From assembly GCA_016932715.1 (NCBI GenBank), contig JAFGCG010000052.1, positions 1 to 64,000 on the forward strand: 64,000 nt of DNA. The letters are read 5' to 3'. Shown one piece after another: positions 1-64,000 of the stretch; positions within the stretch are counted from its first letter, which is position 1; every line of letters starts with the position of its first letter. Origin of the DNA: Anaerolineales bacterium. GTDB taxonomy: Bacteria > Chloroflexota > Anaerolineae > Anaerolineales > Villigracilaceae. A program made the position numbers and the translations under genes. The notes beneath the pieces are model-generated. The model searched no databases, was not told the DNA's origin, and worked only from the letters and a program-made list of their open reading frames with translations.

Positions 1-15
1 AATGACAGGTATCAA

Positions 16-60
16 CCTCGGGGCAAGCCCCGAACCCCTTCTTCCGCAGCAAGCTGCGGG
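16..60. repeat. two short perfect palindromes downstream of rodA
   Basis: Two hairpin-forming palindromes lie side by side. One has arms CGGGGC/GCCCCG around AA (19-32), the other CCGCAGC/GCTGCGG around AA (44-59). They follow the 3' end of the minus-strand shape/division operon, so they could act as a terminator or mRNA 3' end, but no T-run follows in either direction. They resemble the other dispersed palindromes of this window rather than a classical terminator. Confidence 0.4.
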
Positions 61-80
61 GTATGGAACCCGCGAGAGAA

Positions 81-1208
81 TCAAAATTCGAGCTGCCTGT
101 GACGCATGGCAACGCTTTGAACCAATCCAATGCCAAGCATCAGCGATGTCAGACCGCTGCCGCCATAACTGATAAAAGGCAATGGCAAACCGGAAACAGG
201 CACGATGTTGAGATTCACGCCGATATTGACCATCCCCTGAAAGAAGATCAATGTTGCGACGCCGTAAGCAATGTTCATCCCGGCGACATCGCGCGCCTTT
301 TGCGCGGCGCGCAGACACCTCCAGATGATCAGCACGAGAATGACAATGACCAGGAGCGCGCCGACCAGGCCAAACTCCTCTGAAATCGCGGAAAAGATAA
401 AGTCCGTATGGCGCACTTTGAGGAAGCGCAGCTGCGTCTGGGTGCCATGACCATAGCCCTTGCCGAACAGCCCGCCTGAACCGATGGCGACGAGAGCCTG
501 CTCCACATTATATGTTGCGCCGAACGTCGCGTTCGGGTCCGGCAAAATAAAGTTTGTGATGCGATCCTGCTGATATTCCTGCATAAACGGGATGGGAATG
601 CCAAGTACCGAAAGAGTGACGATCGTTGAGATCCCCAGAAAACCGATGACGCCAAAAATCAGCAGGTGTTTCAGTTGAATACCATTGAACCAAAGCAGGG
701 AGGCAAGCAGCACCATCAGCACAACGACGTTACTCAAATTGGGCTGGAGCAAAATCCAGATGCCCAGACCCATCACCCACAGAAAGGCAACGAGGATCCA
801 GCGCAGGTCACGCGGCCGGTTCTGGGTCCTTTCGAAGTAACGGGCCAGCAACAGGATCGCCACGATCTTTGCAAACTCGGTCGGCTGGAGAAACAAAACA
901 CCCACGGAAAACCAGCGCGCGGCGCCAAAAACCGCCTGTGCACTGAGGAACAGTGCGAAGAGCAGCACACTCATCACAAAAAAAATGGGACGGTACAGCG
1001 CCATCCAGTACCGGTAGTCAATGGCGGCAACAATAAAGATCAGGATCAGACCCACGAGCGCAAAGTAAATCTGGCGATTGATGAGAGGCAACAAAACCTC
1101 ATTCCCCGCGACCGCCGAACGGATCATAGTCGTGCCAAACGCAGTGGCAAGCACGACCGTACCCAACAACCAGAAATCAAAATAACGCCAGGAAGTACCG
1201 CGAACCAT
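81..1208 (-). CDS. rodA: rod-shape SEDS peptidoglycan glycosyltransferase RodA
   Basis: SEDS-family polytopic membrane protein that polymerises lipid II glycan strands for lateral wall growth, paired with the class B PBP encoded upstream in the same run. The 375 residues are almost entirely hydrophobic segments (about ten). Family blocks are clear: QPTEFAK near residue 110, the HTDFIF...EEFG block that carries the catalytic-region Asp and Glu near 265-280, and PLPFISYGGSG near the C-terminus. Length is usual for RodA. It is the last gene of the minus-strand run, 8 bases after minE. FtsW is the alternative, but the mre/mrdA context favours RodA. Confidence 0.93.
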   Translation of the reverse strand: MVRGTSWRYFDFWLLGTVVLATAFGTTMIRSAVAGNEVLLPLINRQIYFALVGLILIFIVAAIDYRYWMALYRPIFFVMSVLLFALFLSAQAVFGAARWFSVGVLFLQPTEFAKIVAILLLARYFERTQNRPRDLRWILVAFLWVMGLGIWILLQPNLSNVVVLMVLLASLLWFNGIQLKHLLIFGVIGFLGISTIVTLSVLGIPIPFMQEYQQDRITNFILPDPNATFGATYNVEQALVAIGSGGLFGKGYGHGTQTQLRFLKVRHTDFIFSAISEEFGLVGALLVIVILVLIIWRCLRAAQKARDVAGMNIAYGVATLIFFQGMVNIGVNLNIVPVSGLPLPFISYGGSGLTSLMLGIGLVQSVAMRHRQLEF

Positions 1209-1216
1209 ACAGGGAC

Positions 1217-1486
1217 TTACTTGGATCTTCTGGCGCGGCGCCGCGTGGTTTTCAACGGAATATCTGCGACGAGGCGCTGCGAACGCCCATCATGCTGCAC
1301 GCCAATCCGCATGGACTGCGCGTCGATTTCCACGTGGCGTGAGATGGTTGCGATCAAATCGTCTTTAAGGGAATCAAGCTCGGCAGGGGTCAGATCCGTC
1401 CGGTCATGGATGAGGACGAGCTGCAAACGCTCCTTGGCATTGTCAGCGCTGTTTTTCTTTCCGAGCAAACGGTCGAAAAAACTCAT
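1217..1486 (-). CDS. minE: cell division topological specificity factor MinE
   Basis: MinE binds membrane MinD and stimulates its ATPase, restricting the MinCD division inhibitor to the poles. The 89-residue length is typical. The N-terminus MSFFDRLLGKK resembles the amphipathic membrane-targeting start of the family, followed by the MinD-contact segment ERLQLVLIHDR and a C-terminal topological-specificity domain ending in an Arg-rich tail (TTRRRARRSK). It starts 1 base after minD stops, so it is surely co-transcribed with it. Confidence 0.93.
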   Translation of the reverse strand: MSFFDRLLGKKNSADNAKERLQLVLIHDRTDLTPAELDSLKDDLIATISRHVEIDAQSMRIGVQHDGRSQRLVADIPLKTTRRRARRSK

Positions 1487-1487
1487 A

Positions 1488-2285
1488 TCACTTCCTCCCC
1501 GTCAAGCGTTGGAATTGCTGCCATAGTCCCCCGGTATGATCCAGATCGAGGAATGGTACTGTCTCTCCACGCAGGCGTTTCGCGATGTTGCGAAACGCCT
1601 GGCCCGCCCTGCTTTTCGCGTCGAACGCAACGGGCGCGCCGCGATTCGAACTGATAATGACGTTTTCATCCTCCGGTACAACGCCGACCAGCTCGACTGC
1701 CAGCAGATCGAGCACATCCTCCGCCGAAAGCATGTTGTGATTTTTTACAAGCGCAGGATTTAAACGGTTGATGATCAGGGCACCCGGACCCTTTTCCTCC
1801 GCCTCCAGAATGCCGATCACCCGATCCGCATCGCGCACGGCTGAGATTTCCGGGTTGGTAATGACCAGGACGCGGTCGGCGGCAGCGATGGCATTTTTGA
1901 ATCCGCGTTCGATACCGGCCGGCGAATCGATCAACACAAAGTCATAATCATTCCGCAGGTCTTTGATCAGGCGGTTCATATCGCTGGGCGAGACCGCATT
2001 CTTGTCGCGTGTTTGCGCCGCAGGGATGAGATACAACTCAGGCAGTTTCTTATCGCGGATCATGGCCTGTTTCAGGCGGCAGCGGCCCTCGATCACGTCC
2101 ACAATATCGTAAACGATGCGATTTTCCAGGCCGAGGATCACATCCAGGTTGCGCAGGCCGATGTCACCATCGATGCATACGACCTTGGCTCCTTCCAAAG
2201 CCAGTCCGACAGCAAGATTCGCGACCGCAGTGGTCTTGCCGACTCCGCCTTTTCCTGATGTGATGGTGATTACTTGTGCGGGCAT
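1488..2285 (-). CDS. minD: septum site-determining ATPase MinD
   Basis: ParA/MinD-type ATPase that recruits MinC to the membrane. The deviant Walker A box GKGGVGKTT is at residues 10-18, Walker A' around VVCIDGDIGLRNLD, and Walker B around FVLIDSPAGIE. The last residues (GGLWQQFQRLTGRK) can form the short amphipathic membrane-targeting helix expected at the MinD C-terminus. At 265 residues it has normal length. It lies 50 bases after minC and directly before minE. Confidence 0.96.
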   Translation of the reverse strand: MPAQVITITSGKGGVGKTTAVANLAVGLALEGAKVVCIDGDIGLRNLDVILGLENRIVYDIVDVIEGRCRLKQAMIRDKKLPELYLIPAAQTRDKNAVSPSDMNRLIKDLRNDYDFVLIDSPAGIERGFKNAIAAADRVLVITNPEISAVRDADRVIGILEAEEKGPGALIINRLNPALVKNHNMLSAEDVLDLLAVELVGVVPEDENVIISSNRGAPVAFDAKSRAGQAFRNIAKRLRGETVPFLDLDHTGGLWQQFQRLTGRK

Positions 2286-2335
2286 GTGTTCATCCTATGA
2301 TAAGTGACAAGAGCACTTGAGGTCTATTCAAAAGT

Positions 2336-3019
2336 CTAGCCAGGCGACCAAAGTTCTGCCTGCAATTTTCCATCTTTGTTGATCCGGGCAATCTCGGGCT
2401 CCGGATTCTCCCGAGGTCTCAAAACGGCTGAGACTTCCTCTGCAATCCGAAGCTGGGTCGGCGAAAGGTCAAGGGCGCAGATGACGGCATTGCGATTACC
2501 CTTGGCGCCCGCATGAACCATCCCACGCAGGCGTCCCCAAACGATCACATTTCCTTCCGCGATAATTTCAGCGCCGGGGTTGACATCACCCATCACAACG
2601 ACATGACCTGAAAACTCGATGCGCGTGCCTGAACGAAGCGTGCGATTGAGGAATAATGCAGTTTCTTCGCCGAGGTCTTCCACGGCATACTGGCGATTCT
2701 CTTCAGGCCGCGGCTTGGAAATCCGCGTCGCCAGGCCAAGCAGCTGGGCGGTCTTTTCGGTGGTGGGCGATTCGCTGATCACTGCCCAGAGAGAAATGCC
2801 GCGCTCGGAAAGCCGGTCGCGCAGCTCCACAAGCTCATTGACACGCAGAACCTGGCTCGCCACATCCAGTGCCAGACGCGCGCCCTGAAAAAAAGCCGGC
2901 TGGCGATCCACCCGGGCAAGCAAGGCAACCCGCTGGTCCTCCCAGGGAGCATCGTCCAACGAGACTAGGAGTCCGTCGCGCAAGCCTTTGATCTGGATCA
3001 GGGAATTCGTCTCGCTCAT
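2336..3019 (-). CDS. minC: septum formation inhibitor MinC
   Basis: MinC blocks FtsZ assembly and is positioned by MinD. The 227 residues divide into an N-terminal FtsZ-interacting domain (about 1-95) and the C-terminal beta-helix domain with RSGTRIEFSGHVVVMGDV and GRLRGMVHAGA. I chose the ATG at 3019 because the product then begins MSETNSLIQIKG, like the E. coli protein. A TTG at 3046 in the same frame would add nine residues. Neither start has a Shine-Dalgarno sequence. A TATAAT box at 3054-3059 suggests this gene has its own promoter inside the operon. Confidence 0.9.
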   Translation of the reverse strand: MSETNSLIQIKGLRDGLLVSLDDAPWEDQRVALLARVDRQPAFFQGARLALDVASQVLRVNELVELRDRLSERGISLWAVISESPTTEKTAQLLGLATRISKPRPEENRQYAVEDLGEETALFLNRTLRSGTRIEFSGHVVVMGDVNPGAEIIAEGNVIVWGRLRGMVHAGAKGNRNAVICALDLSPTQLRIAEEVSAVLRPRENPEPEIARINKDGKLQAELWSPG

Positions 3020-3053
3020 GGAATCAACATCATTGAAGGCTGACAATCGCTAA

Positions 3054-3059
3054 ATTATA
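3054..3059 (-). promoter_or_regulatory. -10 box upstream of minC
   Basis: TATAAT on the minus strand, in the 61-base gap between mrdA and minC. It would start transcription near 3046, giving a 5' leader of only about 27 bases to the chosen ATG, or none for the TTG at 3046. No convincing -35 is seen. Confidence 0.4.
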
Positions 3060-3080
3060 GCATGAAGTCCCGGTGGACTT

Positions 3081-5360
3081 TTATTGGCTAACCTCCTGCG
3101 CGAGATCAATGGATTTGAGTTCAAAGTACGCCTGCATCACCCGCGCGACGATCGGCGCCGCAACAGAACCACCCTCCCCGCCGTGGTAGGCGAAGGCTAT
3201 GATAATGACCTCCGGGTCATCATAAGGAGCATAGGCAAGGGTCCAGGCATGTGTGGGCCACGAGCCGAACTGGCATTGCTGCAATTCACGCGCGACATCA
3301 TCGCAATACTCGGCCGTACCGGTTTTTCCAGCGACCGCGATCGCAAGCGGATAATCTACATTAAAGATTTTATATAACGTGCCCAGCGGATTTTCTGTGA
3401 CCGCCAGACGCGTTCCCGTCCGCACAGCCTCAACGGTCGAGGGCAGAACGGTCTTTTTTCTCCCGGTCGTTTCACAGTAACCACTTTCACAAGTCCACTC
3501 ATTGATCAGAGATTCCCTGGTAATATCCCATTTCAGATTGGGCGTAAATGGTGAGATCTGATAACTCCCCTCTGGAGGAGTTGAAAGAAGCTCGTCAGGC
3601 TCCGCGGGATTAACCCAAACACTCCTTCTTCGTCCATCTTCATCTGTCACTTCCCGAACTTCGTAGATAAAGAATGTTTCCGGGTCAAACCAGACCGGTA
3701 TCACGCGGCCCTCATTGTCCTGCACCTCGCGGACGACCGTCGGCTGCATCAATTTGCCGCGATTGGCAATCGTCGCGCCGGACATCAAAACCTGCAGCGG
3801 CGTACCCAAAACATAGCCCTGTCCGACGCTGGCGATATAAGTATCGCCAGTAGACCAGACCTCGCTCTGGGTGATGCGCTTCCATTGCGGGGTGGGAATC
3901 AATCCTTCGTCTTCGCCGGGGAGTTGGATGCCGGAACGGGCACCGTAGCCCAGGGCGCGCGCATATTCCCCGAGGCGGTAGATACCAAGCCCTTCCGGAA
4001 TCTCGTCCTCATAGCCGCCGCCAAGTTTATAGAAGCAGACATTGCTCGAATAAGCAATGCAGTGAAAGAAATCCAGCGCGCCAAAACCAGTTTCATTGAT
4101 CACGCCATTGCGATCGTAGATCCAATCCACAAAAGGCCGGGTATTCCTTTCCGTACATGGATCGGTGGGCCGAAAGCGTTCACAAAGCTCGAGCTTCCCC
4201 GGAGTCTCAACGATCATCCCGGGTTCAATCACGCCTTCATTGAACGCACCCGTCGCGGTCGCAAGTTTGAAGGTGGAGCCCGGAGGGATCCTGGAAGTGA
4301 TGGCGGTATTGACCAGGGGGGTGCGCGGGTCCTCGATTAATTGCTCATAGTAATAACCGGGGATGAAACGTGCCATACGGTTGTTTTCAAACGATGGATA
4401 AGAAACCATGGCGAGTATCTCGCCGGTTTTAGGGTTCATGGCAATGACTACCCCGCTCGAAATTCGCATTGTCCCAAACCAGGTATTCCAATAGTTGATC
4501 TCATCTACCAGCGCAGCCTCGGCCGCTTTTTGCAGGCGTGTGTCAATGGTCAAAACGACATTGTTGCCGGCAACAGGTGGAATAGGAGGCTCCAAATTAC
4601 GCAGCACCTGACCTGCGACATCTCTCTGTACCACACGCTGTCCATTTCGCCCAAGCAGAATATCATCGAGCGAAGTCTCGACACCCGCGTAACCGACCTT
4701 GTCGCGGTTGGCAACAAATTTGCGTGCCTCATAAACATCTTGAAGCGCCTCAGGGATCGGGCCCAGGAAGCCGACAATGTTTGCGGTCAGGGAACCGGTT
4801 GGGTAATCGCGGATCGGTTCGATCTCCAGCGAGACGCCGGGCCAATCCACAGATTTTTCACGGATCACGCGTGCAAGTTCTTCACTGATATTGCAGCTGA
4901 TCTTGACCGGCGTGTAGGGTGCGAGCGATTCGCCCAACGCCACCATGTCCGCGATGCTGGGACCAGGCACACAAGCGGAAAATAATTTGGCACTCTCCAA
5001 TGTTTCCTCCGTGACCGGACCTCCCGCCGGTACACCGGTCATTTGAGAGACTTCACGATAAATGCGCTGGATATCCGCCTCATCATCCGGCAAAGCGGCC
5101 GGGGTGATGACAACATTATAGGATGCCACGTTACGGGCAAGCACAAAACCATTGCGGTCATAAATGATCCCGCGCGCCGCCGGGTCGCTGATCTCCGTTG
5201 TGTAATTTTCGACCGCCTGGTCCTGCCAGGTCTCGTATTCCAGGACCTGGCGTGTGAGCAAACGGAACGTGATCACAGCAACGACCGTAATCAGTAAGGC
5301 GTATATCACCCATACGCGCCACAACGGGACTTCATACTTGCTCACCGTTTGTGAACTCAT
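3081..5360 (-). CDS. mrdA: penicillin-binding protein 2 (class B transpeptidase)
   Basis: Elongasome peptidoglycan transpeptidase that works with RodA. Residues 13-34 form the single membrane anchor, then a dimerisation domain starting near DPAARGIIYDRNG, then the transpeptidase domain. The catalytic motifs are present: STFK near residue 362, SSN in CIAYSSNVCFYKLG, and KTGTAEYC near 678. At 759 residues it is longer than E. coli PBP2 because of an insertion rich in acidic residues before the KTG motif. The reading frame stays open upstream to 5702, but the start at 5360 makes a 4-base ATGA overlap with the mreD stop and gives a normal N-terminus. Confidence 0.94.
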   Translation of the reverse strand: MSSQTVSKYEVPLWRVWVIYALLITVVAVITFRLLTRQVLEYETWQDQAVENYTTEISDPAARGIIYDRNGFVLARNVASYNVVITPAALPDDEADIQRIYREVSQMTGVPAGGPVTEETLESAKLFSACVPGPSIADMVALGESLAPYTPVKISCNISEELARVIREKSVDWPGVSLEIEPIRDYPTGSLTANIVGFLGPIPEALQDVYEARKFVANRDKVGYAGVETSLDDILLGRNGQRVVQRDVAGQVLRNLEPPIPPVAGNNVVLTIDTRLQKAAEAALVDEINYWNTWFGTMRISSGVVIAMNPKTGEILAMVSYPSFENNRMARFIPGYYYEQLIEDPRTPLVNTAITSRIPPGSTFKLATATGAFNEGVIEPGMIVETPGKLELCERFRPTDPCTERNTRPFVDWIYDRNGVINETGFGALDFFHCIAYSSNVCFYKLGGGYEDEIPEGLGIYRLGEYARALGYGARSGIQLPGEDEGLIPTPQWKRITQSEVWSTGDTYIASVGQGYVLGTPLQVLMSGATIANRGKLMQPTVVREVQDNEGRVIPVWFDPETFFIYEVREVTDEDGRRRSVWVNPAEPDELLSTPPEGSYQISPFTPNLKWDITRESLINEWTCESGYCETTGRKKTVLPSTVEAVRTGTRLAVTENPLGTLYKIFNVDYPLAIAVAGKTGTAEYCDDVARELQQCQFGSWPTHAWTLAYAPYDDPEVIIIAFAYHGGEGGSVAAPIVARVMQAYFELKSIDLAQEVSQ

Positions 5361-5857
5361 TCGACCTCCAGGGATGGATATACCCATCTTGCAAGATCGC
5401 GCATCACTGCATATACGGGAATTGCAAGAAGCATATTCAATAAAACGCTTGGCAGTGTCAACAGGCCAAGCACGTCGCTGATGGGCAGCGGCACACCTAA
5501 AAAACGTAAAACCACTAATGACAGGACACTCACAACAATCGTTCCCAGAAACGTGATGCTGAACATTGCAAGTAAGGGAGCCTGCCAAACGCGTCGTTGA
5601 AAGATTTGCGCCAGTACAACGACGGCAATATATCCCAAAACCGGCACAATCAAAGGGATCCCTGAAATGAAACCCACCAGCAAACCGGTTGCGACAGCCC
5701 ACTGCCAGGCCGAATCAACTTCCTCCTGCAGAGCCCAGGCAGCCAGCATGACCAGGGGCAGATCAGCAATCCCTGAAAGCAAATATACCCGGCTGATGAT
5801 CGCCGATTGCAGAATGACGCTGAACAGGATGACGGGCAAGGCAACTATGTTACGCAT
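5357..5857 (-). CDS. mreD: rod shape-determining membrane protein MreD
   Basis: Small integral membrane protein of the MreBCD elongation complex. The 166 residues contain about five hydrophobic segments and end in a short basic tail (MRDLARWVYPSLEVE). Sequence conservation in MreD is low, so the call rests on length, topology and its place between mreC (3 bases upstream) and mrdA (4-base overlap). Confidence 0.85.
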   Translation of the reverse strand: MRNIVALPVILFSVILQSAIISRVYLLSGIADLPLVMLAAWALQEEVDSAWQWAVATGLLVGFISGIPLIVPVLGYIAVVVLAQIFQRRVWQAPLLAMFSITFLGTIVVSVLSLVVLRFLGVPLPISDVLGLLTLPSVLLNMLLAIPVYAVMRDLARWVYPSLEVE

Positions 5858-5860
5858 TCG

Positions 5861-6703
5861 TCAGGGATTCGGCGGGATAAGAGGGGAAATATCCACTGGC
5901 TTGAAATTGACGATCACCAGCACGATTTCCAGGCGATTGAAATCGACAACCGGCTGGACGGTAGCCTGCTGGAACAAGTCGAAATCGCGCGAACGGACAT
6001 TGACCACCTGACCAACGATCAGGTCCGGGGGATAGCCGCCGCCCAACCCCGAAGTCAATACCAGGTCGCCAGGTTGTACATTTATATCCTGAGGGATCAA
6101 TTCAAGTGTCAGATCGCCCGTGACCGAGCCAACCAGGGAAGCATCGGTCTCCGCGTTCTGGAGGCGGACATTCACACTCGAAGCAGGATCCGTGATCAGC
6201 TCGACACGCGCGGCATCCGCAATGACGGCATCGATGCGGCCGATCAATCCCTGATTCGTTACCACCGGCATGCCTCGCAGGATCCCATCGTTGGAGCCGC
6301 GATTGATGATCACATAATGGAGAAACGGGCTCGGGTCACGTCCGATGACCGCGGCAGCACGATAAGTATTCTCAGAATGGGCGCGTTCAAAATCCACAAG
6401 CGCAGCCAGGATTTGGGTCTCACCAACTTCCTGCTGCAGTTGAATGACCTGCGCCTGCAGGTCTGCAACTTCCCCCTCCAGTTCTGCATTACGCTGGCGC
6501 AGGGAGGCAATGTCACGCGGGGATGTGAAAAAATCCTGTATCGCCACAAAACGTGTTGAAAACCAGGTTTGCAGGTTGACCAGGGAACCGGTGAAGACGT
6601 TGGAGGCGCCGCTGAAATAACCTCCAAGTGCGAGCGCCATAATTCCCCCTATGACCAAAAAGATGATCGTGGTCTGAAGCGTACGTGAGAATAGATCTTT
6701 CAT
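5861..6703 (-). CDS. mreC: rod shape-determining protein MreC
   Basis: Membrane-anchored scaffold that links MreB to PBP2 and RodA. One N-terminal membrane segment (about residues 12-31) is followed by a coiled coil (about 65-105, LRQRNAELEGEVADLQAQV) and the MreC beta-domain with AAVIGRDPSPFLHYVIINRG and GMPVVTNQGLIGRI, both well-conserved family blocks. The 280-residue length is typical. The 128-base gap to mreB holds no gene. Confidence 0.94.
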   Translation of the reverse strand: MKDLFSRTLQTTIIFLVIGGIMALALGGYFSGASNVFTGSLVNLQTWFSTRFVAIQDFFTSPRDIASLRQRNAELEGEVADLQAQVIQLQQEVGETQILAALVDFERAHSENTYRAAAVIGRDPSPFLHYVIINRGSNDGILRGMPVVTNQGLIGRIDAVIADAARVELITDPASSVNVRLQNAETDASLVGSVTGDLTLELIPQDINVQPGDLVLTSGLGGGYPPDLIVGQVVNVRSRDFDLFQQATVQPVVDFNRLEIVLVIVNFKPVDISPLIPPNP

Positions 6704-6831
6704 ATTACAAGGTACCGCGTTCCTATCTATGCAATCAGTAAACTTCTACCAGGAAACAGTGTTCGTCCATGTTGGGATTTTCGCCAAAAAGCGCTAGTCT
6801 ACAAATTACTGCCAGGGGCAGCCAAAAAACA

Positions 6832-7902
6832 TTAAACGCTGTGACGCGTGCTGCCGCGTTCCAAACCGACAAGATACCGACTCAAAGTATCGAAGTTTTC
6901 GAAGACCATCCCCGCGCCGCGTGCCACACAGGTCAGCGGGTCTTCCGCCACCCAGGTGCGCAGCCGAAGTTCATCCGTCAGGCGCTCAGCCAATCCCTGC
7001 AGCAGAGCGCCGCCACCCGAAAGACAAATACCGATATCCATCAAGTCTGCGACGATCTCCGGAGGGATTTCATCCAATGCATCCCGAATTGTATCCACGA
7101 TCACCTGCACAGAGCCTGCCAGCGCCTCACGCATTTCAATGGAGGAGATTTCGATACTTTCGGGCAATCCCGTCACAAGATTGCGCCCGCGTACTTCCAT
7201 GGTTTTTTCAGGCTGAAGCGGATAGGCAGATCCGATCTGCCACTTGATTTGTTCGGCAATCCCTTCGCCAATGAGCAGGTTGTATTTATTGCGCAGATAC
7301 TGGACAATATCCTGATCCATTTCATCACCGGCCACCCGCAAAGAACGCGAGGCAACCACGCCGCTCATGGACATGACCGCGACTTCGGTCGTTCCGCCGC
7401 CAATATCCACGACCATGCTTCCTTTCACGTCGGCAATCGGGAGACCCGATCCCAATGCCGCTGCGATCGGCTCCTCGATCATGTAAGCCGCGCGCGCCCC
7501 TGACGCCATTACCGCGTCGTACACCGCGCGCTTTTCGACCTCGGTGACACCGGTTGGGATCCCAACCACCACCCGGGGGCGCGGCAGCGGCACCACACTC
7601 TGCTCATGGACACGACCGATAAAGTACTCCAGCATCACCTGTGTAATGTCAAATTCAGAGATCACGCCATCCCGCAAGGGACGAATCACCGCAACATTGC
7701 TGGGGGTACGACCCATCATTTCCTTGGCTTCCAGACCAATGGCTAATGGCTGGCGCAGACGTTTGTCAATCGTTACCCAGGAGGGTTCGTTGATGACAAT
7801 CCCCTTGCCGCGCACGTTTACCAGTGTATTCGCTGTCCCCAGGTCAATTGCAATATCCAGTGAAAACAGGCCCAAAAGCCAGTTTATCGGGTTAAATGCC
7901 AA
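6832..7902 (-). CDS. mreB: actin-like cell shape protein MreB
   Basis: Bacterial actin homologue that orients the elongasome under the membrane. The N-terminal phosphate-1 motif IAIDLGTANTLV, the second phosphate motif MVVDIGGGTTEVAV and the adenosine-binding CLSGGGALLQGL are intact. Residues 1-14 (MAFNPINWLLGLFS) can form a membrane-binding amphipathic start. The 356-residue length is usual. It is the first gene of the minus-strand run and is divergent from degV, so its promoter must lie in 7903-8037. Confidence 0.97.
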   Translation of the reverse strand: MAFNPINWLLGLFSLDIAIDLGTANTLVNVRGKGIVINEPSWVTIDKRLRQPLAIGLEAKEMMGRTPSNVAVIRPLRDGVISEFDITQVMLEYFIGRVHEQSVVPLPRPRVVVGIPTGVTEVEKRAVYDAVMASGARAAYMIEEPIAAALGSGLPIADVKGSMVVDIGGGTTEVAVMSMSGVVASRSLRVAGDEMDQDIVQYLRNKYNLLIGEGIAEQIKWQIGSAYPLQPEKTMEVRGRNLVTGLPESIEISSIEMREALAGSVQVIVDTIRDALDEIPPEIVADLMDIGICLSGGGALLQGLAERLTDELRLRTWVAEDPLTCVARGAGMVFENFDTLSRYLVGLERGSTRHSV

Positions 7903-7947
7903 AGCAGGCTCCTCAGTGAGGTTTCAAAGCAACGAAATCGCCTTGAT

Positions 7948-7953
7948 ATTATA
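7948..7953 (-). promoter_or_regulatory. candidate -10 box for the mreB operon
   Basis: TATAAT on the minus strand, 46 bases before the mreB start, in the divergent mreB/degV gap. No good -35 at 16-18 bases was found, so this is a weak call. Confidence 0.3.
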
Positions 7954-7977
7954 CCTAACAATTCGTATCCACGTGCC

Positions 7978-8007
7978 TTGCAAGGGGGTTAATATACCAG
8001 ATATCAT
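7978..8007 (+). promoter_or_regulatory. candidate sigma-70-type promoter for degV
   Basis: TTGCAA (7978-7983) and TATCAT (8002-8007) are separated by 18 bases. Transcription would begin near 8014, followed by a strong ribosome site AAGGAGA at 8027-8033, 4 bases before the GTG start of degV. Confidence 0.5.
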
Positions 8008-8037
8008 AGCTTAATTAGTCGATTTCAAGGAGACGCC

Positions 8038-8892
8038 GTGTCAAAAATCGCGCTGGTAACCGATAGCACGACCTACATGCCGCCTGAATTAGTAAAAAAA
8101 TATAACATTTCCGTTGCACCGCAGATCCTTATTTGGGGCGACCAGACATACAAAGATGGTGTAGACATTCAACCCAGTGAGTTCTATGCCAAGTTGAAAA
8201 CCGCCAGGGAAATGCCCACCACCTCGCAGGTTTCCGTAGCTTCCTTCCAGGAGATCTTCCAGAAGCTGGTAGAACAGGATTTCGAGGTCCTGGCGCTGCT
8301 CATTTCAACAAAATTATCCGGCACCATTCAATCTGCAGTACAGGCGCAGGAATTGATCGGTTCGGCCGGCGGGAAGATTCACATTGTGGACAGCCACTCG
8401 GTTGCCATGGCGCTCGGCTTCCAGGTCCTGGCGGTTGCCCGGGCGCTCGAACAAGGTGCAAGCCTCAGGGAAGCGATCGCGCTGGCAGAGAAATCGTCTG
8501 AATATACAGGTGTATTCTTTGCGGTAGATACGCTTGAATTCCTGCATCGCGGCGGACGCATTGGGGGTGCACAGCGTTTCATTGGCACGATGCTGAACAT
8601 GAAACCAATCCTGGCAATTCAGGAGGGGCGCGTCGAAGGGATCGAACGCATTCGCACCAAGGTCAAGGCACATGAGCGCATTCTTGAATTAACAGTTGAA
8701 AAGATACGCGGCCGGTCACCTGTCCATATTGCCACCCTGCATGCAAATGCAGCAGAAGATGCAGAGGTAGTGCTAACCAAAGCGGAGCAGGCACTCCATC
8801 CTGTCGAAAGCGTCTTTAGCGAGGTCAGTCCGGTCGTCGGCACACACGCCGGACCCGGCACGGTCGGGCTCGCCTTTATGGCGGGAATCTAG
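8038..8892 (+). CDS. DegV family fatty acid-binding protein
   Basis: DegV/FakB-type protein. Family members bind one fatty acid between two domains, and in Firmicutes FakB presents it to the kinase FakA. No FakA is seen in this window. Typical blocks are VTDSTTYMPPE at the N-terminus, TSQVSVASF, STKLSGTIQSA, RGGRIGG and the C-terminal GTHAGPGTVGLAFM. The 284 residues match the family. GTG start chosen by the adjacent AAGGAGA site. A terminator follows the stop. Confidence 0.9.
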   Translation: MSKIALVTDSTTYMPPELVKKYNISVAPQILIWGDQTYKDGVDIQPSEFYAKLKTAREMPTTSQVSVASFQEIFQKLVEQDFEVLALLISTKLSGTIQSAVQAQELIGSAGGKIHIVDSHSVAMALGFQVLAVARALEQGASLREAIALAEKSSEYTGVFFAVDTLEFLHRGGRIGGAQRFIGTMLNMKPILAIQEGRVEGIERIRTKVKAHERILELTVEKIRGRSPVHIATLHANAAEDAEVVLTKAEQALHPVESVFSEVSPVVGTHAGPGTVGLAFMAGI

Positions 8893-8909
8893 TCCAGATC
8901 TCACCCCTA

Positions 8910-8945
8910 CCCCTCTCCCAGGCTTCACACGGAGAGGGGTTTTTA
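8910..8945 (+). terminator. rho-independent terminator after degV
   Basis: Perfect 9-bp stem CCCCTCTCC/GGAGAGGGG (8910-8918 and 8931-8939) with a 12-base loop, followed by five T (8940-8944). Confidence 0.85.
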
Positions 8946-8960
8946 TACTGCGCGTGCGTG

Positions 8961-8966
8961 TATAAT
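8961..8966 (+). promoter_or_regulatory. -10 box abutting the udk start codon
   Basis: TATAAT ends 6 bases before the ATG of udk. The expected transcription start coincides with that ATG, and no ribosome site precedes it, so the mRNA may be leaderless. No clear -35. Confidence 0.45.
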
Positions 8967-8972
8967 TTGAGC

Positions 8973-9599
8973 ATGAAGCATTCAGAGCCTCTTGTCATTG
9001 GCATTGCAGGAGGGTCAGGTTCCGGCAAGACGACCGTTGCACAGGAAATCCTTCAACGTGTCGGTCCAGACCGAATTGCCTTTCTTCAACACGACTCGTA
9101 CTATAAAGACTTGAGCGGCCTTCCACCGACGCAGCGCGCGGAAGTGAATTTTGACCATCCCAATTCGCTCGAAACCGACCTGCTGAGCGAGCATATCGCC
9201 TCTCTGCGCGACGGGAAGGCTGTGGAGGTGCCGATTTACGATTTCTCCACCCACAGCCGCACAGCCAGGACATTCACCGTCCAGCCGCGCCGCGTGATCC
9301 TGGTGGAGGGCATCCTCATTTTTACGGAAGCGGCTTTGCGAGAAATGTTCAATGTCAAGATCTTCGTCGATACCGATTCAGATATCCGCTTTATCCGCCG
9401 CCTCGAGCGCGACATCGCCGAGCGCGGCCGCACGACCGAATCGGTCATCAAGCAATATCAATTGACCGTCCGTCCGATGCACCTGGAGTTCGTCGAACCG
9501 TCGAAACGATATGCCGACATCATTATTCCCGAGGGGGGATTCAATACGGCGGCGCTCGATATGGTCGTGGCAAGAGTGGATGCATTGTTGAAAGGATAA
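8973..9599 (+). CDS. udk: uridine kinase
   Basis: Phosphorylates uridine and cytidine in pyrimidine salvage. P-loop GGSGSGKTT sits at residues 13-21, then HDSYYKDL and NFDHPNSLE (substrate region), and LVEGILIFTE. The 208-residue length from the ATG at 8973 is typical of Udk. An in-frame GTG at 8958 would put the start upstream of the -10 box and is unlikely. The gene lies between the degV terminator and the cyclophilin gene. Confidence 0.94.
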   Translation: MKHSEPLVIGIAGGSGSGKTTVAQEILQRVGPDRIAFLQHDSYYKDLSGLPPTQRAEVNFDHPNSLETDLLSEHIASLRDGKAVEVPIYDFSTHSRTARTFTVQPRRVILVEGILIFTEAALREMFNVKIFVDTDSDIRFIRRLERDIAERGRTTESVIKQYQLTVRPMHLEFVEPSKRYADIIIPEGGFNTAALDMVVARVDALLKG

Positions 9600-9632
9600 A
9601 AACCGAACAGGTTTCTAAAACCTGTTCGGTTT
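9600..9632. repeat. long perfect inverted repeat between udk and the cyclophilin gene
   Basis: Arms AACCGAACAGGTTT and AAACCTGTTCGGTT (9601-9614, 9618-9631) around a 3-base loop form a 14-15 bp hairpin beginning directly after the udk stop. No T-run longer than three follows on the plus strand, so it is either a weak terminator or an mRNA-stabilising hairpin. Confidence 0.6.
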
Positions 9633-9654
9633 ACAAATAAAAGGAGAAATAGTA

Positions 9655-10167
9655 ATGGCAAAACAATGGTCGCAACCACCCGCTATGCAGATCGACCCCG
9701 AAAAAAAATACAAGGCACACATGGAGACCGATAAAGGCACGCTGGTCATCGAATTATTTGCGGACAAAACCCCCAAGACCGTAAACAACTTTGTCTTTTT
9801 GGCGCGCGAAGGATTTTACGAGGGTGTCATTTTCCACCGCGTGATCGCAAACTTCATGGCACAAGGGGGCGACCCGACAGGGAGCGGCAGAGGCGGCCCC
9901 GGTTATAAATTTGAAGATGAATTTCATGCCAGCCTCAAGCATGATAAGCAAGGCATCCTTTCCATGGCAAATGCGGGACCGAACACAAATGGATCGCAGT
10001 TCTTTATCACGCATGTCCCCACTCCCCATTTGAATAACCGGCACACTGTCTTTGGCCAGGTGGTGGAAGGCCTGGACGTCCTGATGTCCATTCCGCCGCG
10101 CGACCCGGGCAACGTCAATGCGCCTGCTGTGAAGATCAACCGTGTCACCATCGAAGAAAGCGACTAA
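9655..10167 (+). CDS. cyclophilin-type peptidyl-prolyl cis-trans isomerase
   Basis: Catalyses proline isomerisation during protein folding. The 170 residues hold the cyclophilin core with [19 protein letters not shown] (catalytic Arg) and [17 protein letters not shown]. No signal peptide, so it is probably cytoplasmic. A good ribosome site (AAGGAGA) precedes the ATG. Its last 26 bases overlap the start of the next gene. Confidence 0.94.
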
Positions 10168-10855
10168 GGGAGCCCCTGTAAAGAAAAGAAAGAGCGCGCA
10201 GAAAACACCGAGAAGAGCCTCTGCGCGCTCTTCACGCGTTAGGACAAAGAAAACCGAACAGCCCATTCTCGCTCAAGTTACTCAACCTGAAACCTATAAC
10301 AAACCCCGGAGTTCCAGGCTCCTGACGAATATTTTGCGGCTCCTGGCACTGTTTGCGGTTGTCGCAATCACTGTTTATATCTACAGCATCCGTGATCGTG
10401 TGGAAGAATTTGAAGCCTGGGGCTATCCGGGCGTTTTTTTTATCGCACTGCTTGCCAACGCAACGGTCCTGCTTCCGGCGCCTGGCGTGGCGCTCATTTA
10501 TGCAATGGGAGGCATGCTCAACCCCCTTGGTGTCGGTTTGGCAGCCGGGACAGGCGGAACCATTGGAGAACTCTCCGGTTATCTCGCCGGTTTCAGCGGC
10601 CAGGCTGTTGTGGAACGCACGGACATGTACAATCGCATCAAGCCCTGGGTGGCTAAATACGGCGGCTGGGCGATCCTGGTGCTCTCGGCGATCCCCAATC
10701 CGTTCTTTGATGTGGCGGGCATCGCCGCGGGGATTGCCAAAATGCCGCTGCGAACATTTCTAATCTTTACCTGGGCCGGTCAATTCATCAAAATGACATT
10801 GTTTGCCCTGGCGGGTCATTATTCCATTGCATTGCTCGAGAACTTTATCAAGTAA
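10142..10855 (+). CDS. VTT/DedA-type membrane protein (SNARE-associated family)
   Basis: Integral membrane protein with the VTT (DedA/TVP38/TMEM64) fold. The first 45 residues are Lys/Arg/Ser-rich and probably cytoplasmic, then a membrane helix at about 58-78 and the VTT block with [29 protein letters not shown] and [17 protein letters not shown]. Relatives act in lipid scrambling or membrane homeostasis, and the substrate here is unknown. The GTG start overlaps the cyclophilin gene by 26 bases, which suggests translational coupling. 237 residues. Confidence 0.8.
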
Positions 10856-10865
10856 GGAGAGTGAA

Positions 10866-12221
10866 ATGTCTGAATACGCCAAAATCGATTCGTATCTCGA
10901 AAAGAACCTTGAGCAAAGCCTGGCTGAGCTTGGCAGGCTCGTCGCACAGCCCAGCGTCGGCGCGCAAAACCTGGGATTGCAGGAATGTGCTGCGCTGGTT
11001 GCTGAAATGCTCAGGGCACGCGGCTTCGACGTCCAGATTATGGAAACCGCCGGCGCACCGGTTGTCTTCGGCGAGCGCAAAGGCAGGTCGGACAAGACGC
11101 TGCTCATCTACAACCATTACGATGTCCAGCCTCCTGAACCGCTCGAGCTATGGGAAACGCCGCCGTTCGAGCCAAACCTGCGTGATGGCAAACTCTATGG
11201 CCGCGGCGTCAGCGATGACAAAGGTCACATTGTAGCGCGGCTGTTTGCAATTGATTCGATCCTTGCAGCCGATGGCGAGCTTCCATGCAGCGTCAAATTT
11301 ATCATCGAGGGGGAAGAGGAAACTGCCAGTGTCAATCTCTTTGAATTTATCAGCAGGAACAAGGGCTTATTGAAAGCGGACGCCTGCATGTGGGAATTCG
11401 GCGGCGTGGACCACCGTGACGTGCCCATGTTATATCTCGGCTTGCGCGGGATTTGTTACGTGGAACTGAGCATTGAGACGGCCGCGACCGATGTCCATTC
11501 GGGGCTGGGCGGTTCCATCTTCCCGAACGCAGCCTGGCGGCTCGTCTGGGCGTTGTCCACTCTGAAAGGGGAGGATGAACGGATCCGCATCCCCGGCTTC
11601 TATGACGGGATCAAGCCTCCAGCGAGGCGCGACCGGGAGTTGATGGAAGCATTGCCCGACGTTGCAGAAGAATATAAATCGCGCTATGGCATCAAGGGCT
11701 TCATCAAAGGTCTGACAGGCGGCACGGACCTCAAGGTGGAAGAGGTCTTTACGCCAACCTGCACGATCTGCGGACTGACATCCGGCTATCAGGGACCCGG
11801 CTCGAAAACGGTGCTGCCTGCCCGCGCTTCGGCGAAAGTGGATTTCCGCCTGGTACCCGATCAGCATCCTGCTGATATTCTCCGAAAGCTGCGCATCCAC
11901 CTCGACGCGCAAGGTTTCAACGATGTGCAGATCACCGACCTCGGCAGCGACCCGCCCGCGCGCACTGACCCCGATAAACCATTTATTCAACTTGTGGTGA
12001 AAACGTCCGAAGAAGTGTACGAGACGCCGATGCAGCTCGTTCCCATGACCGGCGGCTCGGGACCGAGTTATCCTTTCGTACATGACCTCAAGCTGCCCGT
12101 TGCGACCGCGGGCTTGGGCTATCCGGATACGCGTACGCATGCGCCCAATGAGAATATCCGCGTGGATCTGTATTTGAAGCATGCCCGTCACATGGCGCGG
12201 ATACTTAAGGAGTTTGCGTAA
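10866..12221 (+). CDS. M20 family dinuclear zinc dipeptidase/peptidase
   Basis: Metallopeptidase of the M20 family (carnosinase/DapE/ArgE clan), 451 residues, likely a cytoplasmic dipeptidase. Metal-binding blocks are visible: NHYDVQPPEPLELW (His), GRGVSDDKG (bridging Asp), IEGEEETAS (catalytic Glu-Glu) and the C-terminal TRTHAPNENI (His). A dimerisation lid domain lies between. Start chosen at the ATG after AAGGAG, 10 bases after the DedA-like gene stop. An upstream in-frame ATG at 10803 lies inside the neighbour and is not used. Substrate not determinable here. Confidence 0.9.
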   Translation: MSEYAKIDSYLEKNLEQSLAELGRLVAQPSVGAQNLGLQECAALVAEMLRARGFDVQIMETAGAPVVFGERKGRSDKTLLIYNHYDVQPPEPLELWETPPFEPNLRDGKLYGRGVSDDKGHIVARLFAIDSILAADGELPCSVKFIIEGEEETASVNLFEFISRNKGLLKADACMWEFGGVDHRDVPMLYLGLRGICYVELSIETAATDVHSGLGGSIFPNAAWRLVWALSTLKGEDERIRIPGFYDGIKPPARRDRELMEALPDVAEEYKSRYGIKGFIKGLTGGTDLKVEEVFTPTCTICGLTSGYQGPGSKTVLPARASAKVDFRLVPDQHPADILRKLRIHLDAQGFNDVQITDLGSDPPARTDPDKPFIQLVVKTSEEVYETPMQLVPMTGGSGPSYPFVHDLKLPVATAGLGYPDTRTHAPNENIRVDLYLKHARHMARILKEFA

Positions 12222-12228
12222 GGTAAAG

Positions 12229-14952
12229 ATGCGTCGCTGGATCGCTTTCAATCGGGATCTTGGCCTGCAACTGCTGGCGCTGTATTTACTGCTCATCATC
12301 CCGTTTCTCATTGCACTGCTGATCTTCGATAGACTCATCGGCGTGCGCATTCGCGAGGACGTACAAGCCAGCGACCTGTCGCTGGCGCGCTCCATTTCCC
12401 AGGAGGCTGAGCTCGCCCTCACCAAAGCATTGAAGACTGTCGAAGGGCTGGCGAAATACCCCGAGGTCGTTCGATCAGATTCCGCGGGTATGGAGGCAGT
12501 CTTCGAGGTCATCATCAACACCTCACCCGATATCAACCTCGTGTACCGGCTCGATGCGAATGGGATCATGGTGTATCACTATCCAACCGGTCCCACCTCG
12601 ACAGTGGGTGATGACTTTTCATTTAGAAGATATTTTCAACGAGCCTTACTCACCGATCAGTCTTTGATTTCGGAGGGACGGATCTCTCCAACCACAAATC
12701 AGGCCGTCGCAACCGCGGTCATGCCCCTATGGTCAGCTGAGGGGAAGTTCCTGGGGCTGGTTGGAGCGAACATCAGGCTCGAAAGCCTGAGCGAGACACT
12801 GACCGCCGTGGTCTCGGAGCACCAAACGGAAGGCGGGCTTCAAGTCACCATCCTTGATTCGGCGGAGCAAATCATTGCCGATCCCGATCGTCAGCTTCTG
12901 CTCCAACCGGCAGGTCATATCATCCCAGGTGATTATCTCGTCAATTTCAATGTTGAAAACCACTCGCAAATCATCACTGCGCCCGATGGTGAAGAGAGGC
13001 TTTATACACATGCGCCGGTTTCGAACATCAATTGGGACGTGATCGTCAGCCGACCCACTTCGAGTGCATTCGCCACGCAGCTCATTCTGCGGCGCGTCGT
13101 CCTGGTGGCAGCGGCTGCATTTCTCCTGAGCGGGCTGTTCTTCTGGGTCACTCTCACCGTCCGCGTGATCCGGCCGATCGAACGCCTGGGTCCGATCAGC
13201 GCATCGATCGGGTTGAACCAACCGCTCAGCCAGGCGGAGCAGGAGCAGCTTTTATCCGAGTCCGGACGCGACGATCAAATTGGTCATCTGATCCGCAGCA
13301 TCATCCGCTTGAAAGATTCCATCGCGGAGCGAATGAAAGAACAGGCAACTCTTTTGGAGACGAGCACAGCGGTAGTCTCGACACTCGACCCCGAAACCGT
13401 GCTCAACCGCATCCTCGAGCAAATGGGAAGACTGCTGAGCATCAAAATGTATGCGGTCATCGCACTGGATGAGAAAAATGGAAGTTTCCGCATCCGCGCC
13501 GGGCGGGGGTTATCCAGACAATTCATCGAGCAGCTTTCCATCCAGCCTACGGAACCTGATTCCGTCACCATGCGGGCCCTGCACGCGAAAGAACCGGTCC
13601 AGGTCACCGACACGGAGACCGATCCTTCGTACGCGATCCGGAAACGGCGGGCGCGCGCCGAAGGCTATCGCGCCATTCTGGCTGTGCCGCTCAATACACA
13701 ATATGCACCCCCGACGGCCCTGCTGGTGTTCCATCCAACGCCGCACGTTTTTACACACAATGAAATCCAGCTGCTCACCAGTTTTGCGAATCACGCCGCG
13801 ATGGCAATCGAGAATGCCATGCTCTATGAACGCAGCGACATGCGCCTGCGTGAACAGACGCACCGCCTGGAGGCGCTGGTGCAATCCCTGCATGACGGGT
13901 TGATCCTGAGCGATCTGAAGGGCGCGGTCATCTATGCCAACAAACGCGTCGGTGAGCTTTCAGAGTTATCGACAAAAACGTTGATGGGCATGCACGTGGA
14001 TCAAATCCTGGCGCGCATCGCGGCAAAAACATCAGGAAAAACGCACCGAAAAAATGGTGCGCACAAAGTTCTGAACAAAAAAGGCGAACAAACGCTGGAG
14101 ATCCCTCAGGATGGATCGGACAGAACGATCCATTTGAGGCTTCAGGTATTCAACGTCAATGATGAGGAGGGGATTCCCATCGGGCATGGTGTATTCTTCC
14201 ACGATGTCACGGCCGACCGGGAGCTGGACAGGCTGAAATCGAGTCTGGTCTCGACGGTTTCGCATGAGCTACGGACCCCGCTGGCAGCCATCAAGGGATA
14301 CGTGTCCACCATGCTGGCTGACGATGTCGAATGGGACTACGCTTCCCAACACGAATTTCTCACCATCATTTCGGAGGAATCAGACCGCCTGACGAACCTG
14401 GTCAATAACCTGCTGGACCTGTCGCGCATCGAGGCCGGCTCCTTGATGCTCGCGCGGGAAAACTGCGACATCAGGGAGATGGTCAACCGGGCAGCCAGGC
14501 AAGCCTATCTTTCCCCGGGGAACAGGTTCGAAGTCCGGATGGAAGCGAAGCTGCCAAAGCTTTATGCCGATCCTCCGCGCCTGGAATCCATCCTGCGCAA
14601 TCTGATCGAGAACGCGGTCAAGTACGGAGGCGAAAACGCAAAGATCAGAGTGGAAGTGAGCAGGCAGGCTAAGGATTTTCTATTCCGCGTCAGGGATGAT
14701 GGGCCGGGGATCTCGGAAACCGAGAGGCAGAATATCTTTGAAAGCTTTTACCGCGTCGATGACAGTCTTGCCCGCCTGACCAGCGGCACAGGATTGGGAC
14801 TCGCAATTTGCCAGGGACTTGTGCGGGCGCACGGCGGCCGGATCTGGGCGGAACCGCAGGAGAATGGAGCCTGCATCGCTTTTACGATCCCGGCAAACAA
14901 TGCGGCTGCCTCAAACAACCGTAAAAAGCCAAAGAGAGCGGTGCGGCAATGA
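12229..14952 (+). CDS. membrane sensor histidine kinase with Cache, HAMP, GAF and PAS domains
   Basis: Two-component kinase of 907 residues. Order: membrane helix at about 11-35, extracytoplasmic Cache-like sensor to about 285, second membrane helix at about 288-310, HAMP, GAF (about 380-540), a PAS-like segment, then the HisKA box SHELRTPLAAIKGY with the phospho-acceptor His near 679 and the HATPase domain (NLIENAVKYGG, DGPGISE, GTGLGLAICQGL). The Cache domain suggests sensing of a small extracellular molecule. The transporter operon downstream makes an amino-acid-like ligand plausible, but this is inference. The gene overlaps its regulator by ATGA. Confidence 0.93.
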   Translation: MRRWIAFNRDLGLQLLALYLLLIIPFLIALLIFDRLIGVRIREDVQASDLSLARSISQEAELALTKALKTVEGLAKYPEVVRSDSAGMEAVFEVIINTSPDINLVYRLDANGIMVYHYPTGPTSTVGDDFSFRRYFQRALLTDQSLISEGRISPTTNQAVATAVMPLWSAEGKFLGLVGANIRLESLSETLTAVVSEHQTEGGLQVTILDSAEQIIADPDRQLLLQPAGHIIPGDYLVNFNVENHSQIITAPDGEERLYTHAPVSNINWDVIVSRPTSSAFATQLILRRVVLVAAAAFLLSGLFFWVTLTVRVIRPIERLGPISASIGLNQPLSQAEQEQLLSESGRDDQIGHLIRSIIRLKDSIAERMKEQATLLETSTAVVSTLDPETVLNRILEQMGRLLSIKMYAVIALDEKNGSFRIRAGRGLSRQFIEQLSIQPTEPDSVTMRALHAKEPVQVTDTETDPSYAIRKRRARAEGYRAILAVPLNTQYAPPTALLVFHPTPHVFTHNEIQLLTSFANHAAMAIENAMLYERSDMRLREQTHRLEALVQSLHDGLILSDLKGAVIYANKRVGELSELSTKTLMGMHVDQILARIAAKTSGKTHRKNGAHKVLNKKGEQTLEIPQDGSDRTIHLRLQVFNVNDEEGIPIGHGVFFHDVTADRELDRLKSSLVSTVSHELRTPLAAIKGYVSTMLADDVEWDYASQHEFLTIISEESDRLTNLVNNLLDLSRIEAGSLMLARENCDIREMVNRAARQAYLSPGNRFEVRMEAKLPKLYADPPRLESILRNLIENAVKYGGENAKIRVEVSRQAKDFLFRVRDDGPGISETERQNIFESFYRVDDSLARLTSGTGLGLAICQGLVRAHGGRIWAEPQENGACIAFTIPANNAAASNNRKKPKRAVRQ

Positions 14953-15635
14953 ACATCAATGTTTTAGTCGTTGATGATGAAAAACCTCTGCGCGATTTTG
15001 TCCGCCGCAATCTTGAGGTGCGCGGTTATAAAGTGTCGACGGCCTCGAACGGACTGGAGGCACTGGCAGTCTTCAAGAATGAAGATCTTCAGCTTGTGAT
15101 CATGGATATCATGATGCCGCACATGGATGGGCTGGAAGCGACTCGCCGGATCCGTGAGAATTCTCATGTCCCAATAATCATCCTGACGGCCATGGGAGAG
15201 GAAGCGGATAAAGTGCGGGCGTTCGATCTGGGAGCGGACGATTATCTGACAAAACCGTTCGGAGTCGGAGAGCTGCTGGGACGAGTCAAAGCGGTGCTGC
15301 GCCGCGCGAATTGGTCGGAGCCAGCCTCCCCCGCAGAGCGAATCGTGCGCGGCGAGATCGAAGTTGACCTGGAACGGCACAAGGTCAAGGTCCGCGGGAA
15401 AGCGATCGATATCACTCCCACAGAATTCAATTTGCTGGTCTATTTAATGAAGAACGCCGGCAAAGCATTGCACCATCGCGCCATTCTGCAACACGTTTGG
15501 GGGACGGAATACGGCGATGAAGCCGAGTATCTGCGCGTCTATGTGGGGAAATTGCGTCAGAAGATCGAAGCCGATCCGCTCAAGCCGCACTACCTGCATA
15601 CAGAGCATGGGTTCGGCTATCGCTTCGAAGCGTAA
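14949..15635 (+). CDS. OmpR/PhoB-family DNA-binding response regulator
   Basis: Partner of the preceding kinase through a 4-base overlap. The receiver domain has the acidic pair VVDDEK at residues 6-11, the phospho-acceptor in VIMDIMMP, the Thr in ILTAMG and the Lys in LTKPFG. A winged-helix output domain follows, with TPTEFNLLVYLMKNAG and LRVYVGKLRQKIE. All catalytic residues are present, unlike the two receivers near 52 kb. It ends 130 bases upstream of the transporter operon, which it could control. Confidence 0.95.
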   Translation: MNINVLVVDDEKPLRDFVRRNLEVRGYKVSTASNGLEALAVFKNEDLQLVIMDIMMPHMDGLEATRRIRENSHVPIIILTAMGEEADKVRAFDLGADDYLTKPFGVGELLGRVKAVLRRANWSEPASPAERIVRGEIEVDLERHKVKVRGKAIDITPTEFNLLVYLMKNAGKALHHRAILQHVWGTEYGDEAEYLRVYVGKLRQKIEADPLKPHYLHTEHGFGYRFEA

Positions 15636-15696
15636 ATTGTTTATATTTTTTTTATAATTCACAGCGGATTTTTAGTTGTTTTTTTACCGCCCGCCC

Positions 15697-15702
15697 TACA
15701 AT
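15697..15702 (+). promoter_or_regulatory. candidate -10 box of the branched-chain transporter operon
   Basis: TACAAT about 64 bases before the start of the substrate-binding protein gene, in an AT-rich stretch after the response regulator. A -35 is not clear (TTGTTT lies only 15 bases upstream). An operator-like inverted repeat follows 10 bases downstream. Confidence 0.35.
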
Positions 15703-15712
15703 AGGAAGAGAC

Positions 15713-15730
15713 TGGAACGGTTCCGTTCCA
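15713..15730. promoter_or_regulatory. operator-like inverted repeat at the transporter promoter
   Basis: Arms TGGAACG and CGTTCCA (15713-15719, 15724-15730) around GTTC. It would lie at about +4 to +21 relative to the expected transcription start, where a bound repressor blocks transcription. No repressor gene is adjacent. The binding protein is unknown. Confidence 0.45.
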
Positions 15731-15765
15731 AATTTCAATCGTTTTCGCCAATGGAGGAGGCATCC

Positions 15766-17262
15766 ATGAAACGTTCGCTCTTCAGTGTCTTCACAGTTTT
15801 GATCGTGGTGGGCGTGATCCTATCCGCTTGTGCACCAGGCGCCACGCCCACTGAGGCTCCTGCTGGTCCCGCGCCCACGGAAGCGCCCGCAGAACCCGGG
15901 GCTCCAACGGAGGCGCCAGCTGCGGTTGAAAAAACCGTCACGATCGGCTTCACCTCGTCGCTCACCGGCTCACAGGAAGTCTCGTCCAAGCGCCAGGTGG
16001 CTGGTCTCAACTTGTGGATGCAGCAAGTGAATGATGGCGGGGGAATCAAATTGAGCGATGGTACGGTCGTCAAAGTTACTGCGCAAACCTATGATGATGA
16101 ATCCAACAAGGAACGTGTGCAGGAGCTTTATACACGCCTCATTACCGAGGACAATGCCGACTTTCTGATCAGCCCCTATTCATCCGGTCTGACAGCGGCT
16201 GCATCGATCATCGCGGAACAAAACGGCAAAGTGATGCTCACGGCCGGCGCGGCGGAGGATGATGCCTACAAAACAGGCAATACAAGCTTGTTCCAATTGT
16301 ACACACCGGGCAGCCAATATCTCCTCAGCACGGTCGATATGCTGAAGAAGCTCGATCCTGAAGCAAAGGTCGCGGTGGTCCATGAGAACGACAAGTTCTC
16401 CACTTCGGTCGTGGAAGGCCTCAAACCCTATCTCGAATCGGAGGGATTTGAAATTGTATTGGAGGAAGGCTACGCTTCAGAGACGACGGATTTTGGTCCC
16501 GTGATCAACAAGATCGTCGAATCCGGAGCAACTGTCCTGCTCGGCGGCGGACATTACCCCGATGGCAGCACCTTCGCCCGGCAGCTCTACGAACGCAAGG
16601 TTGGTTTAAAGTTCGTCTCGCTGCTGGTGGCACCCGCCGACTCGAAATTCCCTGAACTGGGCGACGCCGCACTTGGCATCTCAACCTCCAGCCAATGGGA
16701 ACTGGCTGCCACCCACACACCGGAAGAAGCCGCAGCATTGGGAAAGACATGGTATGGACCCACAGGCGAAGAATTCGCAGCCGCTTATGAAGCGGCTACG
16801 GGTGACAAGCCCACCTATCATGTTGCCGGCGGCTATGCGGCGGGTCTCGTGCTGCAAAAAGCCATCGAGGATGCCGACTCAGTCGATCCGGCAGAGGTGA
16901 AAGCCGCCCTGGAAGCCATGGACATCTTCACCTTCTACGGCGGGATCAAATTCGATACCACACCGGAGGCGCACGGCCTGCAGACCGGCCATCAGATGGT
17001 CGTCGCACAGTGGCAAAAAGATGACACAGGCGCCCTGGTCCGTAAAGTGATCTGGCCGACAGATGTAGCCAACGCCGAGCCACTCTACCCAGTTCCAGCA
17101 CCACAACAATTCACAGGTCTACCTGCAGGGGCGGGCGCGCAGCGTCCCGCCCCTGAACCCTATTCAGGAGCTGAGACATGCAGCAACTCAATCTCTTACT
17201 GGCATCACTACCCGACGGCATTCTTCTGGGTTTTGTCTATGGACTGGCAGCCATGGGGATGA
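15766..17262 (+). CDS. branched-chain amino acid-type ABC transporter substrate-binding lipoprotein
   Basis: Extracytoplasmic solute receptor (periplasmic-binding-protein type I fold, LivK-like). Start at 15766 follows GGAGGAGG. Signal peptide with lipobox LSAC, so Cys22 is lipidated, then a Pro/Thr/Glu/Ala-rich linker (about residues 25-55) and the binding domain starting KTVTIGFTSSLTG. At 498 residues it is about 50 longer than expected. After LYPVPAPQQ the frame runs on through a strong hairpin and 85 bases into livH before stopping. The stop may have been lost by mutation or sequencing error. Ligand could be a branched-chain amino acid, amide or urea. Confidence 0.88.
   Translation: MKRSLFSVFTVLIVVGVILSACAPGATPTEAPAGPAPTEAPAEPGAPTEAPAAVEKTVTIGFTSSLTGSQEVSSKRQVAGLNLWMQQVNDGGGIKLSDGTVVKVTAQTYDDESNKERVQELYTRLITEDNADFLISPYSSGLTAAASIIAEQNGKVMLTAGAAEDDAYKTGNTSLFQLYTPGSQYLLSTVDMLKKLDPEAKVAVVHENDKFSTSVVEGLKPYLESEGFEIVLEEGYASETTDFGPVINKIVESGATVLLGGGHYPDGSTFARQLYERKVGLKFVSLLVAPADSKFPELGDAALGISTSSQWELAATHTPEEAAALGKTWYGPTGEEFAAAYEAATGDKPTYHVAGGYAAGLVLQKAIEDADSVDPAEVKAALEAMDIFTFYGGIKFDTTPEAHGLQTGHQMVVAQWQKDDTGALVRKVIWPTDVANAEPLYPVPAPQQFTGLPAGAGAQRPAPEPYSGAETCSNSISYWHHYPTAFFWVLSMDWQPWG
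17126..17155 (+). other. strong hairpin between substrate-binding protein and permease genes
   Basis: Perfect 10-bp GC stem CAGGGGCGGG/CCCGCCCCTG with a 10-base loop, no T-run. Hairpins in this position commonly protect the highly expressed binding-protein mRNA and reduce permease expression. Here it lies inside the open frame because the expected upstream stop codon is missing. Confidence 0.6.
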
Positions 17263-18044
17263 CATTGATCTGGGGAGTCATGAATGTCATCAATCTCTCC
17301 CACGGTCCCATCATTGCGCTGGGAATGTTCGGGACGTTTTTCATATTCACCCGAACCGGTTTGAACCCGTATGTTGGGTTGATCCCTGTCGCGATCCTGG
17401 GGTTGTTGCTGGGCGTCCTTATCTATGTTGTCGCGGTCCATCGCGTGATCAACGCTCCGCATCTGTCTTCCCTGCTGGCAACATTTTCCGTGAACATGAT
17501 CATCATCGGACTGGGAACTGCCGCCCTCACAACTTCTCCCTACAATGTGGACTTCGCGGCCGGCAGTTTCAAATTGGGATCGGTAACCCTGCTGGGAACA
17601 CGCCTGATTGCTGCTTTGGTTGCCATGCTTTTCACCGGCGGCTTATATCTGTTTTTATATAGAACGCGCCCGGGAAAATACATCCGTGCCGTCGCGAATA
17701 ACCGCGCCGCGGCAGAGTTGATGGGCATTCCTTCCACCCGGATCCTGGCACTCAGCTTTGGTCTGGGTACCATGCTCGCGGCGGTGTCCGGTGCGCTGAT
17801 CGCGACATTCTTTCCTTTCAGCATCCTCGCCGGCGCGAGCTACGAACTCAAGAGCTTCGTCATCGGCGTCCTGGGAGGTTTGGGAAACCCGATCGGCGCC
17901 CTCTTCGGCGGATTGGTCCTCGGCATATTGGAAGGCATCATCCCCGCATTTATGGAATCATCCTGGGTACCCGTCATTGAATTCGGTCTGTTTGTCGTCA
18001 TCCTGCTTGTGCGTCCAAGCGGGCTCTTTGGAGCAAAACGATGA
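17178..18044 (+). CDS. livH: branched-chain amino acid-type ABC transporter permease LivH
   Basis: First membrane permease of the transporter. The 288 residues carry about eight hydrophobic segments and the LivH signature GLAAMGMTLIWGVMNVINLSHG at the N-terminus, with GIPSTRILALSFGLGTMLAA in the conserved loop region. Ribosome site AGGAG lies 8 bases before the ATG. The start is overlapped by the run-on frame of the binding protein gene, and the stop overlaps livM by ATGA. Confidence 0.93.
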   Translation: MQQLNLLLASLPDGILLGFVYGLAAMGMTLIWGVMNVINLSHGPIIALGMFGTFFIFTRTGLNPYVGLIPVAILGLLLGVLIYVVAVHRVINAPHLSSLLATFSVNMIIIGLGTAALTTSPYNVDFAAGSFKLGSVTLLGTRLIAALVAMLFTGGLYLFLYRTRPGKYIRAVANNRAAAELMGIPSTRILALSFGLGTMLAAVSGALIATFFPFSILAGASYELKSFVIGVLGGLGNPIGALFGGLVLGILEGIIPAFMESSWVPVIEFGLFVVILLVRPSGLFGAKR

Positions 18045-19012
18045 AAATCTGGCATAGACACAGTGGGATCATCCTCCCTGTTCTGGTGATTGCTGCTCTG
18101 ACGCTCTGGCCAGTCATCACCGGAAAAGCATCCAACCGGGAGAGCGCGTTCACGATTTTGAAGGCGATCGCCCTGGCGTCGAGCCTGAATATATTGCTGG
18201 GATATACAGGCTATGTCAGTTTCGGTCATATCGTCTTCTATGGATTTGGCGGTTATGTCGGTCTCTTTCTCCTCACCGAAAACGAATGGTCCCTGTGGAC
18301 TGCCATGCTGGCAGGCGGACTCGCCTCCGGCATGCTGGCATTTCTGCTCGGCACAGCCATTCTGCGGTTACGCGGCGCCTACTTCGCGCTGGCGACCATC
18401 GGCATCAACGAAGCCATGAAAGCCTTCATCAACAACTTCGACCTGTTCGGCGGACCGACAGGGATTACGCTCAATTTCAGCGTCTACAAACCCTATGGGG
18501 GCGCGGCACAGGCGCTGCAAACCTCCTTCTATGCTGGCGCAGGTCTCGCCTTGCTGGCCATCGTACTAAGTCATATTGTCCGGACGTCAAAGTTCGGGCT
18601 CGGGCTGCTGGCGATCCGCGAAAATGAAGACGCGGCGGAAGTGATGGGCGTGGTTACACCGCGCACAAAGACCTGGGCCTACGTGCTTTCCGCGATCGTT
18701 CCCGGCATGATCGGCGTCCTGTTCTTCTTCAAGAATGGGAATGTCGAACCCCATGATGCGTTCCCACTGCATGCCTCCATCGAGATTTTGGTGATGGTCA
18801 TGTTGGGCGGCCAGGGAACCGTGCTGGGTCCGATCCTGGGTGCGTTCGCCTACCAGGGCATGCGCGGTTACCTGGTGACCAGTGAATTCTTCAAGGATAT
18901 TCAACTGTCCGTATCCGGTGCGCTGCTCCTGCTGATCGTGCTCTTCATCCCGGCGGGCGCGATTGGCTGGCTAAGGCATCGCATCCCAACGTTGAGGAGG
19001 GTCCTGGCATGA
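18041..19012 (+). CDS. livM: branched-chain amino acid-type ABC transporter permease LivM
   Basis: Second permease subunit, 323 residues, about ten hydrophobic segments. Family blocks ILLGYTGYVSFGHIVFYGFG and RGAYFALATIGINEA, and the ATPase-contact loop GLGLLAIRENEDAAEVMGV, are clear. ATGA overlaps couple it to livH before and livG after. Confidence 0.94.
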   Translation: MKIWHRHSGIILPVLVIAALTLWPVITGKASNRESAFTILKAIALASSLNILLGYTGYVSFGHIVFYGFGGYVGLFLLTENEWSLWTAMLAGGLASGMLAFLLGTAILRLRGAYFALATIGINEAMKAFINNFDLFGGPTGITLNFSVYKPYGGAAQALQTSFYAGAGLALLAIVLSHIVRTSKFGLGLLAIRENEDAAEVMGVVTPRTKTWAYVLSAIVPGMIGVLFFFKNGNVEPHDAFPLHASIEILVMVMLGGQGTVLGPILGAFAYQGMRGYLVTSEFFKDIQLSVSGALLLLIVLFIPAGAIGWLRHRIPTLRRVLA

Positions 19013-19764
19013 CCATCCTACTTTCTCTACAGGGTGTCTCAAAACGCTTTGGGGGATTACAGGCGCTGTTGAACATCACCTTCGACCTGCCGCAGGGTCA
19101 GATTCTGGGATTGATCGGTCCAAACGGCGCGGGGAAAACGACTCTCTTCAACGTGATCAACGGCGTTTATCCTCCCGAAAGTGGCCGTACCGTCTTTCGC
19201 GACAAGGACGTGACGGGCCTCAAGCCTTATCATCTTGCCCAAATGGGCATGGCGCGCACTCATCAAATCGTGCGGCCGCTGAACGAACTGTCGGTTCGGG
19301 AAAATGTGATGGTCGGCGCGTGCTTCGGACACGAGAACCAGGACCTGGGCAACGCCTCAAAGATCGCGGACGAGGTGCTGGAATTCGTCGGGCTGGCAGC
19401 CAGAGTCGATCAACTGGCAGGCAGCCTGAACGTCGCGCAAAAGAAGCGCCTGGAAATGGCGCGCGCCCTGGCAGCGCATCCCTATCTGCTGCTCCTGGAT
19501 GAGGTGCTGGCGGGTCTCAATCACTCCGAAATAGACAGCATGATCCAGACTGTGTTGAAGATCCGCGAGCAGGGGATCACGATCATTATGATCGAACACG
19601 TGATGAAGGCTGTCATGAATATCTGTGACCGGATCATCGTTTTGGATTACGGGCAGCAGATCGCAGAGGGCAATCCCGAAGCGATCGCCAGTGACCCGAA
19701 AGTCGTCGAAGCGTATTTGGGCGATCCGCGCCTGGCTGAGCAGCTTTTGGAGGAGGAGGTGTAA
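19009..19764 (+). CDS. livG: ABC transporter ATP-binding protein LivG
   Basis: ATPase subunit, 251 residues. Walker A GPNGAGKTT near residue 40, Q-loop in HLAQMGMARTHQIVRPL, Walker B LLLLDEVLAGLN and the switch His in MIEHVMKAVM. The signature region reads LNVAQKKRLEMARAL in place of the canonical LSxGQ(Q/K)R, so the LSGGQ Gly is replaced, as is common in LivG. The C-terminal tail AEGNPEAIASDPKVVEAYLG is typical of LivG. Confidence 0.94.
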   Translation: MTILLSLQGVSKRFGGLQALLNITFDLPQGQILGLIGPNGAGKTTLFNVINGVYPPESGRTVFRDKDVTGLKPYHLAQMGMARTHQIVRPLNELSVRENVMVGACFGHENQDLGNASKIADEVLEFVGLAARVDQLAGSLNVAQKKRLEMARALAAHPYLLLLDEVLAGLNHSEIDSMIQTVLKIREQGITIIMIEHVMKAVMNICDRIIVLDYGQQIAEGNPEAIASDPKVVEAYLGDPRLAEQLLEEEV

Positions 19765-19766
19765 TC

Positions 19767-20477
19767 ATGGCACTTCTCGAAGTAAAAGAGATCACCTCCG
19801 GCTACGGCGAAGTACAAATCCTGTGGGGCTCCAGCATGTACCTGGAAAAGGGCAAGCTGACCTGCCTGGTCGGCGGCAATGGTGTTGGAAAAACGACATT
19901 GCTCCGGACCATTATGGGGTTGCTGCAGCCCTGGAGCGGCACCATCAACTTCGATGGAAAGGACGTCAGCAAACTGCCCGCCTATACCAAAGCCGAAATG
20001 GGACTCGTGCTCGTCCCGGAAGGCCGGCAGCTCTTTACCGATATGACCATCTACGAAAACCTGGAGATGGGCGCCTCCAACCAGCGCGCCAGACCCAAGT
20101 TCGCGCACAATCTCGAGCGCGTCTACGAGATGTTTCCTCGCCTGAAGGAGCGCAGCGCCCAAAAGGCCGGCACGTTGAGCGGCGGCGAACAGCAGATGCT
20201 GGCGGTCGCACGCGGCATCATGGCAGACCCGACGATCCTTTTCATCGATGAATTATCACTGGGTCTCGCTCCCGTTCTCGTCTTAGCGCTGTTCGACAGC
20301 TTGAAACAGTTGCGAGAACAAGGAATGACCATCCTGCTGGTGGAACAAAACATCCAGCTGGCTTTGGCGATCAGTGATTACGGCTACGTGATCGTGGAAG
20401 GCAGGATCGAGTTGGAAGGAGAAGCCCGAAAACTGATCAAGGACAAACACATCCGTGAGGCGTATCTAGGCTTGTAA
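19767..20477 (+). CDS. livF: ABC transporter ATP-binding protein LivF
   Basis: Second ATPase subunit, 236 residues, 2 bases after livG. Walker A GGNGVGKTT, signature TLSGGEQQMLAVARG, Walker B ILFIDELSLGLAP and switch His region LLVEQNIQLAL are intact. The LivF-type ending IREAYLGL is present. It closes the five-gene transporter set. Confidence 0.94.
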   Translation: MALLEVKEITSGYGEVQILWGSSMYLEKGKLTCLVGGNGVGKTTLLRTIMGLLQPWSGTINFDGKDVSKLPAYTKAEMGLVLVPEGRQLFTDMTIYENLEMGASNQRARPKFAHNLERVYEMFPRLKERSAQKAGTLSGGEQQMLAVARGIMADPTILFIDELSLGLAPVLVLALFDSLKQLREQGMTILLVEQNIQLALAISDYGYVIVEGRIELEGEARKLIKDKHIREAYLGL

Positions 20478-20488
20478 CCAAAAGTGCG

Positions 20489-20494
20489 TATAAT
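20489..20494 (+). promoter_or_regulatory. -10 box upstream of the CBS-ACT gene
   Basis: TATAAT 11 bases after the livF stop and 51 bases before the next start. No -35 of note. Suggests separate expression of the CBS-ACT gene. Confidence 0.4.
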
Positions 20495-20545
20495 GTCTTT
20501 GTAAGGTTCTTTCGAAAAGATCGCTTGCATTGCATGGAGGTAAAA

Positions 20546-21187
20546 ATGTTTGTCGGCGAAAGAATGTCCCGTCCTGTGATTTCCGTGTCACCCGATGAGC
20601 CCATCAATGAAGTCCTGGCGATGTTCAGGGAGGAGCACATCCGCCGCGCTCCGGTGATGAAAGACAACAAGCTGGTCGGCATTGTCGCAGAAAGAGACCT
20701 GCTGAATGCCTCCCCGTCTTCGGTCACCACGCTGAGTGTCTGGGAAATGAACTATCTGATCAGCAAAGTGACGGTGAAAAACGTCATGACGAAAAAGGTC
20801 ATTACAGTTGACAGGGATACCCCGATCGAGGAGGCTGCCCGCATCATGGCAGACAAGAAGATTGGTGGACTGCCTGTGATGAGCGCAGACAAAGTGGTCG
20901 GCATGATCACGGAAACCGACCTCTTTAAAATTTTCCTCGAACTGATGGGCGCCCGCCAGAAAGCGATCCGCGTCACGGTCACGATCCCGGCGCAGCCCGG
21001 CGAATTGGCAAAGATCACCGGAGCCATTTCCAGCAACGGCGGCGATTTCATTGCGTTCGGCATGTTCTCAGGTCCCGACGCGAATTCAAGGGTCGTCACC
21101 TTCAAGGTGCAGGGGATCAAGAAGGAAAAGATCAAAGAAGTCCTTAGCGATATCGTGCTGAAGTTCTGGGATATCCGAGTGAGCTGA
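20546..21187 (+). CDS. CBS-pair and ACT domain protein (AcuB-like)
   Basis: Regulatory protein of 213 residues: two CBS domains (about 1-55 and 75-135, with VSPDEPINEVLAMF and VDRDTPIEEAARIM) that usually bind adenosyl nucleotides, then a C-terminal ACT-like domain (VTVTIPAQPGELAKITGAIS) that usually binds amino acids. No catalytic domain. Start chosen at the ATG after TGGAGG. Its place after a Liv-type transporter fits an amino-acid or energy-sensing role, but the target is unknown. Confidence 0.85.
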   Translation: MFVGERMSRPVISVSPDEPINEVLAMFREEHIRRAPVMKDNKLVGIVAERDLLNASPSSVTTLSVWEMNYLISKVTVKNVMTKKVITVDRDTPIEEAARIMADKKIGGLPVMSADKVVGMITETDLFKIFLELMGARQKAIRVTVTIPAQPGELAKITGAISSNGGDFIAFGMFSGPDANSRVVTFKVQGIKKEKIKEVLSDIVLKFWDIRVS

Positions 21188-21251
21188 TTATTTTATATCG
21201 GTCGAACCGCCTCCAGACTCGCACCAACCTGCCCCTGCAAGCCCGCATAAA

Positions 21252-21290
21252 AAGACAGACCATCACCGGGATGGCCTGTCTTCTGTTTTT
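21252..21290. terminator. bidirectional terminator between convergent genes
   Basis: Stem AAGACAG-A-CCATC / GATGG-C-CTGTCTT with one mismatch. T-rich tracts follow on the plus strand (TTCTGTTTTT) and on the minus strand (CTTTTTAT). It serves the CBS-ACT gene and the convergent thiol peroxidase gene. Confidence 0.8.
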
Positions 21291-21314
21291 CTATATCGAC
21301 AAACAACTCAAAGA

Positions 21315-21839
21315 TTATTTCAACGCTTCCTTTGCGGCACGGATCACTTCGTCATAATCCGGTTCCTGCCCGAGCGACGGCAGGTAATTGACATAGGTTA
21401 GCTTGCCGTCGCGCCCAACAATGAACACTGCCCGCCGCAGGTAACGGCGTTCCTTGATGAGCGCACCATATTTCAAGCCAAACTCTGCCTCCACCATGTC
21501 GGAAACGACCTTCACTTTATCCACACCGGCTGCAGCACACCAGCGCTTCTGCGCCATGGGGGTATCCGCGCTGATGGTATAGATCACAATATCATCGCTT
21601 AATTTCGCGGCTTCTTCATTGAAGCGCCGGGTTTCGCGGTCACATGTATCCGTATCCAGGGAAGGGACAGCCGAAAGAATGATTACTTTGCCTTTTGATT
21701 CCTGAAGCGGGTTTACCTGAGTCCAACCCGCTACCACTCCCGTGAATTCAGGAGCCCTGTCTCCCACTTTGACCTCATCACCGAGCAGCGTCGCGAATTT
21801 ATCACCCAACTTCAAAACATCTGTACGAACAGTTACCAT
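21315..21839 (-). CDS. tpx: thiol peroxidase (Tpx-type peroxiredoxin)
   Basis: Reduces hydrogen peroxide and lipid hydroperoxides, reduced in turn by thioredoxin. The 174 residues have the Tpx motif SLDTDTCDRETRRFN with the peroxidatic Cys, and a second Cys in KRWCAAAG at the place of the Tpx resolving Cys, so an atypical 2-Cys mechanism is expected. KVGDRAPEFT and TLLGDEVKVGD match the family N-terminus. AAGGAGAGAG lies just before the start. Confidence 0.93.
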   Translation of the reverse strand: MVTVRTDVLKLGDKFATLLGDEVKVGDRAPEFTGVVAGWTQVNPLQESKGKVIILSAVPSLDTDTCDRETRRFNEEAAKLSDDIVIYTISADTPMAQKRWCAAAGVDKVKVVSDMVEAEFGLKYGALIKERRYLRRAVFIVGRDGKLTYVNYLPSLGQEPDYDEVIRAAKEALK

Positions 21840-21901
21840 ATGCTCTCTCCTTGTTATTAAACTAGTAAATAGATACCTGTACTGTACAAACTCTTACCTT
21901 C

Positions 21902-22645
21902 TTAGCGCCTGCCTGTCCTTTTGACCGTTTCATTGCCTTTCAGTCCATCGATCTCCTCGCGGGTGAGATAGCGCCACTGCCGCGGCTTGAGATTTCCCAG
22001 TCGCAGCGACCCGATCCGGACGCGTACGATCCGCACGACGGGCAAACCAAGCTGCCTGCAGGTTTCGCGGATCTGGCGTTTCCTCCCCTCGCCCATGACG
22101 ACGCGCACCCAGGCACCTTTTCCCTGCGCGCTTTCGAAGCGGACATCCACCGGCGCGGTCTTATACTCATCCTCGAGGACGACGCCTCTTCTCCACGCCT
22201 CGAGCTGATCCGGGTCCGGACGCCGCGCCAGCAGGACGCGGTATTCTTTTTGGTGACCGAACTTTGGATGGGTGAGTTTATTCGTGAGGTCGCCGTCGTT
22301 CGTCATCAGAACCAGGCCTTCGCTCTCGAAGTCCAGCCGGCCGACGGGATGGACGTGCTGAGGGACCTCCACCAGGTCGCGCACCGTTTGGCGCTCGTCG
22401 CCGCGCTCCTTCTCCACCGCGGATAGTACCATGCGCGGCTTGTAGAGGGCGATGTACGTCAACGCCTCCGCCGCGGCGATCGGCTTCCCATCGACGGTGA
22501 TCTTATCGGCACGAGGCTCAGCCTTCTGGCCGAGCGTGGCGATCTGTCCATTCACACGGACGCGGCCTGCGGTGATGAAGTCCTCGCAGGCACGCCGCGA
22601 TCCATATCCCGCCTGGGCAAGTATTTTCTGTAATCTCTCAGGCAT
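21902..22645 (-). CDS. RsuA/RluB-family rRNA pseudouridine synthase
   Basis: Isomerises uridine to pseudouridine in rRNA. An S4 RNA-binding domain opens the protein (ERLQKILAQAGYGSRRACEDFI), followed by the catalytic domain with GRLDFESEGLVLMTNDG (catalytic Asp) and MGEGRKRQIRETCRQLG. The 247-residue length from the ATG at 22645 fits RluB. A TTG at 22654 in frame lies directly against a TATAAT box and is not a credible start. Whether the target is 23S (RluB) or 16S (RsuA) rRNA cannot be settled here. Confidence 0.9.
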   Translation of the reverse strand: MPERLQKILAQAGYGSRRACEDFITAGRVRVNGQIATLGQKAEPRADKITVDGKPIAAAEALTYIALYKPRMVLSAVEKERGDERQTVRDLVEVPQHVHPVGRLDFESEGLVLMTNDGDLTNKLTHPKFGHQKEYRVLLARRPDPDQLEAWRRGVVLEDEYKTAPVDVRFESAQGKGAWVRVVMGEGRKRQIRETCRQLGLPVVRIVRVRIGSLRLGNLKPRQWRYLTREEIDGLKGNETVKRTGRR

Positions 22646-22654
22646 AGCGGTCAA

Positions 22655-22660
22655 ATTATA
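22655..22660 (-). promoter_or_regulatory. -10 box abutting the pseudouridine synthase start
   Basis: TATAAT on the minus strand, 9 bases before the ATG, with no ribosome site between. The mRNA would have a leader of about 0-3 bases. Confidence 0.5.
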
Positions 22661-22728
22661 ACCGCTTGACGCAGGTTTCCGGGCTTATGGATGATGCTTA
22701 TCGAATCGCCCTCTGGATGTTGGAATCT

Positions 22729-23847
22729 CTAGCGCTCTTCTTCGAAGATCTGGATCATCTCCACATCGACTTGTTTTTCGCCGCCATCCTGATATTTCAT
22801 ATCCATCACAGGCCCGATCTCCCACCAGCGGCGCGGTCGATACAGAGCGACGCCATTGTCGCTCCAGACGTGAACCTCAACCGGTCCGAAGGCAGGCATG
22901 GGTATCTGAGATTGCGTCACGCCGTCGACTTTCAGGCTGCCCAACCACTCCGTCTGATCGATCCAGTGCAAGCGGATCTCATAGGTATGCAGGCTCTGAA
23001 CGTCGACTTGCAGCGGCTCTACCTGCACCATGATCATGCTGAGGGCAAGGTAGCAAAGCGGACCATTGTGTCCCATGACCAATGATTCCTCGCCCATGAC
23101 GACAAAACCGAACATGTCAAACTGCTCCGAGAGCAAACCGTCTTCCCGGAGCGTGCCAACCGGCTGAAAGATCACACCGGCCGAGCCGTAAAATCCTTCG
23201 CTTACCCGCATTGTGAATTTCAAGACAACATCTCTGGATGCGGAAGGGCGAAAGCCGCTTCCGCCAATCAGTGAAACATTATTGTACTGGTCCGCGGCCG
23301 GCACGTGCCAATCTGAACTTTCGTCCTTGAACGAGGGATCGGGAAAATGCTGAAGCGTCAGGGATTGGTCCAATGCCATCGCAGCAGAGTGCCATGCCAT
23401 TCCATTGGAAACTTCCCCCCCACCGTTGATGGTTGTAAATTCCCAAAAATCAGGGGACAACTCTCCATCGAAATGATCCTCGGCAGGCGGAGGATTTTGG
23501 AATTCACTGGGAGCCTTTGCGGCAAGATTGACAAGCCGCTGGGTTTCGCTTCTGACCACCCAGGCTGAATACAACTGGCGATAATTCAGTCCGAGCCATA
23601 AAAGCAGCAGTGCCAGGAATAGAAACGTGAGTTTTGTTTTGCGATCTGCTAATCTAATTAATAGGCTGATCTTCTTCATGGTGTCTTTTCCGTCTGCTCC
23701 GAACCTTGACCACTTGTTCACACAGCTCCGATACAAAAATAAGCCAAAAGATACCTGGACTATGCCGCTGATGATGCCGATTGTCTTTCCCGCAGTTTGA
23801 TTGTAGCACCATAGCCGTAGTTTATCGTAGTTTGCTGGCGAGAGCAT
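22729..23847 (-). CDS. membrane-anchored protein with lectin-like extracytoplasmic domain, function unknown
   Basis: Not recognised by name. From the ATG at 23847, which has a strong TAAGGAG site 6 bases upstream, it has 372 residues with two hydrophobic segments: IGIISGIVQVSFGLFLY, and LTFLFLALLLLWLGL after a basic stretch. A second start at 23679 (MKKISLLIRL) would leave only the second anchor and 316 residues. The rest looks extracytoplasmic and beta-rich, with DHFDGELSPDFWEF, SRDVVLKFTMRV and YGSAGVIFQPVG, a pattern seen in concanavalin-like jelly-roll folds. Trp- and Asp-rich. Divergent from the LCP gene. No operon partner. Confidence 0.55.
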   Translation of the reverse strand: MLSPANYDKLRLWCYNQTAGKTIGIISGIVQVSFGLFLYRSCVNKWSRFGADGKDTMKKISLLIRLADRKTKLTFLFLALLLLWLGLNYRQLYSAWVVRSETQRLVNLAAKAPSEFQNPPPAEDHFDGELSPDFWEFTTINGGGEVSNGMAWHSAAMALDQSLTLQHFPDPSFKDESSDWHVPAADQYNNVSLIGGSGFRPSASRDVVLKFTMRVSEGFYGSAGVIFQPVGTLREDGLLSEQFDMFGFVVMGEESLVMGHNGPLCYLALSMIMVQVEPLQVDVQSLHTYEIRLHWIDQTEWLGSLKVDGVTQSQIPMPAFGPVEVHVWSDNGVALYRPRRWWEIGPVMDMKYQDGGEKQVDVEMIQIFEEER

Positions 23848-23981
23848 TAAACTCTCCTTACAAGTAAATGTCAATCAATCGCCTGGCGATTTGGAACAAA
23901 AGCACGATCCTGGCCGTTATGGTATACAATTAAGTCTGAACAAGAGTCCATAACCTTCCCGGATTTTCTAAAGAACCCAGC

Positions 23982-25451
23982 ATGTCTACACTCCATTCCC
24001 AGCGGCATTTAATTCGCGGAATTGTTTTCTGGGGCGTTGCGCTGCTCATCGCTGGCGGACTCTACAGTTTCATCCGTACATTTACCATTTGCTGGCGGAT
24101 CACCTCGCTGCCGGGTATTCCCCCAGCCAGTTGCGCTGGCGAGACAGTCAATCCGTTTGAGCCACCGGTCATTGTCGGTGACACCAGAACACCCAAACCA
24201 ACATTGACGCCTGAGCCGCAGGTCTCGGAGGATGCCGAGTATCCAACCTGGGATGGCGCGAGCCGCATCAACATCCTGTTTGTGGGACTGCGCGGGGGCG
24301 ACCCGATCAAGGAAGATTGCCCCTTTTGTACCGACACGCTGATCTTATTGACTGTGGATCCCACCACCAAAACGGCCGGGATGCTTTCCATCCCACGCGA
24401 TATGTGGGTGAATATCCCGGGCTTCGGTTACAGCCGGATCAACACCGCCTGGACGCTTGGCAGGGGTTCCAAACTGCCCGGTGGCGGTCCGGCACTGACC
24501 ATGAAAACGGTCTCCCATTTTATCGGCGTGCCGGTTGACTACTATGTACAGGTCGACTTCGATACATTTGTGGATATCATCGATTTGATCGGTGGGGTGG
24601 ATATTTACAACGACGAAACGATGGTGCTGGATCCCATGTCGCACGGCACAGACTTCCCAAAGGTCAAAATTACCTGCTGCGGGATGCGGCACCTGAATGG
24701 AACCGTCGCACTGGCGTACGCCCGCTGCCGTCACCAGGAGCAGGGCTGCAAGGATGGCGATGTCGGCCGCGCCAGACGTCAGCAGAAGGTGATTTTTGGA
24801 ATCCGTGAGAAGGTTCTAAGTCCGGAGAATTTCCCCGTCCTGATGGCGCGGGCGCCCAGGCTCTACGACACCTTTTCCGCAGGCATTCATACGAACATGT
24901 CTTTAGAGGATGCCATCAAATTAGCTATGCTGGTTAGGGATATTCCCAGGGAGAGCATCAAAAACGGGGTGATCGAGCACAACATGATGTCGTACGGCAT
25001 GGTCATCCTGGGCGGGCAGAATGCCAGCATCATGAAACCTCTGCCGGATAAGATTCGCCTCCTGCGCGACGAGATCTTTACTTCCAGCGGACCGACGGGC
25101 CCGCTGGCGCAGGGCGATCCGGCAGCTCTGATGCAGGCAGATGGCGCCCGTATCCGCCTGCTGAATGGGACGAATACGAAACAGCTCGAGGAGCAGACGG
25201 CAACCTATTTGTCACAGCAGGGGCTGACGGTCACAGAGCTCGGCAATACCAGGGCGCCCAGCCGGACCACGATTATTCTCTATTCGCCCAAGCTTTACAC
25301 GCTGCGGTTTCTCGTCGGTCTCTTTGGGATTTCCCGGAACAATGAGATCCGTATCAAGCCTGACCCGACCGAAACGGTCGATATCGAGATCTGGCTCGGC
25401 AGCGACTGGACCGACAAACTCCAGCGGGTCATTAATGCCGGTGAACCCTGA
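23982..25451 (+). CDS. LytR-CpsA-Psr family cell-wall glycopolymer ligase
   Basis: LCP enzymes transfer lipid-linked glycopolymers to peptidoglycan outside the membrane. The 489 residues begin with one anchor helix (about 11-33), then the LCP domain with NILFVGLRGGD, DTLILLTVDPTTKTAGMLSI, PRDMWVNIPGFGYSRINTA and the Arg-rich YARCRH...DVGRARRQQ, then a C-terminal LytR_C domain (IRLLNGTNTKQLEEQTATYL). Six Cys lie in the exported part (for example CPFC and CC), possibly as disulfides. Its TGA and the convergent hemL stop abut as TGATCA, with no gap and no terminator. Confidence 0.9.
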   Translation: MSTLHSQRHLIRGIVFWGVALLIAGGLYSFIRTFTICWRITSLPGIPPASCAGETVNPFEPPVIVGDTRTPKPTLTPEPQVSEDAEYPTWDGASRINILFVGLRGGDPIKEDCPFCTDTLILLTVDPTTKTAGMLSIPRDMWVNIPGFGYSRINTAWTLGRGSKLPGGGPALTMKTVSHFIGVPVDYYVQVDFDTFVDIIDLIGGVDIYNDETMVLDPMSHGTDFPKVKITCCGMRHLNGTVALAYARCRHQEQGCKDGDVGRARRQQKVIFGIREKVLSPENFPVLMARAPRLYDTFSAGIHTNMSLEDAIKLAMLVRDIPRESIKNGVIEHNMMSYGMVILGGQNASIMKPLPDKIRLLRDEIFTSSGPTGPLAQGDPAALMQADGARIRLLNGTNTKQLEEQTATYLSQQGLTVTELGNTRAPSRTTIILYSPKLYTLRFLVGLFGISRNNEIRIKPDPTETVDIEIWLGSDWTDKLQRVINAGEP

Positions 25452-26735
25452 TCACCAGGTCTTGAACGTCTGCGCTGCAGCTGCAACCGTCGCCGCGATC
25501 ACATCCTCGTTGTGCACAATCGATAAGAACCCCGCTTCAAATTGCGACGGCGCGAGATAGACACCCTGTTCCAGCATCTTCTGGAAGAACTTCCCGAACT
25601 GGGCTTTATCCGCTGCCTTGACCGTATTCCAATCGACCGGCTTGACCTCGCTGAAGAAGGTGGTCCGCATCGTGCCAACCCGCGTCTGCTGGATCGGGAC
25701 CCCAGCCTTTTTCGCCGCCGATTCGATTCCCGCCTCCAACTGGCGGCCGCGCGTTTCCATTTCGCGCCACACCTTCTCGTCCCGGATCAAATCCAGGGTC
25801 GCGATGCCCGCGCTCATCGCCAGCGGATTGCCAGCCAGTGTCCCGGCCTGATACATCGGTCCGGCGGGCGCGACCATTTGCATGATCTCCCGCTTCCCGC
25901 CATACGCGCCGACCGGAAGCCCGCCGCCGATGACTTTGCCCAATGTCGTCAGGTCAGGCTTGATGTTGTAGAGTGCCTGCGCACCGCCCTTGTAAACGCG
26001 GAAGCCCGTCATCACTTCGTCGAAGATCAAAATGGACCCTTCACGCTCTGTGATCGCGCGCAAGCCCTCGAGAAAGCCTGGACCCGGGGGGACAACGCCC
26101 ATATTCCCTGCCACCGGCTCGACGATGATCGCAGCAATCTGCTCGGGATATTTTTTGAACAGGGCTTCGACTGAATCGAGATTGTTGAAATCCGCCACCA
26201 GGGTATCTTTCACCGTGTCCGCCGGCACGCCGGGCGAATCGGGCAAGCCAAGCGTCGCGACGCCCGAGCCGGCCTGGACCAGCAGCAGGTCCGCGTGACC
26301 GTGATAACAGCCATCGAACTTGACGATCTTGTCACGTTTGGTGTACGCGCGCGCCAGCCTCAATGCAGACATCGTGGCTTCCGTGCCCGAATTGACGAAG
26401 CGGATCATCTCGATATTCGGCATGAATTCCATGACATTCTTTGCCAGGTCAATTTCAAGCGGACTGGGCGCTCCATACGATGTCCCTTTGACCGCCGCCT
26501 GCTGAATGGCTTCCACGACCTTCGGATGAGCATGACCCGCAATGAGCGGTCCCCATGAAAGGACATAGTCAATGTAGCGGTTGCCATCGACGTCGTAGAG
26601 ATAGGGTCCTTTGCCGCAGTCGACGAAGAGTGGCTGGCCGCCTACTGCGCGAAAAGCACGCACGGGCGAGTCCACGCCGCCAGGCAGCAGCTTTTGTGCT
26701 TCTTGAAAGAGAGAGATGGATTTGGTGATGTTCAT
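25452..26735 (-). CDS. hemL: glutamate-1-semialdehyde 2,1-aminomutase
   Basis: PLP enzyme that forms 5-aminolevulinate from glutamate-1-semialdehyde, the product of HemA encoded at the other end of this operon. Family blocks: [40 protein letters not shown], and the PLP-Lys in [19 protein letters not shown]. The 427 residues match the family. It is the last haem gene, separated from hemY by 54 bases of tandem heptamer repeat. Confidence 0.97.
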
Positions 26736-26743
26736 AAGACCTC

Positions 26744-26835
26744 GAGAGAAGAGAGTAGAGAACAGAGAACAGAGAACAGAGAACAGAGATTAGAGAAAAG
26801 TATGGGTAGAAGTCTTACTGCTCTCTACTCTTCTA
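26744..26835. repeat. tandem AGAGAAC heptamers and their inverted partner between hemL and hemY
   Basis: Four perfect AGAGAAC units (26757-26784) are followed by two diverged units to 26798. Further right, CTCTCTACTCTTCTATTCTCT is the approximate reverse complement, so the whole can fold back. The last about 15 codons of hemY are written in this sequence. Confidence 0.7.
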
Positions 26836-28232
26836 TTCTCTAATAGCTTATCCACGGCAAGTTCACCGGAGTGGATGCAATCAGGGATGCCAATGCCGCG
26901 ATAGCCATTGCCCGCCAGGGCAAGACCCGCATGTTTGTCCAGCGCAGTTTCAATGCGTTTGAGGGTTTCAGGATGACCAAGGTTATATTGCGGCATGGCT
27001 TTGTCCCACAGGAAGACGCGGCTCAAAAGCGGGTCAGCGGTAATTCCCAATGTCAGGTTCAATTCTTCTTTTGCCAGAGCAAGCAAGTCATCTTCATGCC
27101 AGGGAATATCCTGGCCCGCACGGCCCACGAAAACGCGCAGAAGAGCATAGCCTTCCGGCGCGCGATGTGGGAACTTCGTGGAGGTCCATGTGCAGGCAAG
27201 AGCGCGGCGGCCTTCACGGCGCGGGATCACGTAGCCATAGCCGTCCAGATCACGCGGGAGGTCATGCTGGCGATAGGCGAGGGAAACGGTCGCGGTCGAG
27301 GTGTAGGGAATGCTTTGTAAATCGGAGGCCAGCGACGGGTCGAGGGAGGCGAGCATCTGCGCCGCGGCAAAGGCGGGGGCAGCAATGACAATTCTGTTGG
27401 CAGTGAATAGTTTGCCAGTGTCAAGTTCCAGGTTCCATCTGTCAGGTGTCAGGTGTTTCAAAGAGATGGCGCGCGTGTTGAGACGAAGCGTCACGTCGTT
27501 TGCCGCAAGATATTCGACAAGTTTCTCGACAATTTCCGCGAGACCTGTTGTCGGGGTCAGGAAAGCAGAGCGCGAACCTTGCACAGATTTGCCATTCGAT
27601 TGACGCCGCATTGTGAGCGCGCCCCGTGCAAGCGAACCGTATTTGAGTTCGAGGTCACGCAGATACGGAAACGTGGAGGCGAGACTGAGCGCGTCGCCGT
27701 CACCCGCGTAGATACCGGACATGAGCGGCTCGATCAGATTCTCATACGCTTCGCGCCCCAGTCGGCGGCTGACGAACGCTCCCAGGCTTTCATCGCCATT
27801 GACAGCTTTCGCGGGGAGCAGAAAATCGAGCCCCATGCGGGCTTTGCTGAACCACGAGACAAGGCGCGATTTGAGAATGGCTTCGATATTGGTGGGAATC
27901 ATCATCGCCAGTCCATCCGGGAGAGGCAGCAGGCGATTACGATTCAAGACATACGTATTCTTCTTGTGCGGATTTGTCCCATGCAGCCGGTCACTGAGTC
28001 CAAGTTCTTTACAAAGTGCAACGCCCCAGGGCTTGGTGGCGAGAAAGGTATCGGGCCCGCCTTCGATAACAAACTGACCGTCGTCGAACGCGAGACGGTC
28101 TGTCGTGATCTTGCCGCCCCAGCGGTCAGATGATTCGAGCAGGGTGATCTCCGCCTCAGGGAATTTTTTACGAGCGTAATAGGCAGCGGAAAGCCCGGCG
28201 ATGCCGCCGCCAACAATCGCGATCTTTGTCAT
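26790..28232 (-). CDS. hemY: protoporphyrinogen/coproporphyrinogen oxidase, HemY type
   Basis: FAD enzyme that oxidises coproporphyrinogen III to coproporphyrin III in the coproporphyrin route, or protoporphyrinogen IX in the classical route. FAD-binding IAIVGGGIAGLSAAYYAR at the N-terminus, DRWGGKITT, EGGPDTFLATKP, YENLIEPLMSGIYAGD and the C-terminal GNGYRGIGIPDCIHSGE. 480 residues from the ATG at 28232, which overlaps the hemH stop by ATGA. The TTG at 28238 is less likely. The last about 15 residues are encoded by the neighbouring repeat and look foreign. Confidence 0.94.
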   Translation of the reverse strand: MTKIAIVGGGIAGLSAAYYARKKFPEAEITLLESSDRWGGKITTDRLAFDDGQFVIEGGPDTFLATKPWGVALCKELGLSDRLHGTNPHKKNTYVLNRNRLLPLPDGLAMMIPTNIEAILKSRLVSWFSKARMGLDFLLPAKAVNGDESLGAFVSRRLGREAYENLIEPLMSGIYAGDGDALSLASTFPYLRDLELKYGSLARGALTMRRQSNGKSVQGSRSAFLTPTTGLAEIVEKLVEYLAANDVTLRLNTRAISLKHLTPDRWNLELDTGKLFTANRIVIAAPAFAAAQMLASLDPSLASDLQSIPYTSTATVSLAYRQHDLPRDLDGYGYVIPRREGRRALACTWTSTKFPHRAPEGYALLRVFVGRAGQDIPWHEDDLLALAKEELNLTLGITADPLLSRVFLWDKAMPQYNLGHPETLKRIETALDKHAGLALAGNGYRGIGIPDCIHSGELAVDKLLENRRVESSKTSTHTFL

Positions 28233-29143
28233 AGCCAATTTTGTTCCTTCGCAGCGTCGCGCACAAGTCGAACCAGACCGGAGATCATCTCCGGTTCATC
28301 GTTCAGCATCTCGATGCGCTCCAGCCGAACGCCCAATGTCTGCGCAAGGCTTTGATAGACAACGTCGATGTCATAAAGAATCTCGACATGCTCACAGACA
28401 AAGCCAATTGGGCAGATCAACATATTCCGCTTGCCTTCGTCAGCAAGGCGATTGATCGGTTCCGACGCATCGGGACCCAGCCAGGGTTCGGTCGAGATGG
28501 CGGCAGATTGAAAGGCAAATTCATGCGGATGAGGACCCAGAAGTTTCATCACCCCGGCAACCGTCTCCCGCAATTGCTTTGGATATGGATCCTCCCATTC
28601 GAGAATGCGTTCCGGAAGGCTGTGCGCCGTAAAAATGATCGGGACATCGGCGCGCTCCGATTCAGGAAAACGTTCCAGCGCGCTCCGGACGCGCCCGGCA
28701 AGTGCATTCAAATACTCAGGAAGCAAATGCCAATCATCGATCCGGGCAACCTGGATGCCCAGGTTCGCCTCGTCGACCTTTTTGAAATAGACTTCGATGC
28801 TTATCCGCGAATAATGCGGCGCCATGACGATCCCAACCGCGCGGTCAATTCGCTGATTGCACATCTGAGTAAGAGCATCTTTAATGAACGGATGCCAGTG
28901 CTTCATGCCGACAAAAGCCTTGAAGTCCCCGCCTTGCGCGTTCAATGCTGATTCAAGCGCATCTGCCTGCGCCTGGGTCCGTTCGAGGATCGGCGAGCGT
29001 CCGCCAATTTCGCGGTAGCGTTCGCGCACCTCGTGAACGATCTCCGGCGAGGTGGGCCGATACCCACGCACATCCATGAGGTAGGGTTCAACTTCATCAA
29101 GATTGTCTGGACCGCCGTAAGCCATTACCAATAAACCGATCAT
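28229..29143 (-). CDS. hemH: ferrochelatase (coproporphyrin-type expected)
   Basis: Inserts ferrous iron into the porphyrin ring. Conserved IGLLVMAYGGP start, YFKKVDEANLG, IIFTAHSLPERILEW with the catalytic His, and CPIGFVCEHVEILYDIDV with the catalytic Glu. 304 residues from the ATG at 29143, chosen because ATGA overlaps the stop of the upstream DUF4491-like gene. An ATG at 29161 would add six residues. With HemQ in the same operon the likely substrate is coproporphyrin III. Confidence 0.94.
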   Translation of the reverse strand: MIGLLVMAYGGPDNLDEVEPYLMDVRGYRPTSPEIVHEVRERYREIGGRSPILERTQAQADALESALNAQGGDFKAFVGMKHWHPFIKDALTQMCNQRIDRAVGIVMAPHYSRISIEVYFKKVDEANLGIQVARIDDWHLLPEYLNALAGRVRSALERFPESERADVPIIFTAHSLPERILEWEDPYPKQLRETVAGVMKLLGPHPHEFAFQSAAISTEPWLGPDASEPINRLADEGKRNMLICPIGFVCEHVEILYDIDVVYQSLAQTLGVRLERIEMLNDEPEMISGLVRLVRDAAKEQNWL

Positions 29144-29472
29144 AGATGTGGAGCCTTCCATTTCCGAATTATTCTTGCCAGAGGCGGCAGGATCTTTTTA
29201 TCATTAAACGGATACCAGCCAATCTCAGCACGGACAGCCTGTTCTTTCAGCTCGGTCGAGCCCCAGAGGAGCGAGGCGCCAAACACACCCAGCAAAGCAG
29301 ATATCCAAAGATGATGCACGAACAGTGAAATAACAATCAGCAAAATGCCGAGTCCCATCACGTAGGGCCACCAGAGATAACCAAAATAGCGCTCCCCGCG
29401 GATGACCCAGATAAACCCCAGTCCAATAATGAAAAGTGTGGAAATGCCAAGTGCAAAGCCAAAGAAGTTCAT
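29140..29472 (-). CDS. DUF4491-like small membrane protein, copy B
   Basis: Unknown function. 110 residues with three hydrophobic segments, beginning MNFFGFALGISTLFIIGLG and ending in a soluble tail with ELKEQ...IGWYPFNDKK. That pattern matches my memory of the DUF4491 family. It is a paralogue of the next gene on the operon (similar start and similar SLLWGSTELKEQ/TLLWDALEFTRQ block). The stop overlaps hemH by ATGA, so it is translated with the haem genes. Its place suggests a link with haem or porphyrin handling at the membrane, which is inference. Confidence 0.6.
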   Translation of the reverse strand: MNFFGFALGISTLFIIGLGFIWVIRGERYFGYLWWPYVMGLGILLIVISLFVHHLWISALLGVFGASLLWGSTELKEQAVRAEIGWYPFNDKKILPPLARIIRKWKAPHL

Positions 29473-29490
29473 GATTGAGTATCCGAAATT

Positions 29491-29517
29491 CAGTAATCAG
29501 TCTCCAGTAATCAGTCT
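29491..29517. repeat. direct repeat CAGTAATCAGTCT, two copies
   Basis: CAGTAATCAGTCT at 29491-29503 and 29505-29517, one base apart, between the two DUF4491-like genes. The last codons of copy A (VRLITGD) are read from it on the minus strand. Confidence 0.7.
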
Positions 29518-29910
29518 TACAGCTTCAGTCTGAGAAACGGACCTGCCGATCGGATCGCGCTTTAGCATGTCAAGCGTCGTGGCGGAGGCGTATTCACGCA
29601 TAAACCGTGCATGCCGCGGGTTGTCCGGGTTGGCAGGCGCATGTCCCTTTTTGATGCGGTTCTGCTGGCGGGTAAACTCGAGCGCGTCCCATAAGAGGGT
29701 AATGCCGATAATGCCTAAGGCTGTCGAAAGTAAAAAGTTCAAAGTTGAGAGTGAGAGCCATTCAAACACAATTCCGACAAGGGCAAACAGAGTGCTCGGC
29801 AGCCAAATGGTCGGCGAGATGAATTCGATCTTCCGCACGGCGACATGCCCGAACCAGATGCTGAGGAACGTCGCCAGGGCGGAGACCAGACCGATAAAAT
29901 TAAGGCTCAC
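29497..29910 (-). CDS. DUF4491-like small membrane protein, copy A
   Basis: Unknown function. 137 residues, three hydrophobic segments after MSLNFIGLVSALATFLSIW, then a soluble tail with FTRQQNRIKKGHAPANPDNP, again as in DUF4491. A C-terminal stretch (REYASATTLDMLKRDPIG) extends beyond copy B. GTG start overlaps the hemE stop as GTGA. The last seven residues are encoded by a short direct repeat, so the natural end may be lost. Confidence 0.6.
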   Translation of the reverse strand: MSLNFIGLVSALATFLSIWFGHVAVRKIEFISPTIWLPSTLFALVGIVFEWLSLSTLNFLLSTALGIIGITLLWDALEFTRQQNRIKKGHAPANPDNPRHARFMREYASATTLDMLKRDPIGRSVSQTEAVRLITGD

Positions 29911-30986
29911 ACTTCCTCCCCGCTTCGACTTCGCTCCGCTCCGCTCAGCGCGAATGGAGGCCGGGAATATTCATGCACCATATCCACCACCGCCTTGACG
30001 TTGTCCACCGGCGTGTGCTGCAAAATGCCATGACCGAGGTTGAAGATGTGGCCCGGACGACCTGCCGCGCGACGCAAGATGTCCTGGACACGCGTCTGAA
30101 TTTTCGGCAGAGGCGCAAAGAGCAGCGCAGGGTCAAGATTCCCCTGAACGGCGACGTCGTCCCCAAGCAGAGCCCAGCCATCGTCCAGCGGGATGCGCCA
30201 ATCGAGGCCGATCACGTCTCCACCGGCGCGCTTCATCAAAGGGAGAAGGGTCGTTGTGTTCGTCCCAAAGTGGATGACAGGGACATTCTCCGCTTTGGCA
30301 GCCTGCAGGACTTTCTGTGAATAGGGCAAAACAAAACTCTCGTAATCCTGCGGGCTGAGGGCGCCGGCCCATGAATCGAAGATCTGCACAGCCTGCGCGC
30401 CGGCACGGATCTGCGCCACAAGATATTCAGCTAAAATGCCGGATAGTTTTTCCATCAGCATATGCCAGACTTCAGGTGCGGAATACATCATCGTTTTCGT
30501 CTTGAGGAACTCACGCGACGAGCCGCCTTCGATGATGTAGGAGGCGACCGTGAACGGCGCGCCGCAAAAACCGATCAGTGGAACCCCTTTCAGTTCGCCG
30601 CGCAGGATGCGGATCGCCTCCAGCACGTAGCCCAGGTCGGTCTCCGCGTCGACGGGATTCAGCGCTCGGACATCTTCCAGGCTGCGGACCGGCTTGCCGA
30701 TCACAGGTCCCTCTCCTTTGGCAAACTCCAGTCCAAGTCCGAGCGGGATGACCGGCAGAAGGATATCGGCAAACAGGATCGCGGCGTCCACGCCAAGGAG
30801 ACGCACCGGTTGCAGCGTCACTTCCGCAGCAAGTTCAGGCTGATAGCAAATCTCCAGCAGGGAATATTTCTCGCGGATCGCGCGGTACTCGGGCATGTAA
30901 CGCCCAGCCTGACGCATGAACCAGACGGGCGTCACATCGACCGGCTTGCGGCGGCAGGCACGCAAAAAGCGATCGTTTATTTCCAT
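29907..30986 (-). CDS. hemE: uroporphyrinogen decarboxylase
   Basis: Converts uroporphyrinogen III to coproporphyrinogen III. The substrate-binding signature VWFMRQAGRYMPEYR is at residues 20-35, with IGFCGAPFTVASYIIEGG and FNLGHGILQHTPVDN further on. 359 residues. The family normally ends shortly after VVDMVHEYSR. Here 17 more residues (PPFALSGAERSRSGEEV) come from a dispersed repeat sequence at 29922-29953. It overlaps hemQ by 10 bases. Confidence 0.96.
   Translation of the reverse strand: MEINDRFLRACRRKPVDVTPVWFMRQAGRYMPEYRAIREKYSLLEICYQPELAAEVTLQPVRLLGVDAAILFADILLPVIPLGLGLEFAKGEGPVIGKPVRSLEDVRALNPVDAETDLGYVLEAIRILRGELKGVPLIGFCGAPFTVASYIIEGGSSREFLKTKTMMYSAPEVWHMLMEKLSGILAEYLVAQIRAGAQAVQIFDSWAGALSPQDYESFVLPYSQKVLQAAKAENVPVIHFGTNTTTLLPLMKRAGGDVIGLDWRIPLDDGWALLGDDVAVQGNLDPALLFAPLPKIQTRVQDILRRAAGRPGHIFNLGHGILQHTPVDNVKAVVDMVHEYSRPPFALSGAERSRSGEEV
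29922..29953. repeat. dispersed repeat forming the 3' end of hemE
   Basis: CTTCGACTTCGCTCCGCT (29922-29939) and CCGCTCAGCGCGAA (29940-29953) recur in closely similar form at 40390-40430 (CTTCGTCTTCACTGCGTTCC, then GCTCAGCGCGAAGG) and 43080-43108. In hemE it is translated. Confidence 0.6.
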
Positions 30987-31669
30987 AAGCGCAGAGTCTC
31001 CTCAGCGGGGTGATAGATCGCAGTATGGAGAGGCGTATCACGCAGTGTGTGACGGCGAGCTTCGGTATCACGCAGTTCGTTCACCAGATCGGAAAACCGG
31101 ACGAGATCATCGGTTTCGTAAACGACGACGAATTCCTGATTCTGCAAACCAAAGGAATACAACAACAACTGGCTGATGTCTTCGTACTGCTTGCCAATGC
31201 GGATATGCTCATTCATCATCCCCTGGCGCGCCTCGCGGCTCATCAGATACCAGTCCACCGTTTTGCTAAAGGGATAAATAATCAGATAAGGTCGGCGAGT
31301 CTCTGCAAGCGGATCGATCTCCTGCTTCGAACGCGCCTTCGAATATTGCGATGGCCGCGTGAAGCCCCAAAGCGAATCTTTCAAATCGATCCACTGTCGA
31401 TAGGGATTGTTCGCTGCGGCGAATTTCTCAAAAAACCGGGCGGCATCCAGTTTGTCATCCGCAGGGAGAGCCGACCAGACGATCAAGTCTATGTCCGATT
31501 CGGTGGCTTGCAGGATGTCGACTCGCTGCGCGGCAGCACATAAGCCGTTCAGCCAGCCTTTGTGAAACTCTTCGCGTTCTTTCGATGATAACGACCAATA
31601 AGGTTCCCTGAAGGCAACCAACGAATAATGATTCAAAGTCCGGTGAGTCTCTTCCATTTTATGATCCAT
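30977..31669 (-). CDS. hemQ: coproheme decarboxylase HemQ (chlorite dismutase-like)
   Basis: Last enzyme of the coproporphyrin route: decarboxylates iron-coproporphyrin (coproheme) to haem b. The C-terminal half holds the haem-ligand His in MMNEHIRIGKQY and the DLVRFSDLVNELRDTEARRH block of the HemQ/Cld fold. 230 residues from the ATG at 31669, which overlaps the radical SAM gene by 11 bases. An ATG at 31657 would give 226. The open frame extends upstream to 31846, but that part lies inside the neighbour. It takes the place of HemN/HemF in the pathway. Confidence 0.9.
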   Translation of the reverse strand: MDHKMEETHRTLNHYSLVAFREPYWSLSSKEREEFHKGWLNGLCAAAQRVDILQATESDIDLIVWSALPADDKLDAARFFEKFAAANNPYRQWIDLKDSLWGFTRPSQYSKARSKQEIDPLAETRRPYLIIYPFSKTVDWYLMSREARQGMMNEHIRIGKQYEDISQLLLYSFGLQNQEFVVVYETDDLVRFSDLVNELRDTEARRHTLRDTPLHTAIYHPAEETLRLWK

Positions 31670-32813
31670 TAAATTGTTTCGGAATATAAGCACAGGCCGG
31701 GTCGGTTTCCAGATAGTCGCCCGTAACGCCGTAAGCACGTCCGCGCTGACCGCCGCAGACGTCACGGAACTCACAGATTCCGCAGCGACCCTTGATCTTT
31801 TCGGGATCGCGCAGATCCATGAACAATTTCGAGTGACGATAGACATCTACAACATCGGAAGTGCGCACATCGCCGGCCGTGAGCGGTAAAAATCCTGAAG
31901 GCTGGATCTCGCCAATGTGTGAGATGAACAGGAACCCGTTCCCATCGTTCACACCCTTGGTAGGACGATTCAGTCCATCGGCGTACTGAAACCCCGCACC
32001 CTGAAATGTGACGGGCTTCCCGTCCGCTTCGAGGCGCTTACGCTGGATGGCGACGCGGCGGTACATCGGCGCAGCAGTAGCCTTGATGTCGAACGGCGCG
32101 CTCTGGGAAAGGTCATAGAGCCAGTTGAAAACCTTCTCGTGCTGCTCGGGACTGATCATGTTTTCGATCTGGGCTCGTCCGGTGGGCACCAGGAAAAACA
32201 CTGACCATTGCACAGCGTTCACTTCCTGGATGAATGGGATCATTTCATGCAGGATGTCCACGTTGTGTTTGGAGACCGTAGTATTGACCTGCACACTCAA
32301 GCCCACGTCTTGCGCGCGATGCAAAATATCCATGGTACGCTGCCAGGAACCGGGCACCTGCCGGAAGTTGTCATGGATTTCAGGGCGAGGCGCATCCAGG
32401 CTCAGCGCGATCCGGCGAATGCCCGCTTCACGGACTTTCTCGAGTCGTTCTTTCGTTGGCAGGGCCGTCGCGGTTGGTGTGAGGGAACAACGCAATCCCT
32501 GCCCGGTGGCATACGCGATCAACTCGAACAGATCCGGTCTCATCATCGGGTCGCCGCCCGTGAAGACCAGGATGGGGTGATTGCCGAATGCAGCCAGGCG
32601 TTCGATCAAGGCTTTGGCTTCCGCCGTGGAGAGCTCACGCGGGTCACGCTTGTGTTGGGCGTCGGCGCGGCAGTGCACGCACGCGTAGGCGCAGGCGCGC
32701 GTCACTTCCCAGGCAATGGTAAAGGGCGCCAGGTCGAAGTCCGCGTGAATCATGCGTTCGTTGCTGGCGTTGCGTTCGGCAGCAGCGCGTTCACTAAGGT
32801 TCGATGAAGTCAT
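31659..32813 (-). CDS. radical SAM/SPASM protein of the haem operon (TIGR04053-like)
   Basis: 384 residues. The radical SAM cluster motif CAYACVHC near residue 45 (Cx3Cx2C) is followed by a GGDPMMR motif. A SPASM-type C-terminus with CGICEFRDVCGG and DPACAYIP binds auxiliary iron-sulphur cluster(s). It resembles the NirJ/AhbD/PqqE group, and from memory the TIGR04053 family that often sits beside hemB. The reaction is unknown. A porphyrin-related role is inferred from the operon. Start at 32813 chosen by the AGGAG site 6 bases upstream. Confidence 0.8.
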   Translation of the reverse strand: MTSSNLSERAAAERNASNERMIHADFDLAPFTIAWEVTRACAYACVHCRADAQHKRDPRELSTAEAKALIERLAAFGNHPILVFTGGDPMMRPDLFELIAYATGQGLRCSLTPTATALPTKERLEKVREAGIRRIALSLDAPRPEIHDNFRQVPGSWQRTMDILHRAQDVGLSVQVNTTVSKHNVDILHEMIPFIQEVNAVQWSVFFLVPTGRAQIENMISPEQHEKVFNWLYDLSQSAPFDIKATAAPMYRRVAIQRKRLEADGKPVTFQGAGFQYADGLNRPTKGVNDGNGFLFISHIGEIQPSGFLPLTAGDVRTSDVVDVYRHSKLFMDLRDPEKIKGRCGICEFRDVCGGQRGRAYGVTGDYLETDPACAYIPKQFNGS

Positions 32814-32833
32814 AAAATCTCCTAACATTCAAC

Positions 32834-32942
32834 ATGTCGTTGCGAGCGAAGCGAAGCAATCTCATCTTTGTAGCTTACTTGAGATTGCTTCGTCGCCTGG
32901 TCTCGACGGAACGTCTCGACCGACGGCTCCTCGCAACGACAT
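32834..32942. repeat. palindromic repeat element (GTTGCGAG family), copy 1
   Basis: Outer arms ATGTCGTTGCGAG (32834-32846) and CTCGCAACGACAT (32930-32942), inner arms AAGCAATCTC (32854-32863) and GAGATTGCTT (32881-32890). It fills the gap between hemB and the radical SAM gene. Closely related elements (consensus GTCATTGCGAG) are widely dispersed in bacterial genomes, from memory. A half-copy is inside hemD and another copy at 40329-40444. Confidence 0.85.
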
Positions 32943-32947
32943 AGCAA

Positions 32948-34039
32948 TTACTTCAGCCACTTCGCTGCATCCAGGGCGTGATAGGTCAAGATCAGATCGG
33001 CGCCCGCCCGCTTGATCGCGGTAAGCGTTTCGAGCGTGACCTTCACTTCGTCGATCCAACCGTTTGCCGCCGCGGCTTTGATCATCGCGTATTCGCCGCT
33101 GACGTTGTATGCCGCCATCGGCAATTCGGGAAAGGCATCCTTCACCACGCGGATCACGTCCAGGTACGCCAGGGCCGGCTTGACCATCAACATGTCGGCG
33201 CCTTCGTCAATATCCAAGGCGGCTTCGCGCAACGCCTCGCGCACATTCGCCGGGTCCATCTGGTGTGACTTCCTGTCGCCAAACTTCGGCGCCCCCTGCG
33301 CGGCTTCGCGGAACGGACCGTAAAATGACGAGGCATATTTCACCGCATACGAAAGGATCGGCAGATTTTCATAACCCGCGTCATCCAATGCGCCGCGGAT
33401 TGCGCCCACCATCCCATCCAGCATGCCCGAGGGTGCGACAATATCCGCGCCGCATTGTGCATGGGAGACCGCCACCTTTGCAAGCACATCCAGTGTGGGA
33501 TCATTCAAGACATAGCCTTCAGGCAGGTTCATGTGAAAATGCTCACCTGTATTCAAGATCCCGCAATGACCGTGATCGGTGTACTCGCACAGGCACACGT
33601 CCGTTACCACGACCATCTCAGGAAGTTCCTTTTTGATGAGGCAGATCGCCTGCTGGACAACTCCATCTTCCGCGAAATTCTCAAGCCCGATCGGATCTTT
33701 CTCTTTGGGAATACCGAACAGGATGACCCCGTTCACGCCGGACCTCAGGGCTGCTTCCGCTTCCCGGACCGCTTCCTCCACCGACAGTTGGCAGATGCCC
33801 GGCATCGAGCGGATCTCGCTGCGCCCCGGTCCATGCCGCACGAACAATGGATAGATAAAATCGCGTGGGTTGAGTTCAGTTTCGCGCACCATGGCACGTA
33901 ACGCAGGCGTCGCGCGTAAGCGCCTCGGACGATGCGCGATTTTCGATTTCCGATTTACGACACCTGCACTTGCGCCAGGTGCAAGTGTTGGCGATTTACG
34001 ATTTGCGATTAACGATTCCCGATTTTCAAGCAGAGTCAT
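32948..34039 (-). CDS. hemB: 5-aminolevulinate dehydratase (porphobilinogen synthase) with repeat-derived N-terminus
   Basis: Condenses two 5-aminolevulinates to porphobilinogen. Zinc-type metal site [13 protein letters not shown], Schiff-base Lys in [11 protein letters not shown] and second Lys in [16 protein letters not shown]. The family body begins at [18 protein letters not shown], about residue 37. The first 36 residues ([17 protein letters not shown] and on) are the translation of an intergenic-type repeat. The start at 34039 is real-looking: GGAGGTG lies just upstream and ATGA overlaps the hemD stop. 363 residues in all. Confidence 0.94.
33936..34030. repeat. AATCG-type repeat inserted in the 5' end of hemB
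   Basis: Runs of CGATTTNCGATT units (33936-33960 and 33990-34025) flank a palindrome (CACTTGCGCC...GGTGCAAGTG, about 33966-33988). The whole block is open in the hemB frame and separates the start codon from the conserved body. Confidence 0.75.
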
Positions 34040-34782
34040 GACACCTCCAAATTACGAATAACTTCAATTAATCCTTCCGTTGTATATTCCCTGGCAACTA
34101 CCAAATCGACCAGCCCATCCTCGCGCGCCGCCTGTTCGGTGATGGGACCAATACAGGCGAACAAGGGATTTCCTGGCAGGCGCAACGGATCCAGTCCGCT
34201 TTGCCGCGCGATCGCCATGAAGTTCTGCACAGTCGACGGACTGGTTAAAGTGACAATATCCACACCCGATTGCAGCGCCGCGAGTCCCTCGGGCTCAGGC
34301 TGAGCAGGTAGTGTTTGATAGACAGCAACTTCATGTGGAATACCACCCGCTTCTTTAATCGCTTCAGGCAGTGCCTTGCGCGCAATTTCGGCGCGCGGCA
34401 GCAGGACCCACTTGCCGCGCACATCTCCCAGCCCGGGCAAAATCGCCTCGGCGACATACTCATCGGGGACAAAGTCGAGCGTGATGCCGCGCCTACGCAG
34501 TGCCTCCGCTGTCTTCGGGCCAATCGCGGCAACCTTGGGAGATTGCTTTGTCGCTCCGCTCCTCGCAACGATATCAGACACAACCTCTACTGCATTGACA
34601 GAGGTGAACACAATCCAGTCATAGCGTTCCAGTTTCGCCAGGGCGCGTTCCAGCGCGACATTATTTTCAATTGGTCGGATTTCAATCACCGGGAAAAAGA
34701 TGGGTTCAAAGCCTGCCGCGCGCAGCTTCCCGGCAAAGTCGTCGGCTTGCGCGCGCGGGCGAGTGATCAGGATCCGTTTCAT
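34036..34782 (-). CDS. hemD: uroporphyrinogen-III synthase with internal repeat peptide
   Basis: Cyclises hydroxymethylbilane to uroporphyrinogen III. The 248 residues show the two-domain HemD pattern: [64 protein letters not shown] and [14 protein letters not shown]. Between [10 protein letters not shown] and KVAAIGPKT the peptide [12 protein letters not shown] is read from a half-copy of the GTTGCGAG palindromic element. It lies in a variable loop where an insertion may be tolerated. ATGA overlaps couple it to hemC and hemB. Confidence 0.9.
34537..34574. repeat. half-copy of the GTTGCGAG palindromic element inside hemD
   Basis: GAGATTGCTTTGTCGCTCCG (34539-34558) followed by CTCCTCGCAACGATAT (34559-34574) matches the right arm pattern of the element at 32881-32942. 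It stays in the hemD reading frame. Confidence 0.75.
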
Positions 34783-35681
34783 TTCATTACACCCGCCGCA
34801 AGGATTTCACCTGCGCCCTGCGAGATGGCTTTCTGTGCAAGTTCGTTTCCCAATGCCAGCGCGTCCATGCCTTCACCGGTCACTTTGATGGCTTTCCTCC
34901 CATCCTCTGAAATCACCAACCCCGTCAAACTGATCGCTGCGGCGTACGCCGCCACCGGCACCGCGCACCCCCCGCCGAGTCCGCTCAGGAAGGCGCGCTC
35001 GGCCGTGACCGCTCTGCGCGCCGATTCGTCCTCCAGCGCCGCGAGCAGGCTGAGGGTCGTCTGATCCGTGGATCGGCATTGAACCGCCAAAGCGCCCTGT
35101 CCGGGTGCAGGCAGCATGACATCCAGCGGCAGCCATTCCGTCACATGCTGATCCAGACCCAGACGGGTGAGACCTGCGCCCGCCAAAATGATCGCATCGT
35201 ACTGACCCTCCAACGCTTTACGCAGCCGCGTATCCACATTCCCGCGTAACGATTCGATTTTCACATCCGGGCGAACTGCCAGAAGCTGTGCCGCGCGCCG
35301 TAAACTCGATGTGCCGACAACAGCATTTTTGGGAAGTGCAGCAAGCGTAAACCCTGCGCGGGAAATCAGCGCATCGCGTACTTCCGCGCGCACAGGGACG
35401 CAGCCAATCGTCAGACCCTCGGGGTTTTCGACAGGCAGGTCTTTCAGGGAGTGGACCGCGCAATGCACGGCACCGGAAAGCAGTTCATTTTCAAGTTCCT
35501 GTGTGAATAGACCCTTGCCCCCGATTTCAGGCAAAGGCTTATCGAGTATCCTGTCGCCCTGCGTGCTGATCACTTTTTCTTCGCAAAGGAGATCGGGATG
35601 AATTCCCTGCAAGGCGTTGATCACCCACCGGGTTTGCCAGCGAGCAAGGGCAGAGGGGCGAGTTGCAAAAACCAATTTCAT
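34779..35681 (-). CDS. hemC: porphobilinogen deaminase (hydroxymethylbilane synthase)
   Basis: Joins four porphobilinogens into hydroxymethylbilane using a dipyrromethane cofactor. VGTSSLRRAAQLLA and SLRGNVDTRLRKA (substrate-binding Arg residues), AIILAGAGLTRLG, and the cofactor Cys in GLGGGCAVPVAAYA are present. 300 residues, usual length. ATGA overlap with hemD. A 33-base gap to hemA is partly repeat. Confidence 0.96.
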   Translation of the reverse strand: MKLVFATRPSALARWQTRWVINALQGIHPDLLCEEKVISTQGDRILDKPLPEIGGKGLFTQELENELLSGAVHCAVHSLKDLPVENPEGLTIGCVPVRAEVRDALISRAGFTLAALPKNAVVGTSSLRRAAQLLAVRPDVKIESLRGNVDTRLRKALEGQYDAIILAGAGLTRLGLDQHVTEWLPLDVMLPAPGQGALAVQCRSTDQTTLSLLAALEDESARRAVTAERAFLSGLGGGCAVPVAAYAAAISLTGLVISEDGRKAIKVTGEGMDALALGNELAQKAISQGAGEILAAGVMK

Positions 35682-35692
35682 CTTTACCTGTC

Positions 35693-35713
35693 TACTTGAT
35701 ACCTGTTTACTTT
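35693..35713. repeat. TACCTGTCTAC-type repeat between hemC and hemA
   Basis: TGTCTACTTGATACCTGTTTAC belongs to the same family of ACCTGTTTAC/GTAGACAGGT words found at 42546, 60168 and 62470. It provides the sequence just upstream of hemC. Confidence 0.55.
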
Positions 35714-35714
35714 C

Positions 35715-36995
35715 TCAGTCTGCGGCGGTGGATGATAGATCGAAGAGTTTGCGCACCAAGGCCGCATACTCAGGCGCGCGCTGCGAGGCTGCTTCCGCAC
35801 GGAGATGGCGGGTGGGATGATCGAGCAGCTTCTGGACGAGTGATTGCGTGAGCGCTTCGATCCGTTCGCGCTCGACATCTGTCAAGCCGGGCATACGCCG
35901 GAGAGTTTTTTCCAACTCCGCAGCACGGATCGTCTCTGCCCGCTGGCGAATATGCGCGATGATCGGCAGCATCTCCAGCGAGTTTAGATATTCTTCAAAA
36001 CCGGAAAGCTCCTCCTCCAGGATCCGTTTCACATGCGGCACTTCGTCCATGCGCCGGGTCAGCGAATCTTCAAGCTGTGCGTTCAACCCATCAATATCAA
36101 AAAGTTCGACCTGCGGGATATCCAGGCAGTCCGGGTCAATATCGCGCGGCACAGCAATATCGATCAGCACCAGGAGGCGCGCGCGGCGGGAGCGCATCGC
36201 CTCCCTGACCATTTTTGCATCGACCACAATATGCGGCGCGCCGGTGGAGGAGATCAAAATATCCGCCTCGCACAGGGCTTGCTGGAGAAACTCGAAGGTC
36301 GCGGCTTCCGCGCCCCAGCGCTGCGCCAGTTCCTGGGCGCGTTCCAATGTGCGGTTGATGACCCGGATCTTTTCCACCCCGCGCTTGCGCAAGGCTTCGA
36401 CGGTCAGCTCAGCCATTTCGCCTGCGCCCAGCACGAGCACGCTGGCAGTTTTGATGTGACCCAGCGTCTTCTCCGCCACCGATGCCGCCAGCGACGATAC
36501 CGAGGCGGGATTGCGGCTGATGGCGGTTTCCGTGCGCGCACGCTTCCCGGCATGGATCGCAGCCTGGAAGAGTCGATTCAGCGTAGGTCCCGCGGCCTCC
36601 TGACCGCGCGCCAGCTCGAGGGCACGCGTGATCTGTCCCAAAATCTGCGGCTCGCCGATGACGAGTGAGTCCAGCCCGGCTGCCACATCGAACAAATGAC
36701 GGGCCGCCTCCAGGTCCTCGAAACGATAGGAATAGGGATGGAAGTCGTGGACGGGCAGGCCGCGCGCATCCGACAAAAAAGCCTCCAGTTCGGCAAATGC
36801 CGATGGATTGGAGGCCGCATAAATCTCAGTTCGATTACAGGTGGAAACAATGACCAGCTCTGTCAGCGAGGAAGGCATGCGCCCGCACGCCAGGCGGGAT
36901 AACGAAATACGGACCTGTTCCTCGCTGAACGCCAGACGTTCACGGAGATGAACAGGTGCCGTTGTGTGATTGAGCCCAAGGGAAAGTATATGCAT
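35715..36995 (-). CDS. hemA: glutamyl-tRNA reductase
   Basis: First committed enzyme of C5-pathway tetrapyrrole synthesis: reduces glutamyl-tRNA to glutamate-1-semialdehyde. LSLGLNHTTAPVHLRERLAF at the start, catalytic Cys in VIVSTCNRTEIYA, NADPH site VLVLGAGEMAELTVEALR, and the C-terminal dimerisation helix region. 426 residues from the ATG at 36995, which gives the normal family start. The open frame to 37055 is not used. First gene of the haem operon. An operator-like palindrome covers its likely -10 box. Confidence 0.96.
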   Translation of the reverse strand: MHILSLGLNHTTAPVHLRERLAFSEEQVRISLSRLACGRMPSSLTELVIVSTCNRTEIYAASNPSAFAELEAFLSDARGLPVHDFHPYSYRFEDLEAARHLFDVAAGLDSLVIGEPQILGQITRALELARGQEAAGPTLNRLFQAAIHAGKRARTETAISRNPASVSSLAASVAEKTLGHIKTASVLVLGAGEMAELTVEALRKRGVEKIRVINRTLERAQELAQRWGAEAATFEFLQQALCEADILISSTGAPHIVVDAKMVREAMRSRRARLLVLIDIAVPRDIDPDCLDIPQVELFDIDGLNAQLEDSLTRRMDEVPHVKRILEEELSGFEEYLNSLEMLPIIAHIRQRAETIRAAELEKTLRRMPGLTDVERERIEALTQSLVQKLLDHPTRHLRAEAASQRAPEYAALVRKLFDLSSTAAD

Positions 36996-37018
36996 TGGCG
37001 GCTGCCGCACTTTGTAAC

Positions 37019-37035
37019 TTGTTTCACTATAACAA
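37019..37035 (-). promoter_or_regulatory. palindrome over a -10-like box upstream of hemA
   Basis: On the minus strand TTGTTATAGTGAAACAA has arms TTGTT/AACAA and contains TATAGT, a possible -10 box about 30 bases before hemA. It could be an operator. The similarity to Rex or other known boxes is too weak to name a regulator. Confidence 0.3.
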
Positions 37036-37181
37036 GGAACCTTGCGGCAGACCATTCAGGATTTTTCAGGTTTGGGTTAGGAAACGCTAATATGAAGCTA
37101 AGAATTTGCTCATTTACAAAACAAATGTCATTGGAACGAGGGACAGATGTCGCTGCTGACCGATCCACGGACCTTACAGCT

Positions 37182-39887
37182 TTATCCGGTATTTCTCAGC
37201 CCTGCGGCAATGCCGTTGATCGTGACGCCGATCACTTCACGAAGAGCCCGCGCTTGCTCACCCTCCGGGTCTGGCAAAGCCCGGATGCGGCGCAGCATTT
37301 CCACCTGGATATAGTTCAACGGATCAACATACGGGTTGCGCAGCTGGATAGCGATCTGCGTGACAGGCTCCTCATCCAACAGATTTGTGTGGCCGCTGAT
37401 CGCCAGGACAATATCGCGCGTCCGGTCATACTCCGACCGGATCGCACGAAACATCTCGCTCCCCAGCTTCTTATCCCGAACAAGGTCCACGTAGAGCGAA
37501 GCGATCCCCATATCTGCCTTGAGCAGGGACATTTCAGTATTATCGAGCATGGTCTTGAAGAGCGGCCAGCCCAGATACATCTCCCGCAGGAGGGCGTCGT
37601 CCCTGACAGAGGCAAGCGCCGAACCCAGTCCAAACCAGCCCGGCAGATTGAAGCGGCTTTGCATCCAGGAAAATACCCAGGGGATGGCGCGGATTTTGGT
37701 CACCTCGCTGCTCCGGCCGCGGACCGCGGGGCGTGAACCGATGTGCAGACGTTTGATCTCATCCAGCGGGGTTGCCGTTTGCCAAAACTCGATGAAGCGC
37801 GGGTTGTCATAGATAAGCCCGCGATAGACCTTGTGCCCGATTTCCGCCATTCGATCCATGGCGGTACGCCAGACGGACGGAATCTCCGGGGTCGTTTTGG
37901 CAGGTGCGGAAGCCATCAGCACAGCATGGACGATCTGTTCCAGATGGCGATGGGCAAGCTCCAGGTTGGAATACCGTACGGCAATCACCTCGCCCTGCTC
38001 CGTCAGGCGAAAACGACCGTTGATGCTGCCGGGCGGCTGGGCGCGAATGCCGCGGTTCGCGGGTCCCCCGCCGCGCGCGATCGTTCCACCGCGACCGTGG
38101 AAGATGGTCAGTGCGATGTTATGCTTCCGGGCAACCTTCGCGATGTTTTCCTGGCCCTGATACAAAGCCCAATTCGACATCACATATCCGCCATCCTTGT
38201 TGCTGTCCGAATAGCCGATCATGATCATCTGAGCATTGTTGCACGTGGCAAGATGATCCCGATAGACGTGCAAAGCAAGCAGGCGTTCGAAAATGGACGG
38301 CGCCTCACGCAGATCTTCGATCGTTTCGAAGAGCGGGACGATCTGCAAACCTTCATCACAACCCGTCCAGCGCGCCAGCAACAGGACACTTAGGATATCC
38401 GCGGCTGACTGGCACATGGAAATGACAAAGGGTCCCAGCAGCTCTGCTCCATAAACGTCGCGCACACGCTTGATCAGTTGAAACAGCGCCCAGGTCTCCG
38501 CGGTCGCCGGTGTGATGCCGGGGTGTGCGGAAAGATCGGGCAAGGTAGATGTCAGCAGTTTCGTCAGCAGCGTGAGACGCTCCTCAGGAGCCGTTTCGGC
38601 AAAATCGAACGTGATGTTGAGAGCACGCAGGGTCTCCGTCAATGCTCCATTCAAACGGCTTGAATCCTCGCGCAGGTCCAGGCGCATCATCTGCAAGCCA
38701 AAGATCTTCAATCGCTGACAAGCCTTGTGAATTTCATCCTGTGCGAGAGAAGCAGGCAGGCTGGAGGCAATCAGGTCAAGTGGCTTGAGCAGCTCCTGCA
38801 CAGTGATGCGCGCCCGGTGGGGCGTACGTTCGAGCAATTGCGCGACCATATCGTCGCGCGAGGCTTCCGCCAGTTCATTGGCAAGCAGGGAAAGCACAAG
38901 GCGATACGGTTCCGTTGGATAACGTTTTTCAAGGTAGGCGACATGCTCGGGGAGCGGGCGGCGCCTCTCGATCCAGGCGGAAAGCTCGGGGGAAGGCGGG
39001 AAGCGCTGCTCGCTCATACTCAGGCGGCGCGATAATTCCTGCAGCGCGCTGCGGAACTTTTCCACCGCGAGACCGCGATGAAGCCGCAAGGTCTCCGCGG
39101 TCACGAGATGAGTCACATTCGGGTTCCCATCGCGGTCGCCGCCCATCCACGAGCCCAGGCGCAGCCAGGTCGCAGGCGACTTGACATCCGGGTAGTAGGA
39201 CGCGAGTGCATATTGGAGATCTTCATAAAGAAGCGGCAGGGCGTCCCAAAAAACATTATCCACAAAATACAATCCGGTGCGCACTTCGTCGGTGACAGCC
39301 GGCTGGGTAGTCCGATCGCGATCCGTGAGCCACAGGCTTGCAATCTCAGACTGAATGGCAGCGCGCGTCTGCTCCCGTTCGCGCGGCGTCAGGCGCTCGC
39401 CTGAGACTTGATTCAGCAGGCGCGCGATCCGCTGGAGCTTGGAGACGACTGTGCGGCGACGGGCTTCCGTGGGGTGCGCCGTCAGCACCAGTTCGATCGC
39501 AAGCTGATCGAGCAACGCTTGCAGCTGCGTGCCGGTCACACCCTCTTTTTTAAACGCGGCGATGGCATCTCCCACCGACTCGTTGAGCGGTTCGGGATAC
39601 AGCATACTCTCGCGCTCGCGCAGCTGCTGGATGCGCTGGTATTCTTCCGCCAGATTGACCAGATCGAAATAGGTGGTGAACGCGGCCGAGACAGCCCGCG
39701 CCGCATGAATGTCCAGCGCCTCGACCTCCGCCTCGAGCTGTTTCACCGCTTCGAGCTTTCCACCCCGCCGATCCTTGGCGGCCGCCCGGATGCGCTCCTC
39801 GATGGCAAACAGCTCCGGCGACTCGAGTTCGCTGATCACTTCTCCAAGCATGTCCCCCAACAGATGAATTGCTTCCGATAGTTCCAT
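37182..39887 (-). CDS. ppc: phosphoenolpyruvate carboxylase
   Basis: Anaplerotic enzyme that makes oxaloacetate from PEP and bicarbonate, feeding the TCA cycle. Catalytic blocks: VLTAHPTEARRRTV (His), GSWMGGDRDGNPNVT, IGYSDSNKDGGYVMSNW, FHGRGGTIARGGGPANRGI (His-Gly-Arg) and the C-terminal LRNTG. 901 residues from the ATG at 39887, close to bacterial PEPC size. An in-frame ATG at 39938 would add 17 residues. No ribosome site precedes the chosen ATG. A TATAT stretch lies about 10 bases upstream. Confidence 0.96.
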   Translation of the reverse strand: MELSEAIHLLGDMLGEVISELESPELFAIEERIRAAAKDRRGGKLEAVKQLEAEVEALDIHAARAVSAAFTTYFDLVNLAEEYQRIQQLRERESMLYPEPLNESVGDAIAAFKKEGVTGTQLQALLDQLAIELVLTAHPTEARRRTVVSKLQRIARLLNQVSGERLTPREREQTRAAIQSEIASLWLTDRDRTTQPAVTDEVRTGLYFVDNVFWDALPLLYEDLQYALASYYPDVKSPATWLRLGSWMGGDRDGNPNVTHLVTAETLRLHRGLAVEKFRSALQELSRRLSMSEQRFPPSPELSAWIERRRPLPEHVAYLEKRYPTEPYRLVLSLLANELAEASRDDMVAQLLERTPHRARITVQELLKPLDLIASSLPASLAQDEIHKACQRLKIFGLQMMRLDLREDSSRLNGALTETLRALNITFDFAETAPEERLTLLTKLLTSTLPDLSAHPGITPATAETWALFQLIKRVRDVYGAELLGPFVISMCQSAADILSVLLLARWTGCDEGLQIVPLFETIEDLREAPSIFERLLALHVYRDHLATCNNAQMIMIGYSDSNKDGGYVMSNWALYQGQENIAKVARKHNIALTIFHGRGGTIARGGGPANRGIRAQPPGSINGRFRLTEQGEVIAVRYSNLELAHRHLEQIVHAVLMASAPAKTTPEIPSVWRTAMDRMAEIGHKVYRGLIYDNPRFIEFWQTATPLDEIKRLHIGSRPAVRGRSSEVTKIRAIPWVFSWMQSRFNLPGWFGLGSALASVRDDALLREMYLGWPLFKTMLDNTEMSLLKADMGIASLYVDLVRDKKLGSEMFRAIRSEYDRTRDIVLAISGHTNLLDEEPVTQIAIQLRNPYVDPLNYIQVEMLRRIRALPDPEGEQARALREVIGVTINGIAAGLRNTG

Positions 39888-39965
39888 ACGACATATATAA
39901 CGATAAATTGAGTTTTTTGTGGCGGCGTGGTGACTCACTTCTCATTTCCCAACTGCAGACGCAGG

Positions 39966-40310
39966 TTACTTCATTCCCGCAAGGACGCGTGTAATCACAG
40001 CATCCAATAAAGCCTCATCCACCTGACTGTTGACCTGCCTCAACACCGCGGCTTTGACCTTCTGCCTGAGCTCCAAATCAGCCGTGCTCGCGCGCGGGGA
40101 CTCTTTGGGATAGGCAGCCTGCATGTTGACCGAAGGACTTGGGGTTGCGCGCGGCGAGGCTTGCTCACGGCGCTGGATTTTGATCCCAAGTTTCATGGCG
40201 CGCTCGACCGCCAGGTCTGTCAGCAGGACGTTGTCGTCAACCGCCAGGCTGTCGACGCCGCGCCTCTTCAAATCGTCAATATCACGCTCGGTATAAAAGA
40301 TCTTTGCCAT
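39966..40310 (-). CDS. small microcompartment-associated protein with EutQ-like N-terminus and encapsulation-peptide-like tail
   Basis: Not a named family. 114 residues in three parts. Residues 1-47 (FYTERDIDDLKRRGVDSL, DDNVLLTDLA) align with the N-terminus of the EutQ protein encoded at 42.5 kb (FTAEDIRRL, DDILTHEA). A Pro/Ser/Ala-rich linker covers about 48-78. The tail has two predicted helices, and the last, DEALLDAVITRVLAGMK, has the hydrophobic spacing of metabolosome encapsulation peptides such as that of PduD. No cupin domain. ATG at 40310 chosen after TTAGGAT. Last gene of the microcompartment run. Confidence 0.6.
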   Translation of the reverse strand: MAKIFYTERDIDDLKRRGVDSLAVDDNVLLTDLAVERAMKLGIKIQRREQASPRATPSPSVNMQAAYPKESPRASTADLELRQKVKAAVLRQVNSQVDEALLDAVITRVLAGMK

Positions 40311-40328
40311 AAGCATATCCTAAACCAC

Positions 40329-40444
40329 ATGTCGTTGCGAGGGAACGAAGTGACCGAAGCAATCTCCACTTCTGCAAGGAGATTGCCTCGCCTGCGCTTC
40401 GTCTTCACTGCGTTCCGCTCAGCGCGAAGGGCTCGCAACAACAT
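40329..40444. repeat. palindromic repeat element (GTTGCGAG family), copy 2
   Basis: Outer arms ATGTCGTTGCGAG and CTCGCAACAACAT, inner GCAATCTCC/GGAGATTGC. It fills the gap between the tandem BMC gene and the small BMC-associated gene, and its right part contains the CGTTCCGCTCAGCGCGAAGG word shared with hemE. Confidence 0.85.
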
Positions 40445-40449
40445 ATCGT

Positions 40450-41079
40450 TTATTTTTCCGACCTGCCCTCGAGTCCTTCCAGTGCTTTGACCGCCGCGTT
40501 GCGCGCGGTCAGGATTTCAGCCTCCGAGCCAGAGAGCCACATGCGACCAAAGCGCCCAACGGATGACACATGCAATATTTTGATGTTGGCGCCTTTCTCC
40601 GCTTCATTGCAGGCGTAGTTGATATACGCGGCTGGCGCGCACTCCAGCACAAGCATCGTCTCGCCCGGCACGAGCATCGAACCGCGCCGGAAACGATTCA
40701 GCAACTGCGCCTGGTAGGGATCGATGTTCGTAATGATCTGCACGGAGGCGATCAGCGGCTTGATGCGCTCCGAGGTCTGCAACCCCAGTCGCTCCAGCAC
40801 GATGCGCCCGGCTTCGAGCACCTCAGACTGCGCGCGCGAATGGACTTCGAACATACCAAATTCGCGTTCCACGATCTGCGCGCCCGGCTTGGCTTCCGTC
40901 GATTTGACCGCGATGTCCACCAGGCGGAAGACTTCATTGCCCGGCGCAACTTCGATGTACAGCGAAGCCATGCCCTCCGTTGGAAGGTCACCCTGCGTGA
41001 TCGTGCCCACGAACGCCGCGTACTGCGGCTGCATGCGGTCGAGATAAGAATAGACACGTAATGAGAATTGATCAGCCAT
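40450..41079 (-). CDS. tandem BMC-domain shell protein, CcmP/CsoS1D-like
   Basis: Microcompartment shell protein with two fused BMC domains (BMC-T), 209 residues. The first domain carries LRVYSYLDRMQPQYAAFVGT and GMASLYIEVAPGNEVFRLVD followed by IVEREFGMFEVHS, which to my recollection is the CcmP/CsoS1D pattern. The second carries MLVLECAPAAYINYACNEAEKG. CcmP-type trimers can stack into double layers with a gated large pore. The locus also encodes EutL, a second, different BMC-T. The family assignment within BMC-T is from memory. Confidence 0.75.
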   Translation of the reverse strand: MADQFSLRVYSYLDRMQPQYAAFVGTITQGDLPTEGMASLYIEVAPGNEVFRLVDIAVKSTEAKPGAQIVEREFGMFEVHSRAQSEVLEAGRIVLERLGLQTSERIKPLIASVQIITNIDPYQAQLLNRFRRGSMLVPGETMLVLECAPAAYINYACNEAEKGANIKILHVSSVGRFGRMWLSGSEAEILTARNAAVKALEGLEGRSEK

Positions 41080-41091
41080 AATGCTCCAATG

Positions 41092-41140
41092 TGTAGTAGC
41101 GACTTTAGTCGCTTTTATAACGACTGAAGTCGTTACTACA
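41092..41140. repeat. palindrome TGTAGTAGCGAC...GTCGTTACTACA
   Basis: Two 20-base arms with two mismatches around TTTTATAA-like centre, between the tandem BMC gene and eutJ. The AGCGACTTTAGTCGC / CGACTGAAGTCGTTAC words mark another repeat family. Confidence 0.8.
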
Positions 41141-41142
41141 GT

Positions 41143-41994
41143 TTAATTATTCATCGCAATCCCAAGCGGCGTCACAAACAACGGTTTGCCGGGAAGAACA
41201 GCTTCCACACCGGTGATTTCCTGGATCACCTGGTCCATGCCGGGATACGCGCACGTGCCGCCGACCAGATAGATTCGTTCCACTTTGTGTCCGGCAAGAT
41301 GACGCCGGACAATCGTGCCGACCTTTTCCATCACCGGACGAATGAGGGGAAACAGTCGGGTCTGCTCCTTTGGGTCTGTCTTCATCGCTTCGGCTTCCTC
41401 GAACGTTAATCCTGTTGAACCCGCAATGACCAGGGAAAAGTGCGTTCCGCCGGTCGGCTCGTCAGCAGTGTACACCACTTTACCCTTCCTGAAGACCGCG
41501 ATCCCGGTCGTCCCGCCGCCGACGTCAACAATCGCGCCATCCTTGATCTGCAGAACGTTGTTTGCGGCAGTCGGCTCGTCGATCAGGCCCGTGCAATCCA
41601 GCCCGGCGCCATGTAAGACGTTGGCGGTTGCGCGCACTTCCGCCTGCGGCACGCCCGGCGGATAGCCTGTCGAGGCGGATTTTAACTCGAAGCCAAGTCG
41701 TTCCTCGACTTGTGATTTCATCCTGCGCAGCAAATCCACGGCACCGATGAAATCCACGACCAAACCATCCCGCACGATCTCGGCAAATTGATACGTGCCC
41801 GCGATCGGTTGATAGTTCTCATCGAGAACAGCCAGCACAGTGTACGCTGTACCCAAATCCACGCCGACATGGACAGAGTCGCGCGAGGGGCGCGCTGAAT
41901 TGGGGTCCGCGCCTCGGCCATTCGCTCCGGACATGATCCGGTCGGTTCGAGTCAGCAGGTCGGTAAGATTCGGATTCACAGGCTCACTTATCAT
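41143..41994 (-). CDS. eutJ: ethanolamine utilisation protein EutJ-like (Hsp70/actin-fold ATPase)
   Basis: Chaperone-like ATPase found in Eut-type microcompartment operons, role not established. Actin-fold motifs VHVGVDLGTAYTVLAVLD, GAIVDVGGGTTGIAVF and IYLVGGTCAYPGMDQVI. 283 residues from the ATG at 41994, 11 bases inside the end of eutQ. A frame extension to 42048 is not used. The first 40 residues (with MSGANGRG...DSVHVGV) are longer than the ATPase core needs. Confidence 0.88.
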   Translation of the reverse strand: MISEPVNPNLTDLLTRTDRIMSGANGRGADPNSARPSRDSVHVGVDLGTAYTVLAVLDENYQPIAGTYQFAEIVRDGLVVDFIGAVDLLRRMKSQVEERLGFELKSASTGYPPGVPQAEVRATANVLHGAGLDCTGLIDEPTAANNVLQIKDGAIVDVGGGTTGIAVFRKGKVVYTADEPTGGTHFSLVIAGSTGLTFEEAEAMKTDPKEQTRLFPLIRPVMEKVGTIVRRHLAGHKVERIYLVGGTCAYPGMDQVIQEITGVEAVLPGKPLFVTPLGIAMNN

Positions 41995-42535
41995 TCCGGT
42001 CCACAGGAAACACCACATACACAAAGCGCGTCCAGTTCGGCGTGCCAAAGGTGATGCTCGATCCTTTGGGGATGTAGATCACATCGCCCGTTTTTCCGCG
42101 CACCTGCTCGCTGCCGCGCGTGATCACCAGTTCGCCTTCGAGTACGATGTCGATCTCGTCATAGGTCAGGGTCCATTGCATCTCGCCTTTGTCGAGCGAC
42201 ATGTACCCTGCGCCCATCGGGGAGCGATCCTGCGTCACGACGACATTTTTCAGCCAGACGTTCGTGCCCGGCGTGGTCATGCCCGCCAGGAAAGGCTCGA
42301 TCTGGACATTTCCCATGCGTACGACTTTCAACGGCGGCAAGTTCGAGACAACAGGCGGCGACTCTTTTCTCAAGCCGACAGTTGGTCCCGTTTCGCGGAT
42401 CACTTTCACGCCCAGGGCATAGGCGGTATCGGCAGCTTCATGCGTGAGGATATCGTCGTATCCCAGCACGAGAGTTTCGGTCTTCGCGCGCGCGAGCCGA
42501 CGGATATCTTCAGCGGTGAACAGTTGACGCGGCAT
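41984..42535 (-). CDS. eutQ: EutQ-like cupin protein
   Basis: EutQ has been linked to acetate kinase activity and to compartment assembly in Salmonella (established elsewhere, not testable here). 183 residues. The N-terminal module FTAEDIRRLARAKTETLVLG is followed by a linker and a cupin barrel (YMSLDKGEMQWTLTYDEID, VLEGELVI, GKTGDVIYIPKGSSI). The N-terminal module recurs in the small protein at 39966-40310. No Shine-Dalgarno sequence precedes the ATG; repeat DNA begins within ten bases upstream. Confidence 0.85.
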   Translation of the reverse strand: MPRQLFTAEDIRRLARAKTETLVLGYDDILTHEAADTAYALGVKVIRETGPTVGLRKESPPVVSNLPPLKVVRMGNVQIEPFLAGMTTPGTNVWLKNVVVTQDRSPMGAGYMSLDKGEMQWTLTYDEIDIVLEGELVITRGSEQVRGKTGDVIYIPKGSSITFGTPNWTRFVYVVFPVDRNDK

Positions 42536-42545
42536 GAGGAGGTGG

Positions 42546-42638
42546 CAGGTAGACAGGTATCAGGTAGACACGTAAACAGGTAAACACATAGGATGTGCCT
42601 CCTTGTTTACTTGGCTACTTGTCTACGTTTCTACTTGC
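42546..42638. repeat. GTAGACAGGTAAAC-type repeat between BMC-H and eutQ
   Basis: Words AGGTAGACAGGTATCAGG and ACACGTAAACAGGTAAACAC, then the inverse TTGTTTACTTGGCTACTTGT. The stop codon of the BMC-H gene (TAG) is the first codon in this repeat. Confidence 0.7.
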
Positions 42639-42951
42639 TGCCCCGTCCGCCGAAGGAACCCTTTGTGCTCTGCGGCAGGATCATCTCCACGTCCGTATGC
42701 GGGCGCGGGATGACATGCACGGAGGCGAGTTCACCGACGCGCTTGGCAGCCGCGGCGCCTGCATCGGTCGCGGCCTTGACTGCGCCGACGTCCCCGCGCA
42801 CCATCACGGTCACGTAGCCGCCGCCGACATATTCACTGCCGATCAAGGTTACATTCGCAGCCTTGACCATCGCGTCTGCGGCTTCGATCGCGCCGATCAG
42901 GCCCTTGGTCTCAACCATTCCCAGGGCTATCATAGAAACATCTACGGGCAT
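42631..42951 (-). CDS. eutM: BMC-H shell hexamer protein (EutM/PduA type)
   Basis: Main shell building block, one BMC domain forming hexameric tiles. [40 protein letters not shown] and [11 protein letters not shown] are the canonical BMC-H blocks. 106 residues from the ATG at 42951, which is 8 bases after AAGGAGA. The ATG at 42957 sits too close to that site. Only one BMC-H gene is present in the locus. The tail [14 protein letters not shown] runs up to a repeat that supplies the stop codon. Confidence 0.93.
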
Positions 42952-43014
42952 AGTCATACTCTCCTTTTGGTTTCTGGTTTCCGATTGGACATCGGATGTC
43001 TAACTTCTCGCGTC

Positions 43015-43108
43015 GAGCGGAGGGTTGAGGCGCACAGCGCTGAAACCTGTAGACGAGACGCCGGTCCAACAGCGCTTCGTCTTCGCCTACGGCTCCGCTC
43101 AGCGCGAG
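43015..43108. repeat. repeat-rich gap between eutE and BMC-H
   Basis: Contains CGCGTCGAGCGGAGG, an imperfect inverted repeat around CGCTGAAACCTG, and GCTCCGCTCAGCGCGAGG, related to words in hemE and at 40390-40430. No open frame or promoter of note. Confidence 0.5.
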
Positions 43109-43109
43109 G

Positions 43110-44618
43110 TTATTTCTTCAACTCCAACAACACCTTCCTGACGATTTCCTCCACCTGCGCATCCATGCTGGATGAGGTGGTCGCAGGCGCGGAATGGGAA
43201 CTGCCGGTGAACAACCGCCTCTGCGCAGGATCATCCGTCGAGCCGGGCGCGAAGGCGGCCTCCGGTGCCGTGCGGATCTCATAGGCAAGCTTCTTAATAT
43301 TGTACAGGTGATGCACAGTGATGTTATCGCCTGTGATCGCGCCACCCACGCCGCCCGAGCCAAGGGTCATCGAAGGCATGACGCCGGTTGTGTATCCGGT
43401 CGTTCCGAGCGTGCCAAACGTATTGACGACGATGCGAAAGACAGGTTTCTCCAGGCCAAAGCGCATGATCACATTTTCATCCCGGGCATGGATGACCAGG
43501 GAATGACCGCGTCCACCGTAATTGATCAGCTCGATGCAGCGCTCGCAGCCTGCCTCCCAGCCATCCGCTTCGTACCAGCCAAGGACTGTTGTGAGCTTTT
43601 CGCCTGAGAGCGGCTCTTCCGTTCCCACGCCATTAAGTTTCACCACCAGAATACGCGCCCAATCCGGGACAGTGAATCCGTACATCTGCGCGAGCTGCTG
43701 AGGGCTTCGTCCCACTGCCTTGGGATTTGGCAGATGCCCCACGAACAAATTCTTTGCCAGGATCTGCTTGATGTTGTCATCGACAAAATACGCGCCTTCT
43801 GCCTTCATCAATTCTTCAAGCTTTGCCGCGATCGGTCGGTCCGCGACGACGGCCTGCTCCGTCGCGCAAATGACAGAATGGTCAAAAGCCTTCGAGGCGA
43901 CGATATATTTTGCCGCGCGCCCCACATCCGCCGAACGATCCACGTACGCCGGGACGTTGCCGGGGCCGACACCATAAGCAGGTTTGCCGACCGAATGTGC
44001 AGCGCGCACCATGTCCGAGCCGCCCGTGGCAAGGATCAACGCCACATACTTGTGCCTCATCAGTTCCTGCGTCCCCTGCAGGGAAACCTTCGTCATACAG
44101 GAGATCAGCCCCTTTGGCATACCGGCGCGTTCCCCGGCTTCAGCCATGATACGGATGGTCTCGGCGCAGCACTTCGCCGCGAAGGGATGCGGTGCAATGA
44201 TGATCGCATTCCTGGCTTTCACGGCGATCAACGTCTTATACATGGTCGTCGAAGTGGGATTCGTGCTGGGCGTCAGCGCGGCAACGACGCCCATCGGCCA
44301 GGCAATGTCATAGGTCTTCCTGACCGGGTCCTCACAAATGACGCCAACGGTTGGAATATCCCTGATGGCTTCCCACAACAATTGCGACGACAATAAATTC
44401 TTCAACGTCTTATGTTCGGGAACGCCATAGCCCGTTTCTTCTGTCGCCATTTTCCCAAGCGTGACCGCCGCGTCGGCGGCAGCCTGTGCCATTGCCGCGC
44501 AGATCCGGTCCACTTCGGCTTGCGTGGCGCCGAGGAATTTTCGCTGCGCCTCGCGCGCCTGCGTAGCCAGCGTGCGGGCTTCCTGAATGGATTGAAGATC
44601 GTTGTCGAATTCTGCCAT
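43110..44618 (-). CDS. eutE: EutE-type CoA-acylating aldehyde dehydrogenase with C-terminal encapsulation-like peptide
   Basis: Oxidises acetaldehyde (or a similar aldehyde) to the acyl-CoA inside the microcompartment. Catalytic Cys in KAFDHSVICATEQAVV, NAD region TPSTNPTSTTMYKTLIAVKA, and the C-terminal TVLGWYEADGWEAGCERC and LEKPVFRIVVNTFGTLG. The 502 residues exceed a typical EutE because about 40 C-terminal residues follow the catalytic domain: a Ser/Pro/Ala linker, then DAQVEEIVRKVLLELKK, which fits the amphipathic pattern of encapsulation peptides (usually N-terminal in PduP). It is the only enzyme with a clear reaction in the locus. Confidence 0.93.
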   Translation of the reverse strand: MAEFDNDLQSIQEARTLATQAREAQRKFLGATQAEVDRICAAMAQAAADAAVTLGKMATEETGYGVPEHKTLKNLLSSQLLWEAIRDIPTVGVICEDPVRKTYDIAWPMGVVAALTPSTNPTSTTMYKTLIAVKARNAIIIAPHPFAAKCCAETIRIMAEAGERAGMPKGLISCMTKVSLQGTQELMRHKYVALILATGGSDMVRAAHSVGKPAYGVGPGNVPAYVDRSADVGRAAKYIVASKAFDHSVICATEQAVVADRPIAAKLEELMKAEGAYFVDDNIKQILAKNLFVGHLPNPKAVGRSPQQLAQMYGFTVPDWARILVVKLNGVGTEEPLSGEKLTTVLGWYEADGWEAGCERCIELINYGGRGHSLVIHARDENVIMRFGLEKPVFRIVVNTFGTLGTTGYTTGVMPSMTLGSGGVGGAITGDNITVHHLYNIKKLAYEIRTAPEAAFAPGSTDDPAQRRLFTGSSHSAPATTSSSMDAQVEEIVRKVLLELKK

Positions 44619-44632
44619 AAGAAAACCTTTTT

Positions 44633-44678
44633 GGAGTCAGCCAGCTTGCTGGCGACGGGAAGCAAGCTCCCCGACTCC
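44633..44678 (+). repeat. 46-base palindromic repeat, copy downstream of eutL
   Basis: Begins GGAGTCAGCCAGCTTGCTGG and ends CTCCCCGACTCC. It is an inverted copy of the repeat at 45355-45400 (37 of 46 positions match by my hand alignment) and lies 5 bases from the eutL stop. Confidence 0.8.
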
Positions 44679-44683
44679 ATAGT

Positions 44684-45340
44684 TTAGTAATTGAACGGAT
44701 GACTTGCCACCTCTAGCACTTTATTTTGAAACGCCGCGGCGGCAGCCGCACAGGCCGGCTGGTCACCGGTCAGCATCGCGCCCATGTAATTCGTTTCGGA
44801 GGGCGGCATGGTCAGCGAAACAAAGGTCACAGCTGCCGCTTTCAGCGCAGCGTCCAACGCCACCAAACCCTCATTCGGCGGCGCGATCAGGTAGGCAATT
44901 GGCGACCCAGGCGGGATGTTGCAAACCTTCGAAAGATAAGAGCCTGTCCTGGAGATCACATGCGGGAAAAACGCAACGGAATCGTCCTCGTTGGCTGAAT
45001 ACCAGATTGCCTGAGTCTTCATATAGTTGAGCGCGGCATTCAAACCCGCTCTGACCTCGGCGGGATCTGGTCCCGCCAAAATTGCCATGATCTCCCCCGA
45101 GAGTTTTCCCGAGGTATGTTTCGCACCCGCGTAGAACGAACGCGCATAGACAACTTCCACGTCTGCCATTTTGGTCGCTTCATCTATAGACACGTATGTG
45201 GCATCGTCGTTATCCACGCTCAGCAAGCCAATGGAACGCTGTCCAGGAGTCAGCCTGAGCTGCTCCGCGAGATTGCGGTCTACTTGAGGGATCAATTGGA
45301 CAGCCAGAGGAGTTGCATAGATGGGGTCGAGAATTGCCAT
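44684..45340 (-). CDS. eutL: EutL-type tandem BMC shell protein
   Basis: Trimeric pore-forming shell protein with two circularly permuted BMC domains. It matches EutL almost end to end: LRLTPGQRSIGLLSVDNDDA, TYVSIDEATKMADVEVVYAR, ILAGPDPAEVRAGLNA, HVISRTGSYLSKVCNIPPG, YLIAPPNEGLVALDAALKAA and PPSETNYMGAMLTGDQPAC. 218 residues, as in E. coli. First gene of the microcompartment run, 65 bases before eutE. It is closely flanked by inverted copies of a 46-base repeat. Confidence 0.95.
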   Translation of the reverse strand: MAILDPIYATPLAVQLIPQVDRNLAEQLRLTPGQRSIGLLSVDNDDATYVSIDEATKMADVEVVYARSFYAGAKHTSGKLSGEIMAILAGPDPAEVRAGLNAALNYMKTQAIWYSANEDDSVAFFPHVISRTGSYLSKVCNIPPGSPIAYLIAPPNEGLVALDAALKAAAVTFVSLTMPPSETNYMGAMLTGDQPACAAAAAAFQNKVLEVASHPFNY

Positions 45341-45354
45341 AATTTCTCTCTTTT

Positions 45355-45400
45355 GGAGTCGAGGAGCCTGCTCCTCACCGCCAGCAAGCTGTCGGACGCC
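45355..45400 (-). repeat. 46-base palindromic repeat, copy upstream of eutL
   Basis: Begins GGAGTCGAGGAGCCTGCTCC and ends CAAGCTGTCGGACGCC. It is an inverted partner of 44633-44678, 15 bases upstream of the eutL start. Confidence 0.8.
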
Positions 45401-45424
45401 ATAATAACCTTGCCAGCCTCAACT

Positions 45425-45520
45425 TTACACCCGAAACCTGTCGCCGACATCGTTCATCACACCGAGGCACGCGTACCTGATGAAGAACGGCGTCCCAAAT
45501 GTGATGCCTGCGTTCCGCAT
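45425..45520 (-). pseudogene. short ORF resembling the tail of EutQ, possible remnant
   Basis: 31 codons upstream of eutL in the same direction, beginning MRNAGITFGTPFFIRYA. EutQ of this locus has SSITFGTPNWTRFVY at its cupin end. The shared ITFGTP and spacing suggest a decayed EutQ 3' end, but the match is short and may be chance. No ribosome site. Confidence 0.25.
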
Positions 45521-45547
45521 ATTCGCCTCATGAAATTGGCTGGGCAA

Positions 45548-45556
45548 ATTGTATCA
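45548..45556 (-). promoter_or_regulatory. extended -10 promoter for the eutL operon
   Basis: On the minus strand TGATACAAT is an extended -10 (TGn plus TACAAT) with no -35. It would give a leader of about 200 bases before eutL. No folding motif of a known riboswitch was recognised in that leader. Confidence 0.4.
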
Positions 45557-45602
45557 GATTCGTCAATCCTAACCCATCAAATCCGCGGCAAAAAAGTTAT
45601 GG

Positions 45603-45608
45603 TAGACT
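45603..45608 (+). promoter_or_regulatory. -10-like box abutting the fumarase start
   Basis: TAGACT 6 bases before the ATG, with no ribosome site between. It would give a leaderless mRNA. A poorer match to TATAAT than the other cases in this window. Confidence 0.3.
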
Positions 45609-45614
45609 CATCCC

Positions 45615-47042
45615 ATGGCAGCGCGAATCGAACGTGATTCGTTGGGTGACGTCCATGTCCCTGCGGATGCTCTCTACGGTGCCCAAACCCAGCGTGCGAC
45701 TCAAAATTTTCAGATCTCCGGTTTAAAGCCTCGCCAGGCATTCATCTGGTCGATGGCGACGGTCAAACGCGCCGCAGCCGAGGTCAACCGCGACCTTGGC
45801 TTGCTTGACTCTGAGCGCGCGGCGGCGATCATTGAGGCTGCCCAGGAAGTCATCGACGGGAAATGGAACGACCAGTTCGTGGTCGATCCCATTCAGGCGG
45901 GCGCGGGGACCAGTCACAACATGAACACCAACGAGGTCATCGCGAACCGCGCCACGCAGCTCATGGGCGGGGAGTTGGGCGAATATCGCGTTCATCCCAA
46001 TGACCATGTCAACATGGCGCAATCCACGAACGACACGATTCCCACTGCCATCCGTCTTGGCTGTTTGTGGCGGCTGGATGAATTGCTGGATACGCTCAAG
46101 GCTCTCATCGAGGCGCTGGATGCTAAAGCCGCCGAGTTCGATGACATCGTCAAATCGGGCCGGACGCACTTGCAGGACGCGGTCCCTGTACGGCTGGGAC
46201 AGGAGTTCGGTGCGTACGCCAAAGCGGTCGAACGCGACGCGGAGCGGATCCAGGAGGCGGCTGAGGGGCTGCGGCGCCTGGGCATCGGCGGGACAGCCGT
46301 CGGGTCGGGGTTGAACGCTCACCCGGAATATCACGCGCGCATGGTCAGGAAGTTGTCCGAGCTGACGGGCTTCACTTTATACGAGTCCGACAACTTATTT
46401 GAATCCATGCAATCCATGGCGGACGCGGCCCATTTCTCGGCATCCCTCCGAACCCTCGCCTTGACCCTGATCCGCATCGCCAATGACGTTCGCCTGCTGG
46501 CATCGGGTCCCTCCACCGGGTTAGATGAGATCCGCCTGCCGGCCGTCCAGCCGGGCTCGAGCATCATGCCGGGGAAAGTGAACCCGGTGCTGGCAGAGAT
46601 GCTCGATATGGCAATGTTTTACGTTGTCGGTCTGGATACGACGGTTGCGATGGCAGCGCAAGCCGGGCAGCTTGAACTGAACGTGATGATGCCGATCATC
46701 GCGCACAGTCTCTTCGAAGCGATGCAGATCATCATCGGCGCAGTGCACGCGTTTACGGAAGATGCGGTGCGCGGCATCACCGCAAATCGTGAAAAGGCGG
46801 AGGGCTGGCTGGCGAAGAACGCCATCGTGGTCACGGCGCTCAATCCGGTCATCGGCTATGCCCAGGGCGCGCAGCTCGTGAAAGAGGCGCTCAAGCGGGA
46901 TATGGCGATCCGCGATATCGCGATCGAGAAAGCCAAAGCGGGGCAGCTCAAGCATCGCGACAGCGATCAGCCCGTCAGCGCGGAGGAGATCGAGGGCGCG
47001 CTCGATGACATGCGCCGTTTGACAGAAAGTGGAATTGCTTAA
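45615..47042 (+). CDS. fumC: class II fumarase / aspartase family enzyme
   Basis: Fumarase C interconverts fumarate and malate. The superfamily signature GSSIMPGKVNPV is present, with AGAGTSHNMNTNEVIANRA and GRTHLQDAVPVRLGQEFGAY. 475 residues. Aspartate ammonia-lyase is the close alternative, because NMAQSTNDTIPTA has features of both. The 2-oxoglutarate dehydrogenase genes next door favour fumarase. Divergent from the microcompartment operon. Confidence 0.82.
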   Translation: MAARIERDSLGDVHVPADALYGAQTQRATQNFQISGLKPRQAFIWSMATVKRAAAEVNRDLGLLDSERAAAIIEAAQEVIDGKWNDQFVVDPIQAGAGTSHNMNTNEVIANRATQLMGGELGEYRVHPNDHVNMAQSTNDTIPTAIRLGCLWRLDELLDTLKALIEALDAKAAEFDDIVKSGRTHLQDAVPVRLGQEFGAYAKAVERDAERIQEAAEGLRRLGIGGTAVGSGLNAHPEYHARMVRKLSELTGFTLYESDNLFESMQSMADAAHFSASLRTLALTLIRIANDVRLLASGPSTGLDEIRLPAVQPGSSIMPGKVNPVLAEMLDMAMFYVVGLDTTVAMAAQAGQLELNVMMPIIAHSLFEAMQIIIGAVHAFTEDAVRGITANREKAEGWLAKNAIVVTALNPVIGYAQGAQLVKEALKRDMAIRDIAIEKAKAGQLKHRDSDQPVSAEEIEGALDDMRRLTESGIA

Positions 47043-47075
47043 GAAATATTATGTCATTCTGAGAGAGCGGTAGCG

Positions 47076-47122
47076 ACAGACACCTGCACTCCCCGGCACT
47101 GAACCGCCGGGGCGGTGTCTGT
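47076..47122. repeat. nested palindrome between fumC and sucA
   Basis: Outer arms ACAGACACC/GGTGTCTGT (47076-47084, 47114-47122), inner arms CCCCGGC/GCCGGGG (47091-47097, 47106-47112). A strong two-part hairpin 35 bases after the fumC stop, preceded by the word GTCATTCTGAG also seen at 50040. No T-run follows. Confidence 0.75.
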
Positions 47123-47246
47123 GGTGAATTTGAAAAAGGGCGGAAATCGACTGAAAACAAACACCAAGGCTTCATCGTTATAAAAAGTGAATTTTGATGT
47201 CCCGCCGGTGCCATCGCTTTGCGAGGGACAGTGAGGAAATTTTAGG

Positions 47247-50030
47247 ATGCCTTTGGAAAATGAATTTTATGGACCCAACCTTGGATACATCCTCGAGTTG
47301 TATGAGCAGTATCGTAATGACCCTGATTCTGTTGATTTGGCTACGCGCAGGGTCTTCGAGAAGTGGTCGCCTTTGGAACCAACGACCCCGCTCTCCCCTA
47401 CCCGCGACCTGCTCCCACTAACAGGAGCCGCAAACCTCGCCCAGGCGATCCGCGTCTACGGCTACCTTTCCGCGCATCTGGATCCGCTGGAGGACCCACC
47501 AGAAGACAACCCACTGCTCACTCCGGAGTTCCATCAACTAAAGGAAGAAGACTTATTTAACTTACCGGCCGAGATTGTGAATTTGCCCGAGCGGCAGGCA
47601 AAGAACACCCATGAAGCAATCGAGATCCTACGCTCCATTTATTGTGGAACGATTGGATACGACTACGGCCACATCCGCATCCCGGAAGAACGCGATTGGC
47701 TGTATCAAGCCGCCGAGACCGGTCGCTTTCGCCCGCCGGGGCAAGGCGTGGATGGAAAGAAATTACTTGAACGCCTGACACAGGTGGAAGCGTTCGAAGT
47801 CTTTCTTAATCGCCTCTACCCCGGTAAAACACGTTTTTCCATCGAAGGCCTGGACATGCTCGTGCCCATGCTGGATGAGGTCATTGCGAATGCCGCGCTG
47901 GAGAAGATCTGTGTCACTTTGATCGGCATGGCACACCGCGGACGCTTGAACATGCTGGCGCATGTTCTCCAAAAACCATACAGCCACATCCTGGCAGAGT
48001 TCAGCGACCCGCAGGGCCGCGCCAGCACCTGGGATGAACTCGGCTGGACAGGCGATGTCAAATATCACATGGGCGCCTACCGTTCGCCGCGCCGCGACCA
48101 GAAAGTGGACATGCTCATTCACATGCCACCCAATCCCAGCCATCTGGAGATGGTCGATCCGGTGATTGCAGGCATGGCGCGCGCTGCCAATACGAAAGCC
48201 GATGTGCCCGGCGCGCCGCGCTACTTTGAGAACGCCTCCCTGCCAATCATGATCCATGGCGATGCCTCTTTTACCGGTCAAGGGATCGTGGCGGAAACGT
48301 TCAACTTCTCACGCGTGCCTGGCTACGGAGTCGGCGGCACAGTACACATCATCGCCAACAATCAATTAGGCTTTACTGCCAATGAGAGCGAATCACGCAG
48401 CAGTTTGCACGCCAGCGACCTGGCAGAGGGATTCGAGATCCCCGTCATCCACGTCAACGCGGATGACCCGGTCGCCTGCATCGAGGCAGCCCGGACCGCC
48501 TTCGCGTACCGGCAAACGTTCCACAAGGACTTTATGATCAACCTGATCGGGTACCGGCGTTACGGTCACAACGAAGGTGATGAACCGCGCTTTACCCAGC
48601 CGGCGATGTACCGCAGGATCGATGAACATCCCAGGATCAGGCAAATCTGGGCAGAGCGGTTGCAGAACGAGGACCAACAGGCGGAAGCGGAAGAATTATT
48701 GCAGACAGATTTAAAGGTGCTACAGGAAGCCAATGACCAGCTCGATCCGCAATCCGCTTTGGTCGAACCTGTTCCCAAGCCGCCCCCGCGCGGGGCAGCG
48801 CAAAAGGTCAAGACGGCCGTAACTCTCAAACGTCTCAAAGAGTTGAATAAAGCCCTGCTGGAATTCCCGAAGGAATTTCTCCTGAATTCCAAACTGGTGA
48901 AGGCCGTCGAACGGCGGAGCACGTTGCTGGATAAACCGGACAATGCCAGGATCGACTGGGCGACCGCGGAAGAACTGGCATTCGCCACGATCCTGGAAGA
49001 TGGCATTCCGATCCGGCTGACAGGGCAGGACAGCATCCGCGGCACGTTCAGCCAGCGGCACGCTGTATTTTATGACGCGAGGACGAATGAGGGTCACACA
49101 CCTCTACAGAAGTTTCCCCAGGCGGACGCCTCGTTTGAAGTCGTCAACAGCCCTTTGAGCGAGGCGGGCGCGATCGGCTTCGAAGTGGGTTATAACGTCA
49201 TCGCGCCTGAGCGCCTGGTCATTTGGGAGGCACAGTATGGTGACTTCATCAACAACGCGCAATCGGTCATCGATGAGTTCCTGCTTTCCGGGCGCGCGAA
49301 ATGGGGGCTGACGCCATCTCTTGTTTTGCTGCTCCCACATGGGAATGAAGGCCAGGGTCCCGACCATTCCAGCGGGCGCATCGAGCGTTTCCTCGCGCTG
49401 GCAGCCGAGACAAACGTCCGCGTTGCCTATCCATCCACGGCGGCGCAATATTTCCATTTGCTGCGTCGTCAGGCGCTGCTTTTGAAAACTGATCCGCTGC
49501 CAATGATCATCTTCACACCAAAGGGATTGCTGCGCCATCCTCTGACAGCCTCCGCCCCACAGGAATTCACCAGCGGCAGCTGGCAGCCTGTGATCGATGA
49601 CCAGAGTCTGCCTGGAAAAAAGACAGATGTAAAAAATCTAACGTTGTGCAGCGGACGGATCTACGTGGATCTCGTCACCAGCGACCTGCGAAAAGAAAAC
49701 CCGGACGATGCCATTGTGCGTGTCGAGCAGCTTTATCCATTCCCGCAGGAAGAGTTGGAGGAAATTCTGGGAGAATATCCCAATCTGGAACGAGTGATCT
49801 GGGTCCAGGAGGAACCGTTGAACATGGGCGCCTGGAATTATCTGCGCCCGCACCTTCGTCAACTGGTGGAAGGTCGTTTGACGCTGCACTACGTCGGCAG
49901 GCCCGAGAGCTCCAGTCCGGCGGAAGGCTCCACGACGCTGTACCGGATCAATCAGCAATCATTGATCGAACAAGCCTTCGATTTCGACAAGCAGGCACAG
50001 ACATCCAGTGTGGTGAAAGAGCGAGGATAA
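47247..50030 (+). CDS. sucA: 2-oxoglutarate dehydrogenase E1 component
   Basis: Thiamine-diphosphate enzyme that decarboxylates 2-oxoglutarate and passes succinyl to the E2 lipoyl group. 927 residues. The N-terminus FYGPNLGYILELYEQYRNDP is the family start, then MAHRGRLNMLAHVLQKPY, HGDASFTGQGIVAETFNFS (ThDP-binding region), IANNQLGFTANE and the C-terminal ERVIWVQEEPLNMGAW and YVGRPESSSPAEG. A complete TCA branch through 2-oxoglutarate is implied. No E3 gene is in the window. Confidence 0.96.
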   Translation: MPLENEFYGPNLGYILELYEQYRNDPDSVDLATRRVFEKWSPLEPTTPLSPTRDLLPLTGAANLAQAIRVYGYLSAHLDPLEDPPEDNPLLTPEFHQLKEEDLFNLPAEIVNLPERQAKNTHEAIEILRSIYCGTIGYDYGHIRIPEERDWLYQAAETGRFRPPGQGVDGKKLLERLTQVEAFEVFLNRLYPGKTRFSIEGLDMLVPMLDEVIANAALEKICVTLIGMAHRGRLNMLAHVLQKPYSHILAEFSDPQGRASTWDELGWTGDVKYHMGAYRSPRRDQKVDMLIHMPPNPSHLEMVDPVIAGMARAANTKADVPGAPRYFENASLPIMIHGDASFTGQGIVAETFNFSRVPGYGVGGTVHIIANNQLGFTANESESRSSLHASDLAEGFEIPVIHVNADDPVACIEAARTAFAYRQTFHKDFMINLIGYRRYGHNEGDEPRFTQPAMYRRIDEHPRIRQIWAERLQNEDQQAEAEELLQTDLKVLQEANDQLDPQSALVEPVPKPPPRGAAQKVKTAVTLKRLKELNKALLEFPKEFLLNSKLVKAVERRSTLLDKPDNARIDWATAEELAFATILEDGIPIRLTGQDSIRGTFSQRHAVFYDARTNEGHTPLQKFPQADASFEVVNSPLSEAGAIGFEVGYNVIAPERLVIWEAQYGDFINNAQSVIDEFLLSGRAKWGLTPSLVLLLPHGNEGQGPDHSSGRIERFLALAAETNVRVAYPSTAAQYFHLLRRQALLLKTDPLPMIIFTPKGLLRHPLTASAPQEFTSGSWQPVIDDQSLPGKKTDVKNLTLCSGRIYVDLVTSDLRKENPDDAIVRVEQLYPFPQEELEEILGEYPNLERVIWVQEEPLNMGAWNYLRPHLRQLVEGRLTLHYVGRPESSSPAEGSTTLYRINQQSLIEQAFDFDKQAQTSSVVKERG

Positions 50031-50037
50031 TAACTTT

Positions 50038-50132
50038 GTGTCATTCTGAGCCCTTCGGCTTCGCTCAGGATAAACTCCGCGAAGAATCCCGCCGCTGCGC
50101 GGCGAGACCCTTCGTTTCACTCAGGGTGACAT
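50038..50132. repeat. GTCATTCTGAG...AGGGTGACA repeat between sucA and sucB
   Basis: Outer words GTCATTCTGAG and CTCAGGGTGACA with an inner palindrome CGCCGCTGCGCGGCG. It fills nearly the whole gap between sucA and sucB. From memory this is a widely dispersed repeat type in many bacteria. Confidence 0.75.
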
Positions 50133-50157
50133 AATGTGGTGAAGGAGAGAAATTATT

Positions 50158-51450
50158 ATGGCAATAAAAATAGAAGTTCCGGAATTGGGCGAGTCGGTAC
50201 TCGAAGCAACGGTCTCGCGCTGGCTCAAGAAGGAAGGTGATTTCGTCAACGTGGGCGAGGTCCTGGTCGAGTTGGAAACGGACAAGGTGAATCTCGAAGT
50301 CGGCGCGAAAGGTGCCGGGGTCCTGCAAAAGATCGAAGCCGCCGAGGGCGAGGATGTGAAGGTCGGGGATGTATTGGGAACCATCGATGAGAAGGCAGGG
50401 GAAGAAAAAGTAAAAAGTGCGAAGGTGGAAGAGCGGGTGTCCGACGAGGCAAAAGAGGCTGAACCTGCCCCGGAAACAGCTAAAGCGCAAAAGATGAAAG
50501 AAGAAAGAGACGAGCGCAGTGATGGACAGCAGATGGAGCGTCAGGCTGGGCCTCAAGTCAGCCCGGTGGCGGCGCGTCTGGCGCGCGACCGGAACGTGGA
50601 CCTCAACAAAATCGAGGGGACGGGAAATGAAGGCCGCGTGACGAAAGCCGACGTGGAGTCGTATCTTCAAGCGCAGGAAAAAGCAGAGGAGGGCGAGAGG
50701 CAATTACCGGCGGAGGGAGAACGTCAACGAGCCGTAAGCGTCGCCCTCTCTGATCGTCGTGAGGAACGTACGCGCATGTCGCGCCGCCGCCGCACCATCG
50801 CCCAGCGCCTGCTGGAAGCCTCCCAGACCACCGCCATGCTGACGACGTTCAACGAGATCGATATGAGCGCCGTCATCGATATCCGCAAGCGGCACAACGA
50901 AGAATTCCAGAAGCGCCATGGCGTCAAACTGGGATTTATGTCGTTCTTTGTCAAAGCCTCGATCAGCGCGCTAAGAGCTTTCCCCCAGGTCAACGCGGAG
51001 ATCGACGGTGAAGAACTTGTCTTCAAACATTATTATGATATCGGAATGGCTGTCGGCTCTTCGGAGGGACTGGTTGTGCCGGTCATACGCGACGCCGACC
51101 GCCTTTCGTTTGCGGAAATCGAACAGCGCATCAAGGATCTGGTGGCAAAAACCGAGGAAGGGAAACTATCGATTGAAGATCTGCGCGGCGGAACATTTAC
51201 GATCACCAACGGCGGTGTATTCGGTTCGCTGTTGAGCACGCCGATTCTCAATCCCCCGCAGGCTGGCATTTTTGGGTTACATAAAGTCGAAGAGCGCCCT
51301 ATCGCTCTGAACGGACAGGTCGTCATCCGGCCGATGATGTACGTGGCGCTGAGCTACGACCACCGCATCGTAGACGGGCGCGAGGCGGTCCAGTTCCTGG
51401 TTCACATCAAACAGGTGCTCGAAGACCCGGCCTGGATGTTAGTTGGGTAG
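50158..51450 (+). CDS. sucB: 2-oxoglutarate dehydrogenase E2 (dihydrolipoyl succinyltransferase)
   Basis: Core of the 2-oxoglutarate dehydrogenase complex. N-terminal lipoyl domain with the lipoylated Lys in ETDKVNLEV (residue about 43), a charged linker, a peripheral subunit-binding domain ([20 protein letters not shown]) and the catalytic domain ending [20 protein letters not shown] with the active-site His and Asp. 430 residues. AAGGAGAG precedes the ATG. Branched-chain or pyruvate E2 is excluded mainly by the sucA neighbour. Confidence 0.93.
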
Positions 51451-51662
51451 TTTGACGGTTGAGCGGCCGAGTAGTCGAATAGTCCGATAGATGGTCGTGC
51501 AATCACCAACCAGGCAACCACGGAACTAACCGACGATCAAACTACGAGACTATCGGCGCGCGGTCACGCGTCCAGTTCGTCAGCCCGCCTGCGAGTATGA
51601 CTTCGATCATGCGCGGGAACAAATTATGACTGACCGCTGCTGAAGAAACAGGCCCGGACAGG

Positions 51663-51668
51663 TATAAT
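51663..51668 (+). promoter_or_regulatory. -10 box abutting the start of the LuxR-type regulator
   Basis: TATAAT 8 bases before the ATG, no ribosome site between. The transcript would be leaderless or nearly so. The preceding 51451-51660 holds no recognisable gene, only low-complexity words. Confidence 0.45.
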
Positions 51669-51676
51669 CTTCTTCC

Positions 51677-52357
51677 ATGAGCGACGTACCGGAGAAACCT
51701 GAGCGCCCTATTCAGCTCCTGCTTGTGAATGAAAGCGGACTGATAGGAAACATGATCCGCGCGGCGCTGGAAGACGAGCCTGATCTGCGAGTCATTGCCA
51801 GCGTCACGACCGCAGAGGCGGCGCTGAAGGTCCTGCAGGAACAGACCATTGACGTGGCGCTCGTCAGCACGCGCCTGCCCGATCAGGGAGCGCTCAAACT
51901 CACCAGCGCCATGGCCCAACTGGCGCCTTCCACCAGAGTGCTGGCATTGGGTTTAACTGAAGAGAAGAAGCATGTGTTACGGTATGTGGAAGCTGGGGCA
52001 ACCGGCTACGTCCTGAAGGATCATTCCCTGGAAAATCTCATTGAAGCAGTACGCGCCGCCCAGGACGGCAAAGTATTCGTCTCGCCGCAAATTGCCGCCG
52101 CCATGATGGAACGCCTTCCGAACCTGGCGCGCATGTTTTCCGATATAGAGAACAATGCCAGCGACACCACCAGCCTGACCGGGCGCGAACTGGAAGTGCT
52201 GGAGTTGATTGGAAAAGGCTTCACAAACCAGCAGATCGCCGAGAAATTGGTGATCGAGGTCGGCACGGTCAAAAACCATGTCCATAGCGTTCTCGAAAAA
52301 CTGAATGTCCGAACCCGTACTGAAGCCGCGGCTTATCTGGCGTTTATCAAGAAATGA
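51677..52357 (+). CDS. NarL/FixJ-type regulator with degenerate receiver domain
   Basis: 226 residues: receiver domain (about 10-130) and a LuxR-type helix-turn-helix (LTGRELEVLELIGKGFTNQQ, VGTVKNHVHSVLEKL). In the receiver the phospho-acceptor Asp is replaced: DVALVSTRLPDQG has Ser where LLDLRMP-type receivers have Asp, and the acidic pair reads NE in LLVNESGL. The Lys in GYVLKDHS remains. It probably works without phosphorylation. No kinase is adjacent. DNA binding looks intact. Confidence 0.88.
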   Translation: MSDVPEKPERPIQLLLVNESGLIGNMIRAALEDEPDLRVIASVTTAEAALKVLQEQTIDVALVSTRLPDQGALKLTSAMAQLAPSTRVLALGLTEEKKHVLRYVEAGATGYVLKDHSLENLIEAVRAAQDGKVFVSPQIAAAMMERLPNLARMFSDIENNASDTTSLTGRELEVLELIGKGFTNQQIAEKLVIEVGTVKNHVHSVLEKLNVRTRTEAAAYLAFIKK

Positions 52358-52528
52358 AAGCCTGGCGCCTCCCTGTGCCGCTTCCGCTCCGCCTCTTGCG
52401 GGGCTTTTGATTTGAGAATATATCCCCATTTGTATCCATTCCCTGTGACTTTATCTATGGAATTTTCCCTGCGCAGATGTTACCCTTATGATAAAGTTTG
52501 GAAGCAGGAAGAGAGTTGAGCAATTAAT

Positions 52529-52891
52529 ATGGCTACAAAATGTGTCATCCTGGCGAATGATTCACGCCTGCTGCGGGAGATGCTCCAGCGTGTGATCAAC
52601 AAGGCAGACAACGTGAAAGTTGTGCAGGAAATCTCCAATCACGAAGAACTGCCTTCTGCAATCGAACGGTTAAGTCCGGAATGGGTAATCCTATCTTTAC
52701 CTTTCCGCAACAGCATGCGTGACTGGATGGGGGCGTACATGGCAGAGCATCCATCCGTGCGGTTTATTCTCCTGTCACCCGACAACAACAGCGTTAAAAT
52801 GAAATCGCAAGTCTCCTGCGAGGCGGATCTGACGAATTTATCGCTGAAGGATTTCATTCAGATCCTCCAAAAGGATTTTCAACACACCTAA
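52529..52891 (+). CDS. stand-alone degenerate receiver-like protein
   Basis: 120 residues with the size and alternating pattern of a CheY-type fold and no output domain. VILANDSRLLREMLQRVI gives the first strand and helix with Asn-Asp in the acidic pocket. The strand that should end in the phospho-acceptor reads WVILSLPFRN with Ser. A possible -10 TATGAT at 52487 lies about 37 bases before the ATG. Its similarity in decay to the regulator just upstream suggests the two act together, perhaps as a heterodimer. That is inference. Confidence 0.55.
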   Translation: MATKCVILANDSRLLREMLQRVINKADNVKVVQEISNHEELPSAIERLSPEWVILSLPFRNSMRDWMGAYMAEHPSVRFILLSPDNNSVKMKSQVSCEADLTNLSLKDFIQILQKDFQHT

Positions 52892-52924
52892 CCAACCACA
52901 GAGACGGAGGACGCCGGGATCATC

Positions 52925-53803
52925 ATGAACCTAAAAGAGTTCTATCAAGACATAAATCATCTCAGCGGAAAGCGTTTCGATATCCTAAAAAACGCCTTGA
53001 GAACTTTTACAGAAAAACAAGCCGCGCAAGCCTCAGCCAGCCTGGCTTACTACACACTTTTTTCGATCTTTCCTCTCCTGCTTGTTTTTGTTGTGGCGGG
53101 AAGTTACTTCCTCGACAGCAGCGAGGTGTTCAATACTGTGACGCAATTTGTGCAGCAAACCCTCCCGATTTCGACAGAGATCATCGATGAAAACCTGCGT
53201 CAGGTACTGGAAGCACGTGGAACAGTCGGGATCTCCAGCATCCTGATCCTGCTCTGGTCCGCTTCCGGGATGTTCACCAACCTGGCATATAACATCAACC
53301 TGGCATGGCCGAACGCCTCCCGTCGCAGCTTTTTGCAGAGGCGCCTGGTCGGATTATGGATGATCCTTGGCTTGATCGGATTGATCATTTTGTCTCTTGC
53401 TCTGAGTTGGATGACAGCCAGGCTGCCGTTTACAAATATTGCTCACGCCTCCTCCTCCGCCCTGGTCCTGCTCAGGCTCATCTCGGGCTTTGGTTCCTGG
53501 CTGACGATTTTCCTGGTGTTTCTGACGTTCTATCATTGGATTCCAACCCCGCGGGTCAGATGGAGCGCAACATTCTGGGGAGCATTGATCGCTTCGCTTG
53601 CATGGAAGGCGGCCACCGCCGGATTCAGCTGGTATCTCGACAGCAGCTTTGGGCAGTACCAATTGGTTTACGGATCTTTAGGAGCCATCGTGGCTTTTTT
53701 GTTCCTGATCTATATCATTTCACTGATCACACTGTTTGGCGCACATCTAAGTGCAGCCATTGAAGGCTGGGAGAAGGATCAGCTCAGTGCAGCAGACGCC
53801 TAA
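52925..53803 (+). CDS. YihY/BrkB family inner membrane protein
   Basis: 292 residues with six hydrophobic segments. The family start AAQASASLAYYTLFSIFPLLL is clear, as are LLLWSASGMFTNLAYNINLAW and the C-terminal LYIISLITLFGAHLSA. Function of the family is unsettled; it was once misassigned as RNase BN. GGAGG lies about 14 bases upstream of the ATG. It starts a run with the next four genes, all plus strand and closely spaced. Confidence 0.9.
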   Translation: MNLKEFYQDINHLSGKRFDILKNALRTFTEKQAAQASASLAYYTLFSIFPLLLVFVVAGSYFLDSSEVFNTVTQFVQQTLPISTEIIDENLRQVLEARGTVGISSILILLWSASGMFTNLAYNINLAWPNASRRSFLQRRLVGLWMILGLIGLIILSLALSWMTARLPFTNIAHASSSALVLLRLISGFGSWLTIFLVFLTFYHWIPTPRVRWSATFWGALIASLAWKAATAGFSWYLDSSFGQYQLVYGSLGAIVAFLFLIYIISLITLFGAHLSAAIEGWEKDQLSAADA

Positions 53804-53829
53804 ATCCTGGCAGGAAAGGAGTATTACGG

Positions 53830-55002
53830 ATGGATATTTTGAATCCAGTTGATTTGAAATCTTTGATCGCACAACAGGGGAAATGGTCTGTCTCTCTATA
53901 CATGCCGACCCATCGAGTTGGACGGGAGCAACAGCAGGATCCCATCCGCCTCAAGAACTTGCTGGCTGAGGCGCAAGCGAAACTGCTGGCGAATGGCCTG
54001 CGCAGACCCGAGGTCGAGAAATTGATGCAACCGGCCGAGGAGCTCTTAGGGAGAATCAATTTCTGGCGGCATCAAAGCGATGGGCTGGCGGTCTTTCTAT
54101 CCAATGACTTTTCGGCGATCTACCGTCTGCCGGCCCAATTTGAAGAACTTTTGGTCATTGCAAACAGCTTCCATATCAAACCCCTGTTACCGCTGCTTGG
54201 CAGAGGCGGGAAGTTTTACATCCTGGCGCTCAGTTTGAACAATGTCCGCTTGTTTCAGGGAACCCCCGATGCGATCAGCGAGATCGAATTAAACTTCCCC
54301 ACCAGCATAGTGGAAACCTTGTCGACAGATGACCCTGAAAAGCACCTGGATTTACATTCAAGTTCCGGGGGCGGAAATAAAGCGCAAGGCGGGGCAGCGA
54401 TCTTTCACGGGCACGACCCCGCCGATGAACAGAAAAACAATATTTTGCGTTTTTTCCAGGCGGTCAATCAGGGAGTGAACACTCTGATCGAAGATAAGAC
54501 TATCCCGATAATTCTGGCAGGTGTTGACTATCTTCTGCCCATATATCGCGAAGCGAACAGCTATCAAAATGTATTGGAAGACGGTATCACGGGAAATCCT
54601 GACCGGGAAGATCTGAGCGAATTGCATGAGCAGGCCTGGAAAATCGTTAAGCCCGTTTTTGAGGAAGGCCGGAAGAGTGCCTTCGAAAAATACCAGCAAT
54701 TAAAGGGACAGCAAAGCGCCCAGGTAACCAATGACTTAAGCACGGCCGTAAAAGCCGCCAGGTTTGGACAGGTGGAAACTTTGTTTGTTCCGCTGGGCGT
54801 CCAGGTCTGGGGACGATTTGATGAGACAAACCATAAGGTGAATCGGGCATCTCAACCCAGTCCGGAAAATGGGGACCTGCTCGATTTTGCAGCCGTGGAA
54901 ACGATTTTGAATTCCGGGCAAGTTTTTGCTGTGCCACGCGAGCAGTTGCCGGGCGATGGTGATCTGGCAGCAATATTGCGCTACGCCGCGCAGACGCCCT
55001 GA
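53830..55002 (+). CDS. baeRF3-like protein (bacterial eRF1-related family)
   Basis: 390 residues, recognised from memory as baeRF family 3, a bacterial relative of archaeo-eukaryotic release factor domains; biochemical role unknown. Typical pieces are VSLYMPTHRVGREQQQDPIR near the start, ILALSLNNVRLFQGTPDAIS, FFQAVNQGVNTLIE and the C-terminal FAVPREQLPGDGDLAAILRY. Relatives have been proposed to act on ribosomes under stress. Soluble, no membrane segment. Confidence 0.7.
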   Translation: MDILNPVDLKSLIAQQGKWSVSLYMPTHRVGREQQQDPIRLKNLLAEAQAKLLANGLRRPEVEKLMQPAEELLGRINFWRHQSDGLAVFLSNDFSAIYRLPAQFEELLVIANSFHIKPLLPLLGRGGKFYILALSLNNVRLFQGTPDAISEIELNFPTSIVETLSTDDPEKHLDLHSSSGGGNKAQGGAAIFHGHDPADEQKNNILRFFQAVNQGVNTLIEDKTIPIILAGVDYLLPIYREANSYQNVLEDGITGNPDREDLSELHEQAWKIVKPVFEEGRKSAFEKYQQLKGQQSAQVTNDLSTAVKAARFGQVETLFVPLGVQVWGRFDETNHKVNRASQPSPENGDLLDFAAVETILNSGQVFAVPREQLPGDGDLAAILRYAAQTP

Positions 55003-55115
55003 GAGTGCAGCCAATTTTGTGTCCTGGCAACTGTCAGCGATATCTGGTCCCCCGGCGCTGCTCACGTTGTTCTTTACGGTTTTATTATTTACGGTTTAGA
55101 AAGGAAAAAGAATAT

Positions 55116-55330
55116 TTGAACGAGCCAATTTATAATCTACAACATCAAATACAGGCGGCGTTCATGGACGACCGTGATATGAGAGATTATGGAATCGAAG
55201 TGCTGGACAACAACGGCGTTGTTACCCTGAAAGGGACCGTCCCGACTCCTGCTGCCAGAGACAGAGCTGAAGAACCCGCCCGCAGCATGGAGGCATGACA
55301 AGCGTGATCAATGAACTGGATGTTGTTTAA
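55116..55330 (+). pseudogene. BON-domain gene broken by a single-base frameshift
   Basis: The TTG at 55116 (after AAGGAAAAAG) opens 60 codons with BON-like LDNNGVVTLKGTVPTPAARD, ending at TGA 55296-55298 after ARSMEA. In the next frame, beginning at an ATG that overlaps that stop (55295), the sequence reads MTSVINELDVV and stops at 55330, which is exactly the expected end of a BON domain (V..VINEL.V). One missing base near 55293 restores a single about 71-residue protein. Small single-BON proteins often act in envelope or osmotic stress. Confidence 0.65.
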
Positions 55331-55345
55331 CACCGATCGGGCCGA

Positions 55346-56746
55346 ATGAGCAAACAACAAAGAGTCTATCCGGAATATGGCTTTTGGAGCGGAGCATTGT
55401 TTGGAACAATAACAGGCATGGCTTCGCTGCTTACCTTCCAGTATCTTTCTGGGATTCTGCGCCGTCCGCGTTTGACCTCCAAAGCGATCCTTTCAGAAAG
55501 GGAAGAATTCGAAAACGAGGAAGCCCAGGCAATATTCATTTCCACGGAGAGCCTGCGCTCCGGGATTCAAACTCGCCGCCTGACACATAAACTGAACAAG
55601 GAAATCGTCCATGCGGGCTATCGCAATTTCTCCGAAAGCTGGGCGCGTGATTTTAGTTTCGCTGCCTATGGACTGCTTGCTTTAAAGCAATACAACCCTA
55701 TCAAAGAAACCCTGGAAGCCTTCCTATGGCATCAAACGAGTGAAGGCCAGCTGCCGGTCAAGCTGCATTCCCTGAACGTTATTACCCGCTTCATGCATTC
55801 CTTTTTTGGGCGTGAACAACCCACCGAAATGCTGCTCAGACCCAAGTACCTGAGCGCGCATGGCGCTCCATCCCTGGACGGACAGGCACTCCTGGTCATC
55901 GCTGCGCTGGAGTACACACAGGCAACAGGAAATTTAGCCTTCCTTGAAAAACACTGGGAAGAATTGAAGGCAGCCATTTCCTGGCTGGACAATTATCGCA
56001 AGGGTGTTGACCAGGACCCCCTGCTGCACCAGGGCGCCTTTGCCGATTGGGCCGATTCCGTCGCACGACATGGCCGCGTTTTGTACACAAACGTGATCTA
56101 CTGGAAGGCGTTGTCAGAGATGGCGCTCGCGTCGGCCTGCCTGGACCTGCAGCAGGAGGCTGTCTATTATTTCGTGAAGGCGGAGAACGTCTCACGTGCC
56201 ATTAACAGATATTTTTGGCGCAACGATCTTGGCTATTTCATCACCAGCGAGAAACTGACTCAGTTGAGCAGCGACGGGAATCTGCTGGCAATTGCCTGGG
56301 GGCTGGCAAAACGCGAACAAGCGGAAAGCATCCTCAGGGTCATGAAAGAAACGCGGATGGCGGACCCTGTCCCCACGCGGGTTACCCATCCTGCCTATCC
56401 CAGGTGGTTGATCGCGCCGGAAAACATTCTCGGGGGGATGGCAAGCTATCATACCAGCGCCTCCTGGTTCTGGATCGGCGCCTGGCATATAATTGCTTTG
56501 GCGAAAACCGGCTATCGCGATGAGGCGCAGAGACTGGTTTCCAGCATCCTGCAAGTGATCGTGCGCGACAGGCAGGTAAATGAAGTGTATGCTCCAAACG
56601 GGCAACCCCTTGCAAGTATGTGGTATACACCGGAAGCGCCTCTGACCTGGAATGCAGGCATGGTTATCCATGCCTATCATGTCCTTGAGAACAGCAGGCA
56701 GGAAGAGCGTAAAACTCTTCCTCTATTCGACAAGATTATGGAGTAA
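55346..56746 (+). CDS. membrane-anchored six-hairpin glycosidase (GH63/GH100/GDE-like)
   Basis: 466 residues. One hydrophobic segment near the N-terminus (FWSGALFGTITGMASLLTF) could anchor it. The rest has the (alpha/alpha)6 six-hairpin pattern: YRNFSESWARDFSFAAYGLL (Glu, Arg and Asp of the catalytic region), LPVKLHSLNVITRF, DGQALLVIAALEY, DWADS, and GMASYHTSASWFWIGAWHI. Substrate unknown; glycogen-debranching, invertase-like and mannosyl/glucosylglycerate hydrolases share this fold. Followed 2 bases later by a GT4 transferase gene, suggesting synthesis and trimming of one compatible solute or glycolipid. Confidence 0.65.
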   Translation: MSKQQRVYPEYGFWSGALFGTITGMASLLTFQYLSGILRRPRLTSKAILSEREEFENEEAQAIFISTESLRSGIQTRRLTHKLNKEIVHAGYRNFSESWARDFSFAAYGLLALKQYNPIKETLEAFLWHQTSEGQLPVKLHSLNVITRFMHSFFGREQPTEMLLRPKYLSAHGAPSLDGQALLVIAALEYTQATGNLAFLEKHWEELKAAISWLDNYRKGVDQDPLLHQGAFADWADSVARHGRVLYTNVIYWKALSEMALASACLDLQQEAVYYFVKAENVSRAINRYFWRNDLGYFITSEKLTQLSSDGNLLAIAWGLAKREQAESILRVMKETRMADPVPTRVTHPAYPRWLIAPENILGGMASYHTSASWFWIGAWHIIALAKTGYRDEAQRLVSSILQVIVRDRQVNEVYAPNGQPLASMWYTPEAPLTWNAGMVIHAYHVLENSRQEERKTLPLFDKIME

Positions 56747-56748
56747 AG

Positions 56749-57975
56749 TTGCATATCGCTTTTTTTACCAATTTTTATCATCCCGTGGTTAACGGAGTCG
56801 TCCGGTCGGTAGCCTCGTTCCGCGAAGTTCTGATGAAGCAGGGCCACAATGTGTTCGTATTTGCGCAGGCAGATGGCACATACAAGGACACAGAACCGTT
56901 CATTTTCCGCTATCCGAGCCTGCCGTTACCGCTGCCGGGAGATATCGCGGCGGCGTTACCGGTCTCTCCCTTTGTGGATCAATTGCTGCCCGCTCTCAAA
57001 CTGGACGTGATCCATACGCACCACCCGATCCTGCTCGGACAGACTGCGGCGCGCAAAGCAGCGGAGCTCGATCTGCCGCTGGTCTTCACGTTCCACACGC
57101 AGTATTGGGAATACACTCATTATGTTCCTTTTCCCCAGGAGGCGATCCAGGAATTCCTGAAAAATGCAGTCCACAAGTGGCTGCGGGACTTCATGCAGAA
57201 ATGCCAGCATATCATCATCCCTTCGGAAAGCATCAGAGAAATCCTGGTGAGAGATTATGGCTTGGAGGAGGGCTACACCGTGATCCCAACCGGGACGGAT
57301 CTCGAACCGTACCGGTGCGCCGACTGGCGATCCCTGCGCAAGGAGAAAGGCTGGCAGGATGAGACGGTCCTGATCTCAGTGGGACGCCTGGCTCCCGAAA
57401 AGAATTGGGACACGCTGATCCGCGCTTTTGCAAAAGTCTATTCCAAAAATCCCGATCTGCGACTGGTATTGATCGGCGATGGACCCGCCAAAGAGACTCT
57501 TGAAACACTGGCTTCTGAAGTAGGCATCGCTGAACGCGTCACGTTTACAGGCGCGTTACCCTTCGAAAAAGTCCCGTGCTATCTGAAAGCTGCCGACGTG
57601 TTTGCGTTCGCCTCTGTCACGGAGACACAGGGCCTCGTCACCATCGAAGCCATGGCGGCCGGCTTGCCCATCGTAGCCGTGGACGCCAGCGGGACGCGCG
57701 ACATTGTCGAGCACGATAAGCAGGGCTTCCTGGTCAAGAATGATGTGAATGCCCTGGCAAAAGGAATCAAAAAACTTCTATCCGATCCACAGCAGATGAA
57801 ACGCTTCAGCAGCAATGCCCTGAAGAAGGCCAAGACATTTGATGTCAATCAGCTGGGGAAGCAGCTGACCGGTGTGTACGAACAAGCTATTCAGGATAAA
57901 AAAGAAAATCGCTACATCACCCTCAAGGCAGAAGAGACCGCTGAGCAGCAAGCCGTTTCCCCCACACAAGCATAA
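56749..57975 (+). CDS. GT4 family glycosyltransferase
   Basis: 408 residues, GT-B fold. The N-terminus FTNFYHPVVNGVVRSVASFR is typical of GT4 lipid glycosyltransferases such as diacylglycerol glucosyltransferases. The donor site contains VSVGRLAPEKNWDTLI, and the C-terminal SVTETQGLVTIEAMAAGLPI carries the E(x7)E nucleotide-sugar motif. The TTG start at 56749 lies 2 bases after the preceding stop. Acceptor could be a membrane lipid or a small polyol. A terminator-like hairpin pair follows. Confidence 0.85.
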   Translation: MHIAFFTNFYHPVVNGVVRSVASFREVLMKQGHNVFVFAQADGTYKDTEPFIFRYPSLPLPLPGDIAAALPVSPFVDQLLPALKLDVIHTHHPILLGQTAARKAAELDLPLVFTFHTQYWEYTHYVPFPQEAIQEFLKNAVHKWLRDFMQKCQHIIIPSESIREILVRDYGLEEGYTVIPTGTDLEPYRCADWRSLRKEKGWQDETVLISVGRLAPEKNWDTLIRAFAKVYSKNPDLRLVLIGDGPAKETLETLASEVGIAERVTFTGALPFEKVPCYLKAADVFAFASVTETQGLVTIEAMAAGLPIVAVDASGTRDIVEHDKQGFLVKNDVNALAKGIKKLLSDPQQMKRFSSNALKKAKTFDVNQLGKQLTGVYEQAIQDKKENRYITLKAEETAEQQAVSPTQA

Positions 57976-57988
57976 GGAATATGAAAGT

Positions 57989-58018
57989 GGAGTCCAAAGC
58001 CAGGGAACTTTGGACTCC
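57989..58018. repeat. inverted repeat after the GT4 gene
   Basis: Stem GGAGTCCAAAG/CTTTGGACTCC (57989-57999, 58008-58018) with an 8-base loop and no T-run. Confidence 0.6.
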
Positions 58019-58086
58019 GCCACTTATAAAAGAACAAGAGATCATCCCTGCGGCGGTATAAGCTTTAGGACTACATATCGGAAATC

Positions 58087-58120
58087 AAAAGGCGAGTCTT
58101 TTGCGAACTCGCCTTTTGAT
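58087..58120. terminator. bidirectional terminator between the GT4 gene and ilvE
   Basis: Perfect 11-bp stem AAAAGGCGAGT/ACTCGCCTTTT with a 9-base loop. The stem's own T-tract gives T-rich ends in both directions, fitting convergent genes. Confidence 0.8.
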
Positions 58121-58121
58121 T

Positions 58122-59087
58122 TCAACTGGTTTGGCTGACCTTCAAAAGGGCCGAACTGTCGACTTTTTCTCCCACGTAGTCGCACCAGGCTTCGTATTTC
58201 GCCACGCGACCATGCACCAGTTCATGATAAACACGCTGGACTTCCCGCGTGATCGGACCCATCTTCCCGGTGCCGATCCTGCGGAAGTCAAGTTCGCTCA
58301 AGCCAATACATTCCGCCGCCGTACCGCATACAAAGGCTTCCTCGGCAATGTACAGTTGATCGCGCGAGATCGGCTGCTCCAAAACTTCATAACCCAGGTC
58401 CCTGGCAACCGTGATGACCGTATCACGCGTGATGCCTTCCAGCACCGTCGCAGTAGGCGGTGTGTAGATCTTGCCATGCCGCACCACAAAGAGATTCTCG
58501 CCCGTGCATTCGGCAACATAGCCCTGTGGATCAAGCATGATGGCTTCGTCGAAGCCGGCGCGCACAGCCAGGGTTTTTGCCATGACCGAATTGGGATAAT
58601 TACCGGTGATCTTGGCTTTCGTCATGATGGTATTCGGATGAGGCCGAGTGAACGAAGCAACCATCATGCGGATGCCTTTTTCCAGGGCTTCTTCACCGAG
58701 ATAGGCGCCCCATTCCCAGACGGCAATCCCCACCAGCGGCTTGGATGCATCCAGGTTCAGCCCCAGCGGACCGTTGCCCATATAAATGAGCGGACGAATG
58801 TAGCATTCCGAGAATCCGTTTGCGCGAATGGTTTCGTGCACGGCAGCGCGCAGCTGCTCGAGGCTGTACGGAAACTCGAGCACACCCAGGATCCGGATCG
58901 AATCCAGCAGGCGCTGTAAGTGTTCGGTCAGGCGAAAGACCGCGGGACCCTTGGGCGTGTTGTAACAACGGATGCCCTCAAAGGCTCCCAGTCCATAGTG
59001 TAAGGCTGGCGTCAGGAAGTGAACCGTCGCTTTCTCGAACGGCACCAGGTCCCCATTCATCCAGATAAATTTGGATTCCATTCCCAT
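58122..59087 (-). CDS. ilvE: branched-chain amino acid aminotransferase
   Basis: PLP class IV aminotransferase, last step of leucine, isoleucine and valine synthesis. WMNGDLVPFEKATVHFLTPA, HYGLGAFEGIRCY, the PLP-Lys in TKAKITGNYPNSVMAK, EAIMLDPQGYVAECTGENLF and VFVCGTAAECIGL are all present. 321 residues. AGGAGAG precedes the ATG. Last gene of the leu/cimA run. Confidence 0.95.
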   Translation of the reverse strand: MGMESKFIWMNGDLVPFEKATVHFLTPALHYGLGAFEGIRCYNTPKGPAVFRLTEHLQRLLDSIRILGVLEFPYSLEQLRAAVHETIRANGFSECYIRPLIYMGNGPLGLNLDASKPLVGIAVWEWGAYLGEEALEKGIRMMVASFTRPHPNTIMTKAKITGNYPNSVMAKTLAVRAGFDEAIMLDPQGYVAECTGENLFVVRHGKIYTPPTATVLEGITRDTVITVARDLGYEVLEQPISRDQLYIAEEAFVCGTAAECIGLSELDFRRIGTGKMGPITREVQRVYHELVHGRVAKYEAWCDYVGEKVDSSALLKVSQTS

Positions 59088-59098
59088 AACTCACTCTC

Positions 59099-60154
59099 CT
59101 ATAGTTGCTCGATGATTTCATCCGCCATCTGACGGGTTGTTAACTTGCCGCCGAGGTCTGCCGTCCGGGCGCCAGTGGTAATGGTCTGATCCACGGCTTT
59201 TTCGATGAAGGCAGCTTCCTCTTCCAACTTCAATGAATACCGCAGCATCAGCGCCGCTGACAGGATGGTTCCAATCGGATTGGCGATTCCCTTACCGGCG
59301 ATATCGGGCGCAGAGCCATGGATCGGTTCATACAACCCGACGCCTGCTTCCGATAAACTGGCCGAGGGCAGCATCCCCATCGACCCTGCCAGCACGGACG
59401 CCTCGTCGGTGAGGATATCGCCAAACATGTTTTCAGTGACGACCACATCCATCGAAGCGGGCGCCGTGACCAGTTTCATGGCGGTGCTGTCCACGAGCGC
59501 ATGTTCCAGCTGAATATCCGGATTTGCCCGGCCAACCTGCGCCGCGATCTGTCTCCACAATCGAGATGATTCCAGCACGTTCGCCTTGTCGACTGAAGTC
59601 ACTCTCTTTTTTCTCCCCTTGGCCAGGTTGAACGCCAGCTCGACGATGCGCCGGATCTCGTAATCGAAATATTCAAGCGTATCGACTGCCCGTTCGCAGC
59701 CATCTTTCGTGTCACGAATCTTCTGTCCAAAATACAGACCACCGGTCAACTCACGGACGACAAGGATATCCACACCCTGGAGCCTTTCCGGCTTGAGCGG
59801 CGAAGCATCCACCAGGGCGGGATGCACTTTGACGGGTCGCAGATTGGCAAAGAGGCCAAGTCCCTTGCGCAGCGCCAGCAGCCCGCGCTCGGGGCGATCC
59901 TTCGCCGAAGGGTCATCCCACTTCGGACCGCCGACCGCGCCGAGCAGGATCGCATCCGCTGCCTGGCAATCGGCGAGGGTTTCATCGGTGAGCGACGAAC
60001 CGTATTTATCGATCGAACAGCCGCCCACCAGGCGTTCCTTGTACTCGAACGTATGGTTGTATTTGCGAGCGATCACGTCCAGCACGCGCACGGCTTCAGA
60101 GGCCACTTCGGGCCCGATGCCGTCGCCAGGTAAAAGGGTGATTTTGAATTCCAT
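59099..60154 (-). CDS. leuB: 3-isopropylmalate dehydrogenase
   Basis: NAD-dependent decarboxylating dehydrogenase for leucine synthesis, and in the citramalate route also for 3-methylmalate. [46 protein letters not shown]-like block [13 protein letters not shown] and [20 protein letters not shown]. 351 residues from the ATG at 60154. The frame stays open to 60199, but those codons are repeat sequence. A weak ribosome site. Confidence 0.95.
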
Positions 60155-60167
60155 GTTGTTCCCGTTC

Positions 60168-60249
60168 ATGTAGACAGGTAAACACGTACACAGGTCCATA
60201 TGTTTACTTGTCTACGTGTTTACTTGTCTACGTGTTTACTTGTTTACTC
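60168..60249. repeat. GTAGACAGGTAAAC-type repeat between leuB and cimA
   Basis: TGTAGACAGGTAAACACGTA, then TGTTTACTTGTCTACGTG twice and TTTACTTGTTTAC. It fills the whole 98-base gap between leuB and cimA. Confidence 0.75.
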
Positions 60250-60252
60250 TAC

Positions 60253-61809
60253 TCAATGTGCCATCATCAAGCCATACTCCACTGAGTCCGCCAGCGCCCG
60301 CCAGCTCGCTTCGATGATATTCGTGCTCGCACCGACAGTGCTCCAGCGGCTCGTGGCGTTGCGGGTGTCGATCAGGACGCGCGTGATCGCTTCTGTGCCG
60401 TGATCCGAATCCAGGATGCGGACCTTGTAATCGGATAGATGAAAATTTCCAAGCTGTGGATAATATCCAAGCAGAGCTTTGCGCAGGGCATTGTCCAGCG
60501 CGTTGACGGGACCGTTCCCCTCGGCGGCGGTATGGAGCAATTCGCCCTGCACCCGGACCTTGACCATCGCCTCGGCGAAGATGCCGCGGCCCTGACGATG
60601 CTCGACGTTGACGAAAAAGTCCACCAGTTCGAAGGGCGGTTTGTAGCCGTATTCCTGTCGCTTTAACATCATGGTCACCGAGGCTTCGGCGGCTTCGAAG
60701 GAAAAGCCGCGCGACTCGAGTTCCTTGATGTCGTTGAGAACCGGCAGGACCTCTTCGCCTTCCACTTCCACGCCATGTTCTTCCGCTTTGCTCAACAAGT
60801 TGCCGCGCCCCGACAGGTCGGAAACCACCACGCGCATGCTGTTGCCGACTAACTCGGGCTCGACATGCTGATACGACTGCGGACTCCGTCTCATCGCCGC
60901 GACGTGGACCCCGGCTTTGTGCGCAAATGCGGATTTGCCGACAAAAGGCAGATGTTCGTCAGGTGTGATGTTGGCAACTTCCACCACGAAGTGCGAGAGT
61001 TCGTAAAGATATTTTAGTTTGTCGGCCGGCAAACATTGATAACCCATCTTGAGCTGAAGGTTAGCCATAATGGTCATGAGGTTTGCATTGCCACAGCGCT
61101 CGCCAATCCCGTTGACGGTTCCCTGCACCTGGATCGCCCCTGCGCGCACGGCCGTTAATGAGTTGACAACCGCACACTCCGAGTCGTTGTGGGTGTGGAT
61201 CCCGAATGGGTGCGCGAGAACAGGCTTGAGATCCCGGATGATGCGCTCCAGGTCCCACGGGAGAGTCCCGCCATTGGTGTCGCACAGAACGACAATCTCC
61301 GCGCCGCCCCGGACCGCCGCCTGCAAGGTTTCCAACGCATATGACGGATCGGCTTTGTAGCCATCGAAGAAATGCTCGGCGTCGTAGATGACACGCTTGC
61401 CGTTGGCTTTGAGATAGGCAACGGACTGCTCGATGATGCGAAGGTTATCCGCGAGCGTAGTCCGCAAAACTTCCTTGACGTGCAGTGTCCAGCTTTTTCC
61501 AAAGATCGTGCAGACGGATGTTTGTGAATCAAGCAATGCCTTGATACTGGCATCGTCTTCGGGCCCGCCTTTAACCCGGCAAGTCGCGCCAAAGGAGGTG
61601 ATCAGCGCATTCTTCCACTGCAGATCGCGAGCGCGCTCGAAAAATTCAGCATCCTTCGGGTTCGACCCAGGCCAGCCGCCCTCGATGAAGGTGATCCCCA
61701 GGTCATCGAGCCGTTGCGCAATGCGGACTTTGTCATTACTCGAAAGGGTAAAACCTTCGGCTTGAGTCCCGTCGCGTAAGGTCGTATCGTAGATTTGGAT
61801 TGATTGCAT
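60253..61809 (-). CDS. cimA: (R)-citramalate synthase
   Basis: Condenses pyruvate and acetyl-CoA to citramalate, opening a threonine-independent route to 2-oxobutyrate and isoleucine. HMGL-like catalytic domain starts IQIYDTTLRDGTQAEGFTLS, with FIEGGWPGSNPKD, VLCDTNGGTLPWDLER, HTHNDSECAVVNSLTAVRAG and QGTVNGIGERCGNANL. A LeuA-type regulatory domain follows (RVLIDTRNATSRWSTVG). The EGG and the long C-terminus favour CimA over LeuA or homocitrate synthase. 518 residues from the ATG at 61809; upstream codons are repeat-derived. Confidence 0.92.
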   Translation of the reverse strand: MQSIQIYDTTLRDGTQAEGFTLSSNDKVRIAQRLDDLGITFIEGGWPGSNPKDAEFFERARDLQWKNALITSFGATCRVKGGPEDDASIKALLDSQTSVCTIFGKSWTLHVKEVLRTTLADNLRIIEQSVAYLKANGKRVIYDAEHFFDGYKADPSYALETLQAAVRGGAEIVVLCDTNGGTLPWDLERIIRDLKPVLAHPFGIHTHNDSECAVVNSLTAVRAGAIQVQGTVNGIGERCGNANLMTIMANLQLKMGYQCLPADKLKYLYELSHFVVEVANITPDEHLPFVGKSAFAHKAGVHVAAMRRSPQSYQHVEPELVGNSMRVVVSDLSGRGNLLSKAEEHGVEVEGEEVLPVLNDIKELESRGFSFEAAEASVTMMLKRQEYGYKPPFELVDFFVNVEHRQGRGIFAEAMVKVRVQGELLHTAAEGNGPVNALDNALRKALLGYYPQLGNFHLSDYKVRILDSDHGTEAITRVLIDTRNATSRWSTVGASTNIIEASWRALADSVEYGLMMAH

Positions 61810-61824
61810 ATTTATTCTCGTCTG

Positions 61825-61883
61825 ACGATGGACCATAAACCATGGACCATGCACCATTGCCCATCGTCTATGGTCTATGGTCT
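61825..61883. repeat. CCATAGACC-type repeat between cimA and leuD
   Basis: GATGGACCATAAACCATGGA and CATGCACCATTGCCCATCGT, then TCTATGGTCTATGGTC. A low-complexity palindrome. The stop codon of leuD (TAG in CCATAG) lies in it. Confidence 0.7.
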
Positions 61884-62456
61884 CTGCTCGAATTCGGCGA
61901 TCTGTTTTTCAAAGCCCAGGATGTAACCCAGCTCATCCACCCCATTCAGTAAACAAGCCTTGCTGAAGGGGTCTATCGGAAAAGTGACTGAACCGCCTGG
62001 GAAGGAAAGCGTTTGTGAAGCAAGATCGACAGTGAATTCGGCGTTTGGCACTTCTTCGACAAAGTCAAATAACATCGCATGCGTTGTTTCATCGACAAAG
62101 ATGGGAATGAGTCCATTCTTGAGAGAATTGTTGCGAAAAATATCTGCAAAGGAAGTGCTGATGACCGCGCGGAATCCGTACGACGTGAGCGCCCACGGAG
62201 CATGTTCCCGGCTCGACCCGCACCCGAAGTTGTCGCCGGCTAAAAGGATTTGCGCGCCCTTCGAGTTGGGTTGGTTGAGCACAAAATCCGGTTTTGGAGA
62301 CCCGTCATCGGTGTAACGCCAGTGGAAGAACAACGCTTCAGCCAGCCCGTTCTTGTCGGTGACTTTCAGGAATCTGGCAGGGATGATCTGATCGGTGTCG
62401 ACATCATTCGCCGGGAGAGGAACGACGCGGGAGGTTAGTGTTGTGAATTGAGCCAT
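61875..62456 (-). CDS. leuD: 3-isopropylmalate dehydratase small subunit
   Basis: Swivelling domain of the aconitase-like isomerase, working with LeuC in leucine and citramalate routes. [20 protein letters not shown] at the start, [20 protein letters not shown] and [17 protein letters not shown]. 193 residues from the ATG at 62456 after AAGGATAAC. An open frame to 62651 lies in the methyltransferase gene and is not used. Its last residues and stop are in a repeat. Confidence 0.95.
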
Positions 62457-62469
62457 AGTTATCCTTTTG

Positions 62470-62526
62470 GTATCAGGTAGACAGGTAAATCTATTTACCC
62501 GATACATGTCTACCTGTTTACGTTTT
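62470..62526. repeat. GTAGACAGGTAAA-type repeat between leuD and the methyltransferase gene
   Basis: TATCAGGTAGACAGGTAAAT, then TTTACCCGATACATGTCTAC and CTGTTTACG. Same word family as at 42546 and 60168. Confidence 0.65.
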
Positions 62527-63255
62527 TCACCTGGGTTTTCTTCCGGCAAAGACAGCCAGTTCATAGACCCGGAAGTAGCAGTCGACTTCTTCGTAACCGA
62601 TCGCGCGCAGCCAGCTGCATTGAACCTCGACGGAGAGAAGTTTGTTCGCATCCTTATCCGGGCGGTTCAGATAAAGATTTGCCATCTCTTCTCTCGTCCG
62701 GGCACCGCCGCTGCGCTGCTCGATGGCGTAATACCCGTCGATCAGGTGATGGTTGAACAGGTCTGTCGCCAATTGCGCGGCCGGCGCGATATGCTCGATA
62801 TTGACGAACCAGCCGCCGGGCTTCAACAGCGCGAAGATCTCTGCGCAGATCTCGCGCTTGCGCGCGTCGACCTGATGGTGGATAGAATAACCCGAGACAA
62901 TCGCATCAAACGGACTATATGCCTGCATCCGCTTTATCCAGGCAGGATCGCCGTAATCGAGGTTCTCGAAGACAAGTTGACCTGCATATTCCTTGAGTTG
63001 CTCGCGCGCCTGCTCGAGCATCGACTCAGAGAAATCCGCCAGCACGCCGCGACTGGAGGGATATTCACCCAGGATCGCCGCCGCGAGGATCCCGTCACCG
63101 CAGCCCAGGTCCAGAAAGCTTTCGATGGGCTCCGGGCGCGACTTGAGGATCGAGGTCATCACGCCGATCTGCTCCTGCGCCAAAGGGATCGCAGCGCGAT
63201 GGGCGAGAAAACGATTCACGACGGCAGGCAATTTCCAGACTTGATCAGTAACCAT
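62527..63255 (-). CDS. class I SAM-dependent methyltransferase
   Basis: 242 residues. SAM-binding motif [17 protein letters not shown], then [29 protein letters not shown] and [20 protein letters not shown]. Acceptor unknown. It lies between leuC and leuD, which normally adjoin, so it is either inserted there or has a role tied to branched-chain acids. Only the position supports the second idea. Confidence 0.8.
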
Positions 63256-63276
63256 ATTTGATTTACGATTGCCAAG

Positions 63277-64000
63277 TCACACCAGCATTGTGCGCGGATC
63301 AGTAACAGTTCCTGTAATTGCAGAAGCCGCGGCAGTGATAGGGCTTGCCAGGAATGTACGACCTCCTTTTCCCTGACGGCCTTCGAAGTTGCGGTTGCTT
63401 GTGGAAACAGCATACTGGCCTGGTCTCAATTCATCACCATTCATCGAAATACATAACGAGCAGCCGGCTTCGCGCCACTCGGCACCGGCTTCCCTGAAGA
63501 TCTTATCCAAGCCTTCGTACTCGGCTTGTTTCTTCACCTCCTGTGAACCAGGCACGACCATCACGCGGGTGGTCTCGGCAACCTTACGGCCCTTCAACAG
63601 CGCGGCAGCGAGGCGCAGGTCGGAGATGCGCGAGTTGGTGCAGGAACCGATGAAGACCACATCCACTTTCTGCCCGAGCAGGGATTGTCCCGGCTGAAGG
63701 CCCATGTACACCAGTGCTTTCTCGAACGCGGCACGCTGAGAAGCATCATTGAAAGCATCAAAAGTCGGGATGCGATCGGTGATCTTCATACCCATCCCGG
63801 GATTCGTGCCGTAGGTAATCATCGGCTCGAGCTGGGAGGCATCCAGCGTAACGGATTTGTCGTAGGTCGCCTCGTCATCCGTGGGAAGAGACTTCCATTT
63901 TGCGACGGCTTTATCCCATTCCTCACCCTTCGGCGCGAACTCGCGTCCATGCAGATATTCGAAGGTGGTGTCATCGGGAGCGATCATGCCGGCGCGCGCG
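63277..64000 (-). CDS. leuC: 3-isopropylmalate dehydratase large subunit, C-terminal part (cut by window end)
   Basis: Aconitase-family [4Fe-4S] subunit. Visible blocks: [40 protein letters not shown] with one cluster Cys, [15 protein letters not shown] with the other two, and [19 protein letters not shown]. The frame continues past 64000, so the N-terminal half is outside the window. First gene seen of the leu/cimA run. Confidence 0.95.

Follow-up and report, generated by a model that had tools for sequence, protein, structure and literature searches.

We identified, in a 64,000-nucleotide stretch of the genome of an Anaerolineales bacterium (hereafter, the window), a seven-gene locus on the minus strand at 39966–45340 that most probably (at a rough probability of 0.85) belongs to a single metabolosome for the processing of acetaldehyde. 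This would be of the sugar-phosphate-utilisation (SPU) kind and closest to SPU6; the seven genes would make up its main half, and a satellite locus on two further contigs, C68 and C67, of the same genome bin would make up the rest. The likeness to SPU6 is based on the gene set, the bacterial class of the relatives and phylogenetic trees. What could be read directly is the gene content, a remnant of eutC, the absence of any match to EutB, the recurrence of the split in congeners and the tree positions of one BMC-P gene (P1) and of a small protein.

Gene content of the main locus

An earlier, sequence-only reading had described seven adjacent minus-strand genes, and both their arrangement and their names agreed with the open reading frames and family scans. 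EutL (44684–45340) scored 304 bits against TIGR04502 (cut-off 300), exceeded the cut-off of NF011934 and matched solved EutL structures in the PDB search; EutL is a pore protein. The EutE-type acylating aldehyde dehydrogenase (43110–44618) matched TIGR02518, the acylating acetaldehyde dehydrogenase family, with 557 bits, under the cut-off of 620. The EutM-like shell hexamer protein BMC-H (42631–42957) was recognized by PF00936 (100.5 bits, cut-off 24.5) and by the EutM model NF012018 (133.4, cut-off 133), and no PF00936 match was found elsewhere in the bin. EutQ (41984–42535) combines a cupin domain with the EutQ N-terminal segment (PF06249, 98 bits, cut-off 21; NF012001, 116 bits, below the cut-off of 193). 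EutJ (41143–42048) matched NF011660 (365 bits, cut-off 182) and TIGR02529 (324 bits, above cut-off); its TTG start in the list of reading frames probably lies too far upstream, the family match beginning at residue 53. The next gene (40450–41079) encodes a CcmP/CsoS1D-like tandem BMC-T, which scored 260 bits against NF053796, under the equivalog cut-off of 340, and gave no match in a Pfam scan at 0.001. Among solved structures it matched CcmP (E-value = 8.7e-64), PDB entries 4ht5 and 5lsr, and the Haliangium HO shell (5v74–5v76). CcmP-type BMC-T proteins are double-layered, and by homology we take this one to be of the same type.

The last gene (39966–40316) encodes a 116-residue protein composed of a segment resembling the EutQ N-terminus, a variable linker and a conserved C-terminal segment. 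It had no match in Pfam or NCBIfam and no solved relative, the best hit being an aspartokinase chain (E-value = 0.55). The kinship of its N-terminus to that of EutQ was overlooked in the sequence-only reading, as was the eutC remnant described below.

The absence of a vertex protein or lyase between the seven genes was likewise upheld: neither BMC-P nor a lyase, aldolase or PduL is encoded among them, and the intergenic gaps are too short for one. A hidden lyase was ruled out by the same listing and scans. All seven genes are open, and relatives were matched over almost their whole length.

The satellite locus and its relatives

The bin (4.94 Mb, 94.67% complete, 2% contamination, 195 contigs) supplies the parts that the sequence-only reading had suspected to lie elsewhere. 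A genome-wide search yielded three BMC-P genes above the PF03319 cut-off, all outside the window on C68/C67, together with rpiB and deoC, both on C68; EutB and PduL were not found. DeoC scored 70 bits against PF01791 (cut-off 23.8) and 298 bits against TIGR00126 (cut-off 117), RpiB 181 bits against PF02502 and 151 bits against TIGR01120 (cut-off 139). Both carry N-terminal extensions, their Pfam domains starting at residues 81 and 46, respectively. The end of C68 runs into the apparent start of a second BMC-H gene. No aldehyde dehydrogenase gene (aldH) was matched on C67 or on the examined 20 kb of C68, and C67 also encodes, at a distance of 2.8 kb from the BMC-P genes, an L-lactate dehydrogenase (341 bits against TIGR01771, cut-off 304). 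The genome thus holds a DeoC-type aldolase (pfam01791), an RpiB-type isomerase (pfam02502), BMC-P, BMC-H and an acylating aldehyde dehydrogenase; rpiB and deoC with N-terminal extensions next to BMC-P constitute the SPU signature in the passages of PMC8217296 used here. A PduL-type phosphotransacylase, part of a complete metabolosome core, had been noted as missing from the locus and gave no match in the whole bin either (PF06130). A Pta-domain match was found in a 764-residue frame at C160, and a scan of that stretch returned no match at E 1e-10.

The sole links between contigs C67, C68 and C96 are their shared bin and their kinship to the congener G009, and the C68–C67 order is inferred from congeners. 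Mis-binning is less likely because G009 is the nearest congener for all three (fumC 91% on C96; DeoC 86% on C68; P2 93% and P3 87% on C67). Moreover, main-locus genes of the same kind occur together with the same satellite in congeners: in G012, whose only contig carries both loci, they are separated by about 0.7 Mb, and in G016 both lie on C1 with 0.4 Mb between them. By hand count over 121 genomes (our own and 120 relatives), extended DeoC is found beside BMC-P in 43, EutB in 22 and both in 15. Ten congeners bear the satellite; none of the eight satellite loci fetched has an aldH match, and all eight have a paralog of the small protein between P1 and P2. No second copy of the small protein was found in our genome, where the corresponding place is a contig gap. 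Of the 17 remaining genomes in the genus, 6 (G001, G003, G005, G007, G008 and G015) gave no BMC-P match. An unsplit operon, RpiB-DeoC-P1-aldH-BMC-H-EutJ-BMC-T-small-P2-P3, is present in Levilinea saccharolytica (L133) and in a metagenome-assembled genome (MAG; L135), and again, minus an EutJ match, in L134.

In phylogenetic trees, satellite P1 and small proteins group with the unsplit SPU operons (UFBoot 82 and 98), and the P1 proteins from main loci of congeners cluster with those of Rectinema and Holophagaceae loci that carry EutABC (83). In the aldehyde dehydrogenase tree, main loci join the SPU-type locus of G095 (62), neither tied to EUT3-like loci nor separated from SPU-type loci, and the Levilinea enzyme joins Rectinema/Holophagaceae (93). 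In the BMC-H tree, one satellite copy, that of G009, is placed within the main-locus copies (supports 11–26). The DeoC-RpiB-P1 tree puts our genome beside G009 (77), and its position in the EutL tree has a support of 53 or less. The satellite-only congeners G011 and G016 branch near the dual ones (83). The EutJ tree, which included a wrong reading frame for Rectinema, was left out of the argument.

Amphipathic stretches are present at the N-termini of DeoC and RpiB (in a comparison with 500 shuffles, 0.02 and 0.012, respectively), and both signature enzymes may reside inside the shell. The C-terminal extension of the aldehyde dehydrogenase resembles an encapsulation peptide, its amphipathicity not being significant (0.124 of 500 shuffles). 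Altogether, 3 of the 22 termini of 11 proteins fell at 0.02 or below, one of them being the C-terminus of the lactate dehydrogenase (0.018).

Probable loss of eutABC and alternative explanations

Just outside the seven genes, at 45400–45520 on the minus strand, lies a remnant of eutC detected by tblastn (30 residues at 60%), by blastn against a ten-locus database (84.5% over 71 bp, E-value = 9e-17) and by an alignment scoring 163, compared with a maximum of 102 among 200 mononucleotide shuffles. It consists of one internal stretch of eutC and the last eutC codons, about 215 bp in between being missing. In nine relatives' loci, BMC-P-eutA-eutB-eutC precedes the gene order of the window, and EutB and/or EutC are present in 64 of 66 EutL loci. 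EutB is matched nowhere in the bin, which also disposes of a copy elsewhere in it; together with the scar and the order in relatives, this leads us to conclude that the segment with eutABC was lost from a locus that kept EutL, EutQ and EutJ. The genes may instead lie on unassembled DNA of this fragmented MAG.

An assembly chimera, in which fumC was joined to the 3′ portion of an EUT operon that is complete in the real genome, with BMC-P-eutABC still upstream of eutL, would fit a MAG of 195 contigs in which EutL adjoins fumC, an arrangement found in none of 12 congener loci. These 12 were compared with flanks of 1.5 kb, or less at contig ends, and 20 loci, one of them the window's own, had been fetched; ppc was not beside fumC in any of the 12 either, and no empty site at fumC was found. 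We consider a chimera very unlikely: EutB is unmatched throughout the bin, and a single false join would not leave a scar in which the genuine end of eutC comes after an internal deletion, on which ground a simple assembly join was rejected. It is also highly improbable that, with eutABC gone, the window genes are the decaying remainder of an ethanolamine locus and the DeoC satellite works without them or not at all. The eutC scar fits such decay, as does the terminal branch of the window EutL (0.086), longer than those of close dual congeners (0.009–0.033), which have near sisters in the tree; however, L010, where both EutB and EutC are present, has a branch at least as long (0.093), the seven genes are open, and neither a further PF00936 match in the bin nor, in the part of the satellite contigs covered, an aldH match was found.

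The sequence-only reading had further entertained a new compartment type fed by a cytosolic aldehyde; the seven genes alone would then form a shell that lacks a vertex protein and oxidizes this aldehyde. The window by itself, devoid of BMC-P and a signature enzyme, would agree with this, yet we regard it as exceedingly improbable. A second locus with the missing parts, which that reading had itself named as grounds for refutation, does exist on C68/C67, comparable main-locus genes accompany this satellite in congeners, and the amphipathic stretches in the DeoC and RpiB extensions may speak against a cytosolic source. Furthermore, the passages of PMC8217296 used here already describe SPU6 in Anaerolineae with EUT modules as satellites, including one fused form (Sutter et al. 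2021), and this is therefore not a new compartment type.

A probable split metabolosome and its implications

In the two-locus metabolosome that we favour, deoxyribose-5-phosphate would enter a single shell built from both loci, within which DeoC would produce acetaldehyde, to be converted by the EutE-type dehydrogenase of the window into acetyl-CoA and NADH, while RpiB would handle the pentose phosphates. The facets would be formed by BMC-H, the CcmP-like BMC-T and EutL of the window, and the vertices closed by the three BMC-P of C68/C67. Such flux through encapsulated enzymes, with recycling of CoA and NAD, would follow the general metabolosome model. The main locus, presumably of deep origin, would go back to an EUT3-like set of genes in the order BMC-P-eutABC-eutL-aldH-BMC-H-eutQ-eutJ-BMC-T-small, from which BMC-P and eutABC were lost and the eutC scar was left. 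The satellite resembles an SPU operon lacking aldH and BMC-T, so that each locus would now need the other.

Comparison with described systems, limited to the passages of PMC8217296 and PMC4207490 used here, places this metabolosome near several of them. SPU6 shares DeoC (pfam01791), RpiB (pfam02502), an acylating aldehyde dehydrogenase, tandem BMC-T and BMC-P, and, judged by the relatives, the class Anaerolineae; here, in contrast, the signature enzymes and all BMC-P found sit in the satellite, and the main locus retains EutL, EutQ and EutJ after the scarred loss of eutABC. Among EUT types, only EUT3 is described with BMC-T(dp) (PMC8217296). The window likewise has a tandem BMC-T within an EUT-like locus, in the same order as the nine relatives' loci bearing EutABC, but differs in that EutB has no match in the bin, eutC is a scar and the locus lacks BMC-P. 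EUT3 has a distinct aldehyde dehydrogenase clade; the tree given above joins the main loci to the SPU-type locus of G095 (62). The HO microcompartment of Haliangium ochraceum also has three BMC-P, one BMC-H and a tandem BMC-T, and some genomes carry an aldolase with BMC-P in a satellite; neither an eutABC scar nor an orphan EutL is reported for HO in those passages (PMC8217296, PMC4207490). Levilinea saccharolytica KIBI-1 holds the same core parts in one run, whereas in our genome inner and outer parts occupy two loci, and P1 and the small protein of congeners' main loci come from another lineage than those of Levilinea. What is new is the eutC scar, the orphan EutL and two loci that are probably now mutually dependent; the state with EutL kept and eutC scarred was not found in the open-access literature searched.

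More tentatively, and with some doubt on our part, crippled loci of two compartment types may have become obligate partners: facets and dehydrogenase of an EUT3-like locus, vertex pentamers of SPU type to close the shell, and DeoC and RpiB of SPU type to feed it, with EutL retained after lyase loss and perhaps passing sugar phosphates or cofactors. This is made less probable by the aldehyde dehydrogenase tree, which does not tie main loci to EUT3-like loci. Within one genus, genomes with ethanolamine genes only, with both sets, with sugar-phosphate genes only, and with the latter plus an ethanolamine scar stand side by side. If loci of two types did become partners, the function of a compartment would change through exchange of its cargo modules, with the shell persisting.

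A locus with apparent gaps is readily classed as being of unknown function, and the present case indicates that it can form one half of an organelle already described. The eutC scar would mark an intermediate stage in the replacement of one signature enzyme by another. The split metabolosome predicts that shell proteins of both loci assemble together, and its unsplit form exists in an isolate, Levilinea saccharolytica.

The window locus and the satellite contigs

Seven minus-strand genes at 39966-45340, proposed in the sequence-only reading as a microcompartment locus, are indeed present in the window, and the family names stand for six of them: family scans returned EutL, an EutE-type aldehyde dehydrogenase, BMC-H, EutQ, EutJ and a CcmP-like BMC-T, while the seventh product, a small protein of 116 aa, had no family match in these scans. 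The dehydrogenase (557 bits vs cut-off 620) and BMC-T (260 bits vs cut-off 340) fall short of the thresholds set for the equivalog models that fit them best; comparison with solved structures pairs BMC-T with CcmP and with shell proteins of Haliangium, and EutL with solved EutL. The locus has neither the vertex protein BMC-P nor a signature enzyme. Elsewhere in the window, a minus-strand gene run at 25452-37055 resembles haem biosynthesis by eye.

The missing parts, whose presence elsewhere in the genome was one of two readings offered from the sequence, were found on two other contigs of the bin, C68 and C67, which carry three BMC-P genes, deoC and rpiB. Bin-wide, PF03319 (BMC-P) matched three times outside the window, with P1 at the end of C68 and both P2 and P3 at that of C67, and PF00936, a model blind to the window BMC-T, matched in the window only. 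Both deoC (TIGR00126, 298 bits, cut-off 117; Pfam domain from residue 81) and rpiB (TIGR01120, 151 bits, cut-off 139; Pfam domain from residue 46) adjoin BMC-P on C68, and family scans assigned an L-lactate dehydrogenase and a RidA-family protein (PF01042) to C67. PduL, also reported as missing, had no match anywhere in the bin, nor did EutB; Pta-domain matches numbered one. The same congener, G009, is nearest for the window contig C96 (fumC 91%), C68 (DeoC 86%) and C67 (P2 93%, P3 87%), which counts against mis-binning. Past BMC-P, the terminal bases of C68 give a start codon and then a short run of codons resembling the BMC-H after P1 in G009. A further BMC-H and a further small protein therefore probably lie in the gap between C68 and C67, a gene order that we infer and that is not assembled.

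The eutC remnant and the probable ancestral gene order

A scan for EutL relatives yielded 66 loci, two of which (L029 and L030) duplicate a single stretch. EutB and/or EutC are present on 64; eight stretches lack EutB, six of these ending near EutL yet showing EutC, and only L027 and L070 have neither. The full order BMC-P-eutA-eutB-eutC-eutL-aldH-BMC-H-eutQ-eutJ-BMC-T-small, that is, the window order with the lyase in front, occurs in nine loci (L009, L012, L013, L014, L016-L019 and L022; EutA, EutB and EutC of L009 were verified against Pfam). Other Chloroflexota loci have eutABC-eutL alone, as a free-standing EUT module (e.g. L025, L028, L031, L032, L037). In the window, a eutC scar lies at 45400-45520, between eutL and fumC: 71 bp that are 84.5% identical to the eutC genes of three congeners, followed by the last eutC codons, with ~215 bp absent between the two segments (alignment score 163; the highest score among 200 mononucleotide shuffles was 102).

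L029 and L030 are both ends of Levilinea saccharolytica NZ_LGCM01000042.1, identical inverted stretches of 11,672 bases, each with a eutC match and eutL, to be explained by a large inverted repeat at the termini or, alternatively, by a fault in the assembly. One contig of Anaerolineales Hainich-H52-bin129-1 (L071) places sugar-phosphate-utilisation (SPU) and ethanolamine (EUT) parts side by side: a DeoC end, transporter, EutA, permease, antitoxin- and PIN-like ORFs, EutB, EutC and EutL (ORFs except DeoC/Eut named by eye).

Distribution and origin of the two loci

The own genome and 120 relatives (n = 121) were searched with four queries. BMC-P was found in 50, PF00936 in 49 and EutB in 22 genomes; by hand count, extended DeoC adjoins BMC-P in at least 43, and at least 15 of the 121 combine this with EutB. 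Among the matches listed, seven genomes have EutB without extended DeoC beside BMC-P, one of them (G118) without BMC-P. EutL is clear in 20 genomes (counted by hand from paired partial PF00936 matches; further matches in G082 and G107 stayed unassigned), and 18 of these have EutB, the exceptions being the own genome and G095. An extended DeoC, with the match beginning no later than query residue 4, occurs in 14 of 16 genomes hand-picked from those behind the 66 loci. Within the genus (18 genomes), six are dual, with EutB and a DeoC satellite (G006, G009, G010, G012, G013, G014), one has EutB only (G017), five have the satellite without EutB (G002, G004, G011, G016 and the own genome) and six lack BMC-P. 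G016 and G011 carry aldH-BMC-H-eutQ-eutJ-BMC-T among genes that by eye resemble trigger factor, HAD and rlmN, the neighbourhood where G012 has the aldH to BMC-T run behind BMC-P-eutABC-eutL. The EutL of G095 is possibly a second orphan case. Two contigs of that genome (L091, C33; L092, C299) have their first 127 bases in common, a BMC-H fragment adjoining EutL on one and aldH-P1-DeoC-RpiB on the other.

The two loci are clearly complementary: a dehydrogenase match is absent from all eight fetched congener satellites (ten congeners have one), and BMC-P and signature enzyme from the window locus. An unsplit run RpiB-DeoC-P1-aldH-BMC-H-EutJ-BMC-T-small-P2-P3 exists in Levilinea saccharolytica KIBI-1 (L133) and a MAG (L135), and in L134 with the EutJ match absent. 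In trees, satellite P1 and small protein cluster with the unsplit operons (UFBoot 82 and 98), and the main-locus P1 of congeners clusters with EutABC-bearing Rectinema and Holophagaceae loci (83). The dehydrogenase tree does not show this grouping again: in it, main loci join the SPU-type locus of G095 (62) and the Levilinea enzyme joins Rectinema/Holophagaceae (93). In the BMC-H tree, one satellite copy falls among main-locus copies with very low support. The main locus may thus be an entire locus of EUT3-like kind or one of SPU kind that took in a EUT module, a movement proposed in the catalogue paper (PMC8217296). In the satellites of G006 (L080) and G009 (L088), P1 and the small protein flank an additional BMC-H. 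At the DNA level, the G006 copy is ~80% identical to the main-locus BMC-H of G006 itself and the G009 copy to the window BMC-H.

The small protein and proposed function

A profile from 21 small-protein ORFs, with no EutQ included, was run on 2290 ORFs and reached EutQ N-termini (best E = 2.5e-7; E no higher than 1e-4 for 11) as well as one other protein (L066:13301-14197); in reverse, 12 of the 21 were reached from EutQ. As the matches run both ways, the small protein (39966-40316) combines, at the level of sequence, a segment resembling the EutQ N-terminus with a conserved C-terminal one. In alignment A1, its linker reads S-x-SVN in most Anaerolineae rows with a long linker, followed by AAYP in several members; this stretch could be a putative short binding motif.

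DeoC yields acetaldehyde and glyceraldehyde-3-phosphate, according to the portions seen of PMC4207490 and PMC8217296, and the EutE-type enzyme would make acetyl-CoA. The N-termini of DeoC (0.02 of 500 shuffles) and RpiB (0.012) are amphipathic beyond most shuffles, the dehydrogenase C-terminus not significantly so (0.124); three of 22 termini reached ≤0.02, namely these two N-termini and the C-terminus of the lactate dehydrogenase. We infer encapsulation of the enzymes and a shell common to both loci. As to the recycling of CoA and NAD, PduL is absent and the C67 lactate dehydrogenase is only a candidate. PMC8217296 already describes SPU, its SPU6 type in Anaerolineae, satellites that are EUT modules, and a fusion of SPU6 with EUT3. 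This analysis adds a scar of eutC, an EutL that was kept, two loci whose gaps complement each other, and four states in one genus.
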